DNA of 64,000 bases from Poriferisphaera corsica (GTDB lineage Bacteria > Planctomycetota > Phycisphaerae > Phycisphaerales > Phycisphaeraceae): positions 3,580,175 to 3,644,174 of the forward strand of contig NZ_CP036425.1 of the NCBI RefSeq assembly GCF_007747445.1, given 5' to 3'. Under the pieces are notes generated by a model. That model searched no databases. It was given only the letters and a program-made list of their open reading frames with translations, and was not told where the DNA came from. This document shows, in pieces, positions 1 to 64,000 of this stretch. The first letter of the stretch is position 1. Each line of letters begins with the position of its first letter. Both the position numbers and the translations under genes were made by a program.

Positions 1-13
1 GGTTAGTTGAGTG

Positions 14-1831
14 TTATTGCTTGCGAGCTCGGGGTTGGTGGATGCGCGGGACTTCTTCGCGGGTTAGGGTGCGGAAGAGTGACCATGCGGCCATGAGGAG
101 GATAATTGAGAATGGAAGGGCGGCGATGATTGAGGCTGCTTGGAGGGCGTTGAGTCCGCCTGCGGCGAGGAGGAGTGCGGCGACGAGGCCTTCGGAGATA
201 GCCCAGAAGAGTCGTGTACCGACGGGTGGGTCGGGGTTGCCGCCAGATGCGATGATGTCGATGACCATCGATGCGGAGTCGGAGGAGGTGACGAAGAAAA
301 GGATGATGCAGAGCGTTGCGATGCCAGCACCGATGACGACGAGTAGTTTAGACTCGAAGATGCCATCAATCATGGCGAAGAGGACGGTGGGAAGGGTTGA
401 GATTTTTTGCGTGTTGTCATCGGTAACGATGTCGGAAGAAAGATACTCGACAGCGGTAAGCTGTTTGGTTTCGGTTTTGAAGGTTCCGTCTGGGTTTTCG
501 AGAAGCTTGCCGTCTGCACCTTTGACTGCGACGTTGAACTCGGGGAGGTATTCACCTTGAAGCGAGTCGCGTAGTTCGGTGTTTTGGGCTTTTTGCTCGT
601 ATTCGAGGTGGGTTTGATGTTGGCGAAGGGTTGTGGAGCCGAAGGCGGTCATCCAGATAATGGAGACGGCTGTTGGCAGGAGGAGCGTGCCGAGGACGAA
701 CTCGCGGATGGTACGACCTTTGGAGATCCGTGCGATGAACATGCCGACGAATGGTGACCATGCGATCCACCATGCCCAGTAGAAGACGGTCCACGCGGTG
801 GCCCAGTTGCGACCTTCTTCGGAGAATGCGCCGGTGCGGAGTGATGATGAGGGGAGGAGTTGGAGGTATGCGCCGGTGTTGTCGAGTGTGGATGAGATGA
901 ATGCGATGACGCCCGAGCCGATGATGACGATGAGCATGAGGACGGCGGCGAGTGCGATGTTGAGTTCGGAGAGGCGGCGGATGCCTGTGGCGAGGCCGGT
1001 GACGACGGAGATGGTGGCGATGGCGGTGATGCCGGCGATGATGAAGTATTGGATGGGTAGTGAGATGGGTGTGCCGAAGAGGAAGGAGAGGCCGGCGTTG
1101 ACTTGTTGAGCGCCGATGCCGAGGGAGGTGGCGACACCGGTGAGTGTTGCGATGATGGCGAGCACGTCGATGGCGTCGCCGGTGAAACCCCAGACGCGGT
1201 CGCCGAGGATTGGATGGAGGATTGAACGGAATGAGAGGGGCATGTCACGTCGGAAGCCGAAGTATGCGAGGGCGAGGCCGACGACGGCGTAGAGCGCCCA
1301 AGGGTGGAGTCCCCAGTGGAAGATGGTGACGGCCATGGCGATGCGTTCGTTGTCGAAGCCTTCGGCGAAGCCGGGAGGTGTTGCGTTGAAGTGATAGATG
1401 GGTTCTGCGACAGACCAGAAGAGGAGGCCGATGCCCATACCGGCGGAGAAGAGCATGGCGAACCATGAGAGGGTTGAGAATTCGGGGGGTGAGTTGTCCT
1501 TGGAAAGGCGGATGCGTCCGAAGCGAGAGAAGGCGAGCCAGAGTGCGAAGAGGACGAAGCCGGTCATGGTCATGACGTAGAGCCAACCGACGTGCTCGCC
1601 GATCCAGTTGCGGATGGAGACGAATGAAGATTCGAGGTTGGCGTTGGGGACGAAGAGCGTGAGCGCGACGAGTGCGAGGACGATGAGAGCGCCGACGGGG
1701 AAGACGACGGGATGCATTTCGAAATGCGGGCCGAAGCTGACGGAAGGCAGCTCGGGGACGTCGATGTTTTGCGGTGCGTGGTTCTGGTTTTCGTGGGACG
1801 GGTTAGGAGACGACGTATCGTCGGAGAGCAT
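14..1831 (-). CDS. BCCT family betaine/choline/carnitine transporter
   Basis: A secondary transporter for quaternary ammonium compounds, probably taking up a compatible solute with Na+ or H+. The 605-residue protein has about 12 hydrophobic segments. It carries the BCCT hallmarks GMGIGLLFWSVAEP near residue 130 and the Trp-rich signature WTVFYWAWWIAWSPFVGMF near residue 350. A hydrophilic loop of about 75 residues follows the FGSTTLRQH segment before the late helices; it is longer than usual and would face one side of the membrane. The N-terminal 40 residues are polar and Pro/Asn-rich. The gene is complete and stands alone, so the substrate cannot be assigned from context. Family assignment is secure; ligand is unknown. 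Confidence 0.93.
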   Translation of the reverse strand: MLSDDTSSPNPSHENQNHAPQNIDVPELPSVSFGPHFEMHPVVFPVGALIVLALVALTLFVPNANLESSFVSIRNWIGEHVGWLYVMTMTGFVLFALWLAFSRFGRIRLSKDNSPPEFSTLSWFAMLFSAGMGIGLLFWSVAEPIYHFNATPPGFAEGFDNERIAMAVTIFHWGLHPWALYAVVGLALAYFGFRRDMPLSFRSILHPILGDRVWGFTGDAIDVLAIIATLTGVATSLGIGAQQVNAGLSFLFGTPISLPIQYFIIAGITAIATISVVTGLATGIRRLSELNIALAAVLMLIVIIGSGVIAFISSTLDNTGAYLQLLPSSSLRTGAFSEEGRNWATAWTVFYWAWWIAWSPFVGMFIARISKGRTIREFVLGTLLLPTAVSIIWMTAFGSTTLRQHQTHLEYEQKAQNTELRDSLQGEYLPEFNVAVKGADGKLLENPDGTFKTETKQLTAVEYLSSDIVTDDNTQKISTLPTVLFAMIDGIFESKLLVVIGAGIATLCIILFFVTSSDSASMVIDIIASGGNPDPPVGTRLFWAISEGLVAALLLAAGGLNALQAASIIAALPFSIILLMAAWSLFRTLTREEVPRIHQPRARKQ

Positions 1832-2231
1832 ATGAGACCTTAATTTTGGATTGGGTTCCTAATAAAGCTGTGATTGCAGTTGCGAGGAATTGAGAGGTGA
1901 GGGGTGGGAGATAAAGCGGGATCACGGCAGAAAAGGAAGACAGCACGGGATGTGCTGTGCAAGCGTCAGATGTTGAACCCAAAATGCGTTTGCTCCGGCT
2001 GGTGGGTTGCGGTGTTGTCTGATGAAACACGGCTCAGCGCGGAGTAAAGAAAACAGACACGCATCAACTTCAATGCGCAGTTAAAGTACTTGATCAGGCA
2101 AATCTGCCCAATTTTAACTGGTTTTAACTTGGTTATCAAACAAGGCAGTCAGATGCGACAGGATGGACTTTCACAAGGAATCGCAAAACGATCTGGTTTT
2201 TACGATGTTTTTAGAATTCATGTCTAATCGA
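1832..2231. other. Intergenic stretch, nothing recognised
   Basis: About 400 bases lie between the BCCT gene start and the stop of the crotonase gene. The stretch presumably holds the BCCT promoter. I see a direct duplication of a TTTTAACT-type word near 2112-2130 but no convincing hairpin, RNA or ORF. Confidence 0.4.
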
Positions 2232-3017
2232 TTAATAGCCTTTGAAGTTTGGCGGGCGTTTTTGGTGAAAGGCGTGGAGGCCTTCGATGTAGTTGAGCGA
2301 GCGATAGGCTTGGCGTCTGACGGCAGCGATATGTTCGGCTTGATCGGTGGTGATGGGGGTTGCATCGTGGAGGATATTGAGTTCGATTTTCAGCGCATGG
2401 ATACATTCAGGCGAAACGGATTTGAATTCGGCTGCGAATGCGATTGATTCTTCGAGTAGATTTTGCGGCGGATCGATGATGCGGTTGACGAAGCCATGAG
2501 TGAGAGCGAGTTGTGCAGTGACGGGCTTGGCAAGGAAGAAGATCTCTTTGAGTAGATGGTCGGGAAAGGCGTGGATGAAGTTGTTGACGCCAACGAGGTT
2601 GTGAGGGATGCCGAGTTTGGCAGGTGTGATAGCAAAGGTGACATCAGGTGTTGCGAGGACGAAATCGCAGCATGCGGCTAGATCGCAGCCAGCGCCGTAG
2701 ACTGCGCCTTCGATGGAGCAGATGACGGGGAGACGAGATAATCGGATGGCGCGTGTGAGTCGTCGATATGCTTCTTCCCAGATGAGTGGGTCGGATTTTT
2801 GATCGGTTGGGAATTCGTTGATGTCGTGGCCTACGGACCAGATGCGTGCGCCGGATTTTGCGTTGATGATAAGTGCGCGAACATTTGATTTTTCGGCTTG
2901 TGTGAATTGAGCGAGAAGCTGACGATTAAAGGGTTGGGAGAATCGGTTGCTTTGCTCGTTATCTTCCATGGTGATGATGGCGATTTGATTTTCGATTGTT
3001 AGATTGATTAGAGGCAT
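2232..3017 (-). CDS. Crotonase-fold protein, methylmalonyl-CoA decarboxylase (ScpB)-like, copy A
   Basis: A member of the enoyl-CoA hydratase/isomerase superfamily. Its motifs match E. coli ScpB/YgfG closely: SVGHDINEFP, DPLIW, EGAVYGAGCDL, TPAKLGIP, the KEIFF segment and the terminal RPPNFKGY. ScpB decarboxylates methylmalonyl-CoA to propionyl-CoA. The oxyanion-loop His is kept. The residue equivalent to ScpB Tyr140, which contacts the substrate carboxylate, is His here, and the second oxyanion glycine (Gly110) is Ala. Activity may therefore differ. I start at the ATG at 3017, which begins MPLINL; a GTG at 3029 is also open. The paralogue lies 36 bases upstream in the same orientation, so the two are likely co-transcribed. 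Confidence 0.8.
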   Translation of the reverse strand: MPLINLTIENQIAIITMEDNEQSNRFSQPFNRQLLAQFTQAEKSNVRALIINAKSGARIWSVGHDINEFPTDQKSDPLIWEEAYRRLTRAIRLSRLPVICSIEGAVYGAGCDLAACCDFVLATPDVTFAITPAKLGIPHNLVGVNNFIHAFPDHLLKEIFFLAKPVTAQLALTHGFVNRIIDPPQNLLEESIAFAAEFKSVSPECIHALKIELNILHDATPITTDQAEHIAAVRRQAYRSLNYIEGLHAFHQKRPPNFKGY

Positions 3018-3053
3018 AGAGGTTCTCACGAATCTTTAATAAAGTTCAATCGA

Positions 3054-3902
3054 TTAAAAGCCTTTAAAATTGGGTGGGCGTTTTTCGTGGAAGGCGCGGA
3101 TGCCTTCCTGGAAATCCTGAGAGCGAAACGCTTGGCGGCGGAGCATTTGGATATGTTCAAAATCGTCAGCGGAGATGTTCATAGCATCGGAGAGTTTGAC
3201 GAGTTCGGCTTTGAGAACACGAAGACAGAGGGGAGCCATGGAGGCAACGCGAGCGGCGAGGGTGAGGGTTTCCGATTGAAGGTTTTCGGGCGAGACGAGG
3301 CGATTGACGAGGCCGAAGTTGTGGGCGCGGTCGGCGGAGAGCGGAAGGGCGGTCATGAACATTTCTTTGACAACGTGCGTGGGGAGTGAGCCGAGGAAAT
3401 GGGAGACGCCAACGGTGTTGTAGGGGAGGCCGAGCTTGGCAGGGGTGATGGCGAAGGACGTGTTTGTTGTTGCGACGATCATATCACAGCTCACTGCGAG
3501 GTCGCAGGCGCCACCCCAGACGGAACCATTGATTGAGGCGATGACGGGGGTGAGAGTGTGGCGGACTTTGCGGAGGAGCGTGACGTAGGGGACGTTCCAT
3601 GTAACGGGGTCTTGCTTATCAATGGGGATTTCGTCGATATTGTGCCCTGCAGAAAACACCCCTCCTCCCCCACCCTCCCCTGTATTTCCTTCTGTTTTTT
3701 GAGTCGTGGTTGGCGAGTCATTGGATTGCGATGCATGAGTGTTGGCTGTGAGGATGATGACACGGATGTTTTGTTTTTCGCAGGCATCGAAGGCGTGGAG
3801 AAGCTGTTCGATAAGCGAGGCAGAAAGGCAGTTGCGTTTGGTAGGGTCGTTGAGGGTGAGCGTGGCGATGTGGTTTTCAGTTTTTATTTCTATCAGTGAC
3901 AT
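3054..3902 (-). CDS. Crotonase-fold protein, methylmalonyl-CoA decarboxylase (ScpB)-like, copy B
   Basis: First gene of the pair, 282 residues. It is the closer match to ScpB: FSAGHNIDEIP, NGSVWGGACDL, TPAKLGLPYNTVG with the catalytic-site Tyr retained, and the C-terminal FQEGIRAFHEKRPPNFKGF. The predicted reaction is decarboxylation or hydration of a short branched acyl-CoA. About 25 extra residues, rich in Ser/Thr and ending GEGGGGG, are inserted just before the oxyanion loop (residues about 55-80). ScpB lacks them and they come from a G-rich DNA tract at about 3650-3725. Family is certain; the exact substrate is inferred from motif similarity. It could belong to a propionyl-CoA route whose other genes are elsewhere. 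Confidence 0.82.
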   Translation of the reverse strand: MSLIEIKTENHIATLTLNDPTKRNCLSASLIEQLLHAFDACEKQNIRVIILTANTHASQSNDSPTTTQKTEGNTGEGGGGGVFSAGHNIDEIPIDKQDPVTWNVPYVTLLRKVRHTLTPVIASINGSVWGGACDLAVSCDMIVATTNTSFAITPAKLGLPYNTVGVSHFLGSLPTHVVKEMFMTALPLSADRAHNFGLVNRLVSPENLQSETLTLAARVASMAPLCLRVLKAELVKLSDAMNISADDFEHIQMLRRQAFRSQDFQEGIRAFHEKRPPNFKGF

Positions 3903-4065
3903 AGCTTATCGGGGCTTATGAATGGGTTTGCGGGTTGATGGATGATCGGGGTGCGCTTGGATGAAGTCGGCTGAATATGGAAGGGAGTTGATGGGGGAGG
4001 ATCGGTAGGACAAATCTGGAGTAAAAGAAAGGCAGATGGCGATGAGGTGTGTGGTTAGGGCTTTT

Positions 4066-4316
4066 AGAGCGTTTTTCGTAATACTATCTGTGTTGACATG
4101 TAGGTCGTTGCGTTTTTATTGCTTATTTATTGTGAACCTGCTGACGATGATGGCTCTACTTCTGCGACAGATCACGATGCAAAATACTCTAGAGCGTTTT
4201 TCATATTTACTTCCCGTGTTGACCAGTAGGTCGTTGCATTTTTATTGCTTATTTATTGTGAACCTGCTGATGATGATGGTTCTGCTTCTGCGGCTAGTCA
4301 CGATGCGAAATGCTCT
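4066..4316. repeat. Tandem pair of a 125-bp imperfect palindromic-ended element
   Basis: Two head-to-tail copies, 4066-4190 and 4191-4316, match over most of their length, including AGAGCGTTTTTC at the left, GTAGGTCGTTGC and GCTTATTTATTGTGAACCTG. Each copy starts AGAGCGTTTTTC and ends in a rough reverse complement of it (ATACTCT or ATGCTCT), like the terminal inverted repeats of a miniature element. The copies lie between the crotonase pair and the cation transporter. A diverged core recurs near 20.77 kb. The ORF across it looks fortuitous. Confidence 0.75.
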
Positions 4317-4335
4317 AACTTATGGGACTAGGTGA

Positions 4336-5253
4336 ATGATGAGCGATGACAAGAAGAAGCGTGAAGATTTGGTTTTTAAGGTTTCGATATTAGGGGCGTT
4401 ATTTTTTGCGTTGGTTGGTGTGGGGTGGGGGCTGGCGATTGGGTCGCGGATGATCTTGTTTGATGGGTTGTATTCGTTTTTGGGGGTCACGCTGACGAGT
4501 GTTTCGGTGTATGTGAATCGTCTGGTGAGAAGGCCGGAGGATGGGCGGTTTCCGTTTGGGAGGGAACAGATGATCCCGTTTGCGCTGTCGATGCGATCGG
4601 GAGTGTTGGCGGTGTTGTGCTTATATGCGGGAACGAATGCGGTGCTAAATTTGTTGAGTGGGGGGCATGAGGTGGATGCGGTGTCGGGGTCGATGTATGC
4701 GGTGCTTTCGACGGTGGGTTGTTTTGTGGTGTGGATGCTATTGAGTCGGGAGCATGGCCGGATTGGGAGTGATATGGTGAAGGTGGAGAGCCATCAGTGG
4801 TTGCTGGATACGATGCTGAGTGGGGCGGTGCTGGTGGGGTTTGTGTTTGATCTACTCATACAGGGGACAAGGCTGGGGTGGTTAGGGATGTATATTGATT
4901 CGGGGATGGTTTTGATTGCGTGCCTGGTGTTCTTGCCAATGCCGCTACAGCAGATGGTGAAAGGATGTGGGGAGTTGCTGTTGATGGGGCTAAAGCATGA
5001 ATCGCGGACGCGGATTGAAGAGGCGGTCAAGGGAGCGCTTGCGAAGTATTCGGTGAGCCGATGTGTGCTGAGGGCGACCAAAAGCGGGGATATGGTGACG
5101 GTGGAATTGGATGTGATCTTGCCTGAGGATTATGTGGTGGGATCTGTGAAAGAACTGGATGAGATACGGGAGCGAGTGGCGGAATCGCTAAGGTTTGTGG
5201 AGGGGAAATTGTGGCTGTCGGTGACGTTCACGGGTGACGAGAAGTGGGTGTGA
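4336..5253 (+). CDS. Cation diffusion facilitator (CDF) family transporter
   Basis: A divalent-metal/proton antiporter of the cation efflux family, 305 residues with about six membrane helices and a cytoplasmic C-terminal domain. Visible motifs are FDGLYSFLGV in helix 2, FPFGREQMIPF after it and ESHQWLLDTMLS in helix 5. The first Asp of the usual DxxxD site is present, but the second position is Ser. The helix 5 site reads HxxxxD rather than the YiiP HxxxD. Metal choice is therefore uncertain. AGG at 4330 is better spaced for an ATG at 4339 than for 4336. It ends just before a strong terminator and converges on the Cys-rich peptide gene. Confidence 0.87.
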   Translation: MMSDDKKKREDLVFKVSILGALFFALVGVGWGLAIGSRMILFDGLYSFLGVTLTSVSVYVNRLVRRPEDGRFPFGREQMIPFALSMRSGVLAVLCLYAGTNAVLNLLSGGHEVDAVSGSMYAVLSTVGCFVVWMLLSREHGRIGSDMVKVESHQWLLDTMLSGAVLVGFVFDLLIQGTRLGWLGMYIDSGMVLIACLVFLPMPLQQMVKGCGELLLMGLKHESRTRIEEAVKGALAKYSVSRCVLRATKSGDMVTVELDVILPEDYVVGSVKELDEIRERVAESLRFVEGKLWLSVTFTGDEKWV

Positions 5254-5273
5254 CAGGGATGCAGATTAAAAGG

Positions 5274-5306
5274 CAAAGGGTGCGAGAAAACTCGCACCCT
5301 TTGTTT
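5274..5306 (+). terminator. Rho-independent terminator after the CDF gene
   Basis: A perfect 13-bp stem (5274-5286 with 5291-5303, core GGGTGCGAG/CTCGCACCC) with an AAAA loop is followed by a short T-rich tail. It starts 20 bases after the stop codon. Confidence 0.85.
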
Positions 5307-5363
5307 CTATGGATGTGTGCAAAGGAGGATTGCACACAGGCGTTGTGTTTTACTCATGCGTTC

Positions 5364-5597
5364 TTAGTTGCAGCAGCAGGAGCATGAGGAGCCGGAGCAT
5401 GAGTCGCCGCAGCAGCATGAAGAGCTGGTGCAGGACGAGGATGAGTCGGCTGCGGAAGCAGTGGTTGGTGAGAGTGAGAGGCCGGTGAAGGCAATTGCTG
5501 CCGCGAAAAGGATTGCTGGTAATTTAGTGCGTTTTACGGCAAGCCGTGATCGTTGACCAGCTACATGCTGCTTAATCATTTTTATACTTGTTTTCAT
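5364..5597 (-). CDS. Small secreted Cys-rich peptide
   Basis: I do not recognise a named family. The 77-residue product has a long basic N-region, a hydrophobic core LPAILFAAAIAFTGLSLS and a likely signal peptidase site after TTASA. The mature part is only about 28 residues: a Ser run followed by nine Cys, including two CCC triplets and a final CCCN. This composition suggests metal or disulfide chemistry, which is inference. The ATG at 5597 has GGAG nine bases upstream and is preferred to the upstream TTG/ATG. Two inverted repeats lie upstream. The neighbouring CDF transporter makes a metal link plausible but unproven. Confidence 0.72.
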   Translation of the reverse strand: MKTSIKMIKQHVAGQRSRLAVKRTKLPAILFAAAIAFTGLSLSPTTASAADSSSSCTSSSCCCGDSCSGSSCSCCCN

Positions 5598-5647
5598 CTG
5601 TTTGTACTCCATCAATGATGGTTTAATTTTTAGTTAATAGGAATTGT

Positions 5648-5702
5648 GCATATGATCGCGCAACTTGCGCGTATGCAGGTTGTCTATTTACAAAATAGAC
5701 AA
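5648..5702. promoter_or_regulatory. Two inverted repeats upstream of the Cys-rich peptide gene
   Basis: CGCGCAA-C-TTGCGCG at 5657-5671 is a perfect palindrome flanked by GCATA/TATGC. TTGTCTATTT-ACA-AAATAGACAA at 5680-5702 is a perfect 10-bp inverted repeat. Both lie 50-105 bases upstream of the peptide start, in a short gap between same-strand genes. They are candidate operators. The second could also act as a hairpin after the upstream gene, since it starts 16 bases past that stop codon. Confidence 0.5.
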
Positions 5703-5718
5703 ATTAATTAAGGGGGGA

Positions 5719-6141
5719 TCAGATGAAAAGAGTTGATTCGGGAGGGGGTGTGGTGGGTTTTTGTGTACGTGTAGGAAATTGTTTTTGAATGTCTATGGTA
5801 TAGGTTTGCTCGGCGTGAGAGAACTCGAGCGGGGGAAGTGTGGTAATTGTTGCGATGAGAGAAATACAACAGCAAGGATTTGAAGGCGAGGCTGGCGCGT
5901 CGTGATCGACGGGTTTATCCGAGCCGCTAGTGGGCGATGTGGTGGAAGTTAGGGGGCACGCGGTACAGGCCCTGGTAAGGGGTGTTGGTGACATGGCGGC
6001 CATACTGCATGAAGCGGGCATCGAAGCGGCGCGTGTCATGCATGTGGTGATTGCGGGGAAAGCGGGACGGATAATCGTGAGCACCATCGCAAAAGCGATG
6101 AGAACAGGCAGGACATAAGCTTTCAGGCGGATGCTGCTCAT
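5719..6141 (-). CDS. Hypothetical secreted or anchored Cys/Met-rich protein
   Basis: The family is not recognised. The 140-residue product begins with a hydrophobic helix (VLPVLIAFAMVLTIIRPAFPA) that may be a signal peptide or anchor. It is followed by a Cys/Met-rich stretch with TTCM, SCSM, ACTAC and a CCC triplet, then a Pro/Thr-rich tail. The composition resembles small periplasmic metal-handling proteins, but no known motif is complete. No good ribosome binding site precedes the ATG at 6141. It sits directly upstream of the Cys-rich peptide gene on the same strand. Confidence 0.5.
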   Translation of the reverse strand: MSSIRLKAYVLPVLIAFAMVLTIIRPAFPAITTCMTRAASMPASCSMAAMSPTPLTRACTACPLTSTTSPTSGSDKPVDHDAPASPSNPCCCISLIATITTLPPLEFSHAEQTYTIDIQKQFPTRTQKPTTPPPESTLFI

Positions 6142-6320
6142 CTATAAAGATTAATCGGAGATGGGGTAAGATTATTCGTAGAAGATGAAAAAATCGCGAG
6201 GCATTGGATAAAAAAGCGGCGTGCAAGGCTATAGGCTGCATACCGCTTTGAAGGGTTCTAATTTAGGTCACGAAATCGCGATTGAGCAGAAGAAATGAGC
6301 GATTGATTTCCAGATACCCA

Positions 6321-6333
6321 CCACCGGCGGTGG
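6321..6333. repeat. GC-rich hairpin past the GyrI-like gene
   Basis: CCACC-GGC-GGTGG is a perfect short palindrome about 55 bases beyond the stop of the GyrI-like gene. A run of A (T on the minus strand) follows it at 6345-6349, which is compatible with minus-strand termination. A related hairpin follows the AraC gene at 7008. Confidence 0.4.
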
Positions 6334-6386
6334 CGGGATTGGGGAAAAAGGACTCTATCCATGTACGGCCGATATGCGTGGGCGAG

Positions 6387-6851
6387 TTAGTCTTCGAGTG
6401 AGACGTAGATTTCAGTGAGGAGTTCTTCGGGGGCGGTATCTTCGGGTGAATTGAGGTATCGCTCGAAGCATGGTGTCTCGGAGGGGGTGTGGCCGGAGTT
6501 GGGGATCCATTCGTGGTAGATCTTGCCGTAGAACTCTGGAGAGTCTTCATAGGGGCCTTTGTAGAGGAAGACGGCGTATTTGCCGGCGGGTATGGTGCGG
6601 TATTGGATATTGTCAAAAGGTTTGAAGCTGGCGGGAACTGTGATGCAGACTTCTGATCGAAGTTGCTCGGCAGGGGTTTCGCCGGGGTCATCGTAGTAGA
6701 CGCCGAGGAATTTTGTTTCGGGTGTGATCAAGTTATTAGAGGCGATAAGAGGCATGAAGCGTTGCCATACGGTGGCCATCTCGTTGTAGTCACCTTTGTG
6801 GGACATGTAAGCGATGGGTATTTCGGCGATATCTTTAATTTCTGGGTTCAT
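6387..6851 (-). CDS. GyrI-like small-molecule-binding domain protein
   Basis: A stand-alone GyrI/AraC effector-binding domain, 154 residues, with no DNA-binding part. It shows the family pattern: PIAYMSHKGDYNEM at the start, LGVYYDDPGETP in the middle, and TIPAGKYAVFLYKGPYED followed by WIPNSGHTPSETPCFERYL near the end. Such domains bind small hydrophobic or cationic ligands. An open frame runs far upstream to 7433, but the ATG at 6851 with GGAGATC five bases before it is the clear start, and homology begins there. It closely resembles the C-terminal half of the neighbouring AraC regulator, pointing to a local duplication. Confidence 0.85.
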   Translation of the reverse strand: MNPEIKDIAEIPIAYMSHKGDYNEMATVWQRFMPLIASNNLITPETKFLGVYYDDPGETPAEQLRSEVCITVPASFKPFDNIQYRTIPAGKYAVFLYKGPYEDSPEFYGKIYHEWIPNSGHTPSETPCFERYLNSPEDTAPEELLTEIYVSLED

Positions 6852-7173
6852 GCTGATCTCCTGAATGTCATGTGTGAACACATATGAATCGTGATACAAC
6901 AGTATTAGGAGAGTATATTTAGAAAGTGTTAATGGCGATATGAGATTTAGTATGTATTTGAGGCGATTTTTAAAAGTGGGAATATTGCGCAAGAATGCCT
7001 CAGACACCCTGCCATCGGCGGAGGCAGGTTTGGGGGGGGAAGTTGAAATGAAATAAATGTGATTAGTGAGGCGAGATATGTATTGGGTGGGTCTTTTTTT
7101 TGGGAGACGATACGCCAAAAGCGTGCAGCGAATGCGCACGCGATTGGGTCTAAATTTGTGTTTAAAAGCGAGC
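6852..7173. other. Intergenic gap with one GC-rich hairpin
   Basis: The 320-base gap contains CCTGCC-N9-GGCAGG at 7008-7028 followed by a run of eight G at 7032-7039. Read on the minus strand it follows the AraC gene stop by about 150 bases. The rest is AT-rich and presumably carries the GyrI gene promoter. No ORF is convincing. Confidence 0.45.
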
Positions 7174-8085
7174 TTAACCTTCGATTGGCATGTGGATTTC
7201 AGTGATGAGATCTTCGGGTGCAGTGGTAGCGGGGTCGGTGACATAGATTTCGAAGGGTGGTTGGTTACGGGGTGTATGTCCGGAGTTGGGGAGCCATGAG
7301 CCGTAGAATGCGTTGTAGGTTTCTTTGAGTTTGTGGTATGGGCCACGATGTACTGCGACGGCGTATTTACCTGCGGGGACGGTTTGAAAGCCGATATCAT
7401 CGAAAGGTTTAAAGTCGGACGAAACGGATGCACAGATGTCTGCGCGGAGCTTTTCAGTTTCGGTGGTATCGGGATCGTCGTGATAGATGCCTAGAGAGAT
7501 GGAATCATTGGGTTTGAGTTTTTGTTGAGCGAGGGTTTGCTCGAGACGGCTGAAGGTTTCGCCGACACCCATGTAGTCGCCGATATGGCGGAGGTAGGCA
7601 ACGGGGATTGGATCAAGATTTTTGATTGATACTTCCACGTGAATCTCCTTATTGAAAAGGTGTATATAAGAAAGGGAAGGACGTCCTCCCTCGAAGTTAA
7701 TATTCATTCGGGTGAAGGGGTTAGCTTTGATGGTGTTGCGAAGCGTTGAGGGGGTGAAGCCGAAATGCTGGCTGAAGGAACGCGTGAAGGATTCGTGGGT
7801 GGAGTAGTGCGCGGCGAGTGCGATATCTAGGATGGTGAGGTCTGTGTGGATGAGCTGGTTGTAGGCGCGTTGGAGACGCGCACGTCGGATGTGCGCTTTG
7901 AATGTTTCACCAACGATTGAGGTGAAAATACGGTGGAAGTGGTAGGGTGAGAAGTAGGAGAGGTCAGCAAGAGTTTCGAGTGAGAGGTCGGCATCAAGGT
8001 TGTTCTCTATATATAGAAGTGTTGTGAGGATGCGCTGGTGGTACTCTTCACGGGTGATGCTCTTAGAGGCTGGTGCTGCGTTCAT
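7174..8085 (-). CDS. AraC family regulator with C-terminal GyrI-like domain
   Basis: A transcription factor of 303 residues. An AraC-type double helix-turn-helix fills residues about 12-120 (LSLETLADLSYFSPYHFHRI, then LDIALAAHYSTHESFTRSFS). A GyrI-like effector domain follows from about 148 (VSIKNLDPIPVAYLRHIGDY to FEIYVTDPATTAPEDLITEI). The layout matches Rob/BltR-like regulators, which sense small molecules and often control efflux or stress genes. The stand-alone GyrI protein downstream is a sequence relative and could share or buffer the ligand. It is divergently placed from the ABC ATPase gene. Confidence 0.9.
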   Translation of the reverse strand: MNAAPASKSITREEYHQRILTTLLYIENNLDADLSLETLADLSYFSPYHFHRIFTSIVGETFKAHIRRARLQRAYNQLIHTDLTILDIALAAHYSTHESFTRSFSQHFGFTPSTLRNTIKANPFTRMNINFEGGRPSLSYIHLFNKEIHVEVSIKNLDPIPVAYLRHIGDYMGVGETFSRLEQTLAQQKLKPNDSISLGIYHDDPDTTETEKLRADICASVSSDFKPFDDIGFQTVPAGKYAVAVHRGPYHKLKETYNAFYGSWLPNSGHTPRNQPPFEIYVTDPATTAPEDLITEIHMPIEG

Positions 8086-8368
8086 GATTGGTCTCTGTGT
8101 GTTACTGGCTTCGTGATCAATGACACGTTTGATTGAACAAGAGGGAGGATATCAGGGCTGATGTCGAGGGTCTTGATGTTTTTTGCGGTATTTTGGATTT
8201 TGCAGAGGAAGTGTGCTTGAAGAAGATAGCGGAAGGATGGTTAGGATTGTGTGAAGATTATGGTGGGTGTACGGGGGTTGTGATAGATTGATTCGTTGGA
8301 TTTCAGGGGGACAGCGGCTGCACGTTTGGGCGAAGGAAATGGTTACTAGAAAAAAAGGTAAGTGCATT

Positions 8369-9460
8369 ATGATCCCAATTTCAATACAAGGTTTGCGGAA
8401 ACATTTTGGTACGACGAGGGCGGTGGATGGGATTGATCTGGAGATTGGAGCGGGAGATCTGTTCTTTTTGCTTGGGCCAAGTGGTTGTGGAAAGACGACG
8501 TTGCTGCGGATGCTGGCGGGTTTTACGGATCCGACAGATGGGCGGATTTTGTTTGGCGAGCGGAATGTCACACATGAGGCGGCGAATAAGCGTGATACGG
8601 GGATGGTGTTTCAGGGATATGCGCTTTGGCCACACATGACGGTGAAGCAGAATGTGGAGTTTGGATTGACGGTTGGGAAAAGGAAGGGGAAATATAGTGC
8701 GGCAGATCGGAAGGTTAAGGTGGACGATGCATTGGGGATGGTACAGATTGATCAGTATGCCGATCGGAAGCCGAACCAACTGTCGGGCGGGCAACAACAG
8801 CGTGTAGCATTAGCGAGGGCATTGGTGATTGAGCCGGATGTGATCTTGCTGGACGAACCGCTGTCGAATCTGGATGCGAAGCTGAGGTTGGATATGCGAA
8901 GTCAGATACGGGAGATCTGTAAACGGGCTGGAATTACAGGGGTTTATGTGACGCATGATCAGAAGGAAGCGTTGTCGATGGCGGATGGGATTGCGGTATT
9001 GCGGGATGGAAAGGTGATGCAGACGGGAAGCCCGAGAGCGTTGTATGAACAACCACGAACGCGATTTGTCGCAGACTTTTTGGGTGAGACTAACTTTGTA
9101 CAAGGTGAGGTACTGGGGAGTGAGAATGGGAGAATGGTGATAGATACGGCACTGGGAAGATTGCATTCGAGCAGTTATCCGACGGATATGCCGACAAAGG
9201 GGAATGTGACGTGTTCGATTCGGCCTGAGGCGATGATGCTGGATCATCGCGGTGAGTGGGGGGGATCGACGGGCGAGAATATGTTCGGTACGGCACAGAA
9301 GCATGTGGTGTATTTGGGGGAAATGGCTCAATACCGGCTGCTTGCGAGCGAGCAGGTTGAGATGAAGGCATTCGAACTGAACCCGAGACTGATGGATGAG
9401 CGAGCAGAGAAACTGAATGCGCGGGTAGACCCTGCGGATGTGGTGGTGTTGGCAGATTGA
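8369..9460 (+). CDS. ABC transporter ATP-binding protein, PotA/FbpC/UgpC type
   Basis: The ATPase of an importer for polyamine, iron, sugar or a similar solute; 363 residues from the ATG at 8369. It has Walker A GPSGCGKT at residues 36-43, a Q-loop in GMVFQGYALWP, signature LSGGQQQRVALARAL, Walker B VILLDEPLSNLDAKL and the H-loop VYVTHDQKEAL. A C-terminal TOBE-like domain follows. The frame is open upstream to 8267, but homology begins at 8369 and AAAGGTAAG precedes that ATG. No permease or binding-protein gene is adjacent, so it must serve a transporter encoded elsewhere. Confidence 0.9.
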   Translation: MIPISIQGLRKHFGTTRAVDGIDLEIGAGDLFFLLGPSGCGKTTLLRMLAGFTDPTDGRILFGERNVTHEAANKRDTGMVFQGYALWPHMTVKQNVEFGLTVGKRKGKYSAADRKVKVDDALGMVQIDQYADRKPNQLSGGQQQRVALARALVIEPDVILLDEPLSNLDAKLRLDMRSQIREICKRAGITGVYVTHDQKEALSMADGIAVLRDGKVMQTGSPRALYEQPRTRFVADFLGETNFVQGEVLGSENGRMVIDTALGRLHSSSYPTDMPTKGNVTCSIRPEAMMLDHRGEWGGSTGENMFGTAQKHVVYLGEMAQYRLLASEQVEMKAFELNPRLMDERAEKLNARVDPADVVVLAD

Positions 9461-9488
9461 TAGGAAGAAAATCGTAAAACAGCACGCG

Positions 9489-9517
9489 AAAGACCTGCCG
9501 AGCAGCAGGTCTTTTTT
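9489..9517 (+). terminator. Rho-independent terminator after the ABC ATPase gene
   Basis: A perfect 10-bp stem AAAGACCTGC/GCAGGTCTTT with a six-base loop, running into a T tract at 9512-9517, 29 bases after the stop codon. Confidence 0.88.
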
Positions 9518-9557
9518 CATGGCCTCAGGTCATCTAAAAGGGCCTTACTTGCGATTT

Positions 9558-9752
9558 TTCGTATTATTTGATCAATATTTTACGAATTACTACATTATCA
9601 GAGGCCTTATTGGGGAAAAATATCGTTTACACGGGGGTTGTGGAGGCCGAATAATAAAAAATATTGGGATTTTAGGGGGTTGGCTCTTTTCAAAAGTTTT
9701 TGTTTCAGTACGATATCCGGATCGTTATATAACTTTCGATACGTTTTTCGTA
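9558..9752 (+). promoter_or_regulatory. Candidate Lrp-type operator cluster upstream of ald
   Basis: The AT-rich leader has repeated TTCGTA/TACGAA half-sites: 9558-9563, 9581-9586 and the dyad TACG-TTTTT-CGTA at 9740-9752. ACGAT-ATCCGG-ATCGT at 9710-9725 is another inverted repeat. An Lrp/AsnC gene lies directly downstream of ald. Actinobacterial ald genes are controlled by the Lrp-family AldR, so these are plausible binding sites. This is inference. Confidence 0.35.
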
Positions 9753-9771
9753 CATATAAGGTCATAAAGTT

Positions 9772-10893
9772 ATGAAAATAGGAACAGTAACCGAGATCAA
9801 GACACATGAGTATCGTGTGGGTCTGACACCCTCGTGTGTGAAGGCGTATGTTGGTCGCGGCCATGAAGTGATGGTTCAGCAGGGTGCGGGTGATGGTGCT
9901 GGTTTCTCAGACGAGCAATACATCGAAGCGGGTGCGACGATCGCGCCTGATCGTGAGACGGTTTTTGCGGAAGCAGAGATGATCGTCAAGGTTAAAGAGC
10001 CTCAGCCAGACGAATGCAAGCTATTTCGTGAGGGACAGTTGCTGTACACGTACTTGCACCTGGCTGCGGACGAACCTTTAACGACGGCATTGCTTGAGAA
10101 GAAGGTTCAGGGCGTAGCTTACGAGACGATTGAAACGGCCAATGGTGGGTTGCCATGCCTTCGTCCGATGAGCGCGATTGCTGGGCGTCTTTCGATTCAG
10201 GAAGGTGCAAAGTACCTTGAGAAAACATACGGTGGCCGGGGCGTGCTGCTTGGCGGCGTGCCTGGTATCGAGCGTGGCAAGGTTGCTGTGATTGGTGGCG
10301 GCGAGGTCGGTTTGAATGCTGCGAAGATGGCAGTTGGCTTGGGCGCTGAGGTGACGATTCTTGATATTTGTGCAGATCGTTTGGCATATTTGGATGACAT
10401 CTTTGGTGGCCGCGTGACGACGCTGTACAGCAATGCGGGGAATATCGAGAAGGTCATCAAGGAAAGCGACCTGATTGTGGGAGCGGTATTGCTTCCGGGC
10501 AAGAAGGCTCCACATCTGATCAAGCGTGATCAGCTTAAGATGATGAAAAAGGGTGCTGTGATTGCTGACGTTGCGGTTGACCAGGGCGGTTGCATTGAGA
10601 CAACGAAAGCGACGACGCATAGTGATCCGATCTTTGTTATTGATGATGTGGTGCACTACTGCGTGGCGAATATGCCGGGTGCTGTTGCGAGAAGCTCAAC
10701 GCTAGCATTGACGAGTACAACATTGCCATACGGTTTGCTGTTGGCGGATAAGGGCCTTGAAGAAGCATGTAAAATATGCAAGGAACTGTTGCCAGGCGTA
10801 AACGTGCTGGAAGGCAAGTGCACTTATGAAGGTGTTGCAGAAGCTTTTGGTTTAGAATACACGCCAGTTGAGAAAGTTTTGTTCAAGAACTGA
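9772..10893 (+). CDS. ald: Alanine dehydrogenase
   Basis: NAD-dependent oxidative deamination of L-alanine to pyruvate and ammonium, or the reverse. At 373 residues it is full length. It shows the N-terminal [20 protein letters not shown], catalytic Lys75 (VKVKEP) and His96 (TYLHLA), a Rossmann motif [15 protein letters not shown] near residue 172, and the conserved [28 protein letters not shown] and LTSTTLPY segments. It is followed 59 bases later by an Lrp/AsnC regulator, the usual partner. Function is secure. Confidence 0.97.
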
Positions 10894-10952
10894 GCTAAGC
10901 AGCGCAACTGAGTCAGTATTGATAATCATGGGTTGAAGAATGGAGCCGCGTT

Positions 10953-11387
10953 ATGGTCCCTGACGAAACGGACTGGAAAATCACAGAGATTCTGAGGCAG
11001 AGCTACGAATCGAACAATCAGATTGCGAGACAGTTAGGTGTTTCGGAAGGGATGGTTCGCAAACGTGTGCAAAGGCTGAAAGAGGCTGGGATTCTAAAGG
11101 TGCGTGCACTGATTAATCCGGATGTTTTGGATAATCAGCAGGTGGCTGTGATCGGGGTGAACGTGAAAGAATCAAGATTGCTTGATCAGAAGGCGAGTGA
11201 TATTTCAGATTTGGACTGCGTTTTGTCCGTTTCGGTTGTATCTGGACGTTATGATCTTTTGGTTGAGCTACTAGTTGATTCGAATCGCGGGATGGTCCAG
11301 TTTTTAACCGAGACGCTGCCACAGGTCGATGGGATCTCTGCGACCGAGAGTTTTTTATTGCTGAAAAGTTATAAAAAATATGTGTAA
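10953..11387 (+). CDS. Lrp/AsnC family transcriptional regulator
   Basis: A 144-residue feast/famine regulator. An N-terminal winged helix (DWKITEILRQ to NQIARQLGVSEGMVRKRVQRL, residues about 5-50) is followed by a RAM-like effector domain with the typical VSGRYDLLVELLV segment. GGAG lies nine bases before the ATG. Its position right after ald suggests it senses alanine or another amino acid and controls ald, and perhaps the catabolic genes beyond; that target assignment is inference. Confidence 0.9.
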   Translation: MVPDETDWKITEILRQSYESNNQIARQLGVSEGMVRKRVQRLKEAGILKVRALINPDVLDNQQVAVIGVNVKESRLLDQKASDISDLDCVLSVSVVSGRYDLLVELLVDSNRGMVQFLTETLPQVDGISATESFLLLKSYKKYV

Positions 11388-11399
11388 TTATGGCGGCGC

Positions 11400-11469
11400 A
11401 GCCGTATGATACGGCTAAGGTTCTATAACTTAAAAAATAAGCGAGCAGTCGATGAAAGTTGGCTGCTCG
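11400..11469 (+). terminator. Two hairpins downstream of the Lrp gene
   Basis: AGCCGTA-TGA-TACGGCT at 11400-11416 is a perfect 7-bp stem 12 bases after the stop codon. CGAGCAG/CTGCTCG at 11442-11469 is a second stem. Neither has a strong T run, so they may terminate weakly or protect the mRNA end. Confidence 0.4.
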
Positions 11470-11682
11470 AATTAAAATAATTTGTATTCGGTTTGGTTTT
11501 TATATTTAAAAGAATAGTCGACATTAGTTTTGGAGATTACTAATGGCGATGGTGTTGTCGAAAAATTGATTTAACTAGTTACTTGTTTCGCGCGGCGTTA
11601 GCCGGGCTTGTTTTGTTGTGTTCAGTGAGTGAGCTGAATGCGATTGGTGTTGCAATTCACATTGCATGCATGGAGAGATCAT

Positions 11683-12486
11683 ATGAGAGACGCACATGAA
11701 CTATTGGCTAAATTATGGGAAAATTACAGCAATTTGATACCACAGGCAAAAGAGATTCACGGGCTTTTGGAAGCACGTGGCGATAAGGTTGCGAATGATC
11801 ATATTGCATTACGAACTTACAATGATCCACGGATTGGAGTTGAATCGCTAGCTAAATATTTCGAGCGTTTTGGCTACAAGGCTTGTGGTGAATATGAGTT
11901 TAAGGCAAAGAAATTACGAGCCAAGCATTTTGAGCACGAAGATCCTGATTTGCCATTGGTATTTATTAGTGAGCTTAAGACAGAAGAGTTTAGTGACGAA
12001 TTACAATCGGCGGTCAAAGGATTTGTCGATCAAATTAAAGATGAAGATTATGCCCGCGATGATTTCCCATGTATCGGCAGGCCATGGGATGTTTCACATG
12101 AGACATATTTGAAATTGGCTGATGAATCTGAGTACGCGGGATGGATGGCGGCATTTGGTTTTAGAGCAAACCACTTTACGGTGTACATCAATGCGCTATC
12201 ATCGATGAAAAGCCTTGAAGAAATGAATCAGTTTTTAAAGGATAATGGCTACCCACTGAATACGAGTGGTGGTGAAATCAAAGGTACGCCTGAGATGCTT
12301 TTAGAACAGAGTTCGACACTGGCAGATAAGGTTGAAATTCCATTTACTGATGGCAAGTTTGTGATTCCATCGTGTTATTATGAATTCGCTCGTCGATACC
12401 CGAAGCCGAATGGTGAGATATTCACTGGTTTTGTCGCCCAATCTGCTGATAAAATCTTTGAAAGTACGGATAGGCAAAAAGCTTAA
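11683..12486 (+). CDS. DUF1338 family protein, 2-oxoadipate dioxygenase/decarboxylase-like
   Basis: Resembles the HglS/YdcJ family of Fe(II) enzymes that convert 2-oxoadipate to 2-hydroxyglutarate in lysine catabolism. The candidate metal ligands are His in NDHIALRTY (residue about 38), His in ANHFTVYIN and Glu in YYEFARRYP. At 267 residues it is a short form; HglS is about 460. The ATG at 11683 is preceded by GGAGAG, while the longer frame starting at 11638 lacks support. It lies between alanine dehydrogenase and AST-pathway genes, which fits amino-acid catabolism. The substrate is inferred. Confidence 0.75.
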   Translation: MRDAHELLAKLWENYSNLIPQAKEIHGLLEARGDKVANDHIALRTYNDPRIGVESLAKYFERFGYKACGEYEFKAKKLRAKHFEHEDPDLPLVFISELKTEEFSDELQSAVKGFVDQIKDEDYARDDFPCIGRPWDVSHETYLKLADESEYAGWMAAFGFRANHFTVYINALSSMKSLEEMNQFLKDNGYPLNTSGGEIKGTPEMLLEQSSTLADKVEIPFTDGKFVIPSCYYEFARRYPKPNGEIFTGFVAQSADKIFESTDRQKA

Positions 12487-12512
12487 TCCACAATATCCAC
12501 AGATAGACATTT

Positions 12513-12550
12513 AACAACCTGCAGCCTAAAAGCTGCAGGTTGTTATTAAT
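12513..12550 (+). terminator. Terminator after the DUF1338 gene
   Basis: A perfect 13-bp stem AACAACCTGCAGC/GCTGCAGGTTGTT (12513-12525 and 12532-12544) with a six-base loop and an AT-rich tail, 27 bases after the stop. Confidence 0.8.
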
Positions 12551-12676
12551 TTAGTTTAAATCTTTATGGTGCAATAAAAACATTGCAATACAACTTGTAC
12601 GATTTTCGCACGCGCAATATTTGATTCTTGTTTTTATGTTAATTCTATGATATTTAATCGCCGCTATAGATTCAGA

Positions 12677-12694
12677 ATTGTCAATTCTGACAAT
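12677..12694. promoter_or_regulatory. Small palindrome between convergent genes
   Basis: ATTGTCA-ATTC-TGACAAT is a perfect 7-bp dyad in the gap between the DUF1338 and astD terminators. It lies in no promoter-like position for the flanking genes, so its role is unclear. Confidence 0.3.
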
Positions 12695-12727
12695 ACGAAT
12701 TTCGATCTATTATTGTTAATTTAGGTA

Positions 12728-12765
12728 GTTAAAAAAGTAGAAGCTCGCGGAATGCGCGAGCTTCT
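12728..12765 (-). terminator. Terminator for the astA-astD unit
   Basis: The 11-bp stem AGAAGCTCGCG/CGCGAGCTTCT (12739-12749 and 12755-12765), read on the minus strand, runs into a six-T tract at 12731-12736. It follows the astD stop by about 45 bases. Confidence 0.85.
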
Positions 12766-12808
12766 GGGATGGGGGTGGTGTGGGAAAATTATTATACAAC
12801 AATCATGA

Positions 12809-14269
12809 TTAAAAACCAGTCCCTACGATTGTTTTTTCTGGGATTGATATAGAATTTGCTTCAAGCGATGCAACGGGGAAAGCACAGTAATCCGCGGAGA
12901 AAAATCCGGCAGGTCGGTTGTTTCCAGATTTCCCGCAACCACCAAAAGGGAAACGTCCGGATGCACCCGTAGTTTGCCGATTCCAATTAACAATACCGGC
13001 TCGGATTTTGCGGTAGAAGCGTTTATAGTTATCGGGGTTATCAGAGAGCAGTGCGGCGGAGAGCCCGTATGCGGTTGCATTCGCGGCGTCAATGGCGGCG
13101 TCAAAGTCGGGAACACGAATGACTTTAAGAAGAGGACCGAAGTGCTCGGTATCAGTGATCGTTTTAAGTGGGGTTAGATCAATGAGGCCTGGTGTTAAAA
13201 GAGCTGGCGATGCTTCGTGCTGCTGCATTGTAACGAGCGGGGTTGCGCCGTCAGCAATGTACTGATCTTGAGCCTTGAGCATATTTTGCGCGGCTTCGAT
13301 ATCGATGAGCGGGCCGAAGAATGGAGCGGGGTCAGCGTTCCATGCCCCAATGTTCATTTTGGGTAGGTGCTGGGCGAGTTGATCAATAAATTGATCGCCT
13401 TGTGCGGTTTGAGGGACGATGAGCCTGCGTGCACAGGTACATCGTTGACCGGTAGTGATATATGCTGACAAGAGGGTGTGATAAATTGCGGCCTTGGTAT
13501 CGGCAGATTCGTGGACGATGAGCGGATTGTTGCCGCCCATTTCAAGAGCGACGATTTTTTCGGGATGATCTGCGAGCAGTTGGTTGATGGCACGTCCGAC
13601 ATTGTATGAGCCGGTAAAAAAGACGCCGACGATATCGGGGTGAGTGATCAGTGCTTTGCCAATCTCAGCGGCTCCGTGAACAAGATTAACGACACCTGCA
13701 GGGAGGCCGGCGTTATGCCAACAGCGGATCATTTCTTCGCCAATTAGTGGGGTTTTCTCAGATGGCTTGAAAACAATTGTGTTACCTGCGAGGAGAGCAG
13801 GGATGATGTGACCGTTGGGCAGATGACCGGGAAGGTTGAACGGGCCGAGAACGGCACACGGGCCATGCGGCTTGTAGCGGGTAATACCTTGCGCGTCGCC
13901 GACTGCGAGGGTGAGTTCGGCGAGACGTTCCTTGTGGGCATCAAGAGCAAGCTGAACCTTGGCGACCATACGATCGGCTTCCATGGTTGCTTCCCATAGC
14001 GGCTTACCTGTTTCTTGAGCAATAATTTGCGAGATTTTTTCGAAGTTTTTTTCGAGTTCTGCTTTGTATTTGAGGACGTATTCGAGACGCTGCTCAAGTG
14101 TGAGGTCTGCCCAATCAGGGAAGGCATTTGCGGCTGCGGTCACGGCGTGATTGACTTGATCTGGGGTTGCGTATTGGCCGTCCCAGATGGGTGTATTTTC
14201 GAATGGTGCGATAGACTGGAAGGCTTCGCCCTGCCCTTCTAACCATTGATTAGCAATAAATTGAGTCAT
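12809..14269 (-). CDS. astD: Succinylglutamate-semialdehyde dehydrogenase
   Basis: NAD-dependent oxidation of N-succinylglutamate semialdehyde in the arginine succinyltransferase (AST) pathway. The 486-residue aldehyde dehydrogenase has Lys168 (VFKPSE), Glu243 (ALEMGGNNPL) and nucleophile Cys277 (TTGQRCTCARR). The AST-specific C-terminal signature GKSGNNRPAGFFSADYCAF separates it from other aldehyde dehydrogenases. It lies 86 bases downstream of astA and ends at a strong terminator. No astB, astC or astE is present nearby. Confidence 0.95.
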   Translation of the reverse strand: MTQFIANQWLEGQGEAFQSIAPFENTPIWDGQYATPDQVNHAVTAAANAFPDWADLTLEQRLEYVLKYKAELEKNFEKISQIIAQETGKPLWEATMEADRMVAKVQLALDAHKERLAELTLAVGDAQGITRYKPHGPCAVLGPFNLPGHLPNGHIIPALLAGNTIVFKPSEKTPLIGEEMIRCWHNAGLPAGVVNLVHGAAEIGKALITHPDIVGVFFTGSYNVGRAINQLLADHPEKIVALEMGGNNPLIVHESADTKAAIYHTLLSAYITTGQRCTCARRLIVPQTAQGDQFIDQLAQHLPKMNIGAWNADPAPFFGPLIDIEAAQNMLKAQDQYIADGATPLVTMQQHEASPALLTPGLIDLTPLKTITDTEHFGPLLKVIRVPDFDAAIDAANATAYGLSAALLSDNPDNYKRFYRKIRAGIVNWNRQTTGASGRFPFGGCGKSGNNRPAGFFSADYCAFPVASLEANSISIPEKTIVGTGF

Positions 14270-14355
14270 GATGTTACTTGAACCTTATGAATAAAATGGT
14301 GGCGTGTGATTTCTTCTGTATTGTTGCCGATAGATCGTGGGTTGTTGATAAGGGT

Positions 14356-15399
14356 TTACGGTGTTTTTTGTGTGAATGCCGGCCGAATAGGGGCAACACG
14401 AACGTTGTCGCCAACTGAGAGGCGTAAAGCGTCCGCAATTTGTGGGTCGAGTGTGATATGCTCATCGGCAGAAAAATCGACATAGGCCTTGCCGGAACGG
14501 AACGATGGCGTGTTGGAAGCGATGATGTAGTCGGTAGTTGTGTTTTGTGTGGGTGCGATCTTATCAACGATGACGGTTGAAGATTCGCGAAGGGTACGGA
14601 TTTTATTGCGTTGACAGGTGTATATGGGGCCTGCTTCAAAGATATCGATTAGGCCAGAGAAAATAAAACCCTCTTGTTCGAGCAGACGGCGTGCGGGGAC
14701 GGTATTGCGGTGAACCTCGCCGATGACCTCTTGAGCGGCTTTGGGGAGCGTGGCTACGTAAATAGGGTGCTTGGGCATGAGATCTCCGACGAAGGATTTG
14801 TCGAAGACAGATTGGCGTGAGGCTTCGAGGAAATCAATATCGAAGAAGTGCTGACTAAGCGCATCATAGAAAGGGGAGCGGCCATTGGGATCAATGACGC
14901 CTCGCAGAGCGGCGATGATCTCGGGGTCGAAATGGGTGGGATGCTCAGACATGAAGAGAAAGCGAGAGAGAGAGAGGAGGCGGCCGTTGCCGGATGAGCG
15001 ATAGGACTCATCGAGAAAGAGTGAGCAAATCTCACAGGGGCCATTGTGTTCGGCGTATGGGTGGAGGGTGCGTATTTCTTTTTGGACGCCGATGAAATCG
15101 GAGCGTTGAACGCCGGTTTTCGTGCGGAACGCGTAGAAGGGTTCGAAGCCTCCGACTTTAGGAACGATACCGGATGTGCCGACGATGTTGCTGGTTTCAA
15201 GGTCTTCCATGACGAACATGAAGGCTTCGCCGGGAGTGGGTTTGTAATCGATACGTTCGAAGCCTCGGATTGAATCTTCGACACGTTTTGCGAGGTAATC
15301 GGGGTCTTTAGTGAGAGATGTCATGCCAAAATCGGCTTTGGATACGAGGTCGACAAATTGTTCGGTGTCGTGTCGTTCGATGGGGCGAATGATAACCAT
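14356..15399 (-). CDS. astA: Arginine N-succinyltransferase
   Basis: Transfers succinyl from succinyl-CoA to arginine, the first AST step. It shows the family's MVIIRPIERHD start, SGIVPKVGGFEPFYAFR, CEICSLFLDESYRSSGNGRLLSLSRF, EIIAALRGVIDPNGRSPFYD and IDIFEAGPIYTC segments. I begin at the ATG at 15399, where homology begins; the frame is open 22 codons further. At 347 residues it matches the family's usual length of about 340-350. It heads an astA-astD unit. Confidence 0.95.
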   Translation of the reverse strand: MVIIRPIERHDTEQFVDLVSKADFGMTSLTKDPDYLAKRVEDSIRGFERIDYKPTPGEAFMFVMEDLETSNIVGTSGIVPKVGGFEPFYAFRTKTGVQRSDFIGVQKEIRTLHPYAEHNGPCEICSLFLDESYRSSGNGRLLSLSRFLFMSEHPTHFDPEIIAALRGVIDPNGRSPFYDALSQHFFDIDFLEASRQSVFDKSFVGDLMPKHPIYVATLPKAAQEVIGEVHRNTVPARRLLEQEGFIFSGLIDIFEAGPIYTCQRNKIRTLRESSTVIVDKIAPTQNTTTDYIIASNTPSFRSGKAYVDFSADEHITLDPQIADALRLSVGDNVRVAPIRPAFTQKTP

Positions 15400-15568
15400 A
15401 TTCAGAAAGATCCTGAGTAAGCAAAAAGAATGAATGTGTTCAGAGCGTTTTCCGTCACCACTCACTCATTGAGTCATCGATCGATAAAGAAAACGAAGTG
15501 TTTTCGTAGATTAACGACTAAAACTTTCGACTCCAGCCCTATGAGTGATAATGTAACTGACTCTAGGT

Positions 15569-15829
15569 GTGGGTTCGCGCTTGGCTGATGGTGTATTTGC
15601 AGATAGCGATCACGTGGAATTGAATCGGTTTGCCGAGGAAATGAAACAGGCAGTGTTAGGTCAAGTTGTTGATAGATCGCTTGTGCTGGCGGCCATCAAA
15701 CCAAAAAAACTGGCACACCGTGTTGAGGAATATTATACAAGACTTCAAATTAAAGCGGCAGTAAAAAACAGGGATAAGATGAAGATATATGGCTCGCAAC
15801 CCACAACACAAAAGATTATAAGATCTTAA
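15569..15829 (+). CDS. Possible small hypothetical protein
   Basis: An 86-residue frame with a GTG start and no clear ribosome binding site. The composition is protein-like, with alternating charged and aliphatic residues that could form amphipathic helices, but I recognise no family. It stands alone between astA and the Tad-like operon. It may be a real small gene or a remnant. Confidence 0.3.
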   Translation: MGSRLADGVFADSDHVELNRFAEEMKQAVLGQVVDRSLVLAAIKPKKLAHRVEEYYTRLQIKAAVKNRDKMKIYGSQPTTQKIIRS

Positions 15830-16072
15830 TTTTCAAGTATTTGCTTACTATGGGAGCCTAGATTGACAGGTCGTCGGGGTACGTGCGATATGGAGTAATT
15901 GGCTTGTGCGTGAAATAAACGTTTGAGCAGTACGTCATATTTAGTAGAAGGTGTCATACGTTGTGGGATTATCGGGATGTGTATACGTGCAGAGGTGTGG
16001 TCGTAGCCGATAATATGGTGAGACGATGGGTGAACTTGGTTGAGGTTGGCGAAAATACAGTCAGGATGGACG

Positions 16073-16993
16073 ATGCTTGAATCGCGTTTGATTGAGGGAT
16101 CTAAAGGGTATCAATGGTGGGAGCCGCTGTTTGATTGGAGCGGTGGGTGGTGGCATGTGATGGGCGTGTTGGTGGTATTAGCATTTGTGCTGCTTGTGTT
16201 GCGAGGGATGTACCGCTTGGGTCGCATGACGATCGCGGCAGACAATTCACAGAAAGCGGAACGTGGAACGGCGGCCATTGAGTTTGTGCTGGTGTTTCCC
16301 GTGCTATTGGTATTGGTACTGCTGCTGGTTCAACTGGTGTTTTTATTGGTTGGGAATTTGCAGGTGCAATATGCTGCGTATGCGGCAACACGAAGTGCGA
16401 TTGTGTATATACCGACGGATCTGGGGGAGAACAATGAAGCGAACAAACTGATTACAGCACATGGTTTTGAAAAATATGATGCGATTCATCAGGCTGCGTA
16501 TTTATCATTGGTGAGCGTTAGCGGGGAAAGCGATTCGCTGGCGGCACATTTGGAAATTGATGTCGAGCAGTATGTCCAAGGTGTGAGCGAGATGTATTTG
16601 ATTCAGGATCGGCCTGAGCCGAAATGGGTTGAAACGCTGTTGGCAAAACGTTTGAGGTATGCGGCGAATCATACAGATATTCGTGTAACACGGATGATGA
16701 ATCACTGGGACTTGCCGTATACGGGGATGGAGCCGGTGTATGACAGTCATTTGTATGGGCCGCGAGATCCGGTGGGTGTGGTGGTCAAGCACAAGTTTAA
16801 TTTGTCCGTGCCGTATGTGAGGGCACTGTTCTCGGATGGGCAATTGGGCGAGGCATCGGGTGGTGGTGAATATGCGCTATTGGAAGGTTATGCGGTAATG
16901 ACGTTGGAGGGGATGAAAGTACCGCTTCCTCCAGCGCCATCAATCAAGCGCGTACTTGGTGACACATATTTGTACTACACACTTCCCAATTGA
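16073..16993 (+). CDS. TadE-like pseudopilin-domain membrane protein
   Basis: A 306-residue protein. An extra N-terminal membrane helix (VMGVLVVLAFVLLVLRGMY) precedes a type IV pilin-like segment, ERGTAAIEFVLVFPVLLVLV, with the Gly-xxxx-Glu arrangement seen in TadE proteins. A long extracytoplasmic domain follows, with no Cys pair visible. The ATG at 16073 has CAGGATGGA before it; the TTG at 16040 is unlikely. It is the first of three tightly packed genes. No prepilin peptidase, CpaF or TadB/TadC gene is in the window, so any processing machinery is encoded elsewhere. Confidence 0.75.
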   Translation: MLESRLIEGSKGYQWWEPLFDWSGGWWHVMGVLVVLAFVLLVLRGMYRLGRMTIAADNSQKAERGTAAIEFVLVFPVLLVLVLLLVQLVFLLVGNLQVQYAAYAATRSAIVYIPTDLGENNEANKLITAHGFEKYDAIHQAAYLSLVSVSGESDSLAAHLEIDVEQYVQGVSEMYLIQDRPEPKWVETLLAKRLRYAANHTDIRVTRMMNHWDLPYTGMEPVYDSHLYGPRDPVGVVVKHKFNLSVPYVRALFSDGQLGEASGGGEYALLEGYAVMTLEGMKVPLPPAPSIKRVLGDTYLYYTLPN

Positions 16994-17007
16994 ACGAAGA
17001 AGGAATA

Positions 17008-19119
17008 ATGCCATTGAGCATTGAATACAAAAGCAGAATGTGCAATGAGCATCGCTCGTGTGGAGCGGTCTTTATTTTGGTCATGCTTGCGATCTTATTG
17101 ATTGCGGCAATCACGTTTTATGTATTTAATGCTGGGCGACATATCCAAGGGCGAGTTGAGACACAAAATGCGGCGGATGCTTCAGCAATGGCGGGGGGCA
17201 CAGAAATTGCACGAACGTTTAATACGATTGCGATGAATCAGGTACAGACGGCGAGAGTGATTTCGGCTATTAATGTGATAGACTCTTTGCCGCAAGCGAT
17301 TGATTACATTATTACTTCACCAGGTGAAATGAAAGATGGTGAACTAACCGCTTTAGATCATGTTCTGAAACATGAGTATGGTAAACGACCACTCGATCCT
17401 TGGTATCAGAATTTGCTAAAGAGAGCGCATATTGGGCATGGCGGAAGTACGCAAACCGTTATCCCGATGCTGCTTGAAATGGATGCTTTGTATAACGGTA
17501 ACAGCTCATATATTCCAACACTGACGTTTTACAATCACCCAACTAGGCAAGGCCGAGGGAAGCTCTGGGAATCGATATATTCGATGTATCAACAGAATAA
17601 GGCGATGGTTGAAACGATTGATGATCGCGTTGAGTCTGCGGTCGATGAGACGACTCGGCAGAATATCAGGTCGAATCGTGATGCTGGCGCGATTATGCTG
17701 CCGCTGATAAATCGTGTGCCGATTGTAAAAGGGAATTTCAATGATTATGAACGGCCGATTAAAAGAGGAATGTTGCCGGGGCCTGATGATCCGCGATTAA
17801 TTAAGAATGATAGCTTGTTCGAAGGGTTGGGTGTTATCGATCATCGTGTTGATAATCGCGGACCATGGGACACTTTAATGGGGTGGCGGCGAACAGATCT
17901 TCGTACAGGTGAGGGGGATGTTAGAACATTAGTTCGATATCGACCTCCACATCGTATTATGACAAACCAAGAGCAAGAGGCAGCGGAAAAATATTGGGTT
18001 TATGGGCCACAAGAATGGCTTTTAGATAAACTAACCCATGATGACGTGACGATTGAGGATCGTGGCGCACTACACCGCCTTGATGAAAAGGTACTCAATT
18101 TTTCCAGCTATAAATTGGACTATTTATTTCCTGGGGCCAACGCATCACCGCGTATCAGGTCTATGTATAAACCGAATTGGGAAGTAGACCTTAGCATTGA
18201 CAACCAAAGATCAAACGACAACAACGGATATTCAATTCGGCGATATATATTAGAAGCACAAACTCATCCGTGGGAATTCGGTGAATCAATGTATCTCGTT
18301 TGTGAGATGAAAAGTCGATTTGCAAACAACAAAGGAAATCCGAACACACAAGGTATCACTTGGAACTATATCAAACGAAATAATCGGCCAATGCCTTTTC
18401 TTGATTATTCTGATAGTTTTACAAGATTGCCGTACTCAATACCTGCGGAATATATCATTGAGAAAGATGAATGGATCGACCCTATAACAAAGGTATTAAA
18501 AAAGGCGATAATCAAGGCTAAGTATAAAACGGAAGCGAATAATTTTGAGCTTGGGGGCGATTCAGAAATTGGGTTAGAGCCAAAAATCATCGGAAGAAAT
18601 CCTGACGGTACCTATATTTATGCAAGCCAGACCGTTTACTGGACAACGATTTTTGTCTATGTGGGGACAGATGTTCATGACATACCGGAAGGAAAGCAAC
18701 CAATACGTAATCCTCATGCTGGATTCAATCGGCATGATGCTGGTTCACCTGTACCGTTTGATCTGAATCATGAGTTGATGCGGCCTCGCCGTGAAAGTAC
18801 GGATGCGCGTTTGCAGTTCTTGAATATTAGTTATGTTGATGATCAAGCTGAGATATGGTCAGAAAAATTTGACCGCAATCGCCCGTATCGAAAGATGGTG
18901 GGTTTGTCTCAAGTCAGATTGTTTAATAACCATTCATGGGATTTGTGGACGCAGATGTGGCATGCACAGTTGGAGCCTGTGCAGGATTATGACCAGTGGG
19001 TTGATCTGTTTAATCAAGGGGATGTTATGGATCTATCGGGGAAGGATTCTGGGGAGATGTATGAGCTTGGCAGGTATCTTGAAAGTTTGAAGACAATGTC
19101 TGATTTTGGGAGACATTAG
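17008..19119 (+). CDS. TadG-like membrane-anchored protein
   Basis: A 703-residue protein. Its N-terminus SCGAVFILVMLAILLIAAIT followed by VETQNAADASAMAGG is the classic Tad/TadG N-terminal segment; in TadG-type proteins the Asn-Ala-Ala-Asp-Ala block follows a single anchor helix. The remaining 620 residues are a hydrophilic, presumably extracytoplasmic domain rich in Tyr, Trp and Arg that I do not recognise. AAGGA lies five bases before the ATG at 17008. It starts 14 bases after the TadE-like gene and overlaps the next gene by one base, so the three are probably translated together. Confidence 0.72.
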   Translation: MPLSIEYKSRMCNEHRSCGAVFILVMLAILLIAAITFYVFNAGRHIQGRVETQNAADASAMAGGTEIARTFNTIAMNQVQTARVISAINVIDSLPQAIDYIITSPGEMKDGELTALDHVLKHEYGKRPLDPWYQNLLKRAHIGHGGSTQTVIPMLLEMDALYNGNSSYIPTLTFYNHPTRQGRGKLWESIYSMYQQNKAMVETIDDRVESAVDETTRQNIRSNRDAGAIMLPLINRVPIVKGNFNDYERPIKRGMLPGPDDPRLIKNDSLFEGLGVIDHRVDNRGPWDTLMGWRRTDLRTGEGDVRTLVRYRPPHRIMTNQEQEAAEKYWVYGPQEWLLDKLTHDDVTIEDRGALHRLDEKVLNFSSYKLDYLFPGANASPRIRSMYKPNWEVDLSIDNQRSNDNNGYSIRRYILEAQTHPWEFGESMYLVCEMKSRFANNKGNPNTQGITWNYIKRNNRPMPFLDYSDSFTRLPYSIPAEYIIEKDEWIDPITKVLKKAIIKAKYKTEANNFELGGDSEIGLEPKIIGRNPDGTYIYASQTVYWTTIFVYVGTDVHDIPEGKQPIRNPHAGFNRHDAGSPVPFDLNHELMRPRRESTDARLQFLNISYVDDQAEIWSEKFDRNRPYRKMVGLSQVRLFNNHSWDLWTQMWHAQLEPVQDYDQWVDLFNQGDVMDLSGKDSGEMYELGRYLESLKTMSDFGRH

Positions 19120-19850
19120 TGGCTACGACAGATCAAATACATATTCATCGGCATTGGTATGGCCGCCATCACGAGGTTGGCGGTGTGATGGCGGAAACGG
19201 TGCTGATCATGCCGTTACTCGTCACGGTTTTTGGCATTGTGCTTTTTAGTGGCATGTCGATGTTACGGTTTGAGAGAGCAACCGTGATGGATCGGTATGC
19301 GGTATGGAAGGATGTGACCAACGGATATGGGCCGGGCAATGAGGAAGAATATAACGATACTTTTATGAATGGCGAGGCAGCGACTTTGGTGTATAAGGTT
19401 GAGGAAGGGCCATCGTATAGAACGACGAATATCATGCGTGAGGCGAGTGAGGGTGAATCAATGGAAGCGTTGCTGTACTTTGAGTATATGTCTGCGCTAC
19501 TGCCAAGCCAAAAAAAGTACATTTTTAAAACAACGCATACAACGGATAGCTCATTTTTCAGATGGATGGGGATGCGCAATATTCACAGTTACGAACGGAT
19601 TGATAATGAATGGAAGTATTCAAATGGGGTAACACTTAATGAGTATGACAAATGGACATATGCCGCACCGCGAATATCGTTAGAGCAAATTCACACGGGC
19701 TACTTCTATGATAGCTACGATGATAGCCTGCAAGCGAGTATCTCACGTGGAAATACATACGCAGAGATTTTCCGTGAGTTCCATTTTGATCGACCTCCCT
19801 ATCGAGGCCCTATTGTGATATCTGAAGACTGGGAAAATGTAGATTGGTAA
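19119..19850 (+). CDS. Second TadE-like membrane protein
   Basis: A 243-residue protein with the segment GGVMAETVLIMPLLVTVFGIVLF. It again resembles a TadE N-terminus with a Glu five residues into the hydrophobic helix. A polar extracytoplasmic domain follows, with many Tyr and Glu. The GTG start overlaps the last base of the upstream TAG stop, indicating translational coupling. The family of the C-terminal part is unknown. Confidence 0.65.
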   Translation: MATTDQIHIHRHWYGRHHEVGGVMAETVLIMPLLVTVFGIVLFSGMSMLRFERATVMDRYAVWKDVTNGYGPGNEEEYNDTFMNGEAATLVYKVEEGPSYRTTNIMREASEGESMEALLYFEYMSALLPSQKKYIFKTTHTTDSSFFRWMGMRNIHSYERIDNEWKYSNGVTLNEYDKWTYAAPRISLEQIHTGYFYDSYDDSLQASISRGNTYAEIFREFHFDRPPYRGPIVISEDWENVDW

Positions 19851-19970
19851 AATCACATCTTCTTGAAATTTATTGAGATTAGCAATCGGATTGAGATATT
19901 GGCCACGTACATTTAAATTGATTAGTTGATATGCCTATCACCCAATACAGATTCGATATCATGTCCTGCT

Positions 19971-20684
19971 CTAGGCGGTTAACAGAAGGACGAGAAACAT
20001 TGAGATCCATACAGCATCAAGAAAATGCCAATACATGGCGATGTATTTAACGGGGCCGAAGCATTCATGATCATAACGTCCGTTCACAGCATTCTTCGTA
20101 ATTAGTGCTAACGGGATGATGCCGCCTATGACGTGAGCAGCATGTAATGCGATGAGAAAGACAATGAAGCCAAAAAGCGCGAGTTGCCGCGTGTTCATAA
20201 ATTCTTCATTGGTTGGCGTGCTTGCGAGTAGAGTGCGATGCTGATCAAAAAGCTCGACCATCGCGGGAGTTTGGATGAGTAAGAAAGAAATCGAAAGAAA
20301 TACGGTGAGCTTCATCATGCGCAGGAATGGCGTTAGACGTTGCATCTGTACATGTTTTAATGCAGAAGCGATTGTGAATGACGATGCGATAATGATGAAG
20401 GATGAAAGGTAGAGGAGGATGGGCATGTGAACGTTGGGGATGTCGGGCGTGATGATGCGATTTTCGGGGGAACCATTGGGGTAAGCAATGACGTCGTAGG
20501 GTTGACGGATTTGGTAGTTAATAATGATGTAACCGATCATCGAAGCAATAAATAGAACGCCAATAGAGAAAAGAAAAAGCTGCATACCGAACGTGCCGGT
20601 TCGAAGCGGGACCGGTTTACGGCGTAGATTTCTACTATCAAGATTGCCTGCTTGATGCTTTGAAGACATATTTGTACTCGTCAT
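19971..20684 (-). CDS. Second heme-copper oxidase subunit III-like protein
   Basis: A 237-residue membrane protein of the CoxC/CyoC superfamily. It has about five helices, with the subunit III-type ending HAAHVIGGIIPLALI and YIAMYWHFLDAVWISMFLVLLL. It lies downstream of the oxidase subunit IV gene but is separated from it by a terminator and a repeat, so it may be expressed separately. It diverges from the main subunit III at 21372. It could be an alternative subunit or an assembly-related paralogue. Confidence 0.8.
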   Translation of the reverse strand: MTSTNMSSKHQAGNLDSRNLRRKPVPLRTGTFGMQLFLFSIGVLFIASMIGYIIINYQIRQPYDVIAYPNGSPENRIITPDIPNVHMPILLYLSSFIIIASSFTIASALKHVQMQRLTPFLRMMKLTVFLSISFLLIQTPAMVELFDQHRTLLASTPTNEEFMNTRQLALFGFIVFLIALHAAHVIGGIIPLALITKNAVNGRYDHECFGPVKYIAMYWHFLDAVWISMFLVLLLTA

Positions 20685-20767
20685 TTAGAGTAACCTGATG
20701 TTGAATAGTAGGGTGGTTTGAGACTAAAAAGCCAAAAGGGAAATATCTTAGTACTTTTAACGATATT

Positions 20768-20850
20768 ACTCTCTCGTTGACCTGTAGATCGTTACGAGAG
20801 ATTTACTATTTATTGCACGTCTGCTTCGAATTGACGAGAACAATACGAGA
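20768..20850. repeat. Diverged core of the 125-bp element
   Basis: TCGTTGACCTGTAGATCGTTACG and TTTACTATTTATTGCACGTCTGC align, with mismatches and indels, to the central part of the tandem element at 4066-4316. The terminal inverted repeats are not clear here. Similarity was judged by eye. Confidence 0.45.
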
Positions 20851-20860
20851 CTGTCGGCTC

Positions 20861-20890
20861 AAGAAAAAGCCTGCAAAAACTGCAGGCTTT
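20861..20890 (-). terminator. Terminator after oxidase subunit IV
   Basis: The 10-bp stem AAAGCCTGCA/TGCAGGCTTT with a five-base loop gives a T-rich tail on the minus strand, 26 bases past the subunit IV stop. It suggests the long respiratory operon largely ends here. Confidence 0.75.
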
Positions 20891-20915
20891 GGATTATTGG
20901 CGTGAATATCTGAGA

Positions 20916-21317
20916 TTAATGCGCGGGATCGCTTTCCGAGCTGTCAGGAAGTTTGGGGATATCCTGAATAGTCTGCGGCTGTAGGCGATCGAGCAATGCG
21001 GGACGTTCAACATACTTTTGATATTCGAGTGAATCCTTGAGCGCGAAGCCTATAAAGATACCAACAAAAACGAAAGCAACGGCAAGGATGAGGCTATTGT
21101 ACGGTGAATCCCAGCGAAGATGCATGAAATACAGTGCAACGAGAATCGCTTTCGCAACAGCTACGCCAAGAGCAATCCAGATGTTGAGACCACCGAGATC
21201 GACTTTTGTAACACCAACGGTGAGGAAGGTGAGGATAATGAGTGCTGCAAAAACCGCAAATAGAATTCGCAGCGGTACGGCATGTACGTGATCATCGGAA
21301 TGTGCTGAGTGACTCAT
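20916..21317 (-). CDS. Cytochrome c oxidase subunit IV (caa3 type)
   Basis: A small 133-residue integral membrane subunit of a caa3 oxidase (prokaryotic COX4 family). It has three helices: LRILFAVFAALIILTFLTV, LNIWIALGVAVAKAILVALYFMHL with the family-typical YFMHL end, and LILAVAFVFVGIFIGFAL. A polar C-terminal tail follows. It lies 54 bases after subunit III. Confidence 0.9.
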   Translation of the reverse strand: MSHSAHSDDHVHAVPLRILFAVFAALIILTFLTVGVTKVDLGGLNIWIALGVAVAKAILVALYFMHLRWDSPYNSLILAVAFVFVGIFIGFALKDSLEYQKYVERPALLDRLQPQTIQDIPKLPDSSESDPAH

Positions 21318-21371
21318 ATTTTGAACCTCGATTCAACGAGTGTTTTGTTTGATAACAACTTTAACCATCCA

Positions 21372-22328
21372 TTAGTGAATCAGATAGAGCAATGGGAAAA
21401 GGAAGATCCAGATGAGGTCGACGATATGCCAATAAAGGCCGACCAAGTCGACGGGCACAAAGTACTTGGGGCCGAAGGTTCCAAGCATTGAACGAATAAG
21501 TAGCCAGAAGATGAGTGCCATGCCGACGAGAACGTGGATGCCGTGCAGACCGGTCATGAGGAAATAGATCTGGAAGAATTGCGAAACAAGTGTGCGCTGC
21601 TGAGGCGTGAGGTCTTCGTAAGTGAGTGGTTTCTTTTCGGGGTAGTTGTAAGCAGCGGCATCACCTTCATTCCGACCGAATTGAGTGGAAAGGCCGACCG
21701 GCCCCTGGTTTGCTTCAGGAATGTTGGTTTGCGCATCCGTAGGGAGTACAGCTTGGGGTTGATTCACTTGCTCGTCATTTTGAGCAACGTCTTTGATTTG
21801 TTCGCTTAGCGAATCAGTCGACTCAGTGGATGGCGTTACGGCGTTGTGTGATTCGCCATATTCAACCGCACCCACGAGTTTTTCGGGATTGGTGAAGGAA
21901 TCGCTCTTGTAGTAAAAGGCGTTCTCAGTACCGACCCAGAGACCGTGCTTATATTTAGAGGTGTACTCGATTGTTTTGATGCCCATAAAACCGAAACCAC
22001 CGAGAAGCGTGAGAAAGAGCAAGCCAACAAGAAGCTTTTGCTGACCAAGTTGTGCTGCGCGAACAGCCCAAGCCATTGTGAGCGATGAGGTAAGTAGCAC
22101 AACAGTGTTGATTGCACCGAGGTTGGTGTCAAGGAAGTGGTTTGCGTAAAGGAAAACTTCGGGATGCGTGCCACGATAGACGGCATAGGCGCAGAAAAGG
22201 CCGCCAAACATGAGGATTTCCGTTGCGAGGAAAACCCACATACCAACCTTGGCGGAGCTGTATTGCTGCACAGGCGTATCAAAGTGATGCGCGAGGTGCG
22301 GGTCGTGATGTTCATCAACCTTATTCAT
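21372..22328 (-). CDS. Cytochrome c oxidase subunit III
   Basis: A core membrane subunit of 318 residues. The N-terminus KVGMWVFLATEILMFGGLFCAYAVYR and the C-terminus FFQIYFLMTGLHGIHVLVGM to YWHIVDLIWIFLFPLLYL are canonical. In between, about 115 hydrophilic residues (about 125-240, rich in Glu, Asn, Gln and Thr) replace a short loop, which is unusual. The gene follows subunit I across a gap that holds a stem-loop. Confidence 0.93.
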   Translation of the reverse strand: MNKVDEHHDPHLAHHFDTPVQQYSSAKVGMWVFLATEILMFGGLFCAYAVYRGTHPEVFLYANHFLDTNLGAINTVVLLTSSLTMAWAVRAAQLGQQKLLVGLLFLTLLGGFGFMGIKTIEYTSKYKHGLWVGTENAFYYKSDSFTNPEKLVGAVEYGESHNAVTPSTESTDSLSEQIKDVAQNDEQVNQPQAVLPTDAQTNIPEANQGPVGLSTQFGRNEGDAAAYNYPEKKPLTYEDLTPQQRTLVSQFFQIYFLMTGLHGIHVLVGMALIFWLLIRSMLGTFGPKYFVPVDLVGLYWHIVDLIWIFLFPLLYLIH

Positions 22329-22380
22329 AGAGGATCTCGTAGTTGATATTGAGCGTCAGTAAATGACTGTTTGCTTTAAT

Positions 22381-22439
22381 ATCAGACGAGCGGATTAGTG
22401 CTCGACTGATGATCTGTTGTTTCTCAGCTAATTAGCTGA
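22381..22439 (-). promoter_or_regulatory. Stem-loop and palindrome between oxidase subunits I and III
   Basis: ATCAG-A-CGAGC/GCTCG-A-CTGAT (22381-22410) forms a stem interrupted by one A-A pair, with an eight-base loop. The 16-base palindrome TCAGCTAATTAGCTGA follows at 22424-22439. No T run is present, so mRNA processing or stabilisation fits better than termination. Confidence 0.5.
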
Positions 22440-22471
22440 AAGCTTCGATCGTTTGATCTCAAATTAATGCG

Positions 22472-24493
22472 TTATGAATCATTATGAGCCATAGCTTGTC
22501 TTTCTTCGGGCTCGCTGGCCTCATCGAGAATATAACCTTCAATCTCGGGCTTCCAACGCCAATGCGAATAGTCGTATGGATCGGTTGCTGGAGGTGCATG
22601 ATCAAAGTTGGCATGTGGTGGGGGTGAGACTGTGTGCCATTCGAGTGAGTTTGCGCCCCAAGGGTTAGCGGGTGCTTGCTTGCCTCGAAGTAGTGAGTGA
22701 ATCCACACAAAAAGCACAAGGAAGAGACCCACGGTGAGGATGAGTGAGCCACCTGTGGAGATGTGGTGATAGATCTGGTATTTATCGATGTAGGTTGCAT
22801 AGCGGCGAGGCATGCCGAGCGCACCCATGATGAATTGAATGAAGAAAGTGACGTTGAAGCCGACAAAGACGAGGAACCAGCCAATCTGAGCCCAACGTTC
22901 TGAGTACATCTTGCCGAACATCTTTGGCCACCAATAATGCATGCCTGCGAGGAATGCGAAGAGCGTTGAGCCAACCATGACGTAGTGGAAGTGAGCCACG
23001 ATGAAGTAAGTGTCGTGGATGTGGATATTCACAGCGAGTGTGGCACAGTAAATACCTGTGAGGCCACCGATAGTGAATAGCCAGATAAACCCGAGTGCGT
23101 AGAGCATCGGTGAATCGAGGCGGATCGAGCCGTTGTACATCGTCGTCAACCAATTGAAAACCTTGATGGCTGAAGGGATCGCGACAAGCATGGTAATGAT
23201 TGAGAAGACTGCGTTGAGCAATTCGGATTGGCCGGAAGTAAACATGTGGTGACCCCAGACGAGGAAACCGAGAATAGCAATCGCCATTGAAGAGCATGCG
23301 ATGAAGGCATAGCCAAAGATGTGCTTGCGTGAAAATACGGAGATCACCTCCGAGACAATACCCATTGCAGGAAGGATCATAATATAGACGGCTGGGTGTG
23401 AATAGAACCAGAAAAAGTGCTGGTAGAGGATTGGGTCCCCGCCTAGGGCTGGGTCAAAGATGCCGACATGAAGAACACGCTCTGCGATGAGCAGGAGAAG
23501 TGTGATCGCAAGGACTGGTGTTGCGAGAATTTGAATAACAGCGGTTGCATAGAGTGCCCATAACATGAGCGGCATACGGAACCATGTCATGTTTTTCGGG
23601 CGAAGCATGTGGATGGAGGCGATGAAATTGACGGCTGTAAGGATTGATGAGAAACCGAGGATAAAGGCCCCGCCTGTGGCGGCAACAACTGCGGTGTTGG
23701 TCTCAGTTGAATATGGCGTGTAGAACGTCCAACCTGTATCAAGGCCACCACCGCCCCAAACTCTTTCAAGCGTTGGGACGATATAGTTCATGATGCCTTT
23801 GCCTAGCACCCAGATAAAGAAGATCGCACCGCCCATATAGCAGTACCATGAAGCAAGGTTGAGCCTAGGGAACGCCACATCCTTCGCACCGAGCATCAAT
23901 GGCAAAACAAAGTTACCAATAATGGCGGGGATGGCAGGTATGATGAATAAGAACACCATCACAGCACCGTGAAGCGTGAAGGATTGGTTATAGAGTGTGT
24001 TGTGGTTGTTTAGTTTAGTGGCGTAATTGCCGGCTGCTGCGGTGCGAGCCTCGTTCAGTTGTGCATAATCAACGATTGGAACATTCGCGTTCGGATTCTT
24101 TGCTGCGGTATCGGTAAGAACAGCCTCAACGTCAGTTTGCAATTCTTCAGGGGTACGCTGACCTGGATTAAAAATCAGATTGAGCGCCTCGTCTGGAACG
24201 GTGGCGTTCTGACTATGAACAATCGCACGTGTATCGTTCATCTCCATGCCCATCTGATTGCCTGCATCAGCAATAGGCAGAGCCAACATGACTCGTAACA
24301 CGATCGCAAAAATGCCACCGACGAGGAAGAAGGTCAAAACGGCAATCATATATAGGATGCCGATTCGTTTATGATCCAACGTGAAAAGCCAACTCATCAG
24401 GCCTTTCTGATGGGTCAGGTAATTATCGACATCTTTTTCTTCGACGTGGTTACCGAAGATGTCGGTTTGTTGTGTAGGCTTGGTTGCCGACAT
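22472..24493 (-). CDS. Cytochrome c oxidase subunit I, A2 type
   Basis: The catalytic heme-copper subunit, 673 residues, reducing O2 with proton pumping. Heme a ligands are His175 (SFTLHGAVM) and His503; CuB ligands include His366 (YSHPAVY) and His415/416 (VWGHHMF); heme a3 is bound at His501 (AHFHYVM). YSHP with Ala in place of Glu marks the A2 class, which uses the Tyr-Ser pair of the D-channel. A hydrophilic insertion at about residues 77-163 expands the loop between helices I and II. The C-terminal tail is long and polar. Confidence 0.97.
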
Positions 24494-24604
24494 TTTTTAC
24501 CTCGCGTTTAAAGCAACTTACGGAATTGTTTTATACCGCATTGCTATCTCATGGTTGGCCCTGTGAAGGGTCTTACCGGTTGCTGCCGAGCATGGCCCGA
24601 CGAA

Positions 24605-24638
24605 ACGACCGTGGGGATTCAAGATCCCAATCGGTCGT
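24605..24638 (-). promoter_or_regulatory. Stem-loop just after the oxidase subunit II stop
   Basis: ACGACCG/CGGTCGT encloses a second stem TGGG-(G)-AT/AT-CCCA. The hairpin begins six bases after the subunit II stop and is followed by only three T on the minus strand. It is probably an intercistronic stabiliser or weak attenuator before subunit I. Confidence 0.55.
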
Positions 24639-24643
24639 GTCAA

Positions 24644-25735
24644 TTATTGATTGGTTGCCTCGTTCTGCGTGGCAGCGGGTTCTGTGGTTGCGGTGTCGGG
24701 TTCTGCTTGACCTTCTTCGGAGGCGGTTGCCTCACCACCCTCTGGCTGATATTTATCGCTTTGAGCTTTGATGAAAGTTACCAGAGCAGTGACTTCCTGA
24801 TCGCTAAGCGGGATTGCGGGCATAACGGGTTGATAACCCTTGATACCATGAGAGTTTGGCTGAACGATCGCTTGACGAATAAAGTTCTCGTCCACAATAG
24901 GTGCCGAGCCATCTTTGAGTTCGACAGGGTAGCCGTAGTTGTTGAGGAACGATGGGCCGATGAGTTTCGAACCATTGAGTGAGTGACACTGAGCACAGGT
25001 CTTGGATTTATAGAGTTTTGCACCGTATTCAACCGGTGTAAGCCCCGCGCCTTGATCGGAAGCTTTTTCAAGCCAAGAACTGAAAGATTCAGGTGTGTGG
25101 AGAATGACTTTACTCACCATACGTGAATGGTTGAGACCACAATATTCTGCGCAAAACAGATCATATTCTTTGGTAGGGTTCTCAAAGGTAATGTTGTTTT
25201 TCTTACCATCAACTTCGAACCATGTCTGATTGTAGCGACCCGGAACCACATCCTTTTTAATGCGGAAAGCTGGGACGTAGAATGAATGAATAACGTCTTT
25301 GGATTCGAGGATCAGCTTGATCGGTTTATCTACAGGGACATGGAGTTCATCAGCAGTCGCACCATTAGGATATGTGAAATTCCAACCCCATTTGAAACCA
25401 GTAACGAGAACTTCATAGCTGTTCGAAGGAGGTGTGGCCATATCAAGAAAGCCGCGGAAACCCCATAGAAAGATGGACATCACAATAATAAGCGGAATGA
25501 TGGTCCATGTGACTTCTAGCGCGGTGTTGTGCGTATGACCGTGAGGCTGATCGTCCGGATGCTTACGTGGGAAGCGTAGGACAAAGAGCACCATCAGTCC
25601 TGCAATGACAACAGTAAAGAACACGCTGACATAGGTGAGATAGTTCCAAAGCCAATCAACCTGTTCTGAATAGGTGGATGCTCCCTCTGGGAGAGAGATG
25701 CCTTTGGTTTGAGCTTGTGCAAGGATGCTGATCAT
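24644..25735 (-). CDS. Cytochrome c oxidase subunit II fused to cytochrome c (caa3)
   Basis: Carries electrons from the donor to subunit I. Two N-terminal helices precede a CuA domain with His150, Cys195, Cys199, His203 and Met206 (CAEYCGLNHSRM). A fused cytochrome c domain has heme motif CAQCH at 247-251 and a likely axial Met in YQPVMPAIP. The C-terminal 30 residues are a low-complexity Glu/Ala/Thr tail. The ATG at 25735 is preferred to an upstream in-frame start because the signal-like N-terminus begins there. The fusion defines a caa3-type oxidase. Confidence 0.95.
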   Translation of the reverse strand: MISILAQAQTKGISLPEGASTYSEQVDWLWNYLTYVSVFFTVVIAGLMVLFVLRFPRKHPDDQPHGHTHNTALEVTWTIIPLIIVMSIFLWGFRGFLDMATPPSNSYEVLVTGFKWGWNFTYPNGATADELHVPVDKPIKLILESKDVIHSFYVPAFRIKKDVVPGRYNQTWFEVDGKKNNITFENPTKEYDLFCAEYCGLNHSRMVSKVILHTPESFSSWLEKASDQGAGLTPVEYGAKLYKSKTCAQCHSLNGSKLIGPSFLNNYGYPVELKDGSAPIVDENFIRQAIVQPNSHGIKGYQPVMPAIPLSDQEVTALVTFIKAQSDKYQPEGGEATASEEGQAEPDTATTEPAATQNEATNQ

Positions 25736-25865
25736 CTGTATACCTGTTCGTGTTTGGCTTACCTGATTTGGTTTTACTACTTCACCAGTTTTGGCCAAAA
25801 CAATCATTCGTTAAAGCGTTGTTCAGGTTCCCAAGTTGTATGCGTCGTAAAAATGACGCGAAAGG

Positions 25866-26732
25866 TCAGCCGTTCGACTGTTCGAGTCGGCGTCGCTTGA
25901 ATTCTCTAATGAGTAAGAGGCTAATAATGCTGCCGAGCAATACGACAGTGACCCAGCCAGCAAATCTCATCAATCTTGTCACGGCCAACGTATATTGGCC
26001 AGCTACATGGTCGTACTGGAAACACATCATGACGACTTGATCCAAAAACGAGCCGACTTTGTTGTCAGCTGCTTCCATGAGCGCGAATTTCATTTGACTT
26101 GGTGGGTAAACAATACCTGCCAAATACTTCGTGATCGTGCCATCAGGAGATGTAATCACGATTGCGGCGGGGTGAGCAAACTGTTTAGATGCTTCATCCC
26201 ATTTAAAACCAAAGCCTGTGGCTTTCGTAAGTTTTTCAATACTATCGCGGCTGCCCGTAAGGAAATCCCAACCATTACCCTTGACTTGCTTTGCCCCACC
26301 CATCGTAGCAAAGATTGTATCGCGCTTATCTGAAGCGAGCTGCGAGGTTTCAGCGTAGTCGAAACTCACAGTTAAAATGCGGTATTCATCACCGGGGTTC
26401 CAATTCAGCTTCTTAACACCATCTGTCAACCCTTGCAGTACAACGCCACAAAGCATGGGACAGTCGTAGTAACCAAGATTAATGATGACGGGTTTGCCAT
26501 CCTTATAATAATCCGCAAGCGTTACGGTTTTACCGTTTTGATCTGTAAACTGAAGATCTAAGGGAATCTTATTGCCTAGTTTTTCGTCGAGTTTAACCTC
26601 GTCAAAAATCGCAGGCTTGGTTTCCATAAGTGGCAGTTCATCTTGTCGATAGTAGCCCTGTGCAAAAACTGAATTTGTTGATGCCAACAACACTAATCCC
26701 GAAAGCAGATATATGCATACACGAACCGTCAT
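25866..26732 (-). CDS. Sco1/SenC family copper chaperone
   Basis: Thioredoxin-fold protein that delivers copper to the CuA site of subunit II. The copper ligands are Cys91 and Cys95 (CPMLC) and His187 (FAHPAA). A signal-like helix lies at the N-terminus, and a C-terminal membrane helix (WVTVVLLGSIISLLLI) anchors it. The ATG at 26732 has GGAG eight bases upstream; the frame extends to 26843 and would overlap the preceding gene. Placement between alternative complex III and oxidase genes fits its role. Confidence 0.93.
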   Translation of the reverse strand: MTVRVCIYLLSGLVLLASTNSVFAQGYYRQDELPLMETKPAIFDEVKLDEKLGNKIPLDLQFTDQNGKTVTLADYYKDGKPVIINLGYYDCPMLCGVVLQGLTDGVKKLNWNPGDEYRILTVSFDYAETSQLASDKRDTIFATMGGAKQVKGNGWDFLTGSRDSIEKLTKATGFGFKWDEASKQFAHPAAIVITSPDGTITKYLAGIVYPPSQMKFALMEAADNKVGSFLDQVVMMCFQYDHVAGQYTLAVTRLMRFAGWVTVVLLGSIISLLLIREFKRRRLEQSNG

Positions 26733-26826
26733 GGTCTGATCTCCATGCGTGAGACACAGGCTTGATTTTTTGATTCGCTTACAAAACGCTTTCATAGCAA
26801 AACAGTATCCTTCTCCGCTAACGGCT

Positions 26827-27120
26827 TTATTTTCTATCAACAACCAATTTCATCGCAACATCAATAGGAATGTGGTCATTCCCTTGGGCATCTTTACCAG
26901 TTGTCGTGATGTTAGCCAGTTGCTCTGATCTGAGTGATTCAAGCACTTCATTAGGCACCTCAACAACACGCTCTTGGCGGATGTAACCAATCTCGGTTTG
27001 TATCCATGCGATCATGCCTACGAAAATAATCAAAATGAGCATGACGCCTGCGATCACAATCGTGACAAGAACACCAACGTTCATGTCACGATTTTCATGT
27101 TTTGCTTTTTCCAACGGCAT
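26827..27120 (-). CDS. Small single-helix membrane protein of the respiratory cluster
   Basis: A 97-residue protein with one helix (VGVLVTIVIAGVMLILIIFVGMIAWI) and a polar C-terminal domain beginning with TEIGYIRQERVVEVPNE. I do not recognise a named family. Its position between actF and the Sco gene suggests an accessory or assembly role in the complex III-oxidase unit; that role is inference. Confidence 0.75.
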   Translation of the reverse strand: MPLEKAKHENRDMNVGVLVTIVIAGVMLILIIFVGMIAWIQTEIGYIRQERVVEVPNEVLESLRSEQLANITTTGKDAQGNDHIPIDVAMKLVVDRK

Positions 27121-27243
27121 ATTTTTCTGCTCAATATTAGTTTAGATTAATTTTAAAATGCTCTAAGGGATTTCCGAATCACATTTTGTTTTTAACTATT
27201 TCAGCTTTAAACCTTTGCGTCTTAAACGACATCATGGCAAATC

Positions 27244-28614
27244 TTAAATGTTATGGAAGCCAAGTGAGTCGTGTAAACGTGGATCTTTAGTTGGAACCGC
27301 ATTATATCTTGCAAAATTACGCAGCGTCATTCCGACCATCAATGCAAACATCCCAACGCCTGTGCCAATCTCCATAATGCCAAGATTGACGTGATGGGAA
27401 TCGTACATCGGCATGATAATCCACCAGATATCTATGTAATGCATGACCATCAAGAACACCGCCCAAAATGTGAGCAAAGCGAAATTACGTTTGATGTGGC
27501 GTGAGAGTAACCCAGCAAACGGAATCAGCAACTGACCAAACAAAAGGATTAAACCGACATAGGTCCAACCGGTCATTTCTGAGGGCACTTGCGTGATACC
27601 GTGAAGTTTATACCAAGCCGTTTCTTCTGGCAGGTTGGCGTACCATATCAGCATGTACTGCGAAAACGCGATATAACCCCAGAAAAAGACAAAGGCAAAT
27701 AACAATTTACCAAGGTCATGCATATGCTCTTTATTTACAGAAACTAGTACACCCAGCTTTTTAAACATCATAATCATGATGATGATAAAACTGACCGCAC
27801 TGAGGAATGCACCCGTAAAGTAATAGACTCCGAACATGGTTGAAAACCAAACAGGGTCAAGACTCATAAGCAGGTCAAAAGATGCGAATGTAATCGTTAA
27901 CGCAAAAGCTAGCGTGTTGATCGGCGACAGACCTTCCATTCTATTGGTCAGAGTATGATCGCCGGTTTCATCCTGCTTGGTACTCGAACGCCAATAGAAT
28001 CTTGCTGCTAGAAGCCAAATCGCAAAAAACACAACCCAGCGGACGACAAAAAACATTGGATTCAGATATGGACGTTTCGCTAGCATCATTTCTGGTGGAT
28101 AGTAGTGTTCGCCATGACTCTCAGAATCCGCCTCAGCAGTCTGTTCGGATTGATTCGCGACGGTAATAATCTCTGGCTGATCTGCGGTAGCATGTCCCCC
28201 TGCCCCAAGTTTTTCTTCCCAATGATGCGCCGATACAGCCCATGGATATAACTCACCATTACCACTCAAAACCATTCCTAGAATCGGTAGAAAAAGAATC
28301 AACAGTAACGGCAATGTATTCGCGATTGACTCAATGGGGCGTCTTACCACAACAACCCAGCCTGCACGAAACAAATGCGTGAGAATCAATAGAATTAATG
28401 CACCCAGTGCGATACTCAAGACAAAAGCAAAACCGGTTAAATACGCAAACTGCATATGCCGACTAAACAAATTACCTTCTGAGATCAGCGAGACCACAAA
28501 CGCTGCGACCAAGCCGATCACCCCAATCGCAATCCAGATACGCGCCGCACCTCTTGCTTTATCACCAAGTGGCTTTGCGTCAATCGGATCTAAATATGCA
28601 CCGTGTTCTGCCAC
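27244..28614 (-). CDS. actF: Alternative complex III, membrane subunit ActF
   Basis: A 456-residue polytopic protein with about ten helices, related to the NrfD-like quinol-oxidising subunits (ActC/ActF). Motifs include HLFRAGWVVVVRRPIESIAN early, LLMSLDPVWFSTMFGVYYF, FAFVFFWGYIAFSQYMLIWYANLPEET and LLSRHIKRNFALLTFW. A polar loop of about 60 residues (about 130-195) is rich in His and Glu. It follows actE, and a small membrane protein and Sco follow it. Assignment rests on motif pattern and synteny. Confidence 0.9.
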   Translation of the reverse strand: MAEHGAYLDPIDAKPLGDKARGAARIWIAIGVIGLVAAFVVSLISEGNLFSRHMQFAYLTGFAFVLSIALGALILLILTHLFRAGWVVVVRRPIESIANTLPLLLILFLPILGMVLSGNGELYPWAVSAHHWEEKLGAGGHATADQPEIITVANQSEQTAEADSESHGEHYYPPEMMLAKRPYLNPMFFVVRWVVFFAIWLLAARFYWRSSTKQDETGDHTLTNRMEGLSPINTLAFALTITFASFDLLMSLDPVWFSTMFGVYYFTGAFLSAVSFIIIMIMMFKKLGVLVSVNKEHMHDLGKLLFAFVFFWGYIAFSQYMLIWYANLPEETAWYKLHGITQVPSEMTGWTYVGLILLFGQLLIPFAGLLSRHIKRNFALLTFWAVFLMVMHYIDIWWIIMPMYDSHHVNLGIMEIGTGVGMFALMVGMTLRNFARYNAVPTKDPRLHDSLGFHNI

Positions 28615-28640
28615 AGTTCTACTCCGTCGTGCTTATGCTG

Positions 28641-28660
28641 GGCGAGTTATTAATCTCGCC
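28641..28660 (-). promoter_or_regulatory. Stem-loop between actE and actF
   Basis: GGCGAG-N8-CTCGCC in the 77-base gap, about 30 bases past the actE stop. No T run follows on the minus strand. Confidence 0.45.
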
Positions 28661-28691
28661 TTGAATCTTACTTCAATGCTGAAAAGCCGGT

Positions 28692-29471
28692 TTATTCTGA
28701 CTGCTCAGCGAGGTCTTTCTCGCTCGCGTGCTGACTAATTTGCAAGGCTCGAATGTAAGCTACAATCGACCAACGATCTTTAACAGAAATCTGCTGACCG
28801 TAGCCTTTCATATTTCTAATACCGTTATTGATGGTGTTATAGAGCTTGCCATCAGCATACTCCTCCTCACCATATAGCAAATTACCAGTTTGAGGATTCA
28901 CTGCAATAATGTTCGAAGCGGGCGTCCATTGATTGATCGTGCTGTTGATGTTAACCAACTCAAGTGCACGTTTATTAACCGCACCATTACCTTGGCCGTC
29001 ATAGCCATGGCACGCTGAGCAATAGATGTTGAACTGCTCCTGGCCTCGTTTAACAAAAACATCGTCAACATCAATCCGATCAGGTATACCACGATAAAAA
29101 TCCAACGTAGCCTCAATACCCTCTTCGTCAGGCTGAACCAATACTGGCTGCCCAGCATCGTCTACTTTGAAACCTAACTCGTAATGCGCATCACCAATGA
29201 TTGCTCGACGCGACACGGTTCCCGCGGGGTTAGGCCGCATGGATCTTTGATCCGCGAAAATCGGATTGATAGACTGCGCATCGAATCGTGGCTGCAAATC
29301 CATATCCTGAAAAATATGAACCGGTGGCTTCGTCGATGTTGTCGTTCGAGCCTTAGCAATAAATGCCAAAGGTACCCAAGTTGCGACAACACCCACTACA
29401 GCAATCGCGATCAGCCAAAACGGCATCTTCGGCAAATACGTGTCCTCGATGAAATCTTTAATCAGCTTCAT
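28692..29471 (-). CDS. actE: Alternative complex III, monoheme cytochrome c ActE
   Basis: A 259-residue membrane-anchored cytochrome c. An N-terminal helix (FWLIAIAVVGVVATWVPLAFI) is followed by a heme domain with CSACH near residue 152 and a likely axial Met in IRNMKGYGQQI near 222. It transfers electrons within alternative complex III or to the oxidase. It follows actD in the same orientation. Confidence 0.92.
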   Translation of the reverse strand: MKLIKDFIEDTYLPKMPFWLIAIAVVGVVATWVPLAFIAKARTTTSTKPPVHIFQDMDLQPRFDAQSINPIFADQRSMRPNPAGTVSRRAIIGDAHYELGFKVDDAGQPVLVQPDEEGIEATLDFYRGIPDRIDVDDVFVKRGQEQFNIYCSACHGYDGQGNGAVNKRALELVNINSTINQWTPASNIIAVNPQTGNLLYGEEEYADGKLYNTINNGIRNMKGYGQQISVKDRWSIVAYIRALQISQHASEKDLAEQSE

Positions 29472-29486
29472 CTCGCTTTAGTCCCT

Positions 29487-29503
29487 CGCTGATACTCTCA
29501 GCG
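29487..29503 (-). promoter_or_regulatory. Stem-loop between actD and actE
   Basis: CGCTGA-TACTC-TCAGCG, a perfect 6-bp stem 15 bases upstream of the actE start. A second weak stem (CCGC/GCGG) lies close to the actD stop at about 29640-29655. Confidence 0.4.
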
Positions 29504-29666
29504 GTTATCACTGACTCACCCAATATCAGCTAAATGACATTCGGCTTTAATAAACTGCCATAGCGGATTTCACCGGCATGACAGATCTCGCGTTTCTTTC
29601 AAACAGCCCATACCAAACGAAGGACTGCCTCCTCATTTCCGCCTGTTAATGCGGATTAACTTTCAC

Positions 29667-30275
29667 TTAATCAACCACTTCTTCAATCGCACTTGCTCCG
29701 ATATCTTTCAGCAGCTTCTCGGTTTCTGCACGTTTATAAAGGCTATCCTTACTATCTACACCAATAAAAAATCGGTCATCTGTAGCGCGAACAAACCTGT
29801 CGATTTTGAAGAGTGGGTTATACAACATTGGCAAACGATTCAGCAAAAACATACCGAATACAGCTGCAAACGCAGACAACAAAATTGTCATCTCAAATAT
29901 GACCGGGATCCATGCTGGCAAACTATTAAAAGGTTTACCTGAGATCATGAACTTGTAGCCTACAATTTCAGTACCAGGCATCATCGGCGTATAAGTATCC
30001 GTTGACATCGTAACTACCGTCAAAAGTAAACCGACGAAAAACCCCGTCACCCCTGCTCCAAGCACAATCCATGGCAATATCGTTGGCTTAATACCCATCG
30101 CATCATCGATTCCATGAATCGGGAACGGCGAATAGACATCCCAACGCTTAAAGCCTTTATCGCGCATCTTCTTGGCAGCCGTCATCAAAACTTCGACATT
30201 ATCGAATTCTCCAATGATGCCGACAATACGTCCGGGCTTCGGTTGATGATCTGATTTTTCAGTGACTTCGCTCAT
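29667..30275 (-). CDS. actD: Alternative complex III, membrane subunit ActD (DUF3341)
   Basis: A 202-residue protein of the DUF3341 family. A cytoplasmic N-terminal domain begins GRIVGIIGEFDNVEVLMTAA and contains GFKRWDVYSPFPIHGIDDAM, followed by two helices (VLGAGVTGFFVGLLLTVVTM and IPVIFEMTILLSAFAAVFGMF). ActD anchors between the quinol-oxidising subunits. The gene sits between actC and actE. Confidence 0.93.
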   Translation of the reverse strand: MSEVTEKSDHQPKPGRIVGIIGEFDNVEVLMTAAKKMRDKGFKRWDVYSPFPIHGIDDAMGIKPTILPWIVLGAGVTGFFVGLLLTVVTMSTDTYTPMMPGTEIVGYKFMISGKPFNSLPAWIPVIFEMTILLSAFAAVFGMFLLNRLPMLYNPLFKIDRFVRATDDRFFIGVDSKDSLYKRAETEKLLKDIGASAIEEVVD

Positions 30276-30333
30276 GGTTCTTACTCAAACTCTGTCACCG
30301 GATTTACACGTTCGTGCAAACCTCGGGGCCAAA

Positions 30334-30350
30334 AGACTCACATCGAGTCT
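30334..30350 (-). promoter_or_regulatory. Stem-loop between actC and actD
   Basis: AGACTC-ACATC-GAGTCT within the 226-base actC-actD gap, the widest gap of the act genes. The minus strand shows only a short TTT after the stem. The rest of the gap is C-rich on the plus strand and has no ORF. Confidence 0.4.
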
Positions 30351-30501
30351 CTTTAAAAGCACGATCCGGATTTTCATCCCGACGGTGCGTCCATATCTCC
30401 CCCACGTTCTCCCTATCCCGTCCTCCTACCCCTCCCTTATCTTTACTCACTCCGCCAATCCGTAACACGTTGATGCCATCAACGCTTATATTCAACAAAT
30501 T

Positions 30502-31956
30502 TTAATCTGGTTGGTAGTCAGATCTTCCTTCAGAATCCATTGCCTCACCCCCCGGGCCACTGTGAGCATGGGCCTCAGGCATCACACTCTTAATTTCAGC
30601 CATCGCACAGGTTGGCAAAAATTTCAGGAAGAGCAGGAACATGGTGAAGAACAACCCAAACGAACCAATAAACATGGTGATGTCCACCCATGTTGGTTTA
30701 AACAAATCCCAACTCGACGGCAGAAAATCACGCACGAGGCTTGTAACAATAATTACAAATCGCTCAAACCACATCCCTACGTTTACACACATCGCAGCAA
30801 ACATCACGCACCATACATTCATGCGCGCCTTACGGAACCACAGAATCTGAGGCCCAATACAGTTGCAAAAAATCATCAGAGCAAATGCCCACCAATATGG
30901 ACCTCTCATACGATTTAGAAACGCGAATTGCTCTTCTGGAACCTGTCCATACCATGCTATGAAAAATTCAACACCATATGCATAAGCCACAATCATCCCA
31001 GTACCCAACATCACCTTCGACATATTTTCGATATGACGCCATGTGATGATATCTTCCAATCCAAACAGCTTGCGACAAGGAACAGCCAACGTAATCACCA
31101 TCGCAAAACCACCATAAATCGCACCCGCAACAAAGTAAGGTGGGAAAATCGTGGTATGCCAACCTGGCAACTGTGCCACAGCAAAGTCAAACGAAACAAC
31201 CGAGTGCACAGACAAGACCAATGGCGTTGCGAGTGCTGCCAAGATTAAGTAAGCCTTTTCGAAACGATGCCAATGACGGCTCGATCCGGTCCAACCAATT
31301 GAGACAACACTATATGCAAATTTTGCGATCACATTCTTCGCACGATCACGCAGCGTTGCAAAATCAGGCACCATACCCGTTAGCCAAAACAGTGTTGAGA
31401 CCGTTGCGTAGGTACCCACGGCAAAAACATCCCACAATAACGGGCTTCTAAACTGCGGCCACATATCCATTTGATTCGGAATCGGAAATAGCCAATACGC
31501 CAGCCAAGGCCGTCCAACGTGAACACCAGGGAAAATTGCAGCACACATCACCGCAAAAATCGTCATCGCTTCAGCGAAACGGTTAATGCCTGTTCGCCAA
31601 TTCTGTCTAAACAAAAACAGAATCGCACTAATCAGCGTACCCGCATGGCCAATCCCCACCCAGAACACAAAGTTCACAATCGGAAAACCCCATGCGACCG
31701 GCTGGTTATTACCCCAAATCCCGGTACCTGTAGTAAACAAATATCCAAGCAAACCGCCCAACATCGCCAGAAGCGATGATGAGAACAAGAACGCTGCCCA
31801 CCACCAGATATTCGGCCAGCCACGCGCAAGATCAGCGACTGTCGACGTTACCGCCGAAAAATCTTTACCGCCTGTAACCAAGGGAGCACGCTCACGCGGA
31901 TCCTGGCTAAGGTTCTTCTCATACGAGTCATGCGTGTTGTTCGAAATCGTTGACAT
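30502..31956 (-). CDS. actC: Alternative complex III, NrfD-like membrane subunit ActC
   Basis: The quinol-oxidising membrane subunit, 484 residues with about ten helices (NrfD/polysulfide reductase family). Visible are the leading [67 protein letters not shown] and [20 protein letters not shown]. It docks the iron-sulfur subunit ActB. The 102-base gap to actB carries a hairpin. Confidence 0.95.
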
Positions 31957-32017
31957 TGACGCTAACGCCTTCTTCTTTTAAAGCTCGCATACGCTGCAAA
32001 CCTTCATCTAACCAATC

Positions 32018-32045
32018 GCTGCAATCTGCTTTCGCTCACTGCAGC
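32018..32045 (-). promoter_or_regulatory. Stem-loop between actB and actC
   Basis: GCTGCA/TGCAGC with a 16-base loop in the 102-base gap; it starts 13 bases past the actB stop. Confidence 0.35.
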
Positions 32046-32058
32046 AAACGTATTCCGG

Positions 32059-35000
32059 TCACGCTTCGGTGTGCTCCACCTTTTGCGCGGATTCTTCGTG
32101 ATACTCAGCAGTATCGTTTTTTCTTGGGTTACGAATTTTTGCCATATACTGCGTACGAGGCCGTGTGTTGAGTTGAACCAAAACGCCGTAAGTCCGATCC
32201 TGAGACATATTCTTGGTAACTTGCGCATCTTTATTAAGCAAGTTTCCAAATACGATTGCATCAGTCGGGCATGTTTGCTGACAAGCAGTCTGCAAAGCAT
32301 CCGCACTAATCGTTGGCTTCGTAGGTGCATTAGGATCGTTATTCGTAATGCCTTTCGCCCACGCATTTTTCGTATCAATCTTCTCACGTGCAATCCGCTG
32401 TGTGCAGTATGTACACTTCTCCATCACCCCACGCATACGTACAGTCACGTCTGGGTTGAACATCATCCGTTTAATTTCATTGACAACATCACGCTGTTGC
32501 GTATCTGGCCAATTCAACCACGGCTTCGCCATCCCGCGTGGATTCTTTGAGTGATAATCAAAATAGTTAAAGCGACGAACTTTATATGGACAGTTATTCG
32601 AGCAATAACGCGTCCCGATACAACGGTTATAAACCATTGTGTTCAGACCTTCACTATCATGAACCGTTGCCGCCACCGGACAAACCTGCTCACACGGCGC
32701 ATTCTCACAATGCTGACACATCATCGGCATATGCGCGATTTCAGGTTTTTCAGCATACGCATCTTCAGAGCTTGTCTTAAAGTAGCGGTCAGTCCTAAGC
32801 CAATGCATCTCACGATGCATAAGCACCTGATCTTTACCTGCAACCGGAATATTGTTTTCAGCCTGACATGCAACCACACATGCGTTGCAGCCGATGCATT
32901 TATTCATATCGACCGTCATGCCCCACGCATGTTCGTCCTTAAAATTCACTGGCACTTGATGCGCATCCGCATCATAACTCGGCAATCCATCATTATTTGT
33001 TGAAGGCGGATCCCACAATTGCAAAGGAATTGTGCCAAAATGATCCGATCTCTTCGCGAAACCGCGATCCTTCTCATATCCATCAAGTGTTGATTCACGA
33101 ACAATCGAACCATTCTTATTCTTATCACCGACCCTATGACGTTTACCCTGCATCCCAATCGCATCAAGCAGGTAATGATTCTGTGTCAATGCCAAAGCAT
33201 GACGATTAGCAGTTACCGTAACCTTCGCATCAGTAAAGTGCATCGCTCTACTTGTTCGCAGCGGATAAACATCAACACCAACATCATCCCCGATACTAAA
33301 CGTCCCCGGCCGCTGTTCTTTGCGACCATACCCCAATGCAACGGTAACTACACCCTCAGCCTGCCCCGGCATACGATACGCTGGCAGCAACACAAATTTT
33401 CCGCCAACAGTTACCTTCAATAGTTGACCATCTTTCTTGATATTCAACTTTGTCAGCGCATCTTTTACACTCACAATAGCGACGTTATCCCACGTCACCT
33501 TCGTCATTGCTTCAGGCAATTCCTGCAGCCAACCACTGTTCGCAAAACGGCCATCATAAACCTGGCCGCTCTTAACAAATTTCACTTCCCACTCGCTTGG
33601 CTTACCCAAACGAATAGCCTTACCAACTTTCGCGGGCTCACTAATCGTTGAATAGCTTGTACCAACCTTCAATCCATCTTTAAGAATCTGCTGCCACGCG
33701 ACCTGATTACCACTTACAACAATACCTTCAGATATAAGCGTATCTCGCACGATGTTGTAACCATCACGCGTTTCAACATCCGCAAGTATCGCAAGCAATT
33801 CAATCGGCGACTTGCCGTCAAAAAGCGGTAATATCAATGGTTGCTGAATGCTTACCGTACCATCCCAAGCACGACCATCACCCCAACTCTCAAGATAGCC
33901 TGCACGCGGAAGCTGCCACTCACATTTAACACTTGTCTCGTTTAGATAAGTCGTCAAGTGAATCGCATTTTTTACTTTCGCTAATCCGCCTGAAAAATCT
34001 ACGTCTGCAGGTGCATCATAAACAGGATTGCCGCCCAGAATCACAAGTGTATCAATCTGCCCATCCGCCATACGCTTCGCCAGCTCTGCAATCTGCTTGG
34101 CATTATTTCCTTCTTCTACTTCTTCAATATAGCTTACAGTCTTGCCGCGATTGCCAATCACATCATTAATCACCGCAGCAAGTGCATGCAACTCTGCCGG
34201 CTGACTCTCACCCACCACAACCAGCGATTCTCCCTGATGAGCCATCAAATCTGCAGCCAATTTTTCTGCAAAATCGCGTTCTTCAGCAGTCAATTCAAAG
34301 CCTTCTGCCTCAACAACACGCTGCCCTGTTACAATTCGCCCGACCTCAGCCAGCAGCAAACCAACAGTTTGACTACAAACATTCATCCGGTAGTCCGCAA
34401 CCGAACCCGTCTGCGTAAAGCTTGGCTCTACCGCATACAAACGATTACTCGACTTACCATTTACCTTATCAACCCCGTCACGTACTTTTGACCACTGTTT
34501 TGAATAACGAATCGAGCCGCCCATTCCCCACAGTAAATCCGCATCAAACGTAGCAATGACTTTCGCATGGCTAAGATCATAAACTGGACGTGCACCCTTA
34601 CCATTAAAGGCTTGCTTCAAACCATCAATCGATTGATCACGATTGATCGATTCCCATGTATACCACTTCATCCCCGGATATTTCTTAGCCAGTTCAGCCT
34701 TCATCCGCTTTACAGACGGACTCGCACTCATTTCACTAAGCACAGCCAATCGTCCGCCATTTTGCCCATCGAGTGCACGTTTGATTGTCGTTTCAAATCC
34801 TGCCCACGTACTTCGACTACCTTTGCCCTGCCCATTCAACACCCAGCGCATCCGTTGTGGGTCATATTGCTCAAGCACACTCGCCTGCGCAAACACATCG
34901 GCCGCACCCATTGAAAACGGATGCAACTCATTGCCTTCAACCTTAATCGGACGACCATCAAAAGCCGTCGCAACCAACCCATCTGCAACGCCCCCACGTT

Positions 35001-35298
35001 CAAGCATCGTTGCATAGTATTGCATTCCACCCGGCACACGCCCTGCCGGCCTGGCCGCAAATGGCGCCAACTTTTCTTCCGGATACCGACGACAACCGCT
35101 CAATGACAATCCCGCCAACGACATGCTCGCTGCCATCAACTGCACAAACCGGCGACGGCTCATCGAAAGCACTTGCTCCGGCTCATACCCACCAGCAAAC
35201 TCATCATTCAGCGCTTCCTGGAACTCCGGCGTGTTCGAATATTCTTCCAAACTTCGCCAGTACACAGCCCCCGTCACGTTCTCGCTTTCGGACGACAT
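32059..35298 (-). CDS. actB: Alternative complex III, iron-sulfur subunit ActB
   Basis: A large 1079-residue exported subunit. A twin-arginine signal (SRRRFVQLMAASMSLAGLSLSGC) ends in a lipobox-like Cys. A molybdopterin-oxidoreductase-like domain without obvious cofactor residues follows. Then comes a ferredoxin module with four Cys clusters: CIGCNACVVAC, CQHCENAPCEQVC, CIGTRYCSNNCP plus CTYC, and CQQTCP. It transfers electrons from quinol to the cytochrome subunits. The ATG at 35298 lies 29 bases from the actA stop; a TTG 17 codons earlier would overlap it. Confidence 0.95.
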   Translation of the reverse strand: MSSESENVTGAVYWRSLEEYSNTPEFQEALNDEFAGGYEPEQVLSMSRRRFVQLMAASMSLAGLSLSGCRRYPEEKLAPFAARPAGRVPGGMQYYATMLERGGVADGLVATAFDGRPIKVEGNELHPFSMGAADVFAQASVLEQYDPQRMRWVLNGQGKGSRSTWAGFETTIKRALDGQNGGRLAVLSEMSASPSVKRMKAELAKKYPGMKWYTWESINRDQSIDGLKQAFNGKGARPVYDLSHAKVIATFDADLLWGMGGSIRYSKQWSKVRDGVDKVNGKSSNRLYAVEPSFTQTGSVADYRMNVCSQTVGLLLAEVGRIVTGQRVVEAEGFELTAEERDFAEKLAADLMAHQGESLVVVGESQPAELHALAAVINDVIGNRGKTVSYIEEVEEGNNAKQIAELAKRMADGQIDTLVILGGNPVYDAPADVDFSGGLAKVKNAIHLTTYLNETSVKCEWQLPRAGYLESWGDGRAWDGTVSIQQPLILPLFDGKSPIELLAILADVETRDGYNIVRDTLISEGIVVSGNQVAWQQILKDGLKVGTSYSTISEPAKVGKAIRLGKPSEWEVKFVKSGQVYDGRFANSGWLQELPEAMTKVTWDNVAIVSVKDALTKLNIKKDGQLLKVTVGGKFVLLPAYRMPGQAEGVVTVALGYGRKEQRPGTFSIGDDVGVDVYPLRTSRAMHFTDAKVTVTANRHALALTQNHYLLDAIGMQGKRHRVGDKNKNGSIVRESTLDGYEKDRGFAKRSDHFGTIPLQLWDPPSTNNDGLPSYDADAHQVPVNFKDEHAWGMTVDMNKCIGCNACVVACQAENNIPVAGKDQVLMHREMHWLRTDRYFKTSSEDAYAEKPEIAHMPMMCQHCENAPCEQVCPVAATVHDSEGLNTMVYNRCIGTRYCSNNCPYKVRRFNYFDYHSKNPRGMAKPWLNWPDTQQRDVVNEIKRMMFNPDVTVRMRGVMEKCTYCTQRIAREKIDTKNAWAKGITNNDPNAPTKPTISADALQTACQQTCPTDAIVFGNLLNKDAQVTKNMSQDRTYGVLVQLNTRPRTQYMAKIRNPRKNDTAEYHEESAQKVEHTEA

Positions 35299-35327
35299 CG
35301 GCAATGATCTCTTCGATTGTTCGCTAT

Positions 35328-36047
35328 TTATCTGTGGCACGTCGAACAACTCGTCATATAGGCTTTGTTATGAATTTCATACTTAGACTTCAGCTCCATA
35401 CCTATTCGAAGCTGAGCCTCCTCCAACGTTTCACCTGCCTGCATCGGCGGCTTCCACCCCAAATTCGTCACTTCCTCTACAGGTCGTAACTGCTTCTCCG
35501 GTGCACGGTGACAATCCAAACACCAACTCATGCTCAAAGGCTGCATCGTCTGCACAACCTCCATTTTGTCCACTCTTCCGTGGCAACTCACACAGCTCAC
35601 ACCTTTATTGACGTGTGCCGAGTGATTGAAATAAGCATAATCTGGCAGGTTATGAACCTTCACCCATTCAACAGGTTTGCCCGTTGCATAGCTCTCATAA
35701 ACTGCAGCCAGCTTCGGACTATTCTTTTTCACACCATTCACACCATCTTGATTGCTATGGCAATTCATACACGTGCTTGTTGCCGGTAGAGCTGCAAACC
35801 CTTCGTCAAACACAGATGTATGGCAGTACCGGCAATCAATGCCCAACTGCCCAACGTGTAGTTCATGGCTATACGGAACCGGTTGCTTTGGCGCGTAGCC
35901 AACATTCAGCGTTTTCGCCGACAACCCAAAGTTCACGATCACTGCTGCGTATGGACCACCACCTAATACCAACACCACTACGACTGGCAGCAAATAATTC
36001 ACCCACTTGGGGAACATATAACGTTTTTGATCTTGATGCTCTGGCAT
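35328..36047 (-). CDS. actA: Alternative complex III, pentaheme cytochrome c ActA
   Basis: A 239-residue multiheme cytochrome with one N-terminal membrane helix (VNYLLPVVVVLVLGGGPYAAV). It has five CxxCH motifs: CRYCH, CMNCH, CVSCH, CLDCH and CSTCH, as expected for ActA. It passes electrons from ActB out of the complex. The ATG at 36047 (MPEHQDQKRY) is preferred over the upstream in-frame start because GGTGGA precedes it and family members start with a short polar leader. It heads the respiratory operon. Confidence 0.95.
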   Translation of the reverse strand: MPEHQDQKRYMFPKWVNYLLPVVVVLVLGGGPYAAVIVNFGLSAKTLNVGYAPKQPVPYSHELHVGQLGIDCRYCHTSVFDEGFAALPATSTCMNCHSNQDGVNGVKKNSPKLAAVYESYATGKPVEWVKVHNLPDYAYFNHSAHVNKGVSCVSCHGRVDKMEVVQTMQPLSMSWCLDCHRAPEKQLRPVEEVTNLGWKPPMQAGETLEEAQLRIGMELKSKYEIHNKAYMTSCSTCHR

Positions 36048-36153
36048 ATCCACCAGCCGTGTTGTAACAGACACACACCGTAATAGGGCACACCTGTAAA
36101 CCACTTAAGATTGAACAAACAAAACTAAATTGAAATGCGCGAAATGAAGCGCT

Positions 36154-36196
36154 CCTCGTGGCCAACGAGAATAGCGATTATTCTTCTTTCTGACAA
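36154..36196 (-). promoter_or_regulatory. Candidate sigma70-type promoter of the act-cox operon
   Basis: On the minus strand TTGTCA (36191-36196) and TATTCT (36168-36173) are separated by exactly 17 bases. Transcription would begin near 36161, giving a 5' leader of about 115 bases to actA. The dyad CTCGT-N5-ACGAG (36154-36169) straddles the predicted start, where a repressor could bind. Confidence 0.45.
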
Positions 36197-36988
36197 TCTG
36201 CTCTTTGTTGCACTTTTGCCCCTTGATTAAAACACATCTTCATCACATTTAAGCACTTATATATTCAGATAAACATGTCTATAGAATACGAATAATCTAA
36301 AACATAAGGAAAACCCTTTGTGTTTCGCGTTAAATCAATATTCACGCCACAACCACAACAGGTTATTGATCCTTAATCTCAATAGCACACATACTCATTA
36401 ATCATTAAACATGATCATCACCATATAAAAATATTTTTACTCTTCTTAAACGCACAAAAACAAACAGTTAATCTTCGTGGAAAACTCTGGTATATCCATC
36501 GATTAGACAAGTGGATGACAAAATCTCATACGCATTCCACAGATGTAACAAATCAATACATGCTTAATCTCATGCCAAATTACCAAACATAAATCCAACA
36601 CAAACTTGCACACAGTTACTATAACTTCTCATATTAATTATTAAAGATCTTTTTATAATATCTTCGCTCTATCCGATGGTTAGCCTACACGACACAACCG
36701 ATCCGCATTCCCAAAAACTCGCAATCAAAATACCGCAACTATAAACCACCACGCCGCAAGTTAAGCACACAAAACCAAAACATCAATCACCTAACATGTT
36801 TCGCTCTCACTGACTTTTGGCTTCGCCCCAACGTAATTGCCGATACCCAACAGACCCGCATTTCACATCCACACACGCCCCAACCCGCCGTCACGCAAGT
36901 CATTTACGACACCACAACCACCTCAAAATACAGGCTGCGTTTACAACTTGATTGTTGAACAATACTTACAACTTATTAAACTGGTAGC
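36197..36988. other. Long AT-rich non-coding gap between divergent units
   Basis: Nearly 800 bases without a convincing gene on either strand. The few open frames are about 20 codons and lack ribosome sites. The left part presumably carries act regulation, the right part the promoter of the PpiC-like lipoprotein gene. I see no DnaA-box cluster, tRNA or known RNA fold. Confidence 0.5.
36951..36963 (+). promoter_or_regulatory. Palindrome upstream of the PpiC-like lipoprotein gene
   Basis: ATTGTT-G-AACAAT is a perfect dyad 25 bases before the ATG at 36989, close enough to overlap the promoter. Candidate operator only. Confidence 0.3.
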
Positions 36989-38167
36989 ATGACCAAAACC
37001 CGCTCAGCCGCAATCTTGACCCTCACAACAGCCGCCTGCATAAATCTCGCAGGCTGCGCCCTATTCATCGAACAAGACACAGGCCCTTCAAACGAAGAAC
37101 TCAGAGCAATTGAGCAGGAATACCGCGTTCGCGAGCAAAAACAAGCAGAAGCATACGCCAAAGAAGAAGTCGTCGTCAGCAATGACAACTCACTTGTCAT
37201 GAATGCCATGATCGGCCAAGTCAACGGCAACGCCATCTACGCCGAAAACATCTTGGCTCCAATCCACGACCAGCTCACCGCACTTGGCCAAAACCTCTCT
37301 CGCGACGCCTTCTATCGCGAAATCCGCGGCAACGCCCAACAACTCGGCATCATCGCTCAAAACATCCGATCAAATGTCACCAACGCCCTCATCTACGGCG
37401 ATGCCGAACGTCACCTCACCAACAACGAACGATATATCGTCAAAATCTATATACAGAAAAACCGCGAATTCTTCATCCGGCAACACGGCCAAGGCTCCCA
37501 AGCACTCGCCAACAAAACCATGCTCGAAAAATTCGGCATTGGTATTGAAGAATCTCTTGAAAACGAACGCCGCAAATACATCATTCAGCAATACGTCAAC
37601 AAAACCATCCGACCAAAAGTCAATGTCACACGAGCCGACATCGAACGATACTACCGCGATCACAAGGATGATTTTAATAAACCGAATGAACGCGACATCC
37701 GCATCATCGCCACAGCAACAGCAGATAACGCATTGCAAGTGCAATCACAACTCGAAAGCGGCATTTCCTTCGACCAAATCGCTTCGTCTGAGCTAAATAC
37801 CTACCGCCGCTCCTCAGGCGGCCTCTCAACAAACCTTAAAGGCGAACGCGTCCTCGCCCCCTTCCTAAAACCGCTCAATGACGCCCTAAACCAACTCGCC
37901 ACCGGCCAATCCACCACTGAACCCATTGAAATCAAAAATAAATACTGGTTCATCAAACTCGATCGTGTCCAAGAAGCTCAGAACATCACTCTTCGCCAAG
38001 CTCAGCTTGGTATACGTAAACTACTCGAAGATCAGCAGTTTAATATCCTCGTAGAACGATACAATCGAGATCTATTAACCGACGGCAGCTACGACAACCT
38101 CGACGAAATGACCAAAACCCTCATTCAGATTGCAATGAACCGCTACGCTCAACCCGAATCTAATTAA
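36989..38167 (+). CDS. SurA/PpiC-like foldase lipoprotein
   Basis: A 392-residue lipoprotein. The signal peptide ends at the lipobox LAGC, with Cys23 as the lipidated residue. A SurA-N-like helical region (VNGNAIYAENILAPIHDQL) is followed by a parvulin-like domain from about residue 210 (VTRADIERYYRDHKDDFNKP to SSGGLSTNLKGERVLAPFLK). It probably assists folding of exported or outer-membrane proteins. The parvulin core is short and its catalytic residues are not clearly conserved, so it may be a chaperone only. Confidence 0.8.
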   Translation: MTKTRSAAILTLTTAACINLAGCALFIEQDTGPSNEELRAIEQEYRVREQKQAEAYAKEEVVVSNDNSLVMNAMIGQVNGNAIYAENILAPIHDQLTALGQNLSRDAFYREIRGNAQQLGIIAQNIRSNVTNALIYGDAERHLTNNERYIVKIYIQKNREFFIRQHGQGSQALANKTMLEKFGIGIEESLENERRKYIIQQYVNKTIRPKVNVTRADIERYYRDHKDDFNKPNERDIRIIATATADNALQVQSQLESGISFDQIASSELNTYRRSSGGLSTNLKGERVLAPFLKPLNDALNQLATGQSTTEPIEIKNKYWFIKLDRVQEAQNITLRQAQLGIRKLLEDQQFNILVERYNRDLLTDGSYDNLDEMTKTLIQIAMNRYAQPESN

Positions 38168-38282
38168 CGCCGATAATGAGTACACCGTGCTTTCAGCACA
38201 TATTCCTTTTCATTCGTTCATGCAGTGAGTATTTCTAAACAACACGCCACAACCGATTCACCTACTCACGCAGGGGGTGAGA

Positions 38283-38735
38283 ATGAAAAATTTACTAAAC
38301 AACCTCGTCAATAAAGTCACCGATCATATCACCAATCGGGACACCCATATCCATACAATTGGCTACCGCGGCGAAACAGCTGCGACACGCTTCCTTCGAA
38401 AAAACAACTATCGCATTATTAGACGAAACCTCAAATTCAGACTTGGTGAAGTCGACATCCTCGCCCGCGATCCGGACGGCCAAACCATTGTTTTAATCGA
38501 AGTGAAATCAACTGCCGCCGCAGACAACGCACCGCCCCCCGAAGTTCACGTCAATCACGACAAGCAAGAAAAGCTCATCACGCTCGCAGCCATCATTCAG
38601 AAAAAGTTTAATCTCCAACTCCACCCACTCCGCATCGATGTCATCACCGTCACTTTCCCCGACAAAATTACCGCCCAGCCCACCATCCGTCACCACCCAA
38701 ACGCCGTCGAAATTGGCCAATCACATTGGCTCTAA
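38283..38735 (+). CDS. YraN (UPF0102) family endonuclease-like protein
   Basis: A 150-residue protein of the UPF0102 family, which has a Holliday-junction-resolvase-like fold. It shows the family's GETAATRFLRKNNYRIIRRN, then LGEVDILARDPDGQTIVLIEVKS with the Glu-xAsp-...-Glu-x-Lys nuclease pattern. The C-terminal half is less typical. An AGGGGGTGAGA tract precedes the ATG at 38283; a GTG six bases earlier is also possible. It lies between the foldase gene and a convergent gene block. Confidence 0.88.
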   Translation: MKNLLNNLVNKVTDHITNRDTHIHTIGYRGETAATRFLRKNNYRIIRRNLKFRLGEVDILARDPDGQTIVLIEVKSTAAADNAPPPEVHVNHDKQEKLITLAAIIQKKFNLQLHPLRIDVITVTFPDKITAQPTIRHHPNAVEIGQSHWL

Positions 38736-38753
38736 CCGCTCATCCCGACCAAC

Positions 38754-39011
38754 TCATCGGCCCTGTCCCGGCAACCGGATACCCAATACGCCCAGACAGC
38801 TAAACAAAATCGCGCATGCCAGCACCTCATCCAAATTCCCAATCACCGGTAAATTGTCTGGCACCTCCACCACACCAAACGAAAAATTCAGCAAAAACAG
38901 CACACTCAAAAACACCCCGATTGTTGCAATGAGTCGCGCAATAAGACCTCGCTTCTTTCGGGGCTCAACCTTGACCACTTCATGCTTACCTTCATCATTA
39001 ACTCGCTTCAT
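38754..39011 (-). CDS. Small membrane protein with a DUF1232/YkvA-like motif
   Basis: An 85-residue protein with two helices. Between them lies VVEVPDNLPVIGNLDEVLA, which matches the DUF1232 (YkvA) pattern of two prolines, a Gly and an acidic pair. The N-terminus is basic. It starts one base after the stop of the upstream DUF4230-like gene, so the two are translationally linked. Function unknown. Confidence 0.7.
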   Translation of the reverse strand: MKRVNDEGKHEVVKVEPRKKRGLIARLIATIGVFLSVLFLLNFSFGVVEVPDNLPVIGNLDEVLACAILFSCLGVLGIRLPGQGR

Positions 39012-39012
39012 G

Positions 39013-39708
39013 TCATTCACCTTCTTTAACCTCCACCTCAACTTCATACGCATCATGAGTTGCCTGCAACAACGCTTCAACAATTGCCCCAACACTTTCC
39101 TCTGCCTGCGCCCGAGCTATCTTTCGATTAGACTCCGCCATCGCCTTCTCTAAGATCGCTTTCTTAATCTCCCGTTTCGCCTCCTCCGCCAGTTCATGCG
39201 GTGTCCCCGGCCAGCTCACCCATCCACGATCTGTCTCCACACTAATCTGCTGCGGATCAGTCTGAATCACCACCATCTCCTCATTCACCCGCGGCTCATC
39301 AATCCAAAATCGGATCACCTTCCCAATCTCATCCACTTCAACGTCCTCCGCCCCTAATCGTTTCAAATCCACCCACCATTCCACCTTATTATTAAAATAC
39401 TTCACATGCGCTGAACTCGTCGTGCTAAAAACCTCTCCCAGAAACTTCGTCACCCGCTCCTTCTCAATCATCACATCAATACTGTGTTGATACACCACTA
39501 CCTGACTTCGGCCCCGCAGATTATCAATCAAACCCACCACCGTACCATTGGTTGATGTCGAATAGACAAACCGCCCTGCCTTCCCCATCATCATATAAAC
39601 ACCATACCCGCCCACACCCATCAATATCATCGCAGCCAGTGTTGCCAAAAGCACAAACCACTTCCAACGCCAGCGCTGCCTCTGCTTATCTTCACGAGTA
39701 TCGCTCAT
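39013..39708 (-). CDS. Single-helix membrane protein, possibly DUF4230 family
   Basis: A 231-residue protein with one N-terminal helix (WFVLLATLAAMILMGVGGYGVYM) and an extracytoplasmic domain. It contains GKVIRFWIDEPRVNEE, a pattern seen in DUF4230 proteins, then an amphipathic helical C-terminus rich in Ala, Glu and Lys. GGAGGT lies seven bases before the ATG at 39708. It forms a two-gene unit with the DUF1232-like protein. Family call is tentative. Confidence 0.6.
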   Translation of the reverse strand: MSDTREDKQRQRWRWKWFVLLATLAAMILMGVGGYGVYMMMGKAGRFVYSTSTNGTVVGLIDNLRGRSQVVVYQHSIDVMIEKERVTKFLGEVFSTTSSAHVKYFNNKVEWWVDLKRLGAEDVEVDEIGKVIRFWIDEPRVNEEMVVIQTDPQQISVETDRGWVSWPGTPHELAEEAKREIKKAILEKAMAESNRKIARAQAEESVGAIVEALLQATHDAYEVEVEVKEGE

Positions 39709-39739
39709 CCACACGACCTCCATGGCTCATTATTGATGA

Positions 39740-41317
39740 CTATAAACCCAAGTACTTTTTTAATTCTTTCGCAAAAACATCTAGCGGCGCATCTTTTCCC
39801 GTCCACGCTTCAAACTGCCCCGCTGCCTGCTTAACAAACATCTCTCCACCACTCACAGTCACACACCCTGCCGCTTTCGCATCCTTTAATAGCTGCGTCT
39901 CCAGCGGATTATAAATCGTATCAAACACCACCATCCCCATCTCAAACGCATACCCCGCAAGCGGCGTCTCTCCCTCATTCGGATGCATCCCCATCGGTGT
40001 ACAATTAATAATTAGATCACCTTTAAACGTACTAGCCTCATCCATCCCCTTCGCTTCGCAACCAAATTCCTTTGCCAGCGCCTCTGCCTTCTGCACCGTT
40101 CGATTAAAAACAACAACCTCTGCGCCATACGCCGTATACCCCGCCACAATCGCCCTCGCCACACCTCCAGCACCGAGCACCGCAATCCTCTTGCCATTCA
40201 AACCTTCGCGCTTAATCGCCATCTTCTCGCACACACAATCCAGTGCCGCAGCATAATCTGTATTGCACGCATACAACGATCCATCCTCCCGCACCACTAG
40301 CGTATTCGCCGCCCCAATGGTTCGGCTCAGCTCTTCAACCTCACCACCTTCTTCTTCAACAAACCTCAGTAAATTCGCCTTATGCGGGATCGTTACCGAC
40401 GCACCCTTAAAATCAAGCGATTGGTAATCCAGCCATGTCCCCACCGTCGCCTTGAACGCCTCATATTCTGGCGCCACCGGCATCGGCAAATACACCCCGT
40501 CATAATCCACCGCATCAAACCCAGCATTATGTATCTGCGGGCTCATCGAATGCCCAACCGGATAACCCACCACACCATAAACCTTCGTTTTTTTTCCCAG
40601 CCTATCCCACCGATAGAGACCCTTCAGATCTTCTACTGTCGGCTGCCCCGGCGCCGTCCCCTCCTGATTACTAAGCACCGCAAACGTCAACAGCGCACCA
40701 AACTTTTTCGCTAGAACACGCGATGCCAATCCATACTCACCCATGCACAGCGCAATCGTCGGCTTCCACCTCTTCTCAATAATCTCAAACGCCTCTAAAT
40801 TATCCCGCAAACTCTTCGCCGCCCACGCCACCTTAATCACTCGACATGCATCCACCTCCACCATCTTCTCGACACGCCTCAGCAAATCCCCTGGCCGCCC
40901 CCTAAAGTCATGCGACGACAATACCAACCCCGTCTCTACACCGCGTACCTGCCCCTCATGCTCAATCGCCAATTTCACCTTCTGCCGAATATTCGCACTC
41001 TTCTCCCAACCCAACAACTCAAAATCAATATACGCTGGCCCAGCCCCCCCACTCTCCAAAACATGCTCCAACGCACTCACCCGCTCCATCTCATCCCCAT
41101 CATATTCTCCCCCCTCCCACACCGGCCTGCACGTCACAATGCACGGCAACGCACTCCCCTCCACCAACATTCCAACCCCACTCGCCCCCGCTTCCCATTC
41201 TCCAAAATGGTCAATCCGAAACTCCACAAGATCAGCCCCAGCCTCCGCCGCCTTCGCCGCATCTGCCAGACCCTGCTCAACACTGTACACCATGATTGGA
41301 ACTGTTAGCTTTGTCAT
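39740..41317 (-). CDS. Bifunctional 3-dehydroquinate dehydratase / shikimate dehydrogenase
   Basis: Catalyses two consecutive shikimate-pathway steps. Residues 1-230 form a type I dehydroquinase with His136 (LSSHDF) and Schiff-base Lys162 (VIKVAW). Residues 245-525 form shikimate dehydrogenase with GHSMSPQIHN, catalytic Lys313 (TIPHK), Asp354 (CNTDY) and NADP-binding GAGGVARAI. The arrangement matches plant and chlamydial AroD-AroE fusions. The ATG at 41317 is chosen because homology begins there. It lies just upstream of, and on the same strand as, the DUF4230-like gene. Confidence 0.96.
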   Translation of the reverse strand: MTKLTVPIMVYSVEQGLADAAKAAEAGADLVEFRIDHFGEWEAGASGVGMLVEGSALPCIVTCRPVWEGGEYDGDEMERVSALEHVLESGGAGPAYIDFELLGWEKSANIRQKVKLAIEHEGQVRGVETGLVLSSHDFRGRPGDLLRRVEKMVEVDACRVIKVAWAAKSLRDNLEAFEIIEKRWKPTIALCMGEYGLASRVLAKKFGALLTFAVLSNQEGTAPGQPTVEDLKGLYRWDRLGKKTKVYGVVGYPVGHSMSPQIHNAGFDAVDYDGVYLPMPVAPEYEAFKATVGTWLDYQSLDFKGASVTIPHKANLLRFVEEEGGEVEELSRTIGAANTLVVREDGSLYACNTDYAAALDCVCEKMAIKREGLNGKRIAVLGAGGVARAIVAGYTAYGAEVVVFNRTVQKAEALAKEFGCEAKGMDEASTFKGDLIINCTPMGMHPNEGETPLAGYAFEMGMVVFDTIYNPLETQLLKDAKAAGCVTVSGGEMFVKQAAGQFEAWTGKDAPLDVFAKELKKYLGL

Positions 41318-41415
41318 ACCCCAAAAGCGTACCATCCCCCCTCTCAATCGTCACCTCAAGATCCATCATTCTGAGCTTCCACACGACGAAAAACCCTCCC
41401 AACCCTCTTTGCCCC

Positions 41416-41449
41416 ACAAAAAAACGCCTCAGCTCATCGCAAAGACGTT
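41416..41449 (-). terminator. Terminator for the 57-codon gene
   Basis: On the minus strand an 11-bp stem with one mismatch (AACGTCTTTGC/GCTGAGGCGTT with G-U pairs) is followed by seven T. It begins about 70 bases past the stop of the small gene at 41519. Confidence 0.7.
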
Positions 41450-41518
41450 ACAACACTATTCAGTCTGCTTAAATCCGTACTTTTTCTCATATCGCTATGT
41501 CATATTGAGACTTACAGG

Positions 41519-41692
41519 TTACCTAGCAAGCATCCGCCTGCTATCCCTCAACTTCGCTGCTTCTATCGCGTATCTCGCAGATTCCATAATCCGTCCACGC
41601 TGAGCTAACTCTAGCTGTATACTGCGGATACGCGCATATTCTTCAGGGCGTTTAGACTGATCCAATTCTTTTTTTTCTGGAGGCAATTTCAT
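41519..41692 (-). CDS. Small hypothetical protein (57 residues)
   Basis: The product starts MKLPPEKKELDQSKRPEEY and continues as a charged, helical sequence with LELAQRGRIMESARYAIEAA before ending RRMLAR. I do not recognise a family. Support comes from GGAAGTG seven bases before the ATG, clean coding-like composition, a Rho-independent terminator downstream, and position as the only frame in a 635-base gap. Nothing is known of its function; the predicted fold is a single long amphipathic helix or helical hairpin. Confidence 0.62.
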   Translation of the reverse strand: MKLPPEKKELDQSKRPEEYARIRSIQLELAQRGRIMESARYAIEAAKLRDSRRMLAR

Positions 41693-41982
41693 TTTCACTT
41701 CCTACCTTTGCTACCCGCAACCGCAGCCACGTATTACTTTAAAGACCAATAAAACATCAGCAACCACCATGCCAAGCCAATCCGTATAAACCCGCCGCCA
41801 ATACAGCATCACCCCATTCCCCCGCGACTCACTGCAATCAACGCGCACACAACACCCCTTCCCTCTTCTAAAATCGCGCTAATTCCTCTGGATAAGCCAG
41901 CCCCCATTTTCCCACACCCCCTCAGCCGTGTAACCTATTGGCTTCCACCGACATCACTCAGCTTTGAGGAGTAACCCCACCC

Positions 41983-43305
41983 ATGCCACTATTACAACCC
42001 ATCAAAGCCCTTACCTATTCCATCGGCTCAGGTGAAGATATCTCCGACCTCATCGCCCCACCTTACGACGTCCTCGACGAAGGCCCCAAACAACAACTCC
42101 TCTCTCAATCACCAAACAACATCGTCGCCGTCGATCTCCCCGTCACACCACCCAAAACCGTCGGCCCAGACGAAAAATACAACGATGCTGCCAATCTCTT
42201 CAAGCAATGGATCGACGCAGGCATCCTCAAACAATCCCCCAAACCGGCCATCTACCTCTACGAACAACAATACACCGCCCAAGGCAAATCCCATGCACGC
42301 CGCGGCATGTTCGCCGCACTCAAGCTCGAAGAGTTCAACCAATCCAACGGCATCTTCCGCCACGAAATGACCATCCAAGGCGGCCTCGACGATCGCTACA
42401 AACTCATGAACGCAACCCAATCTCAACTCTCACCAATCTTCGGCGTCTACTCAGACTCACAAAAACAAGTCGCCGACCAACTCGAATCCATCTACACAAC
42501 CAACCCCTCATTCACAGGCACAACCGAAAACGACAACGTCCTACACCGCGTCTGGATCGTTGACGACGAATCACTCATCGACTCACTCCAGTCCTTCTTC
42601 AAAACCGCACCCGTCTACATCGCCGATGGCCATCATCGCTACACCACTGCCCTCAACTACCACAAAAACAATCCCAACAACCCTGACGCATCAACCTGCC
42701 TCTTCGTTCTCGTCGCAGCCGAAGACCCCGGCATGATCGTCCTCCCAACCCATCGCGTCATCACCGGCATGACCGACTTCTCAATCGAAAAATTCCTCAC
42801 CATCGCCGCCAAACGCTCCGACATCATCGTCCACGCAACCAAACATTCACCCGATGAACTCGCGGAATTAGAAAACACACTTCCCGGGGCAGGCAACCAC
42901 GCGATGGCACTCTACGACCCACAAACCAAAACAACCTATACCATCTCAACAACCTCTCCAGACCCACTCGCAAACATCACACCCGACAAGCCCGAAGTTT
43001 GGCGAACCCTCGACGTCGCCATCCTTCAGCACCTGCTCGTCGAAGAAATCCTCAAACCCAACTTCGCAACCAACCCCGATGACGTCGGCTACAAATACAC
43101 CGCCGATATCAACGACTTCCGAAACCTCACCGAGCAAACCGACGATAACGATCAACCCCGCCTCGGCATCATCGTCCAATACACCCCACTCCAATCCGTC
43201 ATGGGCGTCTCACTCGCCGACGAAGTCATGCCCGCCAAGTCCACATACTTCTTCCCCAAACTCGCCACCGGCCTCGTCATCAACCCACTCACCCCCCTCG
43301 ACTAA
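41983..43305 (+). CDS. DUF1015 family protein
   Basis: A 440-residue cytosolic protein of uncharacterised family DUF1015 (COG4198). Family blocks are LIAPPYDVLDEGPKQQLL near the start, RRGMFAALKLEEF, HEMTIQGGLDDRYKLMNATQ, APVYIADGHHRYTTALNYH near residue 210 and VLPTHRVITGM. The His-rich ADGHHR block is the likely functional centre, but no reaction is established as far as I know. GAGGAGTAA precedes the ATG. A terminator follows 35 bases after the stop. Confidence 0.92.
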   Translation: MPLLQPIKALTYSIGSGEDISDLIAPPYDVLDEGPKQQLLSQSPNNIVAVDLPVTPPKTVGPDEKYNDAANLFKQWIDAGILKQSPKPAIYLYEQQYTAQGKSHARRGMFAALKLEEFNQSNGIFRHEMTIQGGLDDRYKLMNATQSQLSPIFGVYSDSQKQVADQLESIYTTNPSFTGTTENDNVLHRVWIVDDESLIDSLQSFFKTAPVYIADGHHRYTTALNYHKNNPNNPDASTCLFVLVAAEDPGMIVLPTHRVITGMTDFSIEKFLTIAAKRSDIIVHATKHSPDELAELENTLPGAGNHAMALYDPQTKTTYTISTTSPDPLANITPDKPEVWRTLDVAILQHLLVEEILKPNFATNPDDVGYKYTADINDFRNLTEQTDDNDQPRLGIIVQYTPLQSVMGVSLADEVMPAKSTYFFPKLATGLVINPLTPLD

Positions 43306-43340
43306 TCTCAAGTTAGACAACAAAAAACTAGATCATCAAA

Positions 43341-43367
43341 CCCACATCTCCACGATGTGGGTTTTTT
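43341..43367 (+). terminator. Terminator after the DUF1015 gene
   Basis: CCCACATC-TCCAC-GATGTGGG, a perfect 8-bp stem followed by six T. Confidence 0.9.
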
Positions 43368-43406
43368 CATTGACCACCATCATCAACTCGCTATCATTTT
43401 TTCTTC

Positions 43407-44015
43407 ATGCATTCACATTCGCAAATCAATCTAACCTCCCTCAACCGCATCACCATCATCGGATGTTGCGGCGGTGGCAAGTCCACACTCGCCAAACAAC
43501 TCGCCCAAAAACTCAACCTCCCCCTCCACGACCTCGACGATATCTATTGGCACGAAAACTGGGTTCTCACACCAAGAGAAAAACGCAACCCAATCCTCGC
43601 CCCCATTATCGAGCAATCCCAATGGATCATCGACTCCAATTACGCATCCGTACTCCTCACCGAACGCTTCGCCGCCTCCGATCTCATCATCCATGTCGAC
43701 CTCCCCACATGGTTCTGCCTCTTCCGCATCACCAAACGCTCCATCCTTCAATTCCTCAACGTAGAACATTCTTTCCCTGCTCGCATTCAAGAAGCCCACA
43801 AAACAAACCGTCAACGTTCTATCTCGGATTTCGCTTTTTACAAATACGTCTACACTTTCAAAAGACGATTACACCCTCACTTTGAGAAAACTCTCACCAC
43901 CGCAAACGCGCACCAAAAACTCATCACCCTCAAATCTAAAAAGCAGATCAAACAATTTTTTGATTCAATCCCAACCACACCCTCACTAGCCCCCAACACA
44001 AGTACGCCTCAATAA
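43407..44015 (+). CDS. FlaR-like P-loop kinase (topology modulation protein family)
   Basis: A 202-residue nucleoside-kinase-like NTPase. Walker A is GCCGGGKS at residues 19-26. LHDLDDIYWHENWVLTPREK follows, then WIIDSNYASVLLTERFAASDLIIHVDLP, the pattern of the adenylate-kinase-like FlaR family. The substrate is unknown. The C-terminal 40 residues are polar and may be lineage-specific. It stands between convergent neighbours. Confidence 0.82.
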   Translation: MHSHSQINLTSLNRITIIGCCGGGKSTLAKQLAQKLNLPLHDLDDIYWHENWVLTPREKRNPILAPIIEQSQWIIDSNYASVLLTERFAASDLIIHVDLPTWFCLFRITKRSILQFLNVEHSFPARIQEAHKTNRQRSISDFAFYKYVYTFKRRLHPHFEKTLTTANAHQKLITLKSKKQIKQFFDSIPTTPSLAPNTSTPQ

Positions 44016-44079
44016 CCATCATCCAAAAGAAAAATATCATGGTATTCTGACATTTATCAGGAACCGCTTGCGTCTAACA

Positions 44080-44952
44080 CTATTTCTTCCCAATCACAGC
44101 CGCCATTCTTCCGCATCCACCTAACCCATTTCGCCCCACACTCCGCCGGTAACTATAAAACTCATCCGCCCGCTCAAACGTACACACATCACAAACATCT
44201 ATCCGACTATTAGACACACCCGCTTCTTCTAGCTGTCGCGCGATCGCCCCTCGCAAATCAATATGTGGCTTCATCATCCCCCCCCCTCTTACAACACAAT
44301 CCTCCAATCCCACATTCCTAAAATCACTCACCACTTCCTCTCCCACCTCAAACGCCCCAACCCCAATACAAGGCCCAACAGCACCCACCACCCCACCAAC
44401 ATCAACACCCATCTCCACCATCTCTTTGACCGTCTTCTCAACAACCCCCGCAACCACAGACCGCCAACCCGCATGCAGCGCACCGATCACCACATCCCCA
44501 TGACCATCTTTCCCAACTAAAAGTACCGATCCACAATCCGCCGTCCTAATCGCAAGTATCTCTCCCTGATTCCCACTCACCATCCCATCCGCCTCTGGCG
44601 CATGACACAATTTCACCAACTCACTCTCTGACGACCATGTCTTCACCTCACCGCCATGCACCTGCCGAACCTCTCGCCTAACCATCCGCCGCATCCCCAT
44701 CACTTTCCGAAGCTTTCGCCAGTTAGCCGACGTATACTTCGCCTCACCCTCCACCCCCAAATCTAATCCTTCATAATCCCCCCCGCAATAAACCTCTCCT
44801 TGCTCCTCTTTTTCAGGGAACAACTTCCGGGGGCTAAGTCCACTCAACCGCGTACTAAATCCATGCACCACCACATCACCACAAAAATCCTCGATCAAAC
44901 TCGACCGGTACACCACAACACCATTCTCAAATTCATCTCGCCTAATCAACAC
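44080..44952 (-). CDS. pgeF: Peptidoglycan editing factor / multicopper laccase-domain protein PgeF
   Basis: A 290-residue YfiH/PgeF-family enzyme. In E. coli it removes misincorporated residues from peptidoglycan precursors, and homologues act as purine-nucleoside phosphorylases or laccases. The zinc-site residues appear in REVRQVHGG, IRTADCGSVLLV and GALHAGWRSVVAG; the C-terminus has CDVCTFERADEFYSYRR. An elongated region after HGFSTRLSGLSP is lineage-specific. The upstream DUF1570 gene ends 16 bases before it. Confidence 0.9.
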   Translation of the reverse strand: MLIRRDEFENGVVVYRSSLIEDFCGDVVVHGFSTRLSGLSPRKLFPEKEEQGEVYCGGDYEGLDLGVEGEAKYTSANWRKLRKVMGMRRMVRREVRQVHGGEVKTWSSESELVKLCHAPEADGMVSGNQGEILAIRTADCGSVLLVGKDGHGDVVIGALHAGWRSVVAGVVEKTVKEMVEMGVDVGGVVGAVGPCIGVGAFEVGEEVVSDFRNVGLEDCVVRGGGMMKPHIDLRGAIARQLEEAGVSNSRIDVCDVCTFERADEFYSYRRSVGRNGLGGCGRMAAVIGKK

Positions 44953-44967
44953 ATTACTCCATTCAAA

Positions 44968-46410
44968 TCACCGCCTGCGCCGCTCATCACGGCCTGCTAC
45001 CTCAACAATCTCCTCTGCCTCCTCCACGACCGCCAAATCACCAAACCCATCCCAATCATACAACATTTCAAATCGCATCCCTTCATGATTCGCCCCCTTC
45101 GCAAACACCTTGAATCTCACCGCAGGCTCCATCTCCTTCGCGCTGATCCAAACCTCTTGATACCCCGCACCACCTTCCTGAATCTCAAACTCATACCGAT
45201 ACTTCTCGCCATCCTTACCTTGATACCACCACACATCTTCATCCTTCGTTGTGAATCGCTTCTCACCAATCCGATCCATCTTCACATTCATCTCAAACTT
45301 CAACCGCCTCATTTCCTCTTTCAGCACGCTCTCTCCCTGCCACAACAATCCGCCCCCAGCCCCACCTTCACCACCTCCAGTTTGGCCATGCTTCTTAAAT
45401 AGTTCCCAAACCATTTCACCTAAAAACAATGTTTCCAGTTGCATCTCACCAAAATCATCAAACCCTAGCCCCATCACATAATCCACCCAGTATCTTTCCA
45501 AATCACGCATCTTCACCCCATTAAACGCCGATGCATATGCCTGCCGATGTGTACGCCCTCTACCAATCACTCTCAAATATTTTTCAAAGGCATCTCGCAC
45601 CGCTTGCTTCTCATGTTGCATAAAAAAATGCACGACCAACCACGATTGAGTGTACTGATGCTTCCCACCTTGCATCTTGCTTGATACGCGAGCTCGCCTT
45701 CCCCCCACACGCTTACGCATATTCTTCGCCCACTTCTCGTTCGTCATCTTGAACAGATCATCAAGACGAATAAACGCACCTCGTTTGACCGCATCTCGCA
45801 TTGACCTGACACGATCCATATCCACCACGCCTTCGACAAATCGCCCTTCAACAAACCAGCTCGTATCAAAATATTCCGCCAGCCCCTCATTCATCCATGT
45901 CGGCAAACGATCTCCCATAAACTGATGAGCCGCCTGATGAAACGCTTCATGCCTCAACACACCCATCGTCCCACTCTCCGACCACCCTTCAACCGTCACC
46001 ACCAAACCATCCACGCCCCACCCCGGCACAAACATCGCACCCGCATGCCGCGCATCAATCCCCTGACGCTTCAAAAAATTCAACATATCCTGCCGCGTCG
46101 CGAACAAATACGCATTATTTCGCCCGCTTTTGCGGACATCATACCCCGCAAAAAATTCTATATAAGCTTCATAAACCTCATCTAAATGCTCAACGTATTT
46201 CTCAACCGCCTCGCGTTCCAGATTGGTGTAAACCTTGTAATGCTCACTCTCCCAGCTCGTCATATTCTGCTTTGTAATCGACCGCTGACGTTCACGCCTC
46301 CCAGTCCGCTGCCCATACAAATCTCCCCCAACACCGAACATAACCCCTAACACAAGCATAGACACAGCCGCCCACCTGATAACATCATCACAAATCATCT
46401 TGCCCATCAT
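44968..46410 (-). CDS. DUF1570 family secreted metalloprotease-like protein
   Basis: A 480-residue protein with an N-terminal hydrophobic helix (WAAVSMLVLGVMFGVGG), likely a signal peptide or anchor. The gluzincin site is HEAFH (His154, Glu155, His158) with the third ligand in WMNEGLAEYFD, typical of DUF1570, a family common in planctomycetes. Two further helical regions and a Gly-rich linker (GGGEGGAGGG) precede the C-terminal domain. GGTGAGG lies just before the ATG at 46410. It probably cleaves proteins outside the cytoplasm; substrate unknown. Confidence 0.85.
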   Translation of the reverse strand: MMGKMICDDVIRWAAVSMLVLGVMFGVGGDLYGQRTGRRERQRSITKQNMTSWESEHYKVYTNLEREAVEKYVEHLDEVYEAYIEFFAGYDVRKSGRNNAYLFATRQDMLNFLKRQGIDARHAGAMFVPGWGVDGLVVTVEGWSESGTMGVLRHEAFHQAAHQFMGDRLPTWMNEGLAEYFDTSWFVEGRFVEGVVDMDRVRSMRDAVKRGAFIRLDDLFKMTNEKWAKNMRKRVGGRRARVSSKMQGGKHQYTQSWLVVHFFMQHEKQAVRDAFEKYLRVIGRGRTHRQAYASAFNGVKMRDLERYWVDYVMGLGFDDFGEMQLETLFLGEMVWELFKKHGQTGGGEGGAGGGLLWQGESVLKEEMRRLKFEMNVKMDRIGEKRFTTKDEDVWWYQGKDGEKYRYEFEIQEGGAGYQEVWISAKEMEPAVRFKVFAKGANHEGMRFEMLYDWDGFGDLAVVEEAEEIVEVAGRDERRRR

Positions 46411-46441
46411 AAACCTCACCTGCCTCATTCAAAACTTAAGA

Positions 46442-48481
46442 TTACTGACCGTCCAACCCCTCATCTCGAAGCGTTTTCTTGATATTCATCTCGGCAAGCC
46501 GAATTGTCGCATGATCCATCGCTGTCATCGCCTCCTGAAATTCATCCCCATTCGGCCCATCCGCATCAATATACCCTTGAACTTTCGCCATATGATCGTC
46601 TATCTCGCGCTTATACCCCTCGTCAATCTCATCCGCCACCCGCTCAAGTTGCTTCTTGATATTCCGAATATCCAACCGCGAATTCATCCGCAGATCAATC
46701 AGCCGGTGCATATTCATATCCTCCACTGCATGCTCAAAGCCTTCTTTCTCCATCAACTCCACCTCATCACGTGTCAGCCCATGATTCGGGATGATCTGGA
46801 TCGACGCACGCTTACCACTCCTCACCTCCGTTGCCATCACATTGAGCACCCCATTCGCATCCACCAAAAACATCACCTCAATCTTCGGGAGCCCCGCCGG
46901 CATCGCCGGTATCCCCCTTAGCTCAAATTCACCTAAGCTCCGACAATCCTCAACCAACTCTCGCTCGCCCTGCAATACATGAATCTTCACATTCGTCTGC
47001 CCATCCACATACGTCGAGAAAATCTCTGTCGCCCGAGTCGGAATCGTCGTATTACTCGTAATCAGTTTCGCAACCGCGCCCCCCATCGTCTCAATCCCCA
47101 ATCCCAACGGAATCACATCCAGCAATAACATGTCCTGCTTCACACCCATCAGCACCGCCCCCTGCACCGCCGCACCCATCGCCACCACTTCATCTGGGTT
47201 CAATGCCGTATAGCACTGCACACCAAAATATTCGCTCACCTTCTGCCGTACATACGGGATGCGCGTCGAACCACCTACCATCACCACCCGCTCTACCTCA
47301 TCAGCGCTTAAACCTGCACCCTTCAGCGCCTTGCCACACGCCACGAGCGTCTTCGCCACCCACCCATCAATCATCCCCTCAAACTCATCCCGCTTCACCA
47401 CCCGCTCATAAACCTGCCCTTCGCCCACCTGGACCTCAACCCGCGCCTCCATCTCATTCGACAGCCGAATCTTCATCGCCTCTGCAAAGTTACGAAACGC
47501 TTGCCGGGTGCTCGCTGGAAACTGCACCGCCTTCCCATCGAAAAACTGTTCCCGAATCTCGCCCTGCATCATCTCCACCAGCAGCCGATCCACATCATCC
47601 CCACCCAAATGCGTATCCCCCGCCGTCCCTAATACTTGATCAACACTCCCCCCCTCACCCCCACGATTCAGCTTCATAATCGAAACATCAAACGTCCCGC
47701 CCCCCAAATCATAAACCGCCACCGTCCCCCCCCTGTTCGTATCATCCCCCCCCTGTTCGTCAGACGCACCTTCCAAATCTGCCCCTGACCCGTCGCGCAA
47801 ATCATCAGCTCCACTTTCACATGCTTCCGGATTCACCTTCACATTCAAGCTCACATCGCCCCCGGAAGATCCCCCCGTAGAGATTCCGCTTACAAGCGAT
47901 ATCCCACTGCTTTCTGATTCCTCTTCATCTTTACTGCCACCTGAAAGTCCTAACCCATACGCCAGCGCCGCCGCCGTAGGCTCATTCACGATCCGCACCA
48001 CATCCAACCCCGCCAGCCGCCCCGCATCCCGCGTTGCCTGCCGCTGCGCATCATCAAAATACGCCGGCACAGTCACCACTGCCTTTTTCACAGCCTCACC
48101 CAATTCACGTTCAGCCTGTCCCTTCAACTCCCCCAAAATCATCGCACTAATCTCCTGCGGACTTACCACAGCCTTGCCTACATGCACCCGAGCCGTATCC
48201 TGAGCACCCGCCACCACCTCATAAGCCAAATACCCAAGCTCCCCCTCAATATCCTTTAACCCTCGCCCCATCAAACGTTTAGCACTATGTATCGTCCGCT
48301 CCGGATACTCCACAGCATGCCGTCGCGCCTCACCGCCGATCGCTTCAACATCACCCTCCACACTCAACCTCACAACGCTCGGCAAGCTCTCGCCCAATAT
48401 CCGAGGCCCCTTCTCATCACAATAAGCCACCAACGAATTCGTCGTCCCTAAATCAATCCCAATGATCTTCTCTTTACGCAC
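46442..48481 (-). CDS. Hsp70 family chaperone, HscA-like, with a lineage-specific insertion
   Basis: A 679-residue Hsp70. The nucleotide-binding domain has [30 protein letters not shown] and [13 protein letters not shown]; the substrate domain and helical lid follow. Several blocks ([18 protein letters not shown]) are closer to HscA, the iron-sulfur assembly chaperone, than to DnaK; that subfamily call is tentative. About 70 low-complexity residues (180-250) interrupt the domain between AYGLGL and GGTVAVYD. Part of them is encoded by a dispersed DNA repeat. No DnaJ/HscB gene is adjacent. Confidence 0.88.
47725..47803. repeat. Copy of the 53-bp C-rich repeat inside the Hsp70 gene
   Basis: TC(8)TGTTCGT occurs twice, 20 bases apart (47725 and 47745). 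The second runs on through CAGACGCACCTTCCAAATCT and GCCCCTGACC, matching the two copies at 49328-49434. The insertion keeps the reading frame and supplies residues about 228-250 of the chaperone's extra segment. Confidence 0.7.
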
Positions 48482-48817
48482 GATTCATGACTCCCATCGC
48501 AGCCGCTCAGCTTTCCCCATCGCAGCCACTGAGTTTTATTCTCAATCACTCACCTATTATAGTGAACCTTCAAACCCCCACACATCCCCATCCCCCCCGT
48601 ACTCCCCCTCCTCTACCTCGCGATCACTCGCCACTCCCTCATTCACTTACCTCACCCGCTCACCCCGCAATTTGTTCCAACAACCCCACCGGTCAATCAA
48701 TACGTTGTTGATTGTCTAGCTGGAAATTGGATGCTCAACAGCAATCCAACGTTCGACACGCTCTCTTACGAAACGACCCACTGGTCATCGAGCCCAGTGT
48801 AAAATTGACGCATTAAA

Positions 48818-49345
48818 ATGTTCGAAATCACTGCACAAACCGTCTTTCACGCCTCCCACACCATCCGCCTCCCCGATGACTCCTTCGAGCCCATCCACGC
48901 CCACGACTGGGTCATCACCGCAACCATCGCATCCGAAACCCTCGACGACATCGAAACCGTCATGGATTTTCACATCCTCGAACAGTACCTCAAAGACATC
49001 ACCGCCCCCTTCGATAACCAACACATCAACGACATCCCACCCTTCTCACTCCCCAAACCAGCCCGCGCAAACACCTCAGACTCAGAGTTTCCGGGGGTTC
49101 CGGGGGTTCCGGGGGTTCCGGGGGTTCCGGGGGTTCCGGGGGTTCCGGGGGTTCCGGGGGTTCCGGGGGTTCCGGGGGTTCCGGGGGTTCCGGGGGGGGC
49201 GAACCCCTCCGCCGAACGTGTCATTCAGCACATCGCCCTCGAACTCATCAAAAAACTCCCTCCCAACATCCACCTCGTCTCCGCCACAACCACTGAAGCT
49301 CCCAACTGCACCGCCACCTACCGTCCATCCCCCCCTGTTCGTTAG
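48818..49345 (+). CDS. 6-carboxytetrahydropterin synthase (QueD)-like protein with a tandem-repeat loop
   Basis: A T-fold protein of the QueD/PTPS family, 175 residues. Zinc ligands are His14 (FHASH), His27 and His29 (IHAHDW); further family blocks are VMDFHILEQYL, PFDNQHINDIPPF, NPSAERVIQHIA and TTTEAPNCTATYRP. The Cys four residues before the HxH motif in QueD is Phe here; a Cys sits near the end instead (EAPNC). About 35 residues of FPGVPGVP type, encoded by a 9-bp minisatellite, fill the loop before NPSAE. Queuosine-precursor synthesis or another pterin step is possible. The last few codons read into the 53-bp repeat. Confidence 0.8.
   Translation: MFEITAQTVFHASHTIRLPDDSFEPIHAHDWVITATIASETLDDIETVMDFHILEQYLKDITAPFDNQHINDIPPFSLPKPARANTSDSEFPGVPGVPGVPGVPGVPGVPGVPGVPGVPGVPGVPGGANPSAERVIQHIALELIKKLPPNIHLVSATTTEAPNCTATYRPSPPVR
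49089..49196. repeat. 12-copy 9-bp minisatellite inside the QueD-like gene
   Basis: Twelve perfect tandem copies of TTCCGGGGG, beginning at 49089 and ending in a run of eight G at 49192-49199. Nine bases per unit keeps the frame, adding Gly-Val-Pro repeats. All other frames are also open, producing several spurious ORFs. Such perfect arrays change length readily by slippage. Confidence 0.95.
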
Positions 49346-49434
49346 ACGAATCTTCCAAACCCGCCACTGACCTGCAACAATCCCCCCCTGTCCATCAAAC
49401 TAAAACTTCCAAAATCCGCCCCCGACTTGCAGCA
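49328..49434. repeat. Tandem pair of 53-bp C-rich repeats
   Basis: Copy 1 at 49328-49380 reads TC(7)TGTTCGTTAGACGAA, then TCTTCCAAACCCGCCACTGA and CCTGCAACAA. Copy 2 at 49381-49434 is diverged but collinear. The first copy supplies the stop codon of the QueD-like gene. Together with the copy at 47745 this is a three-member family in the window. Confidence 0.75.
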
Positions 49435-49459
49435 ATCCCATACCAATAACTCTTTCAAG

Positions 49460-49480
49460 CCCACGACCGCCGGTCGTGGG
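49460..49480. other. Perfect GC-rich hairpin
   Basis: CCCACGACC-GCC-GGTCGTGGG, a 9-bp stem with a three-base loop, lies just past the repeat pair and about 115 bases after the QueD-like stop. No T run follows. Its ACCGCCGGT core also occurs in the hairpin at 6321 (minus strand). Confidence 0.45.
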
Positions 49481-49735
49481 GTGTGCTTCAACCCCGCTAT
49501 CCATTGCCTGCAACAACTTCACAGTTCGTCATATAGCCGGAATCACATCTGATCACGGGCCGCATCCCCCCACACACCAAACGCCAACCCCACCTTCTAA
49601 TCATCCGCTGCATCCACATCCCCCATATCCCCCACATCCCCCCACATACATCATTCACCTCTTGACCCATCTCCCTCTCTCACCGACAATCAACCCCATA
49701 ACAAAACCTCCAACCCCGCATTCCAAGGGCCAGAC

Positions 49736-50359
49736 ATGCAAACTTCCACATACAAATTCGCAAGTAAGCTCCTCCTCTTGACACTCATTCTCACCCTCTC
49801 CGCCTGCATGCTTCCGCAAAACACGAATACCAAACCGATCCCCACTTGCTCACTCTCCGCCCCCGGCATCGCCGTGTTCTCAAAACACCGCACCGATCGT
49901 CCCGGTCAATGGCTCTTCAACTCTCTCACCATCTACTACCAATCAGCAACCCCGCAAACCCTCAATAACATCGCCCTACTTACTCCTAACACCGACAAAC
50001 CTATTCCTCTCGCCCACCTCACCCCACACACCCTCTTCGAGCACGCCCAAATCTCACCCGCCACCGACTACACCCTCTACCGCTTTCCTGAGCTCACCCC
50101 ACCACAAGACGAGATCTACATCGCTCGCCTCCCCTACGCCAACTCATCCGACACCTATTTCTTCCTCACGACCAAAGACGAGATCCTTCTATTCAGCGCT
50201 TCGATGAATCAGACCCTCCGCAATAAAGATCTCCTTCAACTCCATGACCTGAAAACCAGCCAAGCCTACCAAATCCCCTTCACGAACAATCAAATCAAAT
50301 CCCTCACTCAGCAATACAACTTCATCAAAATCCAAGCCATCAAACCAACCACCTATTAA
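49736..50359 (+). CDS. Hypothetical lipoprotein
   Basis: A 207-residue product with a clear lipoprotein signal: hydrophobic core LLLLTLILTL and lipobox LSAC. The mature domain has no motif that I recognise; it is rich in Thr, Leu and Pro with predicted beta character. It stands alone after a non-coding, C-rich stretch of about 390 bases holding the 53-bp repeats. No ribosome binding site is obvious before the ATG at 49736. Confidence 0.68.
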   Translation: MQTSTYKFASKLLLLTLILTLSACMLPQNTNTKPIPTCSLSAPGIAVFSKHRTDRPGQWLFNSLTIYYQSATPQTLNNIALLTPNTDKPIPLAHLTPHTLFEHAQISPATDYTLYRFPELTPPQDEIYIARLPYANSSDTYFFLTTKDEILLFSASMNQTLRNKDLLQLHDLKTSQAYQIPFTNNQIKSLTQQYNFIKIQAIKPTTY

Positions 50360-50390
50360 TACAAATCAAATTCTAACCCTCGATCACTCA

Positions 50391-51731
50391 TCACACACTG
50401 AATACCGCATCCCACGTCCACTCATCTCTCACCCATGTTGGCATGCACCCCGCCTTCTCCATTGATTCAACCACACGCTGTCGACACTCACCACAAGGCG
50501 TATTTTCATACGCAAATATCATCAATCTCAACAACTTTCCATCACATCGCCCTTGCAACAAATCAACAAGATCCAAAACCTCATCATGCATATCAAACGC
50601 GTCATCAAATACGCTTAACCCTGCCACTAATTCATGCTCATCACCATCCAAAAAATTGCGTTTAAATAAGCGATAAACCCCATCCACCACATCTTCTTTC
50701 TTCCTCAACTTCGCCAACCCAATCTCACGCAACCTTTCATCTTTCACATGCCCTAATGCGTTATACGTCATCCGCCGCAACTCACGATCATCATCAGCCA
50801 ACCATCCCAGAATCCGATCATCTATTTGCAGCATCTCTCGCAAGCCGAATACCGCCAAATACTTCTTTAGTTTCGCTACATCCTCCTCACCGCGCATTGC
50901 ATACCTCACCATTTCCAACGCGTCCTCATCTGCCGCCTTCCCCCAGTTCGCCAGCCGTATATCTGCAATACGCTTCGCACTGCCATCATTTATCATCTTC
51001 ACAATTTCCTCACCCCGCGTATCCTCCCATCGCAGCCCATTCGTACGTTCTCCACACCATCGCTCTCGTAATTGCTCAACAACATCTAAATACCGCTTAA
51101 CCCCCACCTTTTCTTCTTTCACCTTATCTAATATACGATTAGCCTTGCCCTTACCAAATTTCTCGTCATACCATCTTACCACCACATCATCTTCCGACCG
51201 ATCATGATCCTCAAGCAACCATTTGCCTATTGCATCACACACAAATATAAGCCCCGCCTCACCATCCATCGAAACAATCTCATCCCACCCCAAAAACCAG
51301 CCCGAATCTTCATCGTATCCAAACATCTCATACACCCACCCCTTCATCTGTTTATCCCCTCGCCCATACAAAACAACAGCGACTTCTCTTCTTCGCTTCT
51401 CATGCCACGATCGCTCAACCCAAATCTGTGGCACATCACTCAACGACAACAACCGCTCCGCCACAATATTCAGCGCGCCCGCCTTCTCAGCAATACCACA
51501 CATCCATTCTGTCCGCCCCTCCTCAACCTGCGGCCAATAACTAAAATCAAACAAACACCCCGTCACAATCATCTCTGTCAGATCATTCCCATCACAATCC
51601 ACCGCCCCATGCTTCTCAACATGTAATCTCACCCGCCCAAGCCCCTTCCGCATCCCATCCCAAAACGAATCCCGACTCAGCGGCAACTCATACTGTTGCT
51701 CATCCCAACACACATGCTCAAATACACTCAT
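50391..51731 (-). CDS. Hypothetical protein, possibly HEAT-like
   Basis: A 446-residue soluble protein with many Trp, Asp and Arg. The C-terminal half (from about residue 270) looks helical and repeat-like, e.g. DDRILGWLADDDRELRRMTY and LRKKEDVVDGVYRLFK, suggesting degenerate HEAT units. The N-terminal half is unassigned. No signal peptide or membrane helix is visible. Family unknown. Confidence 0.65.
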   Translation of the reverse strand: MSVFEHVCWDEQQYELPLSRDSFWDGMRKGLGRVRLHVEKHGAVDCDGNDLTEMIVTGCLFDFSYWPQVEEGRTEWMCGIAEKAGALNIVAERLLSLSDVPQIWVERSWHEKRRREVAVVLYGRGDKQMKGWVYEMFGYDEDSGWFLGWDEIVSMDGEAGLIFVCDAIGKWLLEDHDRSEDDVVVRWYDEKFGKGKANRILDKVKEEKVGVKRYLDVVEQLRERWCGERTNGLRWEDTRGEEIVKMINDGSAKRIADIRLANWGKAADEDALEMVRYAMRGEEDVAKLKKYLAVFGLREMLQIDDRILGWLADDDRELRRMTYNALGHVKDERLREIGLAKLRKKEDVVDGVYRLFKRNFLDGDEHELVAGLSVFDDAFDMHDEVLDLVDLLQGRCDGKLLRLMIFAYENTPCGECRQRVVESMEKAGCMPTWVRDEWTWDAVFSV

Positions 51732-52843
51732 TCTTTACCCTCAAACATCATCCAAAAAATCTATCGTTATCAACACACCTCCCATTCTACAAATCACGTC
51801 CTCATCTCCCACTACAATCTTTCTTCGCAATTAAACATTCATTAGCCAAAGCAACCTCTTCCCCATCAATCCACACCATATCACACTCGACCTCCTATAC
51901 ACATCACGCTTCTAAATGAAAACTACTTGTCCAGCTTCCCACCCTATCTCATGGTTAGTTGATTCATCTCAGTCACAATTATTCACATCCCTACTATTCT
52001 TCGCACTCATCATCTACTTCCCCTGCCAACGTCACCTCCATTCCTAAATCCGAAAACGATTCCACATTCAAACAATGAAATCAGCATGTTTGCTAACCTT
52101 CGAACCTTCCACTCCACCACCACTCCACTCCACCAATACACTTACCATCAACCGCCCAATCAACAAGCTATCAACCAAATTGAAATTGAGTCACACCCAC
52201 TTCGCAGTTCACCAAAATCGTGTTCATGCGCACAATCTTTTTTTGACGCGCGCATTTGTGCGCAAATTCACTCGTGGATTACCTGTGTTTTTAACCATTC
52301 TTCACCTCAAACGCGCCAAACCTCGCCCCTTTCTCTTCAGAATTGACGATTTCAGGCCAATTTCTCGCTGTTTCTAAAATTTCATATAACCCGTTCTTGA
52401 AACTTAGGTTGCATCAAAAATAACACCCAAACGATGCTTCTGTGCGCGCCAAGACGCTTTATTTTTTCTGTCCGTCTTCCGAACAGATCGTGCGCACGCA
52501 GATGTCCGAACACGCTCTTTTCTGTGCGCTCATGACAGATCATTCGCTCCTAAAAAACAACCTCAAAACATCCGCCAGCTGCCACCTATCAATCACTTCA
52601 TCGCATGGATTTCATCTCATTGCCATCTACCACCCATTTGGTCTTTTTTTATTTCCTCACCCAAACAAGCTATGCTAACGTCATCTCCCCCCCCATCCCC
52701 CCTCATCCCCCCCGCATCTCCTCCATCTTCGCTTCCTCCGTGTAACCGCACTTGACTCACTGCTCAGATAATCCAATCAATCACACCATCGACCAAACGT
52801 CTACATTCTGTCCCCCGCAACCCTCCTAAGTCATTAAACAAAA
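51732..52843. other. 1.1-kb gap with GTGCGC-rich repeats and poly-C tracts
   Basis: No confident gene. Between about 52205 and 52540, TGTGCGC/GCGCACA words recur at least six times, twice beside CCGAACA. C runs of eight, six and seven (52687-52713) lie about 130 bases before the purine permease gene. The 100-codon frame at 52075-52377 looks fortuitous. The right end presumably contains the permease promoter; I could not fit a purine riboswitch. Confidence 0.5.
52382..52543 (-). CDS. Possible small ORF (53 residues)
   Basis: A minus-strand frame starting MICHERTEKSVFGHLRAH and ending in a hydrophobic stretch (IVWVLFLMQ). AGGAG lies three bases before the ATG, which is rather close. It overlaps the GTGCGC repeats, so the Arg/Thr/Glu/Lys pattern may merely reflect the repeated DNA. 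Weak candidate. Confidence 0.2.
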   Translation of the reverse strand: MICHERTEKSVFGHLRAHDLFGRRTEKIKRLGAHRSIVWVLFLMQPKFQERVI

Positions 52844-54244
52844 ATGCTTAACAAAATTTTTCAATTGCAGGACAACAACACCAATGTCCGCACCGAAGTA
52901 CTCGCAGGCATCACCACCTTCCTCACCATGGCCTATATCATCTTCGTTCAGGCCAACCTCATGTCCTCCTCCGGCATCGAAAGCGGAGCCGCCATCATGG
53001 CCACATGCCTCGCCTCCGCTTTCGCCACCCTCCTCATGGGACTCTGGGCCAAATACCCCATCGCACTTGCACCCGGCATGGGCGTAAATGCTTATTTTGC
53101 CTACACTTTGATTCCTGCACTCCAGGAAGAGGGCTACGCCGCCCCCTGGCAGGTCGGTCTCGGTGTTGTCTTCGTTGCCGGCCTCGCCTTCATCCTACTC
53201 ACAGCCGTCGGCATCCGTGAAACTATCATGAATGCCATCTCACGCTCCATGAAAAACGCCATCGCCGTCGGCATCGGCCTCTTCATCGCCTTCATCGGCC
53301 TCAAAAATGCAACCGTAATTGCCCCGCACGCAGCTACTTACATCACGCTCACTGATAACCTTCTCAACCCCGACCTCGCGGTCTTCCTTGTCGGCCTCTT
53401 TGTCGCCGCCGCGTGTCACGATCGTAAAATCAAAGGCAGCATCCTTTTAGGTATCCTCGCGTCCTTCATCACCGCCATTGCCCTAAAGAATATCCTACCC
53501 ATGACCGCTTGGGCGGAGAGTGATTTCGTCACCAATTCCGCACTCATGCAGCAGTTCACACTCACCCACGTCACTGAAAACGGCATCCTCGAAACCCCAC
53601 CCAGTATCATGCCCACATTGCTGCAAATGGATATAGCCGCAGTCTTTAGCACATTCGTCTTCCCCTTTGTCATCATCTTTCTGTTCATCGACATGTTCGA
53701 CACCATGGGCACCCTGATCGGCGTCTCCGAGCAGGCAGGCTTCGTCAAAGATGGCAAAATCCCACGCGTCGGCAAAGCCATGGGCGCAGACGCCCTCGGC
53801 ACCACCGTCGGGGCGACGTTAGGTACTTCAACCGTAACGGCTTACATCGAATCCGCTGCGGGTGTCGAACAAGGCGGCCGCACAGGATTAACCGCAGTCG
53901 TCGTCGCCATCGGCTTCCTTTTAGCCATCTTCTTCACCCCGGTCATCCAGATCATCGCCTCTTACCCATCCATCACCGCCCCTGCCCTGGTCATCGTCGG
54001 GGCAATGATGATCCGTAACGTTGTTCGCATTGACTGGGACGACTACTCCGAATCCATCCCAGCCTTCCTCATCATCGTCGGCATCCCGTTCTCATTCTCG
54101 ATCGGCGACGGCATGGCGATCGGATTCATTGCCTACCCAATCATCAAAGTCCTTTCAGGCAAACGGAAAGATCTGAACTTCACAAGTGTTGTGCTGGCAA
54201 TCGCATTGCTTGGCTACTTCATCTTCTTAAGAGCAGAATTCTAA
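52844..54244 (+). CDS. NCS2 family purine permease, AzgA/PbuG type
   Basis: Proton-coupled uptake of adenine, guanine or hypoxanthine. 466 residues with about 12-14 helices. Family motifs are TEVLAGITTFLTMAYIIFV, ALAPGMGVNAYFAY, FLFIDMFDTMGTLIGVSEQ and LGTSTVTAYIESAAGVEQGG followed by RTGLTAV. The gene is complete and stands alone. It is the last gene before the strand-composition switch at about 54.25 kb; its coding strand is strongly C-rich. Confidence 0.95.
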   Translation: MLNKIFQLQDNNTNVRTEVLAGITTFLTMAYIIFVQANLMSSSGIESGAAIMATCLASAFATLLMGLWAKYPIALAPGMGVNAYFAYTLIPALQEEGYAAPWQVGLGVVFVAGLAFILLTAVGIRETIMNAISRSMKNAIAVGIGLFIAFIGLKNATVIAPHAATYITLTDNLLNPDLAVFLVGLFVAAACHDRKIKGSILLGILASFITAIALKNILPMTAWAESDFVTNSALMQQFTLTHVTENGILETPPSIMPTLLQMDIAAVFSTFVFPFVIIFLFIDMFDTMGTLIGVSEQAGFVKDGKIPRVGKAMGADALGTTVGATLGTSTVTAYIESAAGVEQGGRTGLTAVVVAIGFLLAIFFTPVIQIIASYPSITAPALVIVGAMMIRNVVRIDWDDYSESIPAFLIIVGIPFSFSIGDGMAIGFIAYPIIKVLSGKRKDLNFTSVVLAIALLGYFIFLRAEF

Positions 54245-54363
54245 TCATTGATTAGAAGGCAATATTCATTCTCACTGAATCTGCAAATGCGGCGTATCGT
54301 GCTTCAACTAGGAAATAGGGGAAATAGAAAACCATAACGCATAGGCATTTCTCAGGATGAGGT

Positions 54364-54462
54364 ATGTGCGAATGCGGTGATATGGTCGAAGGATCGAGGA
54401 AGCTGAAGAAATGGGGAAAATGCCCGTTCGTTATAGCAGAAATGAACGAAAAGTATGAATAG
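54364..54462 (+). CDS. Possible micro-ORF (32 residues)
   Basis: The frame reads MCECGDMVEGSRKLKKWGK then CPFVIAEM before ending, with three Cys. AGGA lies six bases before the ATG. It could be a tiny Cys-containing peptide or the remnant of a zinc-ribbon gene. Evidence is only spacing and composition. Confidence 0.2.
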   Translation: MCECGDMVEGSRKLKKWGKCPFVIAEMNEKYE

Positions 54463-54659
54463 GAGCGTTGAAAAGGGGTATGCGTGGGAGATGGTGAGCG
54501 TAGGATGGGCGGATGATTGACTGGGTATGAGATGGGTAAGACAAAGGGAACGAGAGAAAGCAAGGTGAGGGGGATATGGGTACTTTTAGACTGAAGTTAA
54601 AAGAAACGTTTGCTCGCTGTATCGTGAAGGCTGGTAACGATATACTAAGTGTGTAGATT

Positions 54660-54694
54660 AACGATTCGTGGCTTTGGCTGCGGATCGTTTTTTT
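54660..54694 (+). terminator. Terminator-like hairpin in the G-rich gap
   Basis: AACGATTCG/CGGATCGTT with a 12-base loop and one mismatch, followed by seven T. It is about 415 bases past the permease stop, so it may end a separate short transcript. ATCGT-N11-ACGAT at 54620-54640 is a second possible stem upstream. Confidence 0.55.
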
Positions 54695-54912
54695 ATTTCA
54701 ATACGGCTGCCCGACTCGCCTATCAACCCAGATCATCTGCTTCTTGAGATGATGTCTTGCTACTGCACACCAAAACATCATGGCAAAAAAACAAGCATCA
54801 GGACAGCGATAGTCATGCTGAGATTCTTAGAATATAGCAAGTAAGAATCTAGACTGACGCGTGAAAGCAAGCGAATGTCGACAGGAAAGAAATACGATGG
54901 AAAGAGTGGGAC

Positions 54913-55203
54913 TTAGTGATTGTCTTTACGGCGTCGCGCGATGGCGAGGGTACCAAGAAGAATGAGAATGAGAGAGCCGGGCTCGGGAACGAATGTACGG
55001 TTGCTGCTGGCGGTCGGTGCGGGGGGATCGACAGCGGGATCGATGAGATGCGGATTGATGGGGTATTGAGCGTGATCGAACTCCACAGTCTCTGAGGGGA
55101 GCTGGCTGATCTGCGAAATATTCACATTGTCTGGCTGCGCGTAGAGATACGCGCTAATGAGTAGACACAGGGCAATAGGCAGGATGAGTCGTAAACGGGA
55201 CAT
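54913..55203 (-). CDS. Minimal PEP-CTERM sorting-signal protein
   Basis: A 96-residue exported protein. The signal helix is LRLILPIALCLLISAYLYA. The C-terminus is a textbook PEP-CTERM tripartite signal: VPEPGSL, helix ILILLGTLAIA and basic tail RRRKDNH. An exosortase would cleave near PEP, as in other PEP-CTERM systems. The mature region is only about 50 residues, short for this class. GGAGAAAG directly precedes the ATG at 55203, so the longer frame to 55278 is rejected. Confidence 0.85.
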   Translation of the reverse strand: MSRLRLILPIALCLLISAYLYAQPDNVNISQISQLPSETVEFDHAQYPINPHLIDPAVDPPAPTASSNRTFVPEPGSLILILLGTLAIARRRKDNH

Positions 55204-55639
55204 CTTTCTCCTCACGGCAAACATACGCAAACCGTTCGCGAACCGACAGCAAAGCTGCGGCGGAACAACACTGGCCATTAATTCAATGAGAGAATGGACT
55301 CAACCCATGGCGGCCGGCAAAACATGGCCGGGTAAAGAAGGGGGTTCCTTCTCTCTCCTCTTGGGAGAAAAGATAGCATTGGATCAGGTGATCAACAATC
55401 GGTTTAATCTGAAATTGACGTATTTACCGTATTTAAGCAAAAAGTTGACTTAGGCTTATCAGAAAACGCTGGCGAACTGTTTGGATTATAACGATTAAAT
55501 GAGTTGTATCAGCAATCAATACAGCGGATGAATAGATTACTAAACAGTTTATATGTTTAGTCGGCGAGTACTGAGGCTGCCAAGACAGGCAACTATTGGC
55601 TGATGTTGTCTATGGAAAATCAAAGACTCGTGTTACTGT
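55204..55639. other. Intergenic gap upstream of the PEP-CTERM gene
   Basis: The dyad GTTCGCGAAC at 55234-55243 lies about 30 bases before the PEP-CTERM start and could be an operator. Further upstream, CCGGC/GCCGG words near 55314-55332 could form a leader hairpin on the minus strand. No ORF is convincing. Confidence 0.4.
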
Positions 55640-56491
55640 TTATCTCGCTGGAACAGGAGATGATGGAAATGTGGTGTATGCTGGCTCACTACGAAGATTG
55701 CGAAGGATGTCAGCGATGATGCGAGGGTCTTGGTCGGCAAGGAAGTGTCCGCCACCCATGAGAGATCGGCCGACCCAATGGGTGGGGATATCGTTGGGTG
55801 CGGTATTTTGCTCGCCGACGATGAGGTCGTCGAGACGAGCGTAAGCGCGAAGATTAAACCGACTATTCGATGAATAGTCTTTGTCGAGTGCGATAAGAAA
55901 GTCACTATTAACTTTCATATCACGAGCGTTGGGATCGAAGGAACCGAGCCAAGCGAGGGCTGCACCTTGATGAGGTGTGCAGATGGTGTAGAGGTTTTTG
56001 ATATTCAGACGTTTACGCGAGGAGGTTGGGGTTGAGCCAAAGTTGGTTGTTGTGTTTGGCGCCCATTGCGGAGGGATGGCTGCGTAACGGGCGATGAGCC
56101 CTCCCATGGAATAAGCAACAACGTCGACTTCGACGGTTTGATTGGGATCATCGGAGGGGATTTGAGATTCGAGTTGCTGGATCAGTTTGTTGGCTGATTC
56201 GTTGAAGGAGGACGAGCCAAAGAAAGCAATGGCGATAATGGGGGTCTCGGTGATGGCGGGTTTAATGAGATTATTGAGGCCTTCGGAGGAGAAACCGGGG
56301 TCCATCCAGCCGCCAAGGATGATGAGTGGGCGAGGGATAGGTTTAGGTGAGGCGGCCATGAGATCTAACTCATGCTTAGCTTTCTTCACGGTGAGCGGAA
56401 AGGAAGGATTGGTTCTACCTTTGGCGCAACCACCTAGAGCGATGAGACAAGTTGAGAGGATGCCCATCCACGAACTGATGAAGCGATTCAT
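55640..56491 (-). CDS. Alpha/beta-hydrolase (esterase/lipase-like) lipoprotein, copy B
   Basis: A 283-residue lipoprotein with lipobox LGGC (Cys22). An alpha/beta-hydrolase domain follows: LIILGGWMDPGF as oxyanion region and nucleophile Ser in VVAYSMGGLIARYAA. A candidate catalytic His lies in GGGHFLADQDPR near the end. It is closely related to the adjacent copy at 56574 and is shorter at the C-terminus. Substrate unknown; extracytoplasmic esterase or lipase is the likely role. Confidence 0.78.
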   Translation of the reverse strand: MNRFISSWMGILSTCLIALGGCAKGRTNPSFPLTVKKAKHELDLMAASPKPIPRPLIILGGWMDPGFSSEGLNNLIKPAITETPIIAIAFFGSSSFNESANKLIQQLESQIPSDDPNQTVEVDVVAYSMGGLIARYAAIPPQWAPNTTTNFGSTPTSSRKRLNIKNLYTICTPHQGAALAWLGSFDPNARDMKVNSDFLIALDKDYSSNSRFNLRAYARLDDLIVGEQNTAPNDIPTHWVGRSLMGGGHFLADQDPRIIADILRNLRSEPAYTTFPSSPVPAR

Positions 56492-56573
56492 AATAGACTC
56501 CGAGAGTAGACAGGCTATGGGTCTTGCTGGGAGTCATTATAACTGATTGATGATGTGTAACGGTGGTTATAGA

Positions 56574-57566
56574 TTATCCGCCGGAGTTTGTTGGAGACGT
56601 TGCTGGGGAAATTGAGTTGGATGGCGCAGGTGATGCGTTGTATTCAGCGATCACGGGCGAAGGTTGCGAATCCGTATCTGTATTCTTTACAAGTACGGTT
56701 GTCGGCTGAACCTGAGGAACATCTGTTTCCCATGGGAATGGTGCGGGCTTGCCGAGTGCGAGCGGGGGTTCGGATCGGAGACGGCGCGCGATGTCGGCAA
56801 GGAAACGGCGATCGGTACCGGAGTTGCCGTGTGCAGTTTGGAATGGGCGGTTGTCGACCCACCAGAGATCAACACCGTCGGGGGCGGCGTTTTCTTCGCC
56901 GACGATCAGGTCTTGAAGCCTCGTGTATGCGGTGGTGTTGTAGCGATGGTTCTCTTTAAAATCGCGGTTGAGTCTTACGATAAAATCTGAGCCGGGCATC
57001 ATGGCGCGGGCGGATGGGTCCCACCAGGCAGTCCATGCGAGTTCGGCTCCCTTGTGAGGGGTGCTGATGGTGTAGAGGTTTTTAATGTTGAGGCGTTTAC
57101 GGAATTTCTTTTCACCGGTTTCCGAAACGGGGATAGCGGCGTAGCGAGCGACAAGGCCGCCCATTGAGAAACCAATGACGTCGACTTCTACTGTTTGATT
57201 AGGGTCATCGGAAGGAAAGGCTTCATCGACTTCACGTACGGCTTTGCGAGCGGACTCGTCAAAGCCACCTGTGCCAAGGAAGTTGACTGCAATGACACGA
57301 GTGTCGCCGGTGGCGAGTTGCATACGTTTTGAGATTGAGGTTGGCACGAAGCCGGGATCACCCCAACCCCCCAGCACGACGACAGGACGATTGAGTAAGA
57401 CGGGATCTTCAGACATTTGCGTGAGTTCGACTTTTGCGTCGTCGTATGAGGTCGAGAATGATGGGTTTACACGGCTACTGAAACCACACCCGGATGATGT
57501 GATGATAAATAGAAGTGTTAAAGCGGCGAACAGGCCGCGACCGTTGATGGGTCGTGGTTTGGTCAT
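56574..57566 (-). CDS. Alpha/beta-hydrolase (esterase/lipase-like) lipoprotein, copy A
   Basis: A 330-residue lipoprotein with a signal ending SSGC and an alpha/beta-hydrolase domain. VVVLGGWGDPGF and nucleophile motif VIGFSMGGLVARYAAIP match the downstream copy, as do KRLNIKNLYTI and QDLIVGEENAAPDG. A candidate catalytic His is in TAHGNSGTDRRF. A Pro/Ser/Thr-rich tail of about 60 residues follows the domain. AGGAT lies five bases before the ATG at 57566. The pair is a local duplication on one strand. Confidence 0.78.
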   Translation of the reverse strand: MTKPRPINGRGLFAALTLLFIITSSGCGFSSRVNPSFSTSYDDAKVELTQMSEDPVLLNRPVVVLGGWGDPGFVPTSISKRMQLATGDTRVIAVNFLGTGGFDESARKAVREVDEAFPSDDPNQTVEVDVIGFSMGGLVARYAAIPVSETGEKKFRKRLNIKNLYTISTPHKGAELAWTAWWDPSARAMMPGSDFIVRLNRDFKENHRYNTTAYTRLQDLIVGEENAAPDGVDLWWVDNRPFQTAHGNSGTDRRFLADIARRLRSEPPLALGKPAPFPWETDVPQVQPTTVLVKNTDTDSQPSPVIAEYNASPAPSNSISPATSPTNSGG

Positions 57567-57885
57567 ATGAGATCCTATGTTCACCGTGCGTCATTAGCTT
57601 CTAGACGTTGCATCTAGGTGGGGGGTGTGAGTTCCTTATCAGATTGGGGAAGATCCATCTCTTGAACGTTCACGAGGTTATCGATCGCGTTTAGAGGTCG
57701 GAGGAGTACATTCAAACACTGATTTGATGCTCCTACAGCCTAGCATCCTGCTATGAATAACCGCGTTTTTTGCTCTATCGGAGTGGAACTAAAGATTTGA
57801 TCGGCTGAAAAGAGGGGCGTATTGGGGGCGACAAACCCTATGAGGGGGTGTTGATAATGTGCTGATTTGGGGAGAGGAAATAAGG
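57567..57885. other. Gap before the esterase pair
   Basis: About 320 bases with one weak hairpin, CTAGA-N7-TCTAG near 57600-57617. It presumably carries the promoter of the esterase genes. The antisense frame at 57789-58058 looks spurious. Confidence 0.4.
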
Positions 57886-58701
57886 TTATATTTTGATATT
57901 CTGGGGGAAGAAGTTTGCGGCATTCTCGAAGAGTTGTTCGGTGAGATCGGTCTGATCGATGCCGAGGATGTCTGCGATGCCGGGGAGGATATGGGCGAGG
58001 TTAGCGGGCTCATTACGAGACTTACCGTTGGGGTCTTCACCGCGAATGACGTACTCATCGGGAGGGATCATGTAGGGGGCATCGGTTTCGAGTAGAAGTC
58101 GGTTATCGGGAACGGCTTTGATGGCTTCACGCGACTTTTTGCGTGATGGGTCAAGGACGTTGCCAGCAAAAGAGAAATAGATGTGGTCGGAGAAGGTGAT
58201 GAGTTGTTTAACAATTTCGGCGGATCCTCCGAAGCCGTGGAGAAGGATGCCGGTCTCTGGGATGGATTGTGATTTGAGGATCTCGATGAGCCATGCGTGG
58301 GCTTTGATGCAGTGGATGGTTGCTGAACGGTTGAGTTTATGGGCAAGGGTGAGTTGCTCACGGAATACGCCTTCCATGAGTTCTTCATCGCGTGGGGTGA
58401 TCCATCGATCAAGGCCGATCTCACCTATCTGGGCATTAGAGGATGTTAGTTTAAATTCGAGAAGCTCAAGCCAATTATCATCGACTTCATTGATGAACCA
58501 AGGGTGAAGGCCAATGCATGGGATGATGGCGGGGTATTGATCTGGGAGTTCGAGGACAAAATCCCAGTCTTCAGGCGAGGTCGCATTGACGACGAGGTGT
58601 GTGATGCCGAGATCGAGAGCGTGCTGAATGACCTGGTCACGGTCAGAGGTAAAGGAGCCATCCTGGAGATGTGTGTGACAATCGATAATGGGATTGATCA
58701 T
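57886..58701 (-). CDS. TatD family metal-dependent hydrolase
   Basis: A 271-residue TIM-barrel nuclease/hydrolase of the TatD family. Metal-binding motifs are CHTHLQDG at the N-terminus, IGEIGLDRW, ATIHCIKA, ILLHGFGG and LLLETDAPYM. Members act as metal-dependent DNases or deoxyribonuclease-like phosphatases. The gene is isolated between the esterase pair and a secreted protein gene. Confidence 0.93.
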   Translation of the reverse strand: MINPIIDCHTHLQDGSFTSDRDQVIQHALDLGITHLVVNATSPEDWDFVLELPDQYPAIIPCIGLHPWFINEVDDNWLELLEFKLTSSNAQIGEIGLDRWITPRDEELMEGVFREQLTLAHKLNRSATIHCIKAHAWLIEILKSQSIPETGILLHGFGGSAEIVKQLITFSDHIYFSFAGNVLDPSRKKSREAIKAVPDNRLLLETDAPYMIPPDEYVIRGEDPNGKSRNEPANLAHILPGIADILGIDQTDLTEQLFENAANFFPQNIKI

Positions 58702-58834
58702 AGCGGAGCCTTTCGTGTGTTTGTGAGTTCAGGCGAAAAACTGAACTGTGGCTGCGTGGTGGATGAGGGGTTAGAGAAAATGGGCATGCTGATGATGCCC
58801 AGTGTCTATATTATTGCGGTAGAAGTTGGGTTTG

Positions 58835-59749
58835 TCACTGTTTATGCCAAGTGATTTTGTCGCCGGGGATTTTGCGGTTTACTTTTTGCTTGATGTTGAA
58901 CTTGAACAGTTGATTGAGGTTGGTGAGTCGAACGACTTTGACGGATTTGATGCGTGAAAGAGGGACGGTTTGATCGGCGAGGCCGTTGGTTGAGCCTTGG
59001 GAAGACCAGTAACGAAGGAATGCGTAGGGCTTGCCTTCGGCTTTGAGTTTGGGATCGGCGTAGTAGCCGAGGAAGATGACGGAGTGGCCGCCGCCGTTGT
59101 TCCAGGAAATGTTCATGAAGTCGCCGGGGCGGGCATGATCGGGGTTAATCACGGTGCCCATTTTTGCGTATTGAACTAGTGCGAAGTGATTTCCGAAGCC
59201 ATCGTCATTCCAGTGACCCCAGAATTTGATGCCATCATCACGACGAGAACCATCGGGCTCTTGCATGCGAAGGGCTTCGAGGCGTGTGTGGCTGAGTTTT
59301 GCTTTAGGTGAGTGCTGAGTGAAGTAGATGTTGAGGCCTTCAATGAATGCTGAGTATGAGGAGCCGGAGCAGTATGAGGTTTTGCGTGGGGCTTTGAGGA
59401 GGGATTGATTGAAGAGTGCGAGGTCGTAGCCGATGGGTGATTCGGTTGGTTTAGCTTTGATGCCGATGAAGTAGCCGCCGCCGGTGGGAGCTGAAGCTTG
59501 CACGACGTCGATACCTTTAAGGACAAGCTGATTATAGCCGGGGACATCGTGAGCGAAGGACGTAAAGTGGGCGGTATGATAGGCGGGGAGTTCGTTTTGC
59601 TCTGCTGTCAGGAGATATGTGGTTTTATCATCGGTTGTGGGCTTGGGGAGGATTTTGTCGGGTTGCTTTTCAGCGGCACATAGCGGAGCGGTGGAGAGAG
59701 TGACGAGCGTGAGAAGCGAAACGAAAAATCCGGGGCGGACGGTTGTCAT
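58835..59749 (-). CDS. Secreted protein with an NlpC/P60- or CHAP-like Cys/His pair
   Basis: A 304-residue protein with a signal peptide (FFVSLLTLVTLSTAPLCAA). Cys127 in RKTSYCSGSSYSAFIEGL and His222 in GDFMNISWNNGGGHSVIFLG have the spacing and setting of the papain-like NlpC/P60 or CHAP fold, whose members hydrolyse cell-wall peptides or amides. The overall sequence otherwise matches no family I know, so the enzyme role is inference. I begin at ATG 59749; the frame is open to 59770. Confidence 0.6.
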   Translation of the reverse strand: MTTVRPGFFVSLLTLVTLSTAPLCAAEKQPDKILPKPTTDDKTTYLLTAEQNELPAYHTAHFTSFAHDVPGYNQLVLKGIDVVQASAPTGGGYFIGIKAKPTESPIGYDLALFNQSLLKAPRKTSYCSGSSYSAFIEGLNIYFTQHSPKAKLSHTRLEALRMQEPDGSRRDDGIKFWGHWNDDGFGNHFALVQYAKMGTVINPDHARPGDFMNISWNNGGGHSVIFLGYYADPKLKAEGKPYAFLRYWSSQGSTNGLADQTVPLSRIKSVKVVRLTNLNQLFKFNIKQKVNRKIPGDKITWHKQ

Positions 59750-59903
59750 AATTGGCTGCCTTGAAAGCAAAGTTTTAAGGGGATCCGAAGTTATGCCACT
59801 GTCCCAATCTGAGGTTATTGTAACGTGAGATGGATGGCTGGATAAGTGGGAAGTTAGGAGAAGCTGGGATGCAGGCTATTGGGGGGTGGGGTACAATGTG
59901 GGG

Positions 59904-60905
59904 ATGAGTGAAAAAGAAGCAAAAAATCTGGGAAATGCGTTTGCTGTGGAGGGTAGCGGCGGTGTTTGCGGGTATTCATTTGGGTGCAACTTTTCGAAAT
60001 TGAAATACCCGGTGGAAGCTGCGGTCTGGTCGGTGTTGCCGCTGTGTGACTGGTTTGTGTTTGCGGTTGGTAAAAGTGAAGACGACACGATGGAGCGGGT
60101 GCTATCGATCAAGAATGATCCTGATCTGCCGATCGCAAAGGAACGATTTGTGATCGTGGAGACAGAGTGGCCAGCGGTACAGATTGATGGGACCGTGCTT
60201 TCAATTGAAGCTAACAAGGCATTAGATGCGGCGGAGAAAGTAGCTCAGGAGAATGGGTTGACGTGGGGGTTTTACATCCAGGCGGATGAAGTGATCCATG
60301 AGGACGACTTGAAGGCGGTGGCGGATTCGATGGTACATTGGAAAGATGTGCCGAAGGTGAAGGCGTTGCAGTTTCGGTATCATCACTTTGTGCTGGATTA
60401 TAAAACGGTTGATCCGTGGATGTATCACAAAGCGTGTCGCGTGATGCGGCTGGATGGGTCAACACGGATATTTGGTGATGCGTGCGGGCCGGGATTGCCG
60501 AACTATGAGGGGCCGAAAAATGATGGGTACCTGGATAAGAATCATTTGGGGAGTTATGTGCAGTGGGCGGCAACGCCTGCAAAGGCTGGGCACAATGTGT
60601 TTGCGAAGCGAGCAAGAGTGTTTCACTATGGGTGGGTAAAGTCGAAGGAAGATCTGGATGAGAAATTCCAGATGGTAGAGAAGTTGTGGTGGGGAACGCT
60701 TGATGAAGCGGAAAAAGAGCGTAGAAAGAATAATAAATTCGGTCGGTTTATCGAACGATACCCGTTTTTGAAGAAATTCAAAGGGTCACATCCAAAGATG
60801 GTGGATGATTTGATTGCGAAGCATGAGGAATTTGCGAAAGTGCCGAACCGGTGGCTGAACCCAAGATTTTATTTGGAAGTTTTGCGACACGGCTTCCATG
60901 GGTAA
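59904..60905 (+). CDS. Glycosyltransferase, GT-A fold (family 2-like)
   Basis: Likely transfers a sugar during surface-glycan assembly; 333 residues. The start resembles GT2 proteins (CNFSKLKYPVEAAVWSVLPL, then DWFVFAVGKSEDDT), with the Asp-containing WGFYIQADEVIHEDDL as the likely metal/nucleotide site. A C-terminal helical region follows HYGWVKSKEDL. An in-frame GTG at 59886 is a possible alternative start, and neither has an ideal ribosome site. It opens the polysaccharide block at the window end. Confidence 0.75.
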   Translation: MSEKEAKNLGNAFAVEGSGGVCGYSFGCNFSKLKYPVEAAVWSVLPLCDWFVFAVGKSEDDTMERVLSIKNDPDLPIAKERFVIVETEWPAVQIDGTVLSIEANKALDAAEKVAQENGLTWGFYIQADEVIHEDDLKAVADSMVHWKDVPKVKALQFRYHHFVLDYKTVDPWMYHKACRVMRLDGSTRIFGDACGPGLPNYEGPKNDGYLDKNHLGSYVQWAATPAKAGHNVFAKRARVFHYGWVKSKEDLDEKFQMVEKLWWGTLDEAEKERRKNNKFGRFIERYPFLKKFKGSHPKMVDDLIAKHEEFAKVPNRWLNPRFYLEVLRHGFHG

Positions 60906-60918
60906 TTCTAACTGATGA

Positions 60919-61635
60919 TTAGTATCCGGTTGAGGTGCGTTGCGGATTTGTTGCGAGCTCGCGAATTTCTTTATCATTGAGGCCCATTGAGATGGCCATA
61001 CGCAAGCGTTCTGCGCGGGAGAGATTGGCCCGCTTGGCTGTATCATCAAGAATACGGATCATGTTAAGACGTCGACGTCGGCTACAATTCCTCTTGAAAC
61101 TACCAACATCAATCAGTTTTATCGATCGATCTTTGTCGGAAATGATCATATTGCTTAATTTGCAGTCGCGAAAGACCCAGCCGCTGGTGATAAGTTTACG
61201 CATGAGCCGACTGATGGCTTGAAGGATCTGTTTGCGTTTGGCAAACGATGCAAAATTACCTGATTTTAGTTCTTGATAAGCTTGCTGGCCGGCAAATTCG
61301 GTTAGGAGATGGGCTTTACCGTTAATCAATTTTGCAGCAACGATTGGCTGGGCGGGGAGGCCTTGCTTGATGAGCTGCGTTGCACGACGTGCTTCAATTT
61401 GCGCGGGGTGTAAGCCGATAATCCAACCTAGAATCTGTCGCAATGGGATGTATTCGAATCGCTTTATCACGTAAGGCTTGCCGTGGTATTCGACGAGCCA
61501 AACACGACTACGCCGATCCTGTTTATATACTTCCTTTACGGATTGCTTGACGAGTGCGGTGAGATTTGGATGGGTATCATTACACATAGGTGCATTATCA
61601 TAGCAAGATTGATCACGACCTTGGGAACTGGACAT
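60919..61635 (-). CDS. LPS core kinase-like protein (Kdo/WaaP family)
   Basis: A 238-residue small kinase-fold protein. ATP-site Lys58 is in YVIKRF, the catalytic loop is WVFRDCKLSNMII (Asp157, Asn162) and the DFG equivalent is LIDVGS (Asp176). These fit the lipopolysaccharide-kinase/InaA group that phosphorylates sugars of LPS. An alternative ATG at 61587 is possible. Adjacent glycosyltransferases support a role in envelope glycan modification. Confidence 0.8.
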   Translation of the reverse strand: MSSSQGRDQSCYDNAPMCNDTHPNLTALVKQSVKEVYKQDRRSRVWLVEYHGKPYVIKRFEYIPLRQILGWIIGLHPAQIEARRATQLIKQGLPAQPIVAAKLINGKAHLLTEFAGQQAYQELKSGNFASFAKRKQILQAISRLMRKLITSGWVFRDCKLSNMIISDKDRSIKLIDVGSFKRNCSRRRRLNMIRILDDTAKRANLSRAERLRMAISMGLNDKEIRELATNPQRTSTGY

Positions 61636-61662
61636 ATTATTAATTGAGGACGCTGATTGCGG

Positions 61663-62748
61663 CTAGACAGGTTGTAGCGCGTTTACAGCATTGACGATAC
61701 CTTTAGCTCGGGCGGGCCAAGCGTATTGAAGGGCAGAGGCTTTTGCGTTTTCGGCAAGCTTTACTGCTAATGCAGGATCATTCTGCAATCTTTGTATCGC
61801 ATCGATCCATGCTTTGGGGTTGGCGGGATCGACGAGCAGGCCGTTGTGTTCATGGGTGATGATTTCACGGATGACTGGCAGATCGCTGGCGATGATTGGC
61901 CGACCGGCACCGAAAGCTTCGAAGAGCTTCATCGGGCTGAGTGTCTCGATGCGCTTGAGTGAGGGTTGGTATGGCATTAAGGCGATGGACATGCGATCGT
62001 GCCAATCGATGACCTGATGATAGGGGGCGAAGGGTTTGATACTGATGTTTGGTGATTCGTCTTCTTTGGATCCGCCGACGAGTGTGATCTGGTATTGCGT
62101 TGTTTGCGCAATTTCTTGGAAAATATGTCGGCCATAATCATTCGACATGCGGCCGATATAGACCAGGTTGGGCTGGCTAAGTGTTTGCGGGTTGAATGGT
62201 GAGACATTGTTGAATGCGTGCAGATTAACGCCTGATGTCGCGACGTGAATACGTGATGGATCGGCGCCTTCATTGATGAGCATTTGACGTGTTGCTTCGG
62301 TGATAGAGATCAGCAGGCCGATGGTTTTGTTGGCGTGCATTTTGAGGATGATGTCGAGTTGCTTTTTCTCTTTGAGAGCAAAGAAATCATGAATCTCCAG
62401 ATGATGAGAAAGCTTGGCTTTACCGAGAGCGATGCTGATTTCTGCGGATCGCGTGTAGCGTTGCTTGGCTTGCTTGAGTGTTTTGTAGTTCCATTTAATG
62501 AATGGCCAAAACTTCCAGCGTGGGTGAAGCAGTTGTGAACGAACGGCATCTATTTTTGTGGGTATGAATAGGTCATTGAGCTTCTTATCAATCGTAATTT
62601 TATCAGTCGGCCAAGGAGGAAGATAAAGGCGGATGGATAGCCCCATCTCTGTGAGCGCGGCCACTGTATTGAGGGTTTGGATGAGGTTTGCTCGTGATCG
62701 GTGAAGCCTATTGCGGCCAACGTAGATCCAGTCGGGTGTGGTGGTCAT
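61663..62748 (-). CDS. Glycosyltransferase, GT-B fold (family 4-like)
   Basis: A 361-residue retaining glycosyltransferase. The GT-B pattern includes TLSQPNLVYIGRMSNDYG, a mid-domain basic stretch, and the C-terminal nucleotide-sugar site PMKLFEAFGAGRPIIASDLP followed by VIREIITHEHNGLLVDPANP. It probably adds a hexose to a surface polymer. It lies 27 bases upstream of the kinase-like gene on the same strand. Confidence 0.88.
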   Translation of the reverse strand: MTTTPDWIYVGRNRLHRSRANLIQTLNTVAALTEMGLSIRLYLPPWPTDKITIDKKLNDLFIPTKIDAVRSQLLHPRWKFWPFIKWNYKTLKQAKQRYTRSAEISIALGKAKLSHHLEIHDFFALKEKKQLDIILKMHANKTIGLLISITEATRQMLINEGADPSRIHVATSGVNLHAFNNVSPFNPQTLSQPNLVYIGRMSNDYGRHIFQEIAQTTQYQITLVGGSKEDESPNISIKPFAPYHQVIDWHDRMSIALMPYQPSLKRIETLSPMKLFEAFGAGRPIIASDLPVIREIITHEHNGLLVDPANPKAWIDAIQRLQNDPALAVKLAENAKASALQYAWPARAKGIVNAVNALQPV

Positions 62749-62774
62749 AGATAGTTTCGCCTTGTAAAAATAAC

Positions 62775-64000
62775 TTATGCGTCAACTGGATGTTTGTCGA
62801 GCCAGCCAAGAAGTGTGATGACGGCGTAGATCATGCTGCGTGAATCTTTGCGGCCAGACTGTAGCTTTGCATACCGGCGTTTGATTTCTTTACTGTTGAG
62901 GAATGGGGCGATCTGCTCGCAACGATCGACCCAATCGGCGGTAACTTCTTTCCACTCCGTGGTCATGAAGTCATAGATTGGAACGGAGAAGCCATGCTTT
63001 GGACGATCCCACACTTCACGAGGAAGATATTTGTCGGCGAGTTTTTTGAGAACAGGCTTGAGGTTATCTTCACTTAAACCCGAAGCGGCAACACGGTGCA
63101 TGAGAACCTCGTCCGTGACGGGGTTGCCCAGCATTGGCACACGTACTTCAAGGCTAAAATCCATTGAAGCACGATCAGTTTTCGTGAGGTAATCGTCGGA
63201 TAGATATTTATGGAGGTCAGCACGCATCAGTGCATCAGTATCGATCGGATCTGCGAAAGATGCGGCGAGATCGACCCAGTGCTTCATGGTATCTTTCAGG
63301 TCGGCATGGCGGATGGAATCATTCGTTAGGAATTGATACATATCCTTGCGTGTGCCTTTGAAAGGCCCGAGCTTTGTGTGATTCCAGATGAGCCGATCTT
63401 TCCCAAACAATGCTCGCCTGCGAAGTGAGCCGGGGACGAGATTTAGATCTGCAAGTGATTTAATCAGCTTATTTGCTGCAGTTGGAGGAAACATGTCTTC
63501 TGTTTCCAGATATCTGGGATAGCCACAGAAAATTTCATCACCGCCATCACCCGCGATCGCGACGGTCACATATTGTTGCATGTGTGAGCAAAGTTTGCGT
63601 AATGGGAGGTATGCTGAATCGGCGAAGGGTTGATCGAGATTTTGGATCGATTCGACAAAGAAATCCTGCGTCATATCCTTCGCATTAATCTCAGTGTGCT
63701 CGGTTTGAAGTAAATCGGCAACTTGTTTCGCGTACTTTGCTTCGTCATACCCTTTACGCGCAAAGGGAAAAGTCATGGTGAATGTTTTGACTTTTTCTGT
63801 GCGTTTGCTTTCTTTGTATGCACGGGTCATGTAATGAACCATGAGCGATGAATCAATGCCGCCGGAAAGGAATACACCAACGGGGACATCGGCAACAAGC
63901 TGACGTTTAACGGATTCATAGAGCGCATGATCGGTTATTTCGACGAGTTCATCGAGCGTTAAATCTTGAGCTGGATCCGCGTGAGGGATTGACCAGAAAG
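62775..64000 (-). CDS. asnB: Asparagine synthase (glutamine-hydrolysing), 5' end beyond the window
   Basis: The synthetase domain of an AsnB-type amidotransferase. The PP-loop SGGIDSS is encoded just upstream of position 63842, in a frame open to the window edge, with YW-type linker residues before it (FWSIPHADPAQDLTLDEL). Downstream are IAGDGGDEIFCGYPRY and DYLTKTDRASMDFSLEVRVP, followed by PKHGFSVPI. The N-terminal glutaminase domain would lie past base 64000. In glycan clusters such genes often amidate a sugar acid or make asparagine for the pathway. Confidence 0.93.
   Translation of the reverse strand, partial: FWSIPHADPAQDLTLDELVEITDHALYESVKRQLVADVPVGVFLSGGIDSSLMVHYMTRAYKESKRTEKVKTFTMTFPFARKGYDEAKYAKQVADLLQTEHTEINAKDMTQDFFVESIQNLDQPFADSAYLPLRKLCSHMQQYVTVAIAGDGGDEIFCGYPRYLETEDMFPPTAANKLIKSLADLNLVPGSLRRRALFGKDRLIWNHTKLGPFKGTRKDMYQFLTNDSIRHADLKDTMKHWVDLAASFADPIDTDALMRADLHKYLSDDYLTKTDRASMDFSLEVRVPMLGNPVTDEVLMHRVAASGLSEDNLKPVLKKLADKYLPREVWDRPKHGFSVPIYDFMTTEWKEVTADWVDRCEQIAPFLNSKEIKRRYAKLQSGRKDSRSMIYAVITLLGWLDKHPVDA

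Follow-up and report, generated by a model that had tools for sequence, protein, structure and literature searches.

Among the systems that resemble the locus described here, the closest in shape are the skew N-domains of human chromosomes (PMC3320577), in which GC skew jumps abruptly upward at initiation sites, declines almost linearly between them, changes sign in mid-domain and is proportional to fork polarity, the domains being megabases long. Archaeal chromosomes may likewise carry several origins on one circular molecule, visible in skew curves, but these are few and lie next to orc1/cdc6 genes (PMC4010727, PMC4595724). In bacteria, on the other hand, one origin per chromosome is among the firmest rules of cell biology, and the control of initiation, the replichore concept and growth-rate estimates from coverage all rest on it; the DnaA-dependent oriC is recognized by a skew minimum, an intergenic position and arrays of short spaced boxes, extra skew switches are usually caused by inversions, and it has been stated that there was no evidence for even two functional origins on one natural bacterial chromosome (PMC4403523). 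Finally, the dispersed sites of the Noc/ParB type are short palindromes repeated around a bacterial chromosome that are not known to switch strand composition.

The locus considered here belongs to the 4,291,168-bp single-contig chromosome (C1) of Poriferisphaera corsica KS4 (Planctomycetota, Phycisphaerae; CP036425, PMC7783415), a cultured bacterium deposited as DSM 103958. The compositional flip found in it is one of roughly a hundred evenly spaced, origin-like switch points, nearly every one of which lies beside a copy of the same ~300-bp element, suggesting that this bacterium copies its DNA from many start sites, as eukaryotes do, rather than from one. Compared with the human N-domains, the domains measure ~35 kb, the sites carry a specific and oriented DNA element, the skew is far stronger (up to 0.9 at fourfold-degenerate, or 4D, sites) and independent of gene strand, and the pattern is superposed on a two-arm bias centered on oriC. 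Compared with the archaeal case, the sites number about a hundred, the bacterium is DnaA-bearing and the genes beside the present site are not initiators. Compared with the canonical bacterial oriC, the sites number ~107-120 instead of one, the others show neither DnaA-box enrichment nor replication genes, and the box is a different one (GYGCGCACAAA). Compared with the Noc/ParB sites, the palindromes sit within a longer, oriented element that sets the side of the switch.

The strand switch in the window and along the chromosome

The window, i.e., the whole 64,000-bp stretch analysed (C1:3580175-3644174), contains the following features:

14..64000 (no strand): nearly one full skew domain plus the start of the next; 4D skew +0.85 at the left edge, -0.9 at 36-45 kb and +0.7 to +0.9 right of 54.25 kb, the previous switch lying about 2.3 kb left of the window (C1:3577911)
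24644..28614 (no strand): gradual plus-to-minus crossing in mid-domain (cumulative maximum 25920), the inferred zone where forks meet
52206..52533 (+): origin-like element, a conserved intergenic repeat with GYGCGCACAAA boxes in the 1.1-kb gap between the minus-strand ORF 50391-51731 and the permease
52218..52273 (no strand): boxes 1-3 of the array (52218 -, 52250 -, 52256 +), the strongest of which, ATTTGCGCACAAAT, scores 19.7
52434..52533 (-): boxes 4 and 5 (52434, 52516)
52534..54350 (+): switch zone, in which a 200-bp profile shows plus-strand skew climbing from about -0.6 to positive
52844..54244 (+): xanthine/uracil-type permease (PF00860, E 4.8e-42)
54076..54230 (no strand): best estimate of the strand switch (change point 54157; cumulative minimum 54275)

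The first-pass annotation had reported a sharp, gene-independent reversal of GC skew at about 54.25 kb (53900-54600), and this observation is confirmed. The counts on which it rested are exact (11 G / 26 C at 53941-54000 and 29 G / 4 C at 54481-54540); with 4-kb flanks the skew goes from -0.47 to +0.25, the likelihood change point falls at 54157 (support 54076-54230) and the cumulative-skew minimum at 54275. The independence from gene direction also holds, pooled plus-strand skew at 4D sites being -0.77 (7 plus genes) and -0.67 (11 minus genes) between 26 and 54 kb, and +0.89 (1 plus gene) and +0.70 (6 minus genes) to the right of 54.25 kb. Taken alone, a 1-kb block permutation of the window yields only p ~0.05 (105/2000), because the window is bimodal throughout, and the real significance is genome-wide. 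Furthermore, the 2-kb profile starts at +0.35, declines smoothly through zero at ~26 kb to -0.62 at 50-52 kb and jumps to +0.25 after 54 kb, so that the reported reversal is the abrupt half of a pattern whose gradual half, the crossing at ~25.9 kb overlooked in the first-pass annotation, also lies in the window.

The first-pass annotation had interpreted the reversal as a replication-strand signature, as at an origin or at the edge of an inverted segment, and this interpretation is partly supported. The reading as an origin-like replication-strand signature is the best supported one; however, the site is not the origin of the chromosome, which lies near dnaA about 660 kb away (C1:6.3-7.9 kb), it is not the edge of an inverted segment, no sharp downward edge existing in the 2.85 Mb examined, and the element held responsible lies, at about 52.2-52.5 kb, 1.6-1.9 kb outside the interval that had been indicated.

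Chromosome-wide skew, proposed beforehand as a test of this reading, was followed over 2.85 Mb (66% of the genome), including 3.0-4.291 Mb and 0-0.14 Mb without gaps, and is a sawtooth everywhere in this portion. With 4-kb flanks, 75 upward steps of 0.3 or more and 57 of 0.5 or more were found, as opposed to 43 downward steps of 0.3 or more and none of 0.5 or more; for scale, the same measure at the E. coli oriC is 0.06. In a contiguous 1.29 Mb, 36 switches are spaced on average 35.2 kb apart with a CV of 0.28 and a minimum of 17 kb, whereas random placement gives a CV of 0.96 and a minimum near 1 kb. Inversions make equally sharp edges of both signs, and in the window the opposite crossing is spread over ~25-30 kb; the premise that the pattern stems from many inverted segments or from a faulty assembly is further contradicted by the regular spacing, by the specific element marking the sites and by the occurrence of the same pattern in an independently assembled congener, and can for practical purposes be considered refuted.

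Transcription is likewise an unlikely cause. In 837 genes of the contiguous part, called with an ad hoc gene finder, 4D-site skew goes from about +0.7 to -0.86 with position in the domain, nearly equally in plus and minus genes; position explains 68% of the variance (R2 0.68) and gene strand 1.6% (R2 0.016). Very long bidirectional transcription from each element, exposing the non-template strand, would give the observed sign of both GC and AT skew, but genes on both strands have the same plus-strand skew and gene direction is random with respect to the domain, transcripts of 15-20 kb running through genes in both directions would be needed, and neither the arm bias nor the presence of the element at oriC would be explained; this possibility is considered very improbable. 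Gene direction shows no bias with respect to the inferred fork direction in the 3.0-4.29 Mb region (40-57% in every phase bin), which is unusual beside such strong skew and counts against the replication model. Certain G-rich 8-mers, on the other hand, are over 99% strand-specific with respect to local skew sign; one of them, TGGTGAGG, is present in 365 copies in the portion examined, over 99% on the inferred leading strand, and such words could serve as markers of fork direction.

A conserved element beside the switches

The switch points themselves show neither a clear common k-mer nor an AT-rich dip, and most of the sharp ones (36 of 50) lie inside genes, so that an AT-rich or promoter-like location of the switch was rejected. 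Canonical DnaA boxes (TTATCCACA-like) were also rejected as the common feature, since they are not enriched at the switches (ratio about 1). A gapped-word test of the surroundings revealed instead the box GCGCACAA (p 2e-15), which is about 15 times denser 0.5-1.5 kb from switches than elsewhere and is enriched equally in both halves of the switch set, 92% of the switches having an exact copy within 2.5 kb. The boxes form arrays, often two in the same orientation 145-151 bp apart (~148 bp), and a profile of these arrays identifies a ~300-bp element with the conserved blocks CCATGCCAAA, GCGCGCACAAACRCG, a TTTCT-rich spacer, TACGGGTAAATCAC and TTTTGTGCGCACAAACCCGCCGCG; the best box forms the perfect palindrome TTTGTGCGCACAAA.

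In the sequence examined, the profile gave 72 hits, 66 of them within 4 kb of a switch and most of the others at the ends of the stretches examined. Of 74 switches, 62 had a hit, and the switch lay downstream of the element in 58 of 66 cases (p 2e-10). The profile was trained near switches, so that the share of switches with a hit is partly by construction, and its E-values are rough; the orientation rule, the intergenic location, the homology with oriC and the tests in a second species were not used in training. A second model, searched in the whole genome including the 34% in which skew was not followed, gives 94 distinct sites, or 107 together with the switches, and extrapolation of the contiguous spacing gives ~120. 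The elements are intergenic, with 2.5% coding overlap against 78% for the genome, and their GC content is 0.437 against ~0.49 around them, with no strong AT-rich unwinding region apparent.

The copy in the window was detected by nhmmer (C1:3632390-3632621, E 7e-8) and by model R1 (52206-52353, E 5.8e-8), and 5 of the 6 boxes scoring above 13 in a PWM scan of the 64-kb window lie at 52.2-52.5 kb. Its neighbours are a permease, PTPS, alpha/beta hydrolases and TatD, i.e., neither dnaA/dnaN nor other replication genes.

Averaged over 59 elements in their own orientation, skew is flat at -0.37 up to the element, begins to rise at it, crosses zero at +1.25 kb, levels off at about +0.3 at +3 kb and fades over 15-20 kb on each side. 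The switch lies 0.2-2 kb downstream of the element, the offset in the window being 1.6-1.9 kb. To the right of each switch G and T are in excess, the usual bacterial leading-strand sign, at oriC as elsewhere.

A plasmid, phage or structured-RNA identity of the element does not fit the data. No Rep_3-type initiator (PF01051) was found in the genome, and a typical element has no match in 50,697 phage and 72,556 plasmid records; RNAalifold yields -2.4 kcal/mol with 0 pairs showing compensatory change, and the window has no Rfam match.

The canonical origin and the congener

The gene dnaA is located at C1:1-1416, and the densest cluster of DnaA boxes in the sequence examined (5 boxes in 600 bp, C1:6984-7525) lies in a 2.25-kb intergenic gap and is followed by a very sharp switch at 7859. 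Upstream of these boxes is the same element, which aligns with that of the window over 330 bp with a score of 156, against 26±3 for shuffled sequence; the best random genomic pieces other than itself scored 95 or less, and that one lies within about 0.5 kb of another element. Furthermore, mean skew per 143 kb is mostly positive on 0-1.29 Mb, near zero in the middle and mostly negative on 2.4-4.29 Mb, as forks from a main origin at dnaA would give. A second full-length DnaA (519 aa; C1:~230516-232076) has the DNA-contact signature GRKTHSTV instead of the GRDHTTV of DnaA1; since two DnaA genes are found in nearly all of the 41 genomes of the order searched, the second copy is not supported as a genus-specific initiator. 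A single 16S rRNA gene (C1:2842364-2843872), about 1.45 Mb from oriC, suggests a slow grower.

The congener P. heterotrophicis ZRK32 (CP066225.1; PMC10945688) has at least 154 element hits. Its leading-strand 8-mers lie in the first half of the interval right of an element in 77 of 91 cases (null 50±5.5%; thinned p 4e-6), skew rises downstream in 29 of the 30 elements examined, and 14 of 23 flanking orthologues lie within 3 kb of an element in both species, all in the same orientation (chance 14%). The permease of the window represents a natural orientation test: its ZRK32 orthologue (78% identity, in the stretch designated L104) has the element in the same upstream gap but on the other strand (L104:8946-9301, -), the switch is on the other side and the skew of the permease is about +0.4 instead of -0.3 to -0.4, the opposite strand composition being attributed to the reversal of the element.

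Outside these two species, model R1 finds nothing in most other relatives and only weak hits in the genomes G021 and G037; in G021 the two loci examined show no skew step, whereas the strand of an 8-mer marker neither established nor excluded a sawtooth in two other family members, G004 and G009. However, the exact palindrome TTTGTGCGCACAAA with up to one mismatch is numerous in a few members of the family, so that related systems may exist there. In G057, of another genus of the family, 54 copies were counted (control 0), some as pairs 113 bp apart (e.g., contig C56:73355 and 73468, C58:57340 and 57453), which is likely a related system; G018 has 16 copies, the genome G072 has 10 and G015 has 9, and in G015 (contigs C6, C17, C19, C56 and C68) copies lie 244-543 bases into contigs, as if near-identical repeats broke the assembly there.

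Replication from many sites as the probable interpretation

Taken together, these data are best explained, with fairly good confidence, by the premise that the site is one of about 107-120 bidirectional replication origins spread at ~35-kb intervals along one bacterial chromosome. In this view, each element would be bound through its spaced, partly palindromic boxes by an as yet unidentified initiator, and two forks would start; over evolutionary time the leading strands would have become rich in G and weakly in T, so that skew jumps upward where leading strands begin and declines towards the next origin, because forks from neighbouring origins would meet at scattered positions in between. The one-sided offset of 0-2.5 kb may reflect the departure of a first fork on that side, whose first lagging-strand primer would become the leading strand of the opposite fork, giving an offset of about one Okazaki fragment, whereas the canonical oriC, carrying the same element plus DnaA boxes, would impose the weaker two-arm bias. 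The sequence itself establishes the sawtooth, the element, its one-sided offset, its conservation between the two species, its presence at oriC and the arm bias; that the elements fire, that bidirectional forks start at them, the order of these events and the existence of a dedicated initiator are inferred from sequence alone. The lack of DnaA-box enrichment at the other switches counts against this interpretation, insofar as initiation there would have to be DnaA-independent or make use of another box, as do the lack of an apparent strong AT-rich unwinding region, of an identified initiator and of a known bacterial precedent.

An alternative, considered unlikely, is that the elements load a strand-directional process other than scheduled replication, such as a translocase, a ParB-like sliding clamp or a repair/recombination complex, moving outward for ~15-20 kb in both directions and biasing mutation by strand while replication proceeds from oriC alone. 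The perfect palindrome, as for dimeric ParB/Noc-type binders, the dispersed nature of Noc sites and the failure to find a known initiator family (Rep_3 being absent) would be compatible with this model. However, sign and shape of the skew equal those at the DnaA-box origin, which carries the same element, and the skew has the arm-dependent offset expected of forks from oriC; end resection at breaks would expose the other strand and give the opposite sign, minus skew on the right arm is hard to produce if only rightward forks pass, and no precedent is known for so strong a synonymous-site skew without replication.

A somewhat less likely possibility is that replication does start at the elements, but by recombination- or R-loop-primed, DnaA-independent initiation as a standing alternative programme. 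Although the lack of DnaA-box enrichment and the variable offset between element and switch would be consistent with it, the conserved spacing and orientation of the boxes and their occurrence also at oriC look like a protein-assembly site, and firing would have to be frequent in nearly every generation to give 4D skews of 0.7-0.9.

A report of such a pattern in a bacterium was not found among 5.39 million open papers, subscription journals and preprints not being covered, and no bacterium is known to work in this way; neither the KS4 nor the ZRK32 paper mentions skew, and replication is not mentioned in the former, while the word occurs three times in the latter. What would be new, and is held to be probable on present evidence, is that a free-living bacterium replicates one circular chromosome from more than a hundred regularly spaced, efficiently used bidirectional origins, each marked by an oriented 300-bp element related to one at its oriC, a eukaryote-like organisation that would have arisen inside the Bacteria, at least in the genus Poriferisphaera, with a DnaA-independent or altered initiator. 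A cultured bacterium of this kind would be a direct counter-example to the one-origin rule and would offer a prokaryotic model for how multi-origin chromosomes arise and how re-initiation is prevented, as well as a cis-element through which the initiator could be isolated.

As to the genes right of the switch in the window, a small minus-strand ORF just beside it (54913-55278), read by eye, ends in a PEP-CTERM-like sorting tail, and two tandem alpha/beta-hydrolase genes of the same family (DUF676/DUF7379) occupy 55640-57584 on the minus strand.
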